The notes under the pieces: model-generated | What the model was told of the DNA's origin: nothing | Databases searched by the model: none | Seen by the model: the letters and a program-made list of their open reading frames with translations, nothing else | Program-made: the position numbers and the translations under genes | Origin: Campylobacterota bacterium | Lineage (GTDB): Bacteria; Campylobacterota; Campylobacteria; Campylobacterales; Sulfurimonadaceae | DNA length: 37,169 nt | Direction: 5' to 3' | Assembly: GCA_030836825.1 (NCBI GenBank) | Contig: JAUPLR010000120.1 | Span: 1 to 37,169, forward strand | Part shown: piece by piece, positions 1-37,169 of the stretch | Position numbering within the stretch: the stretch's first letter is position 1 | Layout: the number at the start of each line of letters is the position of its first letter

Positions 1-889
1 CGGCGGAGATCTTTAGATCTTTAATTCCCTCGTATCCAACTCTGACAGCGTATGCCGATGAATCTCTGTTGGCAAGATTCAAAACAGCAGGGTCAATAGC
101 CATACCTTTTGGATTCATATTGGCGTATTGTGCGCCAATTTTTACATCTTTAACCAATTTGCAATCCCAATCCGCTTGCAACCAATACGCATCAGCGATG
201 TTTACAACATTGTAATACCATGCTTGAGCCGTCAAAAATTTCAAGGAATTATTGATGGCTCCAACCGTATAGGTGCCTTTTGAACCAAAAGTACCAAACA
301 CCGCACCATCACGGAGGATAGCGTCTCTATCTGTCGTACTTGCTGAAACATTATTGACGTCCACCCCATTGCTTTTCCCGATCCATGCCCCGATCAACGC
401 AGTATCAGGGAGATCTTGATTGATTAAAACAGCCGCGTCAAAGGTATTTGCCGCAACTGACCATGTTTCAGAGAACACCAAAGGGGTATCAAGTTGCATA
501 CGTCCCACTTTAGCCGTTGTTTTACCAACAGTTCCTGAAAGCCAAAGCTCACTCATCCATGCCGTATCATCGGTCGCTTGATCATGCGCGCCTGTCCATG
601 TATTTGCAACAAGATTGTTTTCCAGCCCAAGCGTACTAACGGCATAACCCGCTGCACCGAAGGAAACGCCTTTCATCAAATCACCCGTTACGCCAAGACG
701 AAAGGCTGTATCAACATAACTGTTATCCTGTCCAAACATCTTATCGCTCTTCATGGAAGCCGCCGCTTGGTCCTGATTATCACTACCGTACAACAGCTTT
801 GCGTCACCGCTTACCTTCACGTTATCGATTGCGAATGCACTGGCACCTAGCAATACAGCCGTCGCAAGACTCATTTTAACTAATTTCAT
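1..889 (-). CDS. Outer-membrane porin, Campylobacterota OprD-like (partial, C-terminus beyond window)
   Basis: Read by hand on the minus strand: MKLVKMSLATAVLLGASAFAIDNVKVSGDAKLLYGSDNQDQ... with signal peptide and porin-like sequence (KVGRMQLDTPLVFSETWSVAANTFDAAVLINQDLPDT); SD aaggag upstream; frame open to the window edge. Confidence 0.85.
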   Translation of the reverse strand, partial: MKLVKMSLATAVLLGASAFAIDNVKVSGDAKLLYGSDNQDQAAASMKSDKMFGQDNSYVDTAFRLGVTGDLMKGVSFGAAGYAVSTLGLENNLVANTWTGAHDQATDDTAWMSELWLSGTVGKTTAKVGRMQLDTPLVFSETWSVAANTFDAAVLINQDLPDTALIGAWIGKSNGVDVNNVSASTTDRDAILRDGAVFGTFGSKGTYTVGAINNSLKFLTAQAWYYNVVNIADAYWLQADWDCKLVKDVKIGAQYANMNPKGMAIDPAVLNLANRDSSAYAVRVGYEGIKDLKISA

Positions 890-1149
890 TCATTCTCCTT
901 AAGCTAAGCTCTGCTTTTGGGTTTTATCCCGAATATTGTTTCGTCAAAAACCATTGTAACGCCCCGTTTCTTAAAGAATGCTGTAATAATATTATTCTAT
1001 TTTACTTATTATTATTTCAAAAAAACGCCCTATATCACGGAATTTTCTCTTTATATGATCAAATTTTAATCATCAAGCATAAAAGATTTGACTTATCTAT
1101 GCTATAGTACAAACTGGTCTTAAATATTTCAGAAAAAGGATGGTTACCC

Positions 1150-1533
1150 ATGCGTCTCCACTTGCCTCTTATGCTCTCTTCTCTTTTGCTCGTTGGATGT
1201 ACCACCAGTGCCACTGTTTCTCCATCGCAAAATAGCTCATTGCAAACCGTTTCCCCTAATACTTCTGCCAACTCTGAGGGGGGAGCGATGCAGCGCTCAT
1301 TGGACAAATGGCTAAAAGAGGATTGGATTCCCAATACAACAGCCCAAGGTAACGCACCCGTCTCTGCCTCGACAGATACAACGGTCGTAGCGAATGAAAA
1401 ACCGTTTACGTTGCAAAGCTACGCCGATAAATGGAAAGTGTATCATGAGAACAAAGAGAAGCTAAATGAAGGAAAGCCAAAAGAGGCTTCCCATAGTGAA
1501 ACATTGCAGAATATGCCCGTTATAGGAAAGTAA
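1150..1533 (+). CDS. Small lipoprotein of unknown function
   Basis: 127 aa with signal peptide and lipobox LLLVGC|TTS; purine-rich SD aaaaagga upstream. Confidence 0.7.
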   Translation: MRLHLPLMLSSLLLVGCTTSATVSPSQNSSLQTVSPNTSANSEGGAMQRSLDKWLKEDWIPNTTAQGNAPVSASTDTTVVANEKPFTLQSYADKWKVYHENKEKLNEGKPKEASHSETLQNMPVIGK

Positions 1534-1545
1534 TTTTTAGAAACG

Positions 1546-3092
<1,547 letters not shown>

Positions 3093-3101
3093 GATTTTTC
3101 C

Positions 3102-4295
3102 TTATTTATACAAAGGTTTAACGCCAGGGAGCACTTTACCTTCCAACAGCTCAAGAGAAGCCCCTCCACCTGTAGAGATAAACGTCATCTCTTCATCAAG
3201 ACCGATACGCTGAACCAGATCTGCCGTATCGCCGCCGCCCACAACCGTAGTTGCATGAGAATCGGCTAGAAAATGGGCTATTTTATTGGAACCTTTGGCA
3301 AAACGTTCCATTTCATAAACACCCATCGGTCCATTCCACAAAATTGTTTTAGCATCTTCAAGCGCTTCACGATACAGTTCAACACTGGCAAGTCCAATAT
3401 CCAATCCCATCCAATCGGTTGGAATTTCCTGAGCACTCACCGTATGACTGTTTGCGTCTGCGCTAAAGGCATCCGCCGCCACGACATCCACGGGCAAGTA
3501 AAATTTAACCCCTAAACGCTTTGCCTCTTCCATGATCTTAGCTGCTTCCTCAATCAAATCATCTTCAACCAGTGATTTTCCCACATCGTATCCCATCGCT
3601 TTGAGAAACGTAAACGCCATCCCGCCGCCAATCAGGACTTTATCAACACGAGGCAAAAGGTTGACCAAGGCTTCCAGCTTACCCGACACCTTGCTCCCGC
3701 CCACAATCGCCGCAAACGGTCGTGCCGGATTTTCCAACAAGATATCAAAAAATTCAATCTCTTTGAGCAGCAAAAAACCGGCCGCTTTGTGCTCACGGTC
3801 AAAATGCTGCGTAATCCCTTCCACCGAAGCATGGGCACGGTGGCTAACACCAAACGCATCGTTAATATACACGTCTGCAAGCGACGCCAAAGCAGCACTG
3901 AACTCAGGTTCATTCTTCGTTTCCCCTTTTTCAAAGCGGAGGTTCTCAAGCACTAAAATCTCACCTGACTTTAGCTCTCTCGCCATTTTTTGTGCATCTT
4001 CACCTACGACGTCTTTCGCTAACTTTACATCCATTTTTAACAGTTGCTGCAGACGACGTACCACAGGAGAGAGTGAATCTTCTTCGCTAAACACGCCCGC
4101 TTTTGGACGGCCAAAATGCGATCCCAAAATAATGGCACATTCTTGATCAAGACAATATTTGATACTCGAGAGCGCCGAACGTATGCGGCGATCATCGGCA
4201 ATGTTACCAAACTCATCCATAGGAACGTTAAAATCACATCGAATAAATACTTTTTTCTCGTGCAAATCACACTCTTTGATGCTCAATAGTTTCAT
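3102..4295 (-). CDS. pgk: Phosphoglycerate kinase
   Basis: 397 aa; [38 protein letters not shown] motifs. Confidence 0.97.
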
Positions 4296-5308
4296 TCTTG
4301 CTCCTTAAAATTTGTAATAAATAACGCCATTTCAATCAGTCGATTGGAGTAACCCCACTCGTTGTCATACCACGCCATAATTTTAACCAAATTGCCGTCA
4401 ATAACTTGCACTAAATCCGCGGCAACGATAGCGCTGCAACTCGATCCCATAAAATCCTGAGATACGCGATAGCGCTCATCCACTTCCAGTATCCCGTTCA
4501 TATCGCCTGTCGCGTGTTCTTTGCAACGCGCGACAATCTCTTCTTTGGTTACATTTTTTCGTACCAAAACAGTCAAATCCACCATCGACACATCAGGTGT
4601 CGGAACACGGACGCTTTGACCGTGCAGCTTCCCCTCCAATGAAGGTAAAACGAGTGAAATGGCTTTTGCAGCACCCGTCGTGGTAGGAATCATGTTCACC
4701 GCGGCCGCACGCGAACGGCGCATATCCGTCCCATGGGCAGAATCCATGATCGCCTGTCCGTTTGTGTAGGCATGAATAGTGGTCATTAGCCCTTTTTCAA
4801 TGCCATAGGCTTCGTCAATGATTTTTGCAATCGGCCCTAAACAATTCGTGGTGCACGACGCATTGGAAATAATGGCTTGACCCGCATACCGGTGATGATT
4901 CACCCCTAAAACAAAGGTTGGCGTTACGTCATCTTGCTTTGGGGCAGAGATAATGACTTTTTTCACCCCTTTTTCCAAATGATGCTGTGTTGACTGGGTG
5001 GTTAAAAACAGACCGCTGCATTCAAAAACCACCTCCGCACCGCACGCTCCAAAATCCAAATCATTAGGATTTTTATGTGAAAAAACAGCAACCGTCTGTG
5101 AACCAATTTTCAGATGCGTTGCATCTAAAATGGACGCTTCCGCCTCAAAAGGGCCATGAACGGAATCATTTTGCAATAAATACAGCATCATTTCAATGGA
5201 TGCCATGTCATTAATGGCTACGATCTCAACGTCATCGCGTGAGGCGATTAACCTCGTAACACTGCGACCGATTCGACCAAATCCATTGATCGCTATTTTT
5301 AGCGCCAT
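4292..5308 (-). CDS. gap: Glyceraldehyde-3-phosphate dehydrogenase
   Basis: 338 aa; [21 protein letters not shown] catalytic motif, WYDNEWGYS. Confidence 0.97.
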
Positions 5309-5393
5309 TAAACTATCTTCCTCTTCTACGGTAATAAGGGGATTTTACCAAAATTCGGTTATAATTTCGATTAAAATACAGTTAAGGCAAACG

Positions 5394-5936
5394 TTGCTAG
5401 CACTTTATGGCGGAAGTTTTGATCCACCCCACGTGGGTCACGTGCGTGTTGCGCTCAAAGCCCTTGATGTTTTGGATATTGACCGACTTATCATTGTTCC
5501 CAATTTTCGCAATCCGTTCAAAGCATCCGCTTGCGCCAAGGGTGATGTACGCGTCCAATGGTTGAAACGGATTTTTGAACCTTATGAAAAAGTTGAAATC
5601 AGCGATTTTGAAGTTAACCTCCATCGCAGTGTCCCTACGATTGAAACCGTGGAACATTATGCATCCGATAACAAAAAGCTCTATCTGATCATCGGAGCCG
5701 ACAATCTAGCCTCTCTACAGCAGTGGCACGACTACGAAAAACTTGCCCAAAAGGTCATTTTTGTCGTTGCCAAGCGGGATAACATTGCCATTCCGCCAGG
5801 GATGATAACATTAGACGTAAACGAAGAGAGTCGATCAAAGCATTTTAGAGACCGCCACTGCCCCTTGGGGCTTGAGGAAACACTCGAAAAAGATATTATT
5901 ACATACTACAAGGAACACCATGAACCCGAGAATTGA
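5394..5936 (+). CDS. nadD: Nicotinate-nucleotide adenylyltransferase; start re-assigned to TTG at 5394 (track ORF begins at 5196 inside gap)
   Basis: LALYGGSFDPPHVGHVRVAL and LIIGADNLASLQQWH motifs; TTG preceded by aaggc and by TATAAT at 5360-5365. Confidence 0.9.
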   Translation: MLALYGGSFDPPHVGHVRVALKALDVLDIDRLIIVPNFRNPFKASACAKGDVRVQWLKRIFEPYEKVEISDFEVNLHRSVPTIETVEHYASDNKKLYLIIGADNLASLQQWHDYEKLAQKVIFVVAKRDNIAIPPGMITLDVNEESRSKHFRDRHCPLGLEETLEKDIITYYKEHHEPEN

Positions 5937-6249
5937 AAAAATCAGCCATGTATTAGACATGAACAAAGCCGAAAACATCGAAGTCTTTGATCTTCAAGGA
6001 TCTGATTATTTCGCAGATTACGTTGTGATTGCCACTTCGCTGGGAGAGCGCCACACATTTGCATTGCTCGACCACCTAAAGCGTGGACTAAAAGGTTCAG
6101 AAGAATTTTTAGCCGTTGATGAAAGCGGAGACTGGATTGCGATCGATTTGGGAGATATTCTTATTCATGTGCTTACGCCTCAGTATCGCACGATTTATGA
6201 TTTGGAAAGCTTTTTGCGCGAAATCGCAGCAAGGAAAAACAAAGCCTAA
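5920..6249 (+). CDS. rsfS: Ribosome silencing factor RsfS/YbeB/iojap family
   Basis: MNPRIEKISHVLDMNKAENIEVFDLQGSDYFADYVVIATSLGERH...; ATG at 5920 (SD aagga) overlaps nadD by 17 nt. Confidence 0.92.
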   Translation: MNPRIEKISHVLDMNKAENIEVFDLQGSDYFADYVVIATSLGERHTFALLDHLKRGLKGSEEFLAVDESGDWIAIDLGDILIHVLTPQYRTIYDLESFLREIAARKNKA

Positions 6250-7059
6250 ATGTTTTTCGTCAAAAAATTCATCTCGATTTTTTTGATGCCTTTCCCGATT
6301 TTTTTTATCCTTCTTGGGGTTGGATTTTATTTTTGGCAACGCGGAAACGATCGACGTGCCAAGCAATTTTTTCTCTCTTCATTACTATGGATCAGCCTCT
6401 TATCGTATCCTCCATTTTCAGCACTCCTTCTTTTACCGCTCGAAAGCGCCCACTCAAAAATTCAACGAACCAATACTCCTGCACAATACATACACGTACT
6501 GGGTTGCGGCCATACCAGTAATCCAAAAATACCGCTCTCCTCGGAAATAGGTCTTGTTTCGCTGGCACGACTCAATGAAGGGATTTCACTCCACAAAACC
6601 CATCCGAATACGAAACTCATCTTTAGCGGCTATGGAGGAGGAGACCCCATCTCTAATGCGCGCAAAAACGCTCAAATGGCCATAGCCCTTGGCGTTGATC
6701 CTACGGATATCCTACTTCTGGAATCTCCGCAAGACACCCAAGAAGAAGCCATAGCATCGAAAAAAATCGTTGGAAATCAACCACTCATTCTCGTCACCTC
6801 AGCCTCCCATATGGCTCGGGCATCTGCATTATTTCAAAAAGCCGGTATTGACGTTATTCCAGCACCGACAGACTTCCAGATAAAAAAAAGAGATGAACTC
6901 TTGCAATTTCCATCAGCAGAAGGGCTAGAACGTTCAGAAGCCGCTTTTCATGAGTATTTAGGTCTGGCTTGGGGAAGATTAAAAGGGATACTCCCCGCAG
7001 GGAAAGGAGCCTTAAAAGCGATAAGAAGCACTAACGGTGACGACTGGATAGACCGGTAG
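6250..7059 (+). CDS. YdcF/SanA/ElyC-like DUF218 family membrane protein
   Basis: 269 aa; N-terminal TM segments, then IHVLGCGH..., SARLNEGISL, TKLIFSGYGG, SQDTQEEA, LVTSASHMARA typical of DUF218. Confidence 0.85.
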   Translation: MFFVKKFISIFLMPFPIFFILLGVGFYFWQRGNDRRAKQFFLSSLLWISLLSYPPFSALLLLPLESAHSKIQRTNTPAQYIHVLGCGHTSNPKIPLSSEIGLVSLARLNEGISLHKTHPNTKLIFSGYGGGDPISNARKNAQMAIALGVDPTDILLLESPQDTQEEAIASKKIVGNQPLILVTSASHMARASALFQKAGIDVIPAPTDFQIKKRDELLQFPSAEGLERSEAAFHEYLGLAWGRLKGILPAGKGALKAIRSTNGDDWIDR

Positions 7060-7671
7060 ATTCCCTATCTCGTCTTTGAGCTTTTGCTCTTCCACAGCGG
7101 CGTTGGCGGCCAAAATTGCATTATTGGTAGGGTTCGTTACGGTCAGAGAAGCGGTAGGCGAACCTATCATAGCGCCGATGTCCATTCCGAAGGTAAAATT
7201 ACCGCCTGCCATGGTGTTCCCGAATCCAAACCCGACATAGGGCATAATCTTCTTGTATTTCACTTCTGCGTTAAGATCCCCGACATCGGCTGACGTATAG
7301 GTAACGCCGTTAAAAGTATATGAAGATCCTGCTGCAGGAACCCCTTTTAACGCAACACTGGTTCCATTGTAATAACCCCCTGCGCTTAAGCGAATACCGC
7401 TGCCAAACGGATAATAATCAAGCAAGAGACCGGCATTTAAAAACTCTGCGTCTCCCTCATACGTGATATCGGTACCTTGGGCGCCATCTTTAGAATATTT
7501 AAATCCCGCGACCACCGTACGAACGTTCAGGTTCTCTGTGATGCTTGTAGCGGCTTCCGCTCCCATACCAATCGTTCCGGCCGTAAGGCCCACTGAAAAC
7601 TCTTTGGACACACCGGCGGTTGAGAGAAGAGCAAGGGCCAAGATACCGCCCGCAAGACGTGATTTTTTCAT
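7012..7671 (-). CDS. Outer-membrane beta-barrel protein
   Basis: 219 aa; signal peptide MKKSRLAGGILALALLSTAGVSK, glycine-rich beta strands, terminal Phe (VSASYRF). Confidence 0.8.
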   Translation of the reverse strand: MKKSRLAGGILALALLSTAGVSKEFSVGLTAGTIGMGAEAATSITENLNVRTVVAGFKYSKDGAQGTDITYEGDAEFLNAGLLLDYYPFGSGIRLSAGGYYNGTSVALKGVPAAGSSYTFNGVTYTSADVGDLNAEVKYKKIMPYVGFGFGNTMAGGNFTFGMDIGAMIGSPTASLTVTNPTNNAILAANAAVEEQKLKDEIGNLPVYPVVTVSASYRF

Positions 7672-7757
7672 ACAGTAGACTCCGTTTAATTAAGTTCATG
7701 TTTATTGTAGCATATCTTCATGAAATCAACTCTTGTGATGTCACATAGAAGACTCAG

Positions 7758-8894
7758 TTAGTAGCTATCAAAAACGATTTCATATCGAACATTTCTCCCA
7801 TTCGTACCTTCGATTTGGCGGATACAACCAATCTCGATCAACTGTGAAATATCTCTTGAAGCCGTGGTAGATGAACTGTCCGCTATGGTCATGTATTTCT
7901 TTTTACTCAAGGAGCCTTGAAAATTCTCAACTCCCATGTCGAGGATCTTATTGAGTACCTTTACTTGTCTGACGTTAAGATCATGATTTCGATATTTATC
8001 CCAAAACGTCGTTTTTTGTACAATATGCCCCAGCTTTTTTTTCGTGTCTGCTAAGGCTGCGTGCAACGTAGAGAGAAACCATTCACACCAAACAGTGATA
8101 TTCAAATGATTGGTCTCTTTTCTGACGTACCCAGTTGTTTGTTCCAGTGCACGGTAATATCCCTTGCGATCATTGCTAATAGCACTTGACATCGAATAGA
8201 GTCTCGACACAGTTGATGCTTCTATTTTGGACAAGACCAAATCGGTGATAGCACGGGCAATACGACCATTACCATCATCAAAAGGGTGAATGATGACAAA
8301 CCACAGATGGGCAATACACGCTTTGAGCAAACTTGCAGGTGTGGCGTTAAACCATTCCAAGTACAGTAACATCTCCTCTTCAAGCATTGCTCTGGGGGGT
8401 GCAACATAAAACGTTTTCTCTTTTCCCGCAGTTCCTCCTACAACTTCCATATCCTCTTCGCTTCTGAATGCAGCCACATTGATCTTGCTTAGACCACTAA
8501 ATCCCCTTGGAAAAAGAGCATTATGCCATCCAAAGAGCCGTTGGAGCGTCAGATCCTGATCGTAGTTGGTATTGGCATCGATGAGTATTTCTATCAGGTA
8601 ATCGGTCGAAATATCCTGCTTTGATGCATCTATGTCTGCAAACCCAAGCTTACGTTGAACAGAGGCTTTGACACTGTCACGATTAAGAACTTCGCCTTCT
8701 ATCGCGGAGGTACTAATTGCTTCGTTCATAAGGGCTTCAAGTTGTCTTTGGGTAATGTTGTTTTGGTCCATGGTTTGGGTGATTGCTATCAAATACCCTT
8801 GCGACAATGAAACCTCTTGAATCCAATGCTCAAGTGTATTTAGATCATAGGTAAAATGAGGATAAGCATCTTGTTCCCATATCCAGCGTTTCAT
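7758..8894 (-). CDS. Fic family protein (N-terminal DUF4172-like region, Fic core, C-terminal winged helix)
   Basis: 378 aa; active-site HPFDDGNGRIAR; N-terminal TSAIEG matches the (S/T)xxxE(G/N) inhibitory motif. Confidence 0.93.
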   Translation of the reverse strand: MKRWIWEQDAYPHFTYDLNTLEHWIQEVSLSQGYLIAITQTMDQNNITQRQLEALMNEAISTSAIEGEVLNRDSVKASVQRKLGFADIDASKQDISTDYLIEILIDANTNYDQDLTLQRLFGWHNALFPRGFSGLSKINVAAFRSEEDMEVVGGTAGKEKTFYVAPPRAMLEEEMLLYLEWFNATPASLLKACIAHLWFVIIHPFDDGNGRIARAITDLVLSKIEASTVSRLYSMSSAISNDRKGYYRALEQTTGYVRKETNHLNITVWCEWFLSTLHAALADTKKKLGHIVQKTTFWDKYRNHDLNVRQVKVLNKILDMGVENFQGSLSKKKYMTIADSSSTTASRDISQLIEIGCIRQIEGTNGRNVRYEIVFDSY

Positions 8895-9137
8895 GTACGG
8901 TATTGCCTTTGAAGATTGATTGTATTTGTACGGTGCGAATGATTGATTTAATCATACCATATTTGGTGTGAATATTTATTATAATTCTATTTTCTCCACC
9001 ATGATCTTCATATCCTCATACCGAAAAATATCGGGTTGAATCATTGTCTGGAATTTTCCATAAAAGCCACCAACCAAAGGAAATATCAAATTTTGACAAA
9101 CTTTTAGTTTTTAAAACGTTTGAATATAAAAGTATGA

Positions 9138-9143
9138 TATAAT
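9138..9143 (+). promoter_or_regulatory. Candidate -10 box (TATAAT) for the HTH/nucleotidyltransferase pair
   Basis: agtatgaTATAATttgtcaatttgacc 27 nt upstream of the GTG start; no well-spaced -35. Confidence 0.5.
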
Positions 9144-9170
9144 TTGTCAATTTGACCAAAAGGAACCATT

Positions 9171-9641
9171 GTGAAAGCACAACTATTTGATGCTGCATTG
9201 GCAGCGAGAGGCATTACAAAACGAGAGTATGCTACTTTTGCCCATATTCCTTACGATACGGTTGCAGGGTGGAAAAAACGGGGTATAGCGCCGGAGCATG
9301 CTCTCACGATCTTGAAAAATATGCCTATCAAGCTTACTAAAAAGCGTGTTAGAACAGTACCTATTAAACGTCCCAAAAATATTGAAAACAAAAATTACAA
9401 AATTTTACAAGCGGCATTTTGGGGCAAAAACGTTACTGTGGAAATGATTCTTGCAAAAGTGCAAGAAAAAGATTCTGAATATCTAAAACCCATCTTCAAG
9501 AATATTTTTTATAAAGACATCGTATCGTTGCTTGGTATAGAAACCATCATCGCGCTAAAACCCATCTATCCTAAGATCATGGAAAAAAAAGATGCAGAGT
9601 TTTGGGCGTTTCTAGCTAAGCGGTACAAGGATAACCGATGA
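9171..9641 (+). CDS. Helix-turn-helix protein, putative antitoxin/regulator of the downstream nucleotidyltransferase
   Basis: 156 aa, GTG start with aaggaacc SD; N-terminal HTH-like ITKREYATFAHIPYDTVAGWKKRGIAPEHAL; 4-nt ATGA overlap with next gene. Confidence 0.75.
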   Translation: MKAQLFDAALAARGITKREYATFAHIPYDTVAGWKKRGIAPEHALTILKNMPIKLTKKRVRTVPIKRPKNIENKNYKILQAAFWGKNVTVEMILAKVQEKDSEYLKPIFKNIFYKDIVSLLGIETIIALKPIYPKIMEKKDAEFWAFLAKRYKDNR

Positions 9642-10519
9642 GAAACGACTGGGCAGCAGTTTACCGAGGGCAAGAACTCATACTCGATGTATGCAAAGAT
9701 ATCGAACCACTCATATTTGCAGGTGGAACAGCAATACATCGCTGTGCGCTCTCCAAAGAACGGCGAGAATCTGAAGATATCGATTTTTTTGTTGATCATT
9801 TATGCGGCGCAACCGAATCCAGCCGATATGCAATGGAAATGAGAAAAGCATTCACGGCACATTCGCAAATCAACGTGATCAATTATGATTTTCGACCCGA
9901 AGAAAAATCCCATCGATTCGCTTGTATCGTTGAAGGAAGCGATGAAGTTATCAAAGTGGAACTGCTTGATTTTACGGGTGGACGCTTTTGCGATGAATCT
10001 TTTGTAAATTCCTCTCTCTTTCCCCGAGTCGAAAACAGTTACAACCTCATATTGTATAAGCTTAAAGCCCTGAGTGATCGAACCGATACGATTAAAGACC
10101 TATATGATCTCTATTTTCTCTTTAGAGAGCATAAAACTCCTATTGATACACGCACGCTGTTTTTTGATTTGGATATGAAATTTAAAGCTGCCACGGGCTA
10201 TAGCTATGGTGCAGGAGAAATACTAAAAGCCCTAGAAGCAAAACATAGAAAGTGGGATATCATCTCTAAAAACGTATTTGATTCTAACGCCGATTTGATC
10301 TCTAATGCGATTTTTGATTTTCGGGATGAGCTGGTGAATGCGATTACAGACCCTTATATCGAACTAATTGATTTATCTCATGATCACTATATTAACACTA
10401 AAATGGAAGCCCTTGATTTTGATGCTACATTGGAAGAATATCTTGATGTAATCGAAGCCAATAGCTTTATTTCAGCACTGGTAAAAGAATTCTTTAAAAA
10501 CATAGATCATGGAAATTGA
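9638..10519 (+). CDS. Nucleotidyltransferase AbiEii/AbiGii-like toxin family protein
   Basis: 293 aa; LIFAGGTAIHRC...RRESEDIDFFVD (GG...S-x-D-x-D nucleotidyltransferase signature), VIKVELLDF, RTDTIKDLYDLYFLF typical of the family. Confidence 0.88.
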   Translation: MRNDWAAVYRGQELILDVCKDIEPLIFAGGTAIHRCALSKERRESEDIDFFVDHLCGATESSRYAMEMRKAFTAHSQINVINYDFRPEEKSHRFACIVEGSDEVIKVELLDFTGGRFCDESFVNSSLFPRVENSYNLILYKLKALSDRTDTIKDLYDLYFLFREHKTPIDTRTLFFDLDMKFKAATGYSYGAGEILKALEAKHRKWDIISKNVFDSNADLISNAIFDFRDELVNAITDPYIELIDLSHDHYINTKMEALDFDATLEEYLDVIEANSFISALVKEFFKNIDHGN

Positions 10520-10682
10520 GGAATTTGAAGATTTTTATTTATGGGTGGGAAGGCTTTGAGTTTAAATTTTTAAAGTTGAGCAGCTATAAAACTTAGTAAG
10601 TAATGTTCACCAAGTGAATTCTTAAGCCAATTTAGTGTTTGATTTTAGTAAAGGAAAGTTCGATATGAAGGGAGTTTATAGA

Positions 10683-10759
10683 TGGTGCGCCCGAAGGAAT
10701 TCGAATCCCTGACCGCCGGTACCGCAAACCGGTGCTCTATCCAGCTGAGCTACGGACGC
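10683..10759 (-). tRNA. tRNA-Arg (anticodon GCG), CCA encoded
   Basis: Manual fold: acceptor GCGTCCG/CGGGCGC, D arm GCTC-AGCTGGATA-GAGC, anticodon arm CCGGT-TTGCGGT-ACCGG, T arm AGGGA-TTCGAAT-TCCTT, ACCA 3' end; 77 nt. Confidence 0.96.
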
Positions 10760-10800
10760 ACATTTAAAGAGAACGAAATTATACCTATAAAAGCTTATAA

Positions 10801-11310
10801 CTATCTGAGCTGATTGATTTTTAGGACGAATTCTACTTCCGGTTTTGAGAGACGCAGCTCTTTGGCTATCAGATCTACCTCCATCCCCTGATTGTATCGA
10901 CTGATGACTTTTTCATCGTCCATACCGCTGATCGAGGTAGGCAGCGAGAGATTACGTATCCGCTCTTCTAAATAGCGCAAACGATTTTCGGTTTTCTCTT
11001 TGTAGGCCGTAAATGTTCCCTCAATATGCTCTAATGCGTCCATTATCGGAATGGAGATTTCACTCATATCCTGATCAACCTTGGTACTCGTAATACGCTC
11101 TGCTTCAGGCAGTGACTCTTGCAGGGAGGTAATAATTTCTACCTCTTGGGTTACACGCTTGTCGAGTTTATACATCTCACGATGCAGCTCTTCTACGGCA
11201 TGCGCAATCGCACGCAGCTTCATGTTCACTTCATTCTCTTTGTTGACAGAGTAATAGATTAACCCTAAGATCATAACGGCAAGCGCGATGACAATCAATT
11301 CAACTCCCAT
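10801..11310 (-). CDS. Conserved hypothetical: single N-terminal TM, coiled coil, C-terminal HTH-like segment
   Basis: 169 aa; LIVIALAVMILGLIYYSV TM, heptad-like middle, C-terminal ISRYNQGMEVDLIAKELRLSKPEVEFVLKI. Confidence 0.7.
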   Translation of the reverse strand: MGVELIVIALAVMILGLIYYSVNKENEVNMKLRAIAHAVEELHREMYKLDKRVTQEVEIITSLQESLPEAERITSTKVDQDMSEISIPIMDALEHIEGTFTAYKEKTENRLRYLEERIRNLSLPTSISGMDDEKVISRYNQGMEVDLIAKELRLSKPEVEFVLKINQLR

Positions 11311-11312
11311 GT

Positions 11313-11828
11313 TTATCCATTTCCCTTCAACTTACGTATCTTTTTACGTTCTTTCCCCATCATATAAGAATCCCATTCTTTCTCATCAGCTGAATGAATT
11401 TGCGTTATTTTAGCCAGTGTTGGACTAAGCGCTTCAAAATACAGGGGGACTACTTTTTTATTTTGTATCGGCAATACGATACGACCATAATAACGTTCAC
11501 CTTCAGTCAATAAAGGCTCACTGATTTCAAAATGCTCAAAACCGATACGGCCAATCATCTCTTTATGTTTCAACGCACAGTGGCTTGGCGTGCTGTTCGT
11601 CATAACTTGCTCCAAACGATCAAGCTTGCGATAAAGTTCTACGATAAGATGCAGTACGACGGGGTCACTTTCGCTCGTCTCCCCCTTGGCTTTTGCCGCA
11701 CGCAGCCATTGCCCTATCGCATCGTCCTCTCCCAAGACTTCATATTCCCGCTCAAATTCACCGGCATTTGCCTGCGCTGCATCAAACTCGATTTCCAAAA
11801 TAGCTTCAACCAAATGCACTTCGTTCAC
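11313..11828 (-). CDS. Conserved hypothetical protein (possibly PilZ-like; unverified)
   Basis: 171 aa; compatible spacing in an operon-like run, 4-nt overlap with 11825..12685. Confidence 0.65.
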   Translation of the reverse strand: MNEVHLVEAILEIEFDAAQANAGEFEREYEVLGEDDAIGQWLRAAKAKGETSESDPVVLHLIVELYRKLDRLEQVMTNSTPSHCALKHKEMIGRIGFEHFEISEPLLTEGERYYGRIVLPIQNKKVVPLYFEALSPTLAKITQIHSADEKEWDSYMMGKERKKIRKLKGNG

Positions 11829-12685
11829 CCCACTACCTTATCTAAAATTATACAGCCAAAAAAAACAAACCCGAGATAGCCGTTCACCGTAAAAAAAGCA
11901 CGATCTATTTTTGTGAAATCCAAACGGACTAAGTAATGTTCATATCCCAGCATAAGAACCGAAAAGACAACGGCACAATAAGCCGCTATCCCCAAGCCGG
12001 CTTCGAGGACAAAGAGACTCCAAAAAAGAATCGTCAGCGCATGAAAAAAGAGGGATAGCCACAGAGTTACCACGCTCCCGTATTTCGAGGGAATCGAGTG
12101 CAGTCCACGATTGCGATCAAACTCCATATCTTGAAGAGAATACAGCAAATCAAACCCTGCCACCCAAAATACCACGCCAACCGAAAGGTAAATCGACCAT
12201 AAAGGTATCGTTGCGCTCACTGCAATGGCACCGGCGATTGGAGCAAGTCCCAGAGATACGCCTAAAACAATATGCGCCATAGAACTAAAACGTTTGAAAT
12301 AAGAATAACTCAACAGTACCATCAATACCGGTACACTCACATAAAATGCCAAATCATTGATGAGATACGACGTTCCCACAAAAACAAGGGCATTAACTGC
12401 GGTAAAGATGGCAATGGACGCCGCACTAAGCCGCCCATCCACACTAGGTCTTCCTGCCGTTCGCGGATTCATAACGTCATAGGTTCGGTCAACATAACGA
12501 TTGAACCCCATCGCCGCATTGCGCGCACCAATAGCAGCCAAACCTCCTAGCAGCAGCAGTTTAAAGCCGAACCACCCTTTTGATGCCACAATCATTGCGA
12601 TAAAGATAAAGGGAAGTGAAAAAACCGAATGTTGAAACATAACGAGTTCATTAAAATCACGGAGTCGTTTTGCAAGACGTTGCAC
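11825..12685 (-). CDS. mqnP: UbiA-family prenyltransferase, likely MqnP of the futalosine menaquinone pathway
   Basis: 286 aa polytopic; NAAMGFNRYVDRTYDVMNPRTAGRP (NxxxDxxxD) and DMEFDRNRGLHSIPSKYG. MqnP naming assumes Campylobacterota. Confidence 0.85.
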   Translation of the reverse strand: MQRLAKRLRDFNELVMFQHSVFSLPFIFIAMIVASKGWFGFKLLLLGGLAAIGARNAAMGFNRYVDRTYDVMNPRTAGRPSVDGRLSAASIAIFTAVNALVFVGTSYLINDLAFYVSVPVLMVLLSYSYFKRFSSMAHIVLGVSLGLAPIAGAIAVSATIPLWSIYLSVGVVFWVAGFDLLYSLQDMEFDRNRGLHSIPSKYGSVVTLWLSLFFHALTILFWSLFVLEAGLGIAAYCAVVFSVLMLGYEHYLVRLDFTKIDRAFFTVNGYLGFVFFGCIILDKVVG

Positions 12686-12800
12686 TGGCTTCCTTATTCA
12701 TTTTTTATTATTGGTTTTTATTCTAGCGTAAATTCTCTTTGTGGCTCCTCTTCCTGTGTCCTTCAGGGTACCTCACTAGAGGTTCTTGTGCCCTGTAGGG

Positions 12801-12806
12801 TATAAT
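12801..12806 (+). promoter_or_regulatory. Candidate miaA -10 box (TATAAT) overlapping the first in-frame ATG
   Basis: gtaggg TATAAT GccgcacATGaaac. Confidence 0.4.
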
Positions 12807-12813
12807 GCCGCAC

Positions 12814-13707
12814 ATGAAACACTTAGCGATCATCGGTTCTACCGCTTCGGGAAAAAGCAATCTTGCCCTAAACTTAGCGCAATCGCATAATGCCGTGATC
12901 CTCTCTATCGATTCGCTTTCCATCTACACGGGCATTGATATTGCATCGGCTAAACCCTCAAAAGCCGAACTTAACCTCGTCAAACACTTTGGTATCGATG
13001 TTCTTCGCCCTGACGAAACCGCCAGTGTTTTTACGTTTATCGACGAATACCATCGCGCGTGCACCTATGCGCAAGCGCAGCATAAAAATCTGATCATCGT
13101 TGGCGGAAGCAGTTTTTATCTCAAAAGCATGCTCGAGGGGCTTTCCCCTATTCCAACCATCACCGATGCAGTTCGAGAAGAGGCATCGCATCTCTTGATG
13201 GATACGCGAGAGGCTCATCGTTTATTGACCGGCATTGATCCTGCAACCATGGCGAATATTACCGCCACCGACAGTTATCGCATTGAAAAAATGCTGCATC
13301 TGCATCTGGAAACCAAACTGCCCCCCTCCCAATGGTTTGCGATGCATCCTCCGCTGCCCATTATCAAAGAGTGCCCAATTCTTAACATCAATATTGAGCG
13401 TGCTACGCTACGGGAACGGATAAGCGTGCGAACACAGCTGATGTTAGGGGAGGGGTTGATTGACGAAGTGGCACTGTGCGAACAGCTTTATGGACGCAGT
13501 CCCAACAGCATGAAGGCGATTGGGATGATCGAAACACTGGATTATCTCGATGGAAAATACTCCAAAGAAGCATTGGTTCAACGCATCTCTACGCATACGG
13601 CACAACTTGCGAAACGCCAGTTAACGTTTAACACCCATCAATTCAACCTCACGGCTAATAAAAGCATTAATGAGCTCACTTCCATTGGGCAAGCGCTTTT
13701 ACAGTAG
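12814..13707 (+). CDS. miaA: tRNA dimethylallyltransferase; alternative start at 12805
   Basis: MKHLAIIGSTASGKSNLALNLA P-loop, SIDSLSIYTGIDIASAKPS, IIVGGSSFYLKSMLEGL, QLAKRQLTF. Confidence 0.94.
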   Translation: MKHLAIIGSTASGKSNLALNLAQSHNAVILSIDSLSIYTGIDIASAKPSKAELNLVKHFGIDVLRPDETASVFTFIDEYHRACTYAQAQHKNLIIVGGSSFYLKSMLEGLSPIPTITDAVREEASHLLMDTREAHRLLTGIDPATMANITATDSYRIEKMLHLHLETKLPPSQWFAMHPPLPIIKECPILNINIERATLRERISVRTQLMLGEGLIDEVALCEQLYGRSPNSMKAIGMIETLDYLDGKYSKEALVQRISTHTAQLAKRQLTFNTHQFNLTANKSINELTSIGQALLQ

Positions 13708-16056
13708 CCCCAATGCATCCTTCGCGAGTTTACCCCATGCCGATTTGGCATCTGCTTTGATGCTCGCACCAAACGCTGTTTTTGCCTCTACTGTTTTACC
13801 CAACTTCATTGCCACTGAGCCTATTAGATATTGCTGACGAGAACGCTGCTCGTTATTTAACTTACGAGGCGTTAAACTTTTAAGTGTCCCAAATGCATCA
13901 ACATTCTTATCTTGATTCATCAAGGATTGCGCCAATGCAAATTCGATAAAGGGTGATTGCGTATACGTTTTCGTCCGGTTTTGTAACGTCACGACGCGAT
14001 TAGCATAGTTTTGAACCAGCAGATCATCTTTTCGTTTCAAGCCGACACTTACCATTTGGGTGTAACGTTCAATGTCTTTAAAATCGGTACCAAATGCGCT
14101 CTCACACCCTTTGATGTATTCAATCATGCGAACATCGTCGCCCATGCGTTGCGCGGTATCAAATAAAGTTCGATAGACATCATTGAGCTGGGGATTTTTT
14201 TGCGCTTCCAACAGTGTCACAGCTTCTTTGCCACAGCGCAACGCTTCTTTGTATTCACCCAACTCAAAATAAACTTTTGTCATACGCGTAAGCCACAGTT
14301 GTCGCTCTGCAATCGTAGCGGCTTTGAGATGCGGTGTGGCAATCTTTTTGGCGACCGGAAAATTACCCATTCTAAGGGCACATTCAAACGTTAATCCGTC
14401 CCATTGCGGCTCTAGCTTGACACGATACATTTTGTGCAACATCATCGCTTCAGAGCATTGCAAGGCTTCCAATTTCTTTTTGGTTAACCCGATCGCACTT
14501 TTAGCGATAATCCCGCTTGCATCGGCAAACTCTTTACTGCTGAGTCGATACAAATCGCTCTCTATGTCCAAAACTTCTTGGTATCTCCCTTCTTTGAACA
14601 AAAGCTGCGCTTTTTTATACAATGCCTTTTGCCCCACGGGACCATTTCCGTAGCGATCAATCAAATCATTGTATTTTTTTATGCCGGTGTCCCCTTTTGG
14701 TTCTGTTTTTTCAAAAAACAGTCCATCTTTTGCGCGCTTGACCTCTTCAACTCCTGCCCCATAGGGGTATATTTTAAGATATTCATCAAAACGCTTTAAG
14801 GCTTTGTCTTTTTCCCCTGCAGACGCATACAATAATCCAAGGTTTTTAAGCAATTGTTGATGGTCATCTGATTTTTTTAGGCTCTTATTCATCAAACTCA
14901 GGGTAATTTGCGCTGCTGTTTTTGGGTCTTTATTCTCTGCATAGGTATTAATCATTACCACCGATTGCTCGTACATTTTTGAATAATAATCGGGATTCGC
15001 CCGTATTATTTTCTCTATGTACTCTTTTGCCTCTTTCAAATGTCCAAACGCAATCTTCATATTCGCAAGCTTAAAAGCGGCGGCTGATGCTAGATCAACG
15101 TCTTTTGTCTTCTGAAGTACCATTTTGTAATAAGCTGCCGCAGGCTTTGGTTTTCCCGATGCTTCTAATTGCTGTGCTTTTAAGAACATCCCCTTGGTCG
15201 CAAACGGACTCTCCTCATGCTCAGAGAAAAGACGATTAAAAAAATAATCCGAATCGGCACCTTGTCCCATTTTTGCATAAGACTCTCCGGTATACGCGAG
15301 AACTTCTGCAATTCCGGAATCGCTTGAATATTGGCGTATAAATTGTTTTGATAACAACAAGAGTTGCTCGTTGTCCCCCAGAAAATGCAATGCGCGTATT
15401 TGGTATAAAAACAGTTCATTTTTAAAAATTGTGTTCGGATACTTTTCCACTATTTTTTTTGCCAAAGACAATGTTTTTGCATAATCTTCGTTTTTATAGG
15501 CTTTTTTTAATTCCATATAATCCGTAACGTCCTGCACGCGCTTCATCGCGATAGGATTGCCTTTTAAATCCAATCCGCCTACGTAGGGATGCGTTTCTTT
15601 TGCGCTTCGTATGGGAAGATTCAGGGCATTTGGATTTTCATTTTTCCCTTGAATCATTGGAATTTTTCCACTGTAACCTATCACGCTCCAATGTTTTGTT
15701 GGCTTTTCATTGGAAACGTACGTTTGCGGATCTTTACGTAAATCAAAGCCATCTGAATACAGCGCTATTTTTGTTTTGGGTGTGACGACTATGGTATAGC
15801 CCGAACTTGTTTTTTGATAGTGAACCGTAAAATGGGTATTGTTTATAGGAGGAAAAGAGGAAGAAGATGCTTTTGGAATGGGGCATTCGATACGTGTTAT
15901 TTCATCAAAATCATTACGCTTTGGTTGACAGACAAAGGAGCTTGCATCCCTTATGTGCAGTACGCTATAAGGCTTGTTCTCCTCCTTGCCGCTTTGAATC
16001 GAAAGATCCAAGGCAGACAAAGGAAGCCACAGGGAAAGTAGTAACCAGTGCTTCAA
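13699..16056 (-). CDS. Secreted tetratricopeptide-repeat protein
   Basis: 785 aa; signal peptide MKHWLLLSLWLPLSAL; repeated TPR-like helices (DYAKTLSLAKKIVEKYPNTIFKNELF, EKDKALKRFDEYLKIYPYG, EYKEALRCGKEAV). Confidence 0.8.
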   Translation of the reverse strand: MKHWLLLSLWLPLSALDLSIQSGKEENKPYSVLHIRDASSFVCQPKRNDFDEITRIECPIPKASSSSFPPINNTHFTVHYQKTSSGYTIVVTPKTKIALYSDGFDLRKDPQTYVSNEKPTKHWSVIGYSGKIPMIQGKNENPNALNLPIRSAKETHPYVGGLDLKGNPIAMKRVQDVTDYMELKKAYKNEDYAKTLSLAKKIVEKYPNTIFKNELFLYQIRALHFLGDNEQLLLLSKQFIRQYSSDSGIAEVLAYTGESYAKMGQGADSDYFFNRLFSEHEESPFATKGMFLKAQQLEASGKPKPAAAYYKMVLQKTKDVDLASAAAFKLANMKIAFGHLKEAKEYIEKIIRANPDYYSKMYEQSVVMINTYAENKDPKTAAQITLSLMNKSLKKSDDHQQLLKNLGLLYASAGEKDKALKRFDEYLKIYPYGAGVEEVKRAKDGLFFEKTEPKGDTGIKKYNDLIDRYGNGPVGQKALYKKAQLLFKEGRYQEVLDIESDLYRLSSKEFADASGIIAKSAIGLTKKKLEALQCSEAMMLHKMYRVKLEPQWDGLTFECALRMGNFPVAKKIATPHLKAATIAERQLWLTRMTKVYFELGEYKEALRCGKEAVTLLEAQKNPQLNDVYRTLFDTAQRMGDDVRMIEYIKGCESAFGTDFKDIERYTQMVSVGLKRKDDLLVQNYANRVVTLQNRTKTYTQSPFIEFALAQSLMNQDKNVDAFGTLKSLTPRKLNNEQRSRQQYLIGSVAMKLGKTVEAKTAFGASIKADAKSAWGKLAKDALGLL

Positions 16057-16078
16057 GCTTCCCCCTGCTGTTTTAAAC

Positions 16079-17584
16079 TTAGTAACCGCTATTATACACG
16101 AATAATGTAATCACATTTAACAGAGGATTAACGGCAACTACTGCGAAAATAGTTCCAATTGCAGCAATTCCTACAATCGTTTTTAAGGAAAGAGACGCAT
16201 TGGTCAAATAATGTTTTTCATATCCTACAATCGGTTCTTTCATGAACATATACACGATCAATTTAAGGTAGTAATACGCTGCAAGCGCTGAGTTTAATGC
16301 CATAATGAGTGCAAGTACCGTATACCCGCCACTTACAGCAGAGGCGATAACGTATATCTTACCCCAAAACAGTCCAAAAGGCGGTATACCTGCAAGGGAA
16401 AGCATAAACAGTCCCATCATAATCGCGGCCATCGGCATCGTTTTAATCAATCCGGAGAATTTCTCAAACGCATGATCTGAGCTTTGTCCTGGTAGAAGAT
16501 TCTTCTGTCGGCTCACCCACAACATGGTAAACGCACCAAGATTCGTAAAGCCAAACAATGCCCAATACAAGAAAAGAGCCGTATTGGACTGCGTAGTGCC
16601 AATCAAAATTGCCGCCATAACAAAACCGGCATGCGAAATGGAACTGTATGCCAACATACGCTTAACGTCTGTCTGTACCATCGCCCAGATGTTGGATGCC
16701 GTCATTGTAACTACCACGGCTACGTACAAAATCACCTGTAGCCATACAACGCCACTGTGAACTAAAAATTCAAACAAACGCATAGCAACGATGAATCCTG
16801 CGATCTTAGGCACAATGGACATGTATCCAGCCAATGCCGCCGTAGATCCCTCATAAACATCCGGTGTCCACGTGTGAAAAGGGACCATCGAGAGTTTAAA
16901 GCCAAAGGCCGCAAGAAGAAAAGAGACCGCTACAAGGACATAACCAATATCCGCATAACGATCCGCGGCCAATACGGAGGCAATCTGATTGATTTCAATC
17001 GCGCCGGTAATCGCATACAAAATCATAGAACCAAAGGCGAAAAAACCAGCCGCCAATGCGCCCATAGTGAAATACTTGACCGCCGCTTCAAATGATTTTG
17101 ATCGGTTATGCAAGGCAATCAAAGCATACAAGGCTAAGGAAGCGGTTTCAAGTCCCACAAAAATCATGATTAAATTGTCCGTAGCAACCATAAATTGAAA
17201 ACCGGCAATCATAAACAAGAAAAGGGCAAAATATTCCGGATAATTATACTCATGAAAACGTTTAGACGTTAATGCCAAGGGGATGAACAGCATTGATCCC
17301 GCAACAATGATTATCTGACCCATAATGGCAAGACCATCCATGAGAATCATGTCAAACATACCCAATACAGGACCATTCTTCAAGAATGTGTTTCCAAAAT
17401 CGATAACAACCCCTAAGTCAAGCAATAAAAAGAGCAAACTGACCATAACGTAGAGAGACTTGTGCAGCCCTTCTTTGAGCATATCGATACAAAGAATACT
17501 CAATGCGCCCACGATTGCTATAAGCATCGGCGCAAGCGTAGCAATGTTCAGTGACGCTAGAGAAACATTTATTGGCTCTAACAT
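16079..17584 (-). CDS. nuoN: NADH-quinone oxidoreductase subunit N
   Basis: 501 aa polytopic; FKLSMVPFHTWTPDVYEGS, KRMLAYSSISHAGF. Confidence 0.95.
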   Translation of the reverse strand: MLEPINVSLASLNIATLAPMLIAIVGALSILCIDMLKEGLHKSLYVMVSLLFLLLDLGVVIDFGNTFLKNGPVLGMFDMILMDGLAIMGQIIIVAGSMLFIPLALTSKRFHEYNYPEYFALFLFMIAGFQFMVATDNLIMIFVGLETASLALYALIALHNRSKSFEAAVKYFTMGALAAGFFAFGSMILYAITGAIEINQIASVLAADRYADIGYVLVAVSFLLAAFGFKLSMVPFHTWTPDVYEGSTAALAGYMSIVPKIAGFIVAMRLFEFLVHSGVVWLQVILYVAVVVTMTASNIWAMVQTDVKRMLAYSSISHAGFVMAAILIGTTQSNTALFLYWALFGFTNLGAFTMLWVSRQKNLLPGQSSDHAFEKFSGLIKTMPMAAIMMGLFMLSLAGIPPFGLFWGKIYVIASAVSGGYTVLALIMALNSALAAYYYLKLIVYMFMKEPIVGYEKHYLTNASLSLKTIVGIAAIGTIFAVVAVNPLLNVITLFVYNSGY

Positions 17585-19134
17585 TAGTGTGCCTCCTGTT
17601 GTAAATTCTTGACTTCAGGATTACCAAGATTCGGAATGCGCTTTTGCGCTTCAGGTGTTTGTGCTTTATCGTGCATCAATTGGACAATCGATTCAACACT
17701 GTTGCTGATCGGTTCTAAAATCGGTTTTGGGTAGACACCCAGCCAAATCGTAATCACCGCCAGCGGTACCAATGCTAACAATTCTGTCTTATTGACGTCT
17801 TTGAGATGTTTGTTTTCTTCTTTGGTAACCGTTCCAAAAAACATCTTTTTGTAGGCAGTAAGCATGTAAATAGCGCCTACGATAATTGCGGTTCCCGCAA
17901 CCAATGCGAATCCGTGCGATTGTTTATAGAATCCAAGGAGGGACAAAAATTCGCCCACGAAATTAATCGTCAATGGCAAACCGACAGAAGCCATCATCAT
18001 AATCCCAAAGAGAGTCGCATAACGTGGCATAACAGAGGCAAGACCACCAAACTCAGACATCAGTTTTGTATGACGGCGGTCATAAATAACTCCGACAAGC
18101 AAGAACAATGCACCCGAGACGACACCGTGTGCAATCATCAGGAAAATAGATCCGCTGATCCCCTCAACGTTGAGAGCAAAAGTACCAAGAACAATGACAC
18201 CCATATGCGATACTGAGCTGTACGCCACAACTTGTTTAACGTCTTCTTGTGCGTATGCCACCATGGCAGTATAGACAATCATAATGATTGCCAATGTTGC
18301 AATTGGAAACATGAAGAATACAGAAGCATCCGGGAATAACGGTAATGAAAAACGGACAAATGCGTAGGTTCCCATTTTAAGCAAAATCGCCGCAAGGATA
18401 ACCGAACCGATGGTGGGTGCTTGCCCGTGTGCGTACGGTAACCATGTATGAAATGGAAACATTGGTACTTTGATCGCAAATCCGACAAAAAAGGCAGCAA
18501 ACAACCACAGTTGGAAATTAAGCGGCAAGATCAATCGGTACCATTCCAACAGGGAGAAGCTCCATTGCCCTGTTGCTTGGTGGTAAAAATAGGCCATAAA
18601 CAACATGCCCACCAACATTACCAATGAGCCTGTGAACGTATACAAGAAAAACTTAACCGACGCGTAAATACGAAGCGGTCCGCCCCATGCGCCAATAATA
18701 TACAACATCGGGATCAAGGAGAGCTCCCAGAAAACATAGAAAACAACCGCATCCAATGCCGCGAATACCCCAACCATCGTCATCTCTAAAAAGAGAAGGG
18801 TGACAATGAGGTCTTTAACACGACGCGTTTCAGTAAGTGACGCGATGCCAATCATCGTAAAAAACGTAGCTAGAATAATGATAAACAGCGAAATGCCGTC
18901 AATACCCACAATGTAATTAATACCAAACGCCGCAACAAGCGGAGCTGACTCCATAAATTGCATTCCGGATGTCATAGGATCATACAAATACCATAACCAC
19001 AGAGAAAGAAAAAATTCAACAGCAGCAACCGTGATACCATAGGCTCTCGCGCTGTCCTTGTGAACAATAAATCCGAGCATTGCTGCCAATGCCGGGAAGA
19101 AAATTAAAATCGATAAAATGTGTTCTTGCATCAA
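17584..19134 (-). CDS. nuoM: NADH-quinone oxidoreductase subunit M
   Basis: 516 aa; FWELSLIPMLYIIGAWGG, VPMFPFHTWLPYAHGQAPT, KQVVAYSSVSHMGV. Confidence 0.95.
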   Translation of the reverse strand: MMQEHILSILIFFPALAAMLGFIVHKDSARAYGITVAAVEFFLSLWLWYLYDPMTSGMQFMESAPLVAAFGINYIVGIDGISLFIIILATFFTMIGIASLTETRRVKDLIVTLLFLEMTMVGVFAALDAVVFYVFWELSLIPMLYIIGAWGGPLRIYASVKFFLYTFTGSLVMLVGMLFMAYFYHQATGQWSFSLLEWYRLILPLNFQLWLFAAFFVGFAIKVPMFPFHTWLPYAHGQAPTIGSVILAAILLKMGTYAFVRFSLPLFPDASVFFMFPIATLAIIMIVYTAMVAYAQEDVKQVVAYSSVSHMGVIVLGTFALNVEGISGSIFLMIAHGVVSGALFLLVGVIYDRRHTKLMSEFGGLASVMPRYATLFGIMMMASVGLPLTINFVGEFLSLLGFYKQSHGFALVAGTAIIVGAIYMLTAYKKMFFGTVTKEENKHLKDVNKTELLALVPLAVITIWLGVYPKPILEPISNSVESIVQLMHDKAQTPEAQKRIPNLGNPEVKNLQQEAH

Positions 19135-19141
19135 CAGCTCC

Positions 19142-21031
19142 TTACATCGCCCGCATAGTTACTGCGTTGTATCCAACAGTAAATGCGATAGCTAGTACCA
19201 ATAAAACCACTAAACCGACAACCATCCAGCGTAACATACTGGAAAGGTTACCGTTTTGCATGGTATGTGTTTTTTCACCCGTACGATAGATGACATTCGC
19301 GATTCCATCCACCGTTGCATCAACGATTTTAAGATCAATTTGCTTCCATGCTACTTTTGAGAGTTCGCGGTAGGGTTTTGTGAATACTTCATCATAGATT
19401 TTAGGGATGTAATACTGATTGTAAAGCAATTGATAGAAAAAGCCTGATTCAACTTTTACATCCACTCTGACTGCTTTTGCATATTTTTTATACGCAAAAG
19501 CAATCGCTGCAATAACAAACAATTGCGTTCCAATCGTCATAATCCAAAACGTCGTATGATTGTGCACATGATATTCTATAGCCGGCAAAAGCTGGGTAAC
19601 CATTTCATAATACGGTGTTTTAAAGACCATACCCGCAATAACTGCCAATACCGCCAACGGCGCCATAGCATACAGCATAAACGTATAGGCCTCATGAGGA
19701 TGGATACCGTATTTCAAATGTCGCTCGTTACCATGGAAAATCAACGCAACAAGACGAAACGAATAAAATGCCGTCAAGCCCGCTGTTAATAACAATACGG
19801 TGTAAAGAACATAGTGTTGTTCAACAAAGGCAACTTCTAAAATCAAGTCTTTTGAGAAGAATCCTGCCAATGGGTAAATTCCTGCAAGGGCAACAGACGC
19901 CAACGTCATAAGAATCCATGTCACCTTCATCGACTTTTTTAATCCGCCCATTTTAAAGGGATCAAGCTCATCGTGCATTGCGTGCATAACATTACCCGCA
20001 CCTAAGAATAACAATGCCTTAAAGAATGCGTGTGCCATAAGGTGAAACAACGCAACCCAGTACGCGCCCAAACCGGCTGCCACAAACATGTAACCCAGTT
20101 GTGACAACGTAGAATACGCAACGATACGTTTCATATCACGATTTACCAAGGCCATGGTTGCCGCAAACATCGCGACGAATGCGCCCAATGAAGCGATTGC
20201 GACACCAACTTCCGGAATCAAACCATAGATAGGATTAGCACGCACCACCAAGTAAACGCCCGCAGTTACCATGGTTGCTGCGTGGATCAATGCCGAAACC
20301 GGAGTAGGACCTTCCATCGCGTCTGCAAGCCATGTGTGTAACGGGAATTGCGCAGATTTACCCATTGCCCCAACAAAGAGGAAAATTCCAATCCATGTAA
20401 CAATAGGGATAGAAAGATTCGAAATTTCAGCAAAAACAACATCATACTGCAGCGATCCGATATTCCAATAAATCATGAAAATACCCACCAACATTGCCAA
20501 GTCAGCAATACGGTTCATAATAAACGCTTCATTTGCTGCCCACGTTGCCGATTCTTTGTGATACCAAAAACCAATCAGCAACCATGAACATAGCCCCACG
20601 CCTTCCCAACCAATAAACAGCCCTAGGAAGTTGTCACTCATAACGAGTATCATCATTGAAAAAACAAATGCGCTTAAGTACGAGAAGAAGCGATTGAATC
20701 CTTTATCGTGGTCCATATAGCCGATTGAATAAATGTGAACAATGGTCGAAACAACACTTACTACCATCATCATAACGACACTGACTTGATCAACCACAAA
20801 TCCGAATGGGACATAAAAATCTCCCGCAGCAATCCACGTCATCATTTCTACGTGAACCGTGTGTCCTGCCATAACATAATTAAGCAATACAACACTGCTC
20901 ATAAAAGAGACAAACAACAATCCAGAGGCAACCATTCCGGTCACGCTTGTCTTCGGAGAAGCACCAAAAAGTGCAGAAAACAGGGAACCTGCCAGCGGCG
21001 CAAAAAGTGCGATGTATAAATAAATTTCCAT
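19142..21031 (-). CDS. nuoL: NADH-quinone oxidoreductase subunit L
   Basis: 629 aa; GWEGVGLCSWLLIGFWY, AQFPLHTWLADAMEGPTPVSALIHAATMVTAGVYL, KRIVAYSTLSQLGYM. Confidence 0.96.
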   Translation of the reverse strand: MEIYLYIALFAPLAGSLFSALFGASPKTSVTGMVASGLLFVSFMSSVVLLNYVMAGHTVHVEMMTWIAAGDFYVPFGFVVDQVSVVMMMVVSVVSTIVHIYSIGYMDHDKGFNRFFSYLSAFVFSMMILVMSDNFLGLFIGWEGVGLCSWLLIGFWYHKESATWAANEAFIMNRIADLAMLVGIFMIYWNIGSLQYDVVFAEISNLSIPIVTWIGIFLFVGAMGKSAQFPLHTWLADAMEGPTPVSALIHAATMVTAGVYLVVRANPIYGLIPEVGVAIASLGAFVAMFAATMALVNRDMKRIVAYSTLSQLGYMFVAAGLGAYWVALFHLMAHAFFKALLFLGAGNVMHAMHDELDPFKMGGLKKSMKVTWILMTLASVALAGIYPLAGFFSKDLILEVAFVEQHYVLYTVLLLTAGLTAFYSFRLVALIFHGNERHLKYGIHPHEAYTFMLYAMAPLAVLAVIAGMVFKTPYYEMVTQLLPAIEYHVHNHTTFWIMTIGTQLFVIAAIAFAYKKYAKAVRVDVKVESGFFYQLLYNQYYIPKIYDEVFTKPYRELSKVAWKQIDLKIVDATVDGIANVIYRTGEKTHTMQNGNLSSMLRWMVVGLVVLLVLAIAFTVGYNAVTMRAM

Positions 21032-21034
21032 TGT

Positions 21035-21340
21035 TTACCCTCGCATCGATGTCATAATATCTAGGTCGATCTTGCCGGTACGCTTGTACCATACGATCAA
21101 CAACCCAAGTCCAACGGCTACTTCAGATGCCGCAATAGCAATAATGAAGAAGGCAAACATCTGCCCCGTTAAGTCATTGTGAAAGTGCGCAATCGCAGCA
21201 AAGCCAATATTGGTCGCATTGAGCAATATCTCTGTCGCGAAAAAGAGCATCAGCAAGTTTTTACGACGCATTACCCCGATCAGACCAATCGCGAACAGCA
21301 CGCCTGAGAGTACTAGGTAGTGAGCTAATGTAATTTCCAT
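21035..21340 (-). CDS. nuoK: NADH-quinone oxidoreductase subunit K
   Basis: 101 aa; LVLSGVLFAIGLIGVMRRKNLLMLFFATEILLNATNI. Confidence 0.95.
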   Translation of the reverse strand: MEITLAHYLVLSGVLFAIGLIGVMRRKNLLMLFFATEILLNATNIGFAAIAHFHNDLTGQMFAFFIIAIAASEVAVGLGLLIVWYKRTGKIDLDIMTSMRG

Positions 21341-21930
21341 TAGTGGGCTCCTTCTTCTTCTGTATCTTTAGGAGCTTGAGTTGCGCTCATAAGCGCAATC
21401 TCTTCTTCCGCCATTAAGGTCAACGATTTATCCATTTTCTTACCTGCCAACACGATACCGGCAATCATCGCAACCAATAACATAACGGCTGCAAGTTCAA
21501 ATGGAACCAAAAATTTGGTAAACAAGACCAAACCGATAGCTTGAGAATTTCCAACAGCCGCCTCGATCGGATAACGCGCTTCCAAATTTGTAGAAATAAT
21601 CGGGGAAACCAAAATAAAGACGATCAAGGTTGCGGCCATTACCCCCAATACGAAAATGATACGTGGATTGTTCTGTTTTTCAACCAACGTACGCGTTGTA
21701 TCAAAAAACATCATACCAAAGGCATACAACGCCATAACAGCACCCGTATAAACGATGATTTGAACAACTCCAAGAAAATCAGCACCGAGCATAAAGAAGA
21801 AAGCTGAGATAAAAATCATCCCAGAGGCCATCGCCGTTAATGCATACAATGCCTGTGAAGTCATAACCGTAATGGTAAACATACCAATCGTTAATGCCGC
21901 AAACAAATAAAAAGCAATTGCTTCAAACAT
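21340..21930 (-). CDS. nuoJ: NADH-quinone oxidoreductase subunit J
   Basis: 196 aa; FLGVVQIIVYTGAVMALYAFGMMF. Confidence 0.93.
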   Translation of the reverse strand: MFEAIAFYLFAALTIGMFTITVMTSQALYALTAMASGMIFISAFFFMLGADFLGVVQIIVYTGAVMALYAFGMMFFDTTRTLVEKQNNPRIIFVLGVMAATLIVFILVSPIISTNLEARYPIEAAVGNSQAIGLVLFTKFLVPFELAAVMLLVAMIAGIVLAGKKMDKSLTLMAEEEIALMSATQAPKDTEEEGAH

Positions 21931-21940
21931 TCATATCTCC

Positions 21941-22561
21941 TTAATAGGCAAGCGGTGTTTTAGCAACACGCTCGTCCTCATGTGGGGTAATCGAACCAAA
22001 ACCTGGATAATCTTTTTGCTGTCCTGACACTAATAAATCAAGAGGGGTGAGCATATCGTCTTTGATTACAAAGTGGGCACGCTGTTGAGACGCATTTTCA
22101 TACCGTTCTCCATGTACAATAGCCAGTTCCGGACATACTTCCGCACAATATCCGCAAAAAATACAACGTCCAAGATTAATACTGTATTCGGTGACTTCTT
22201 TACGGCTATTTTCATCAATACGCGTATCCATACGAATACAATCAGAAATACAGATTTTTTCACACAATCCGCATCCGATACAACGTTCAAATCCAGACTC
22301 CCACAAACGTAACAGTTTATGAACAGCGCGATAACGCGGACCGATCGGAAGTTTTTCCATCGGATATTTCACGGTATGGATGTCAAACTTAATCATCTCA
22401 CGCATTACTATCCATAATCCGATAAAAAGCTCCCCTTTTAGTGAACGCTTTACGACTTGCTTAAATTTATCCCATCCCGTAACCGGATACTCTTCAATAT
22501 CGACATAGTAATAAGCACTTTGCTCACTTACGTTACGATCTGTAAACGGCTCTACATGCAT
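21941..22561 (-). CDS. nuoI: NADH-quinone oxidoreductase subunit I (2x[4Fe-4S])
   Basis: 206 aa; CIGCGLCEKIC and CIFCGYCAEVCP ferredoxin motifs. Confidence 0.95.
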   Translation of the reverse strand: MHVEPFTDRNVSEQSAYYYVDIEEYPVTGWDKFKQVVKRSLKGELFIGLWIVMREMIKFDIHTVKYPMEKLPIGPRYRAVHKLLRLWESGFERCIGCGLCEKICISDCIRMDTRIDENSRKEVTEYSINLGRCIFCGYCAEVCPELAIVHGERYENASQQRAHFVIKDDMLTPLDLLVSGQQKDYPGFGSITPHEDERVAKTPLAY

Positions 22562-23568
22562 TACATGCCCCCTTGAGTTTTAATCAAAATAACAACACCC
22601 GTAACAATAACGTTCAAGATGGCTATAGGCATCAATACTTTCCAACATAACCACATCAACTGATCCGGTCGAACATCCGGCCATGCAGCCCTTGTCCATA
22701 AGAAAAAGAAGAAAAAGAAAGCTACTTTCATCAATAACTGAAAGGCTCCGGCAATTGAACCATCACCGTAACCACCCAAAAATATGATTGCCATAACAAA
22801 TGAAATAAAGAACATGTTGGCGTACTCGCCGATAAAGAACAGACCCCATCTCATCCCAGAGTACTCCGTACCAAAACCATCGACAATTTCATGATCATTG
22901 GCTACGAGGTGAAACGGCGTACGCCCTGTTTCTGCAAAAGCAGCAATCCAAAACAAGATGAAAGCAACCGGTTGCGACCATGCTAACCAATCAAAAAAGC
23001 CACCTTTTTGATAATTGTTGATATCAATCAACGACAACGATCCAACCATCATCAAAGGCGCCAGCAATGAAAGCCCTGTGATAACTTCATACGAAATGAA
23101 CACTGCCGCACCACGCGCCGCCGAAAGCAACGACCATTTATTCGCCGATGCCATACCGCCTAGCAATGGACCGTACAATCCGATTGCCATAACCGCCAAT
23201 ACATACAAGATACCTACATTGACGTCGGCAACAATAGGATGTACCGTGTATCCAAAAACCGTAAACTCAGGCCAAAACGGAATCGCAGCAGCTGCCATGA
23301 ATGCAGTCGATGCTGTTATTACCGGGGCGATTTTAAAAATCGGTTTAACGACATTTTGCGGGATAATGTCCTCTTTCGTAATGAGTTTAATCCCATCAGC
23401 CGCCACTTGGAGCAAGCCATAGGGACCAACGTGTGTCGGTCCCAAACGACGCTGCATAAACGCAAGAACCTTACGTTCAAAGTAGGTTCCAAAACCCGCA
23501 AGGGCTGAGAAAACCGATAAGATCACAACGATTTTAACTATCGTCTCGATGATAAATGCTACATCCAT
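22561..23568 (-). CDS. nuoH: NADH-quinone oxidoreductase subunit H
   Basis: 335 aa; FERKVLAFMQRRLGPTHVGPYGLLQ, GRTPFHLVANDHEIVDGFGTEYSGMRWG. Confidence 0.97.
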   Translation of the reverse strand: MDVAFIIETIVKIVVILSVFSALAGFGTYFERKVLAFMQRRLGPTHVGPYGLLQVAADGIKLITKEDIIPQNVVKPIFKIAPVITASTAFMAAAAIPFWPEFTVFGYTVHPIVADVNVGILYVLAVMAIGLYGPLLGGMASANKWSLLSAARGAAVFISYEVITGLSLLAPLMMVGSLSLIDINNYQKGGFFDWLAWSQPVAFILFWIAAFAETGRTPFHLVANDHEIVDGFGTEYSGMRWGLFFIGEYANMFFISFVMAIIFLGGYGDGSIAGAFQLLMKVAFFFFFFLWTRAAWPDVRPDQLMWLCWKVLMPIAILNVIVTGVVILIKTQGGM

Positions 23569-23570
23569 GC

Positions 23571-26057
23571 TTACGCCTTTTGAATTGATACAGTTGCAAA
23601 ACGGTAACCGTCAAACAATGCACCAGAATTTATTTGTGTGTCAAATGTTGGGAGATACGGAATCTCGCCATCAATTTTTCCATCCGCGATTACGTTGACC
23701 ACGATTTCCCCTTGTGCCGTTTTAACGCGAACACGATCACCGTCCTTTACCCCATTAGCGCTCATAAAGGCAGCCGATGCATAAAGCCCGCCTGTCCCTT
23801 TGAGTTGATGCGCTTTTGCTGTAAACGGTGTGAAATGCAAGACAGGATTTGCTAAATAGACAATTCCCTCACCCATTGCGGAAGATTCATTGAATCTTGT
23901 GACACTTTCATCCCCATTTACACTGACAGAAGAAACAGCAAGGAGATAGCCGCGCACCTCTTCACCTGCATTGGTATAGTAGTTTGGCAAGGTATCAAAC
24001 TCTACGGCTTTAAATCCCGAAGATACCGGAAGCTGTTTCGTATAATTCACCGTCAATGCCTCATTAAACCCAAGCGCATTTGCAATATCATTGAGCGTAT
24101 ACCCGCCAAATCCTACCGCTACGTTGGTCGGATTAACCCGCTTATCGATGCTGGTTAACGTCCCCTCTTGCTGATTAAGTGCCGGCATATCCAAATCACC
24201 GTTGCCTAAGGCACTCAATGTGAAATTTCCTGCTGCATTATATCCAATTGTGTAGCTTCCGCCGGCGGCATCCAGATCACAAATCAATGCTGCTCCCAAT
24301 GTATTGGACAGGTTGGGAATCATGGTTACATTAAACGCTGTATATTTTTCGATCAACGCAACCAAACGAGCACAGTTGACCGCATTTGGGTGGCTGTACA
24401 AATCAGGTCCGACCATCAATGCAAATTTCTCTTTTTTCGCCAAATATTTAATCAATGTGTCTGCAAATCCTGCCGGTGCATTTAAAAGATCGTAAAGGCG
24501 GTTATCATCCACTTCTACTTCTTTGGATACTTTTTTCTTGACGGTTTTTGTGACCTCTTCGTTTACGTCTTCTTCGAGACCCGTTTCTTCATTGAGAACT
24601 TTTTTAACAACGGTTTCAGTTACTTTTTCATCTACCGTTTCTTCAATCGTGACCGTTTTTGTCGAATGAAACGTTGCCAAATAGCTTACGACGTCCGAAG
24701 GCATCGCCGCTTTATCCCCAAACAAGTCAAGCATCAAATACAATGCCGCTTCTTCCATCATCGCCGCATGATTAAATTGCGTCACATTTTTGGACATATC
24801 ATTGATAACAGGATCATTAATCGGATGAAAATAAAGCCCTGCCCCTTTGTTCATCGAAAGGGCATTGTTCATGGCAAAACGGGCATTGGGATTATCGGTT
24901 TTCAATGCGCTACCGATGGAGACCACGAAATCGCTGTCATGGACTTCTTTTAAGTTACCGCTGTAAAGCGATTGCCCGCTGATTGCGCTGTATGCATTTA
25001 AAAATGCTTTAAATACTCTTGCTTCCTCATTGATCAAACGGTAACCGAATTTTTCTTTGAGACGTTGTAAAATCATTGCCTCTTCATTGGTGATCGTTGA
25101 GGTAAAGCGAATTGTGTCCGCTTTTTTAAATGCAGCGATTGCCGCATCAAATTGTCCTGCATCTTTGGTCACATTGCTGTTTTGGAAATCGTATCCATAC
25201 CGTCCAGCTCCGCACAAGGATACATAGTTCCATTCATTTTTAACACGATAGATCTTGTCTTCCGGATCCGCAATGCTCGTGTGCTTAATATCGTAGCTGA
25301 TTTGACACCCCGCACTACAGTGCGTACAGGTAGCCGGAATTTGCTCATGCTCCCACGCGTTTGCACTGTATTGGTAATCCGTACTTACCAACGCACCTAC
25401 CGGACAAACGGACGTACACTCACCGCAGTTAGTACAGTCAAGCGTATCGCCCGCATTTGGAGCAATCAAGGACTTATTGAGTTTATTCCACATTGCGTAG
25501 GCATCTTTTGGCATTGACTCTTTAAAGGCTGGATCAATAGCATCACTCCCGCGCGCAACCGTAGAAAGTGCGCCATCGCCGATCATGTCTTTACAGACCG
25601 TAATACAGCGCTCACACATAATACACAAAGCGGGATCATACTTAATGAGTCCCCAATCTTGTGCCGGCTTGAACGTATCTGCAATACAGTACGATTGCGA
25701 ATCAACCGCCAATTCCAAAGTATAGTTTTGAAGTTCGCACTCTCCCGATTGATCACAAACGCCGCACTCTAATGGATGATTTACATCATAAACTTCCATA
25801 ATTGCCCGTTTTTCTTGTTCAATGGTCGATGTGCTGGTAACAACATTCATCCCTTCTTTTGCTTTTGAATTACACGCATAGACTTGTTTTCCATCCGCCT
25901 CTACCAAACAGATACGACAGGCCAATGTTGGTGAGCAGCGTGTCAGATAACATATAGCAGGGATAAAAATACCATTGGCGCGCGCCGCATTGAGGATAAA
26001 TTCACCCTCTTGCGTTTGAACCGCTTTACCATCTATGGTTATCGTTATTTCATTCAT
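23571..26057 (-). CDS. nuoG: NuoG-like complex I subunit, second paralog
   Basis: 828 aa; CYLTRCSPTLACRICLVE, HPLECGVCDQSGEC, CIMCERCITVCK, CTNCGECTSVCPVG, CTHCSAGC...LCGAGR. Confidence 0.92.
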   Translation of the reverse strand: MNEITITIDGKAVQTQEGEFILNAARANGIFIPAICYLTRCSPTLACRICLVEADGKQVYACNSKAKEGMNVVTSTSTIEQEKRAIMEVYDVNHPLECGVCDQSGECELQNYTLELAVDSQSYCIADTFKPAQDWGLIKYDPALCIMCERCITVCKDMIGDGALSTVARGSDAIDPAFKESMPKDAYAMWNKLNKSLIAPNAGDTLDCTNCGECTSVCPVGALVSTDYQYSANAWEHEQIPATCTHCSAGCQISYDIKHTSIADPEDKIYRVKNEWNYVSLCGAGRYGYDFQNSNVTKDAGQFDAAIAAFKKADTIRFTSTITNEEAMILQRLKEKFGYRLINEEARVFKAFLNAYSAISGQSLYSGNLKEVHDSDFVVSIGSALKTDNPNARFAMNNALSMNKGAGLYFHPINDPVINDMSKNVTQFNHAAMMEEAALYLMLDLFGDKAAMPSDVVSYLATFHSTKTVTIEETVDEKVTETVVKKVLNEETGLEEDVNEEVTKTVKKKVSKEVEVDDNRLYDLLNAPAGFADTLIKYLAKKEKFALMVGPDLYSHPNAVNCARLVALIEKYTAFNVTMIPNLSNTLGAALICDLDAAGGSYTIGYNAAGNFTLSALGNGDLDMPALNQQEGTLTSIDKRVNPTNVAVGFGGYTLNDIANALGFNEALTVNYTKQLPVSSGFKAVEFDTLPNYYTNAGEEVRGYLLAVSSVSVNGDESVTRFNESSAMGEGIVYLANPVLHFTPFTAKAHQLKGTGGLYASAAFMSANGVKDGDRVRVKTAQGEIVVNVIADGKIDGEIPYLPTFDTQINSGALFDGYRFATVSIQKA

Positions 26058-26060
26058 GAT

Positions 26061-28310
26061 TCAACTACCCACCCTCATAATTTTAATTTTTTCAAAGCGA
26101 TAACGCTCGTTCATGGCTCCAAATTTTTCATCAAACGTTGGCGATAATGCAATGGTCCCTTTTAGACTCTCATCAAGAACAAAAGTGCGCATTTCAATAT
26201 TTCCATTGGATTGAACTTCTACTCGATCTCCATTACCAATACGCGCTGCCGCCGCAAACTGTGCTGATCCTCGCAATGCCGCGTCTCGCTCTAACTGCGT
26301 TGTATGGGCCGTATAGATATTGAATTGATTAACAGGATTACAGCGATACACAACCGTACCGTTGAATTCCGGTAATTCTGCTATCTCCTCCAGCGCTCCA
26401 TTCACGGGCACGTCGAGTGTTTCTAACCTATAACCGCGATTGTCTTCCCCTAATGCTCCGTAAAAGTTCCCAACTTTATCGAACGCGATTGCCTTGAACC
26501 CTTTTGTCTTTGGCAGCTGTGCCGTGTAATCAATGGTATTGAGCCTTCGTAATCCAAGCGCATTGGCAAGATCGTTTAAACAGTATCCCTCAAAACCAAT
26601 CGCAACGTTTGTAGGCAATAGCTGATGATTCATGCTCACAACTGTCCCTTCTTGACCATTCATAGCAGGTACCGTAAGATCACTCTCGCACATAGCACCA
26701 ATCACAAAATCTCCGTTTGCGTTATACCCAACAACCTCTGCACTGTTTTCATCCTGATCAAGATCGCACACCAATGAAACACCCACCGTATTGACGTTCA
26801 CAGGCACAATAACAAGAGAGAAATCGGCGTATGCTTCAACCAATGCCGCCAAACGTGCAATATTTTGCGCGCGTTCATGAGTCAACACGTCCGATCCGAT
26901 TATCAATGTTTTGCGTTTCATACGGCGCAATGATTTTTCAATACGAGCGAACTCTTCATCCCCGGCATTGCTCTCGGCACACAAATAACCCTCGTCCAAC
27001 TCATTGAAAAATTCTCGAATCTCATCACTAAGATCTGCATCTGCCAACAGCGTTTTGGCCAACATTGCCATAACGCCCTCTTCAGACCCTGCTTCGTATT
27101 TCACAAATTGTGTTACAACGTTTTGCAAGAGGGTATCTTCGAGCGGGTGCATGTAAATAATTTTAGCCCCATTGTGGCGCGCCGCAGTCGTCATCGCATA
27201 ACGAACACCCGGATTATCCGTTGCAATACGTCCGCCCAATACGATAATCGCGTCACTTTGCGCAATCGCATCCAGCGTTCCGCTAGACGCTGATTTTCCA
27301 CTTATGCTTGCGTATGCTTGCATAAACATTTGATACGCTCTTGCCTCTTCATTGAAAAGCTTCAGTCCAAGCTTTTCTTTGAGGTTTTGCAAAATCAAGG
27401 CTTCTTCATTCGTAATGATTGAGCTAAATCGTATTGCTTTTGCGTTTCGAAGAGCAGATACCGCTTTTTCAAAGGCAACGGTATCTTTGGATGCTTGTAC
27501 GTCATAGTCAAATCCAAATCGTCCGGCACCGCAAAGGGTTGCGTATTCAAAATTATTCGTCACACGATAAATGCGCTCTTCATTGCCTGTAGCGATCGAG
27601 GTATGTTTGACTTCATACGTCAATGAACACCCTGCTGAACAGTGTGCGCATGTTGCGGGAACAGGGCTAAGTTCCCACGTATTCGCTTGATATTGAAAGT
27701 CAGAACTCACCAATGCACCCACCGGACACACCGCAATACACTCACCACAGAAGGTACAATCAAGTTTATCGCTGTTTTTAGGGATAACCGCCGATTTGTA
27801 TCCCCCAAATTGCAAGGTTATTGCATCGTCCCCAATGATCTCATTACAGACATGGACACATTTTTCACATAAAATACACAAAGACGGATCATAATTAATC
27901 AATCCCCAGCGTTCTGTCTTGCGCGGTTGTTCTTTGGCAGTAAAATGCTGAGAATCAATATTGAATTCTAATGTTTTATTTTGAAGATCACACGCGCCTG
28001 ATTTATCACATACTCCGCATTCCAGAGGATGATTGACATCATACATACGCATAATATTGGTACGTTCTCGTTGTAAACGCTCCGAATCAAGCGTAACTTC
28101 CAATCCTTGCGTCGGTTGTGTTTGACAGCTCAAAACAAGACTGTCGGTGGTGTTAACTTCTACCACGCACAACCGGCACGATGCGCACGGCGTTGTTTTT
28201 TCCAAATAACACATGGTTGGAATATAAAAGCCAGCCTTGCGTGCCGCTTGAAGGATTGTTTCCCCTTTGGTCGCGGTTACAGGTTGGTTATTTATTGTAA
28301 AATTGATCAT
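26061..28310 (-). CDS. nuoG: NuoG-like complex I subunit, first paralog
   Basis: 749 aa; CYLEKTTPCASCRLCVVEV, HPLECGVCDKSGAC, CILCEKCVHVCN, CTFCGECIAVCPVG, CAHCSAGC...LCGAGR. Confidence 0.93.
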   Translation of the reverse strand: MINFTINNQPVTATKGETILQAARKAGFYIPTMCYLEKTTPCASCRLCVVEVNTTDSLVLSCQTQPTQGLEVTLDSERLQRERTNIMRMYDVNHPLECGVCDKSGACDLQNKTLEFNIDSQHFTAKEQPRKTERWGLINYDPSLCILCEKCVHVCNEIIGDDAITLQFGGYKSAVIPKNSDKLDCTFCGECIAVCPVGALVSSDFQYQANTWELSPVPATCAHCSAGCSLTYEVKHTSIATGNEERIYRVTNNFEYATLCGAGRFGFDYDVQASKDTVAFEKAVSALRNAKAIRFSSIITNEEALILQNLKEKLGLKLFNEEARAYQMFMQAYASISGKSASSGTLDAIAQSDAIIVLGGRIATDNPGVRYAMTTAARHNGAKIIYMHPLEDTLLQNVVTQFVKYEAGSEEGVMAMLAKTLLADADLSDEIREFFNELDEGYLCAESNAGDEEFARIEKSLRRMKRKTLIIGSDVLTHERAQNIARLAALVEAYADFSLVIVPVNVNTVGVSLVCDLDQDENSAEVVGYNANGDFVIGAMCESDLTVPAMNGQEGTVVSMNHQLLPTNVAIGFEGYCLNDLANALGLRRLNTIDYTAQLPKTKGFKAIAFDKVGNFYGALGEDNRGYRLETLDVPVNGALEEIAELPEFNGTVVYRCNPVNQFNIYTAHTTQLERDAALRGSAQFAAAARIGNGDRVEVQSNGNIEMRTFVLDESLKGTIALSPTFDEKFGAMNERYRFEKIKIMRVGS

Positions 28311-28319
28311 CCATACCCC

Positions 28320-30356
28320 TTAATGTGCAACCATTGCGATGTAATAACAACGCATACAGCGCTCTGCCTCAGAAATTGCCTGTTCTTGCGTAAATCCGTA
28401 TTTCACTTCTTTGTTGTTGTATTTACGTTCATCCGCGGTAAGAACTTCACTGTGTTCTCTAGGAAGACCCGGAAGCCACCCCGTTACTTTTTCTTTCTTG
28501 TTGTATACTTTGAGCCTGCGCAAGTGATCTTCCATTATCTCATTATCAAGCAGAACAATTTGACCGTCTTGAACGTAGCGCGATATAACCGAGGAAGCGC
28601 GTTTTGCTTGACCTACCGCATTTACGATTGTCATTGGCCCGTATTCACAGTCACCTGCTGCAAAAATACCTTTGCGTGATGTCATGTAGTCTTTGCCGTT
28701 TGTTTTGATCGTACCCCACGAAGTACGCTCAATTTCCCACTCTTCAGGTATGAGTTTCAAATCAGCGCTTTGGGATACCGCAGGGATAAGATAATCACAC
28801 TCCATCTCAAACGATGCGCCCTCGATTTTTTCCAATGTTGGACGCCCGCCATTAGGATCCGGAACCAATTCAAACCTATCAATCAACAGTGATTTTAAGA
28901 CATTGTTCTCATCGCGCATCTCAGCAACAGCCGAGTGAAAAATAAACTCAACGCCCTCTTCGACCGCTTCGTGATACTCTTCGTACGTTGTGTTGTTTAT
29001 GATCGTCTTTTCATCACGACGATAGATCATGACTACTTTTTTTGCATTCGCACGGATCGAGCAACGAACAACGTCCATCGAGGTAAATCCGCCACCGACA
29101 CACACAACCGTCTTGCCCGTTAAATCAACGTAGTCTTTCTCCAGCATATGCTTCTTTTGATCTACCTCCGGAACCATTATTCCGTATTTGACTTCCAAAT
29201 TGACTTTATCGAGAAAATCAATCGCACCCCAATAGCCTTGAATATCCGCACGTTCATTTTCACAATAGACTTTTTTAGAAATACGCGTCCCCGTTGCCAC
29301 CAAAATCGCATCGTAATCGGATTCAAATTGACGCATCATATCCGCATCTACGCGCGTGTTCGTGATAAACGTTACACCCAAGTCACGCACCGCTTTAATG
29401 TCTTGATTGTAGCGATCAATGGGCATACGGTATTCAGGTACCCCAACAGCAACTTCGCCACCAAGAACCGGAAGCTCTTCATACACGTCAACGTCGATCC
29501 CCTCAAGTGCCATATAATACGCACCCGTAAGTCCCGCAGGACCTGAACCGATAACCGCTACTTTCTTACCGTTTAACGGCTTTTGCTGTGCAGGATGAAA
29601 AAAGCCAAAACCATGATCGATTTCATAATCGGCACCCAAACGCTTGAGTTCCATAATCGAAATCGGCTCATCCAAATTCGTACGACGACACTCTGTCTCA
29701 CACGGATGAGGGCAAACGCGTCCGCACGTGTGCGCAAGAGGCATGGTTTGGCGTGTCGCCATCAATGAATCATCAAAACGCAAATCACGAACACCCTCAA
29801 TATAGGCCGGAATATCTACATGTGCAGGACATGCGTCCATACACGGCGCAGTAATTTTGGCGATATAGTTGGTGTCTTGCATGTGATAATGCTTGGACGC
29901 TTTTTGGTTGTTGATGCAATCCATAAATTCCGCTTCAAAATGGTGCATCAAATCCAGCAATGGAGTAGGGACGGTTTTTCCTATTTCACATTTTGAGGTC
30001 TCTTGCATGGTTTTTGAAACCTCTTTGAGGTGGTCCATATCCGATACGGCACCCTCCCCGCGAGCGATTTTATCTAACAGATCGTACAAAATACGTCCGC
30101 CCCATCGCCCTGGCGCACAACGTCCGCATGCCTCCGAATAGACCTGATATTGCGCGGCATATTCAGCAGCCAAACGAACCACGTCAACATCGGGGTTAAA
30201 CAGTGCGAGACCATCCCATCCAATGAACGCTTTTGAGTGGGCATGTTCATTATAATCTGCGGGCAAATTATAAGCGGATACTTCCCACTGCTCTTCGGGT
30301 TTGCCAATGTTATTGATCTGCTCCCCGCGCCATGTGGAAAAATAGACTTTGCTCAC
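28320..30356 (-). CDS. Composite complex-I-associated oxidoreductase: degenerate NuoF N3-cluster domain plus GltD-like FAD/NAD(P)H oxidoreductase, in the nuoF position
   Basis: 678 aa; N-terminal SEACGRCAPGRWGG...ETSKCEIGK (NuoF N3-like); then CMDACPAHVDIPAYI...CGRVCPHPCETECRR, VAVIGSGPAGLTGAYYMA, VVCVGGGFTSMDVVR, GIFAAGDCEYGP. Confidence 0.85.
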   Translation of the reverse strand: MSKVYFSTWRGEQINNIGKPEEQWEVSAYNLPADYNEHAHSKAFIGWDGLALFNPDVDVVRLAAEYAAQYQVYSEACGRCAPGRWGGRILYDLLDKIARGEGAVSDMDHLKEVSKTMQETSKCEIGKTVPTPLLDLMHHFEAEFMDCINNQKASKHYHMQDTNYIAKITAPCMDACPAHVDIPAYIEGVRDLRFDDSLMATRQTMPLAHTCGRVCPHPCETECRRTNLDEPISIMELKRLGADYEIDHGFGFFHPAQQKPLNGKKVAVIGSGPAGLTGAYYMALEGIDVDVYEELPVLGGEVAVGVPEYRMPIDRYNQDIKAVRDLGVTFITNTRVDADMMRQFESDYDAILVATGTRISKKVYCENERADIQGYWGAIDFLDKVNLEVKYGIMVPEVDQKKHMLEKDYVDLTGKTVVCVGGGFTSMDVVRCSIRANAKKVVMIYRRDEKTIINNTTYEEYHEAVEEGVEFIFHSAVAEMRDENNVLKSLLIDRFELVPDPNGGRPTLEKIEGASFEMECDYLIPAVSQSADLKLIPEEWEIERTSWGTIKTNGKDYMTSRKGIFAAGDCEYGPMTIVNAVGQAKRASSVISRYVQDGQIVLLDNEIMEDHLRRLKVYNKKEKVTGWLPGLPREHSEVLTADERKYNNKEVKYGFTQEQAISEAERCMRCYYIAMVAH

Positions 30357-30358
30357 GA

Positions 30359-30589
30359 CTATTCCTTATTCTTGACCACTATGGTCCAGTCCGCTTCGTT
30401 AAATTTCAACGAATTTATTAGCTCGTATCCCTTGGCTTTGACCAAGTCGGCACTCTTTTGAATTGGTGTAAAATCACCAATCTCAAACAAGAAAATCAAC
30501 ACTTCTTTGGTTGATGCCTCTTCTTGCATGATTTGACCCATGCGGTCGTAAAAAGCACCTTTGAGGTGACGTAAATCGTAACGTTTCAT
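30359..30589 (-). CDS. Small cysteine-free protein in the nuoE position
   Basis: 76 aa, between nuoD and the nuoF-position gene in a tightly packed operon. Confidence 0.8.
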   Translation of the reverse strand: MKRYDLRHLKGAFYDRMGQIMQEEASTKEVLIFLFEIGDFTPIQKSADLVKAKGYELINSLKFNEADWTIVVKNKE

Positions 30590-30599
30590 GCGAGTCCTT

Positions 30600-31826
30600 C
30601 TAGCGGTCTACTTCACCGAAGACGATATTGGTCGTCCCGATGATGGATACTACGTCTGGGATATAATGCCCAGGCAACAAATCAGTTAAAATACCCGTAT
30701 GCCAGAATGATGGTCCACGTAATTTAAGACGGTACGGATACGGCCCGCCTTGGCTATTGATGTAAAACCCTAGCTCTCCTTTAGGAGATTCAGTCGGGAC
30801 GTACACTTCACCCACAGGCGGACGCATCCCTTGCGTAACCAGGACAAAATGCTGCATCAACGCATAGTTTTGCGTCATAATATCCAGTTTTGGTGCTGAA
30901 ATATACTGTGGTGCATGCGCCATCAATTCGGTTGGCGTTCCCTCATACATATCCGCAACTTGGTATAAGATTTTTGCCGACTCACGCATTTCTGCCATGT
31001 AAAGCTTATAACGCGCATAGTTATCTCCCTTGTCAGAAACAGGAACATTAAACTCTACTTCATCGTACAATTCATACGGCTCTTCTTTGCGGATATCCCA
31101 TTGGACGCCGGAGGCACGCAGCATAACCCCTGAACAGCCCCAGCTTAATGCCATCTCTTTAGAAATAACACCGACGTTTTCCATACGCATCAACCAAACA
31201 CGATTCTTATCCAATAAATCTTCATAATCTTTGATGTTTGCCGGTAATTTATCCAAAAATTTACGTAAATCCGTTATAAAATTATCCGGCAAGTCCAAGG
31301 GAACTCCGCCGATACGAATAGCGGCATGCGTCAAACGTGCGCCACAATAATCTTCGACCAAATCCATCAAATACTCGCGCTCACGGAAGGCATACAAGAA
31401 TACGGTCATGGCGCCGATATCCAAAGCCGTCGTTGCCAACCAGAAAAGGTGAGACATCAAACGGTTTATTTCCAAAAGAAGCATACGAATCACTTTCGCA
31501 CGACGCGGAACCTCAAGACCGATCAATTTTTCTACGGCAAGGGCAAAACCATAGTTGTTTGAGCTTGAAGCGATGTAATCCATACGGTCGGTAGTTGGCA
31601 TGAACTCATTGTAGATCATGTTCTCCGCCATCTTCTCCATACCGCGGTGAAGGTATCCGATATCCGGATGCGCTTTGGTGATCTGCTCTTGCTGCATGTG
31701 CAGCATAAGGCGCAGTTGCCCGTGTGACGACGGATGCTGAGGACCGAAGTTAAGGACCATTTCATTGTCAACTCGATCAAAGGTAATATTTTCAAAAAAT
31801 GGTCTAAGACGATTGGCTTGTTGCAT
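30600..31826 (-). CDS. nuoD: NADH-quinone oxidoreductase subunit D
   Basis: 408 aa; [54 protein letters not shown]. Confidence 0.97.
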
Positions 31827-31836
31827 TCACAACTCC

Positions 31837-32643
31837 TTAACGGTGGCGATCAGAGATCACAACGGACTTCTGAGTATCAAATTTATCGACCATGAACACA
31901 CCTTTTTGTTCTTGGTAAACAAGCGGTGTATCCGGTTCGCCTTGGCTAATGTCTGTACCAAATGGTACTTCGTGCCCCAATCTAGCGAAACGCTTTGTAT
32001 CATAACGATCAATGCGCGCAGGATCACGATTTTCAGGCCCAATAATCTCTCTGGCTTCTTTGCCGAAGATTTTATCGACTTCATACCATGCTGCAAATTC
32101 ATCACCTTGCAATGGATACGTTTTGCGCAATGGAAATCCTTCCCAGTCATCCGGCATCAAAATACGTTTCATGAAAGGGTGATTGTTAACGACAACTCCA
32201 AACATATCGTACATTTCGCGCTCAGACCAATCTGCACAGCGGAAAAGCTTCTCAACGCTTTGTATGGCTTCTTTCTCATCGATTTTACATTTGATACGAA
32301 CACGCTTACGCTTAGCCATACTCAACATTTGATAGAAAATTTCGAATTTTCCCTCGGTTGCCAACCAGTCAATCGCACTCATCTCTGAGAGCTGTGTGTA
32401 TTCACGCTCGTTTTTGAGCAACTCAAGAACAGCATAATTGTCGTTCGCATGAATCACAACTACCATCTGGTCTACTTGAATATAGGCATCCAAAACATCA
32501 AATTTTGCTTTGATTGCATCAAGGTCCGCTGCAAATACGGCATCATCACTTACTGCCGATTTTGCCACTTGCGGGGCTACCCAAAAGCGATCCGTGTAAT
32601 ACGATTTTTTTTGTACGTTATCCTTAGGCGTATAGGCTCTCAT
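31837..32643 (-). CDS. nuoC: NADH-quinone oxidoreductase subunit C
   Basis: 268 aa; [43 protein letters not shown]. Confidence 0.95.
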
Positions 32644-33152
32644 TACATCAACCTTTTAGGTTTTTGAGCACGAGAGGCTGGCTCTTTACGGATCTTTTGC
32701 TGCAGCATCATTACCGCATATTGTAATGTTTCAGGGCGTGGTGCACAACCAGGGAGATACAAATCTACCGGAATAACACGATCAACCCCTTGAACCGTCG
32801 CATACGTATTAAACATACCACCCGTATTGGCACATGAACCCATAGAAATCACCCATTTTGGCTCTGTCATTTGATCGTACAAACGTCGGATAAATTCCGC
32901 GTGTTTTTTGGTCAACGTCCCTGCGACAATCATAAGTTCCGCCTGACGAGGAGAAGCACGGAAAATCGTACCAAAACGGTCGAAGTCATAACGAGATGCG
33001 CCCGAAGCCATCATCTCAATACCGCAACATGCCAAACCGTATGTTAGTGCCCAAATCGAATTTGAACGTCCCCAGTTTACGACTTTGTCAATTGTCGTCA
33101 ACGCGACGGGAAGACCGCCGTCTTTTAAGTAATTTACTTGATGTTGTGCCAT
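32643..33152 (-). CDS. nuoB: NADH-quinone oxidoreductase subunit B; start placed at MAQHQVNY rather than the track start 33173
   Basis: [36 protein letters not shown] at 33152 preceded by aaaaggagcgctcga. Confidence 0.95.
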
Positions 33153-33523
33153 TCGAGCGCTCCTTTTTTCCATGCATAAACAAAACCGATTGCTAACAAC
33201 AAAATAAACGTTAGCATCTCAACAAAACCAAACCAACCTAGCAATTTAAAATCAATTGCCCATGGAAACATAAAGACGATCTCTACGTCAAAAAGCAAAA
33301 ATAAAAGTGCGAACAGGTAAAACTGCGTCGAAATGCGGTTAGGCTGACGCGTAACCTCAGGACCACACTCATAAGGCGACAGTTTCAATTTTTCTGTATC
33401 TTTGGCCGCCAATGCACGGCTCGCCAAGCGTGCCAATACCGTCGTCGCATAAAATGCTCCAAACGTAATAACAAACAGTACAAATACCCCGAAATAAGGA
33501 TTTGCGACGTTGTAATGTTCCAT
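33134..33523 (-). CDS. nuoA: NADH-quinone oxidoreductase subunit A
   Basis: 129 aa; [41 protein letters not shown]. Confidence 0.96.
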
Positions 33524-33812
33524 AGTTCTACCTTTTCATGGTTGATGGCTTATCTGAGCTTAGAGTAGTCCTCACAATCAGATACGGCTTTTTTATAAAA
33601 ATAGTTGTTGCACTATAACAAAAAGAGTGTTAAATCATCCCCAACACCATGACCATTTCTCGGCCTGTGTTACTTTTGTAAACACCAATGCGTGTGCATT
33701 TCATTCATTATGTACCATTTGGTAACAATAATTTATTTTGTATGGGTATCCAGAAGGAAGGTTTCGCTTTAAGAAGCCATTAAATTTTGGGAAAGAGTGA
33801 CAAAAATCACCC

Positions 33813-35549
33813 TTAATTGTTTAAAAATCCTACCGACTTTTCGGTGTCAAAATTTCCTTGACGCTCTTTTTCGATTTCATTCACAAAATCTTCCAATCGA
33901 AAAATTGGCTCTTTGCGTGTGGCAACGGTATACGCTGTATTTTTCACGATCAAATTGATCTGTCCGCCTGTCAAAGGATAGGTTGAGAGTTTTTCCATCT
34001 CAAATCTCTCTTCATACGGTGCGTTCTTCGGCAGCATCATTTTCCACAACTTGAGACGCTGTGCCTTATCCGGTTTTTTAAACTCTATTTTGTAGTTAAA
34101 TCGGCGCGAGAACGCTTGATCAATATTTTCGAGTAAATTAGTGGTCGCGATCAAAATACCCTGAAATTTTTCGATCTGTTCCAAAAAAATGTTCTGCATC
34201 TGATTGTGCATCTGATCGGCCGATGTACCCGCTCCTTGAGAACGTGATGAGAGAAACTGATCGGCTTCATTGAGCAAAAGAATCGGTTCAGTTTTCGTCT
34301 GCTTCGTCAAATCGGCGTAAGTGTCGAATATTTTGCGAACATTTTTTTCAGATTCTCCCACATACATCGAGAGAATTTTGGAACAATCAAAACTCAAAAC
34401 CTGCCGCTTCAGTGACCGTGAGAGGGAATGGGCAGTGAGGGTTTTGCCCGTACCCGGAGGACCGTAAAAAATGATCCGTGCATCGATTCCCGCTTTTTTA
34501 TCTTTGATTCCCCATTCGTGCAATTTCGCGATCACTTCACGATCCAACTGATGCATCAGATTCTGTAGCGTTTTATCCGTTGAGGGATTGAGCACCACAT
34601 TTTCGAGTGAAGTGGTAGGCTCAATAAGTTCAAATATTTCCTGCTCTTTGATCAGCATATCCAGCTTGAGCTTACGTGCTTTTTTCTTCTTCTGCGGGTG
34701 CATGATCGATTGAAGCACCTCATCAACGATGTAAAAGGCTCTACTAATACCGCCAAAGGGATTGAGCATCTCTTCGTAATCAATCACATCCTCGTTAATC
34801 AAACGCGATCCGTCTTCAAGCAATGCACGGTTTTTAATCCGCTCGTAATCGTCAAAACTGATCAGATCGATGAGCGTATTCATCTCGCGCAAATTCCCCT
34901 CAGTCGAACTGTACTCCTCTTTGAGCAATGCCAAAAAAATCACCTGCTCTTTGGGTTCCAGCTTCTTTTGCTTGAAAAAACGGTCCAATACGACATCCTG
35001 AGAAGTTTGAGCGATCCGTTCTTCAATCCGTTTTTCCAACAAATCCAGCTTGCTTTGAATGCGGTTGATCCCCAAGGAGTGCTCATTCCCGTTATTACGG
35101 ATAATCGACATTTTTTGGTACAGCTCGATACGGAAAAACTGATCTTGCAGATATTCCAAATGATCGGCATACGGTTTGATCTCAGGCAACGTCATTTCCA
35201 ACGAACCCTCTTCGAGCAGCTTCATAAAAATCGTGGTCAATGCGATAGGAGTATTAAACAGTTCCAACTGAGAAAGCTCACTCATTTTGATCGGAGTGAA
35301 AGAGTGATGCGTAATCCACCCAAGTTCCAAAAGCGTTTTCACCTCGCCAAAGTGGCTCAAATACGAGTAGTCGTCAGGGCCATACAGCTCTTGGAGCAAT
35401 TCGGCTACAACCACATCCTCTTGGGACTGCAAAAATTTACGGGTTAGCAGTTGGAGAACCTTCCCCTCCTCAACGGTACATTTTAATTGTGCAAAAATCT
35501 CAGATTGCTCAATGGATGGGTTCTCTAAAAAATCAATTAAATATTTCAA
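33813..35549 (-). CDS. AAA-family ATPase with long N-terminal region
   Basis: 578 aa; Walker A GPPGTGKT, Walker-B-like ILLLNEADQF, sensor-1-like IATTN, arginine-finger-like FSRRFNYKIEF. Confidence 0.88.
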   Translation of the reverse strand: MKYLIDFLENPSIEQSEIFAQLKCTVEEGKVLQLLTRKFLQSQEDVVVAELLQELYGPDDYSYLSHFGEVKTLLELGWITHHSFTPIKMSELSQLELFNTPIALTTIFMKLLEEGSLEMTLPEIKPYADHLEYLQDQFFRIELYQKMSIIRNNGNEHSLGINRIQSKLDLLEKRIEERIAQTSQDVVLDRFFKQKKLEPKEQVIFLALLKEEYSSTEGNLREMNTLIDLISFDDYERIKNRALLEDGSRLINEDVIDYEEMLNPFGGISRAFYIVDEVLQSIMHPQKKKKARKLKLDMLIKEQEIFELIEPTTSLENVVLNPSTDKTLQNLMHQLDREVIAKLHEWGIKDKKAGIDARIIFYGPPGTGKTLTAHSLSRSLKRQVLSFDCSKILSMYVGESEKNVRKIFDTYADLTKQTKTEPILLLNEADQFLSSRSQGAGTSADQMHNQMQNIFLEQIEKFQGILIATTNLLENIDQAFSRRFNYKIEFKKPDKAQRLKLWKMMLPKNAPYEERFEMEKLSTYPLTGGQINLIVKNTAYTVATRKEPIFRLEDFVNEIEKERQGNFDTEKSVGFLNN

Positions 35550-35557
35550 TAAAGTCC

Positions 35558-36409
35558 TTAATTACTAGTTTTCATGCTGTATAACAGTTCGATCTCTTGC
35601 GCCCAGATGGTCTCGTCAATGGTTTCCAACACAAGCGGTATGTTGTCCATTCTCGGATCATTCATCAAAAATCCAAACGCATCCAGCCCGATTTTACCCT
35701 TACCCAATGAATCATGTCGATCCACATGGCTCCCCAGATCAGGCTTCGAATCGTTGATGTGCATCCCTTTGAGATACTCAAATCCGATAATACGGTCAAA
35801 CTCTACCCACGTTGCATCATACGCTTCACGCGTACGTATGTCGTATCCTGCCGTAAACATATGGCATGTGTCAATACAAACCCCTACACGCGACTTATCT
35901 TCGATACGTTCTATGATAGCGGCAATGTGCTCAAACTTCCATCCCAAATTGCTCCCCTGACCCGCTGTGTTCTCGATTGTTAGGTTCACCCCCTCAGTCA
36001 CTTTGATCGCGTAATTCATACTCATGGCAATGCGGTCGATGCACGCTTCCTCGGTAATTTGCTTGAGGTGGCTCCCCGGATGAAAGTTCAAACGATCCAG
36101 ACCCAACTGCGCGCAACGCTGCAACTCCTCGATAAAAGCTTCCAGTGATTTTTCGCGCTTCTCTTCTTCGGGATGACCGAGATTGATCAAATACGAATCG
36201 TGCGGCAAAATATGGCACGGCTGTATGCCGCTTTTCGCCAGATTGTCTTTGAACAATCCGATCGTCTCATCCTCCAGCGGTTTCGCGGCCCACTGTTTTT
36301 GGTTTTTGGTAAAAAGAGCAAAAGCACGCGCCCCTATTTTCATCGCATTAAGAGGAGCGTTAAACACTCCGCCGCTAGCAGATACGTGTGCGCCGACAAA
36401 TTTAGACAT
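35558..36409 (-). CDS. nfo: Endonuclease IV (AP endonuclease)
   Basis: 283 aa; [78 protein letters not shown]. Confidence 0.96.
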
Positions 36410-36507
36410 TCTTATTTTCCTTTATTTAATAATTACAATGCAAAATCTATAAATTACGATTAAAGCTATCGATAAAAGAAAACTATCAGAAGAATAACGG
36501 GGAAGAT

Positions 36508-36738
36508 TTACGCCGCACTTTGATATTCGCGAATATCGATTTGGACACCATTATTCACGATCTCTTGCGCTTTTTTCAAAACTTCCGCAGTTACTTCGCC
36601 ATCAACGTATTTTTCACCGCAGTTATCGCATACGTGTGCTGGAACATGTTTAAAAATAATCGTCGCACCGTTTTTCTCCAACGTAACTGTCGTAAAGCCC
36701 TGCTGTGTCTCACCATGTTTACAAATTACACATTTCAT
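36508..36738 (-). CDS. YgiT-type zinc-finger antitoxin (MqsA N-terminal-like)
   Basis: 76 aa; MKCVICKHGET...HVCDNCGEKYVDGEV two CxxC zinc knuckles. Confidence 0.85.
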   Translation of the reverse strand: MKCVICKHGETQQGFTTVTLEKNGATIIFKHVPAHVCDNCGEKYVDGEVTAEVLKKAQEIVNNGVQIDIREYQSAA

Positions 36739-36740
36739 TG

Positions 36741-37013
36741 CTATTTTCTCCTCGTTTTCAAATCGTCAAACCATTTTTCAAGTGTCGGCTCATAAACCGT
36801 TATCACAATAACAGAATCATTCTCATCTTTGGCATAGACAACATGAAGCGGTCTATTCTCAAAAAAGCCTAAAACCAAAAAAGAGGGATACGGACAATCA
36901 TCAGGATAAGTCTCTATAATCTCACCCGTTTTGACTATGTGTTCAAGATCTTCTCCATTTACATCCCTTTAAAACATCCTTTCGATAGCATGTGTTCTGT
37001 AAATGAAGTTCAA
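36741..37013 (-). pseudogene. DUF4258-like toxin disrupted by in-frame TAA (36969..36971)
   Basis: Minus-strand frame from TTG 37013 (SD aaagga): LNFIYRTHAIERMF*RDVNGEDLEHIVKTGEIIETYPDDCPYPSFLVLGFFENRPLHVVYAKDENDSVIVITVYEPTLEKWFDDLKTRRK*; ends 2 nt before the antitoxin ATG. Confidence 0.8.
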
Positions 37014-37169
37014 TATCGTTCCTTTTCTGATTCTTACCAAGTATTGTTATTATATCACAGTCGACGAATTCTCTGCGCCGCATCTTGAAGTACCTCAAGC
37101 GGTTGTGCTTCGATCACTTAGTTTCATTCGTATCCTCTATGTCATTTATTTTTATCATCAGAGCATTGA

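Follow-up and report, generated by a model that had tools for sequence, protein, structure and literature searches.

The window analyzed here comprises positions 1 to 37,169 of contig JAUPLR010000120.1 (assembly GCA_030836825.1) from a Campylobacterota bacterium of the Sulfurimonadaceae. Its minus strand carries a complete nuo operon, in which the genes for NuoA to NuoD are followed by those for NuoX, an N3-GltD fusion protein, two NuoG paralogs and NuoH to NuoN (Table 1). NuoX, which lies between NuoD and the fusion, occupies the slot of NuoE. A full nuo operon in which PF16514 follows nuoD identifies a Campylobacterota complex I of the NuoX type; it is not of the NuoXY subtype, as the fusion and two NuoGs are found here instead of a short NuoY and a single NuoG. 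No match to Complex1_51K (PF01512) could be detected anywhere in the window, and the order NuoD-NuoX-fusion-NuoG1-NuoG2-NuoH-NuoI agrees with the proposal of a preliminary description of this DNA that the fusion replaces NuoF. All fusion loci of sufficient length had this same order, which was kept in Sulfurimonadaceae, Sulfurovum and several other families. Both NuoG paralogs (23571-28310) have ligands for N1b, N5, the two-cluster ferredoxin domain and N7. Directly upstream of nuoA lies a gene for an AAA ATPase with a winged-helix domain (33813-35549), and directly downstream of nuoN one for a 785-aa TPR protein with DUF7494 (13699-16056).

Table 1. Features of the nuo operon and of the fusion protein (positions in the window)
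Feature	Position	Strand	Details
NuoA (Oxidored_q4)	33134..33523	-	
NuoB (Oxidored_q6)	32643..33173	-	
NuoC (Complex1_30kDa)	31837..32643	-	
NuoD (Complex1_49kDa)	30600..31826	-	
NuoX	30359..30589	-	76 aa; HP1264/Cj1575c family; PF16514, 1.3e-37
N3-GltD fusion protein	28320..30356	-	678 aa; GTG start; open frame throughout
NuoF/HydB-homologous segment with N3 domain	29898..30275	-	residues 28-153; C77, C80, Gly83, C123
GltD-type Fe-S domain Fer4_20	29613..29852	-	residues 169-248; C172, C176, C215, C219, C223, K238
FAD / NAD(P)H two-Rossmann module Pyr_redox_2	28605..29567	-	residues 264-584
C-terminal C667-M-R-C670 motif	28347..28358	-	matches StnC-type proximal-cluster ligands; putative assignment by alignment
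NuoG1	26061..28310	-	749 aa; ligands for N1b, N5, two [4Fe-4S], N7
NuoG2	23571..26057	-	828 aa; the NuoG retained by every sampled genome that has this complex
NuoH (NADHdh)	22561..23568	-	
NuoI	21941..22561	-	two [4Fe-4S]
NuoJ, K, L, M, N membrane subunits	16079..21930	-	

The assembly (174 contigs, 90.7% complete) also contains pieces of a second complex I. One contig (C16; loci L001/L103) encodes NuoA, NuoB, a fused NuoCD, NuoE and the beginning of NuoF, the latter being a truncated gene that is the sole match to PF01512 in this genome; on another (C169; locus L102), the end of NuoF is encoded together with a NuoG of 448 aa and other nuo genes. These pieces form a separate canonical operon of the NuoCD type. 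A canonical nuoEF elsewhere in the genome had been regarded beforehand as an argument against the replacement of NuoF; it was indeed found, but in this separate operon, which is absent from most relatives, and its presence has no bearing on the fusion itself. The second complex could supply NADH oxidation, which counts against the fusion as an entry subunit. The cluster sites of NuoG1 and NuoG2 apparently outnumber those of its canonical NuoG.

Domains, selection and cluster ligands of the fusion protein

In the fusion protein, Pfam identified the N3 domain of NuoF (NADH_4Fe-4S, PF10589) at residues 73-145 (E = 6.4e-20, 71.3 bits against a cut-off of 23.5), within a stretch of NuoF homology covering residues ∼28-153, followed by Fer4_20 (E = 1.7e-22) and Pyr_redox_2 (E = 3.3e-25). 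Thus, the remainder of the protein is a complete GltD-like FAD/NAD(P)H module as described earlier, and the absence of the FMN/NADH-binding region was likewise borne out, PF01512 not being found in the protein. A single reading frame encoded the fusion in dozens of genomes, full length was retained across families, and dN/dS was 0.02-0.05 across the whole gene, with dN about equally low in both halves, which indicates strong purifying selection. The predicted model (pLDDT 77, pTM 0.71) had the GltD fold, with NfnABC 9bov_A (3.7e-39), StnC 8oh5_C (4.2e-38) and NfnA 9n5u_A as best PDB matches; by sequence and by predicted fold, the GltD part was nearest to StnC and NfnA of the bifurcating transhydrogenases. 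Members of the GltD/NfnL/DPD family share with it the Fer4_20 and Pyr_redox_2 fold and the FAD and NAD(P)H sites, whereas the fusion has an extra N-terminal N3 domain and its operon contains neither a glutamate synthase nor an NfnS partner.

The N3 site itself is altered. The fusion shows the pattern C77-x2-C80-x2-G83...C123 instead of the CxxCxxC...C expected of NuoF, and CGxCxPCR is the corresponding motif in canonical NuoFs and HydBs of this family. Since the third cysteine position was Gly83 in all 73 homologs, the alteration concerns the whole fusion family, and the domain is a non-canonical cluster site in which one of four ligands is invariantly missing. The site may hold a cluster on three cysteines or another metal, or the Fe-S cluster could be absent from it. 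C147 was considered as a substitute ligand and rejected, being conserved in only 47 of 71 sequences. C77, C80 and C123 were invariant in 73/73 homologs; the neighboring K122 and E124 were also invariant in fusions and did not occur in the canonical sequences used for comparison. The invariance of these five residues implies that the site is kept for something. In sequence comparisons, the N3 segment scored best against HydB/NfnB-type subunits (57-65 bits) and mostly 29-44 bits, once 53, against NuoF of complex I, which places it nearer to the HydB/NfnB type; the whole protein reached 53.1 bits against the NuoF family TIGR01959, below its cut-off of 558.65. Thus, a NuoF-type N3 domain, as first described, was recovered by the domain search, but with an altered ligand set and closer kinship to HydB/NfnB. 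The segment that precedes it is also homologous to NuoF (Nqo1, 51 kDa), and the docking place on NuoG is probably the same; the fusion differs in lacking the FMN/NADH domain and in the glycine at the third N3 cysteine.

Ligands of the GltD module were fully conserved: C172, C176, C211, C215, C219, C223, K238 and R310 were invariant in 73/73 homologs, and C667 and C670 in 44/44. In the alignment to StnC, K238 corresponds to K170 and R310 to R239, residues described for the non-bifurcating FAD of StnC and its unusual proximal cluster (PMC10482914). Judged from sequence only, StnC-like ligands for two [4Fe-4S] clusters are present, with C172, C667, C670 and K238 as putative ligands of the proximal cluster and C176, C215, C219 and C223 as those of a second one, and the residues through which StnC passes electrons from FAD to iron-sulfur clusters are kept. 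StnABC and NfnABC (8oh5, 9bov, 9n5u; PMC10482914) therefore resemble the present system in the GltD-like FAD/NADPH module, the Lys-liganded proximal cluster, the conserved Arg, and the NuoG-like and N3-bearing partner chains; they differ in that the fusion joins the GltD module to an N3 domain instead of NuoG and sits inside a full membrane complex I operon. Moreover, the FMN-bearing StnB and the StnA-type [2Fe-2S] thioredoxin subunit of bifurcating Stn/Nfn enzymes are absent from the fusion operon; a 2Fe-2S_thioredx protein is encoded outside it, on contig C16.

Distribution of the fusion and origin of NuoY

The closest homologs of the fusion were found in Sulfuricurvum (up to 96% identity), then in Sulfurimonas and Sulfurovum, the three genera in which a check of conservation had been suggested. 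A hand tally of the Sulfurimonadaceae survey gave the fusion in 57 of 61 genomes, and in an even sample it was present in 27 of 130 genomes. In 17 of the 57 fusion-bearing genomes there was also a further N3-domain protein with a strong match, and the fusion was the sole N3-domain protein in 38 of the 61, several of them complete. In a plasmid-only search outside Campylobacterota, all matches were below 60% identity, and those listed were of NuoF or HydB type where annotated.

NuoX (PF16514) was detected in 333 of 398 Campylobacterota genomes and in none of 14 controls, and was followed by one of two states. The fusion with two NuoGs was found in Sulfurimonadaceae, in the families coded f4, f6, f8, f9, f11 and f12, in part of f7 and in a few f2 genomes; a NuoY of 230-340 aa (one of 216 aa) with one NuoG was found in families f3 and f10, part of f7 and most f2 genomes. 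Genomes of Helicobacter, Campylobacter and Sulfurospirillum type were without the fusion and had a NuoY of the Cj1574c/HP1265 type in the slot. The NuoXY-type complex (Cj1575c/Cj1574c, HP1264/HP1265) thus has the same operon, the same NuoX and the same slot before NuoG2, but in its genomes neither the fusion nor the Fe-S half of NuoG1 is present. A fusion with 54% identity was present in genome G167, presumably Wolinella succinogenes, and NuoY in G128 and G141, which we take to be H. hepaticus and C. hominis. In the presumed W. succinogenes, NuoG2 is read in two overlapping frames near residue 285 (L081:4781-7103), either a real split or a sequence error, and in one f3 genome NuoX and NuoY are fused in one 354-aa frame (L097:373-1437).

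Profile comparisons revealed what NuoY is. Against 21 NuoYs, the NuoG1 C-terminal profile scored 77-236 bits (E 1e-25 to 1e-73) and the equivalent NuoG2 profile 9-90 bits; conversely, the NuoY profile gave 124-225 bits on NuoG1, at most 75 on NuoG2 and at most 2.5 on fusions, so that an origin of NuoY as a decayed fusion protein was rejected. NuoYs cover NuoG1 model positions ∼342-507 and ∼632-751, the same internal segment (about 507-632) being missing in all, and the motif DxGYLSAExN was found in 36/41 NuoG1, 18/21 NuoY and 0/60 NuoG2 sequences. The NCBIfam NuoG model matched NuoY (94 and 22 bits), Pfam at its cut-offs gave no NuoG match to it, and the predicted NuoY fold (pLDDT 91) matched molybdopterin-type domains of formate dehydrogenase and NuoG. 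In NuoY (Cj1574c/HP1265), the C-terminal half of NuoG1 survives as a remnant. No invariant cysteine could be found in the NuoY alignment, and as a NuoG1 remnant that has no conserved cluster ligands, NuoY itself is unlikely to carry electrons.

In a NuoG2 tree rooted with NuoG1, a quick tree whose basal forks are weakly supported, fusion genomes were spread over the base and NuoY genomes fell in nested groups, with at least four changes of state between fusion and NuoY. From this pattern, gain of the fusion is less likely than its loss together with the Fe-S half of NuoG1. Of the two architectures, that with the fusion probably came first in the group, and the lack of NuoE/NuoF in C. jejuni and H. 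pylori, cited in the preliminary description as known, goes along with absence of the fusion there and is probably a derived condition. Although the tree needs at least four changes, the internal segment missing from all NuoYs favors a single origin over independent ones, and the shared deletion allows one origin followed by transfer. We also considered that N7 of NuoG2 served as a wire to NuoG1 and was lost with the fusion; raw counts suggested this, but a tree-aware test showed no coupling, Helicobacter keeps NuoG2 N7 without the fusion, and some fusion genomes are without N7. In families f3, f10, f7 and f9, NuoG2 has other residues in place of all four N7 cysteines (NSxS-type), whether or not the fusion is present.

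Electron entry into the complex

How electrons enter the complex I of Campylobacterota without NuoE/NuoF has been an open question ever since genome sequences of H. pylori and C. jejuni first became available. The results above favor the fusion as the subunit through which electrons enter (or leave) the complex I specific to Campylobacterota (probability about 0.7), and its position as the sole candidate front end in 38 of the 61 Sulfurimonadaceae genomes speaks for this. Its ligand set suggests that it is most likely a non-bifurcating, StnC-like NAD(P)H module. The N3 domain would clamp the fusion onto a NuoG where NuoF normally docks; in known complex I structures there is one docking place, for which the two NuoG subunits would compete, a point against this reading. 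NAD(P)H would reduce FAD, and NADPH appears the more probable donor because the nearest characterized relatives (StnC, NfnL and GltD) use it. From FAD, electrons may pass through the proximal and then the second cluster to the NuoG clusters, from where NuoI and NuoB would convey them to menaquinone, coupled to proton pumping. As FMN is gone, N3 would lie off the obligatory path, which would explain the loss of one of its ligands. In autotrophs oxidizing sulfide, sulfur or H2, the path may run in reverse and provide NADPH for the reductive TCA cycle, which would fit hosts that are sulfur-oxidizing autotrophs. In Helicobacter, Campylobacter-type and Sulfurospirillum-type bacteria, the fusion and the Fe-S half of NuoG1 would have been lost, with NuoY as the remnant, and NuoG2 may take electrons from flavodoxin or ferredoxin.

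The main rival is a three-way exchange with ferredoxin, because the literature assigns flavodoxin or ferredoxin to the NuoXY-type complex as proposed donors, C. jejuni included (PMC6682613, PMC4585668), and HP1264 (NuoX) was reported to bind FMN (PMC6269979). Ferredoxin or flavodoxin would then enter through NuoX/NuoG2, and the fusion would be a side branch to NADP(H), making the complex a membrane-bound ferredoxin:NADP oxidoreductase with quinone as third partner. NuoX is indeed common to both complex types, complexes without the fusion retain NuoG2, and each half of the fusion is similar to parts of ferredoxin-linked transhydrogenases; however, no FMN or bifurcating module is encoded beside the fusion, and the FAD-proximal ligand set, with Lys238, is of the non-bifurcating StnC type, so that we consider this reading unlikely. 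Still less probable is a separate soluble GltD-type NADPH oxidoreductase merely co-transcribed with the nuo genes: such modules are known in many soluble enzymes, but the fusion's N3 domain of NuoF origin, its location between nuoX and nuoG, the invariant synteny and the exchange of the same place with a NuoG1-derived stump argue against it. A degenerate relic without electron-transfer function, which the missing N3 cysteine might suggest, is contradicted by the dN/dS values, the invariant GltD-site ligands and the full length retained across families, and is very improbable.

Returning to the fusion as an entry subunit, a broader picture can be drawn, to which we give slightly less than even odds: a third way of feeding complex I, in which a GltD-type NADPH flavoprotein with an altered N3 clamp and two NuoGs in series would act in autotrophs as a quinol:NADP+ reductase driven by the proton-motive force, and of which the Helicobacter/Campylobacter complex I would be a stripped-down form, with NuoY as a cofactor-free NuoG1 stump. 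In the open-access literature, we found neither this fusion described as a subunit of complex I nor NuoY interpreted as a remnant of NuoG, while prior mention in subscription papers is possible; the parts are all known, and the combination and the origin of NuoY appear to be new.

In the complex I of sulfur-oxidizing Campylobacterota, a glutamate-synthase-like NAD(P)H flavoprotein thus takes the place that the usual NADH subunit has in other bacteria. The locus represents a fuller complex I architecture with a recognizable NAD(P)H site in free-living members, apparently also in the tractable W. succinogenes, and the unexplained NuoY subunit (Cj1574c/HP1265) gains an origin from a NuoG paralog. 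If the fusion works with NADPH, the quinone pool and the proton-motive force would be coupled directly to NADPH, a reductant for carbon fixation.
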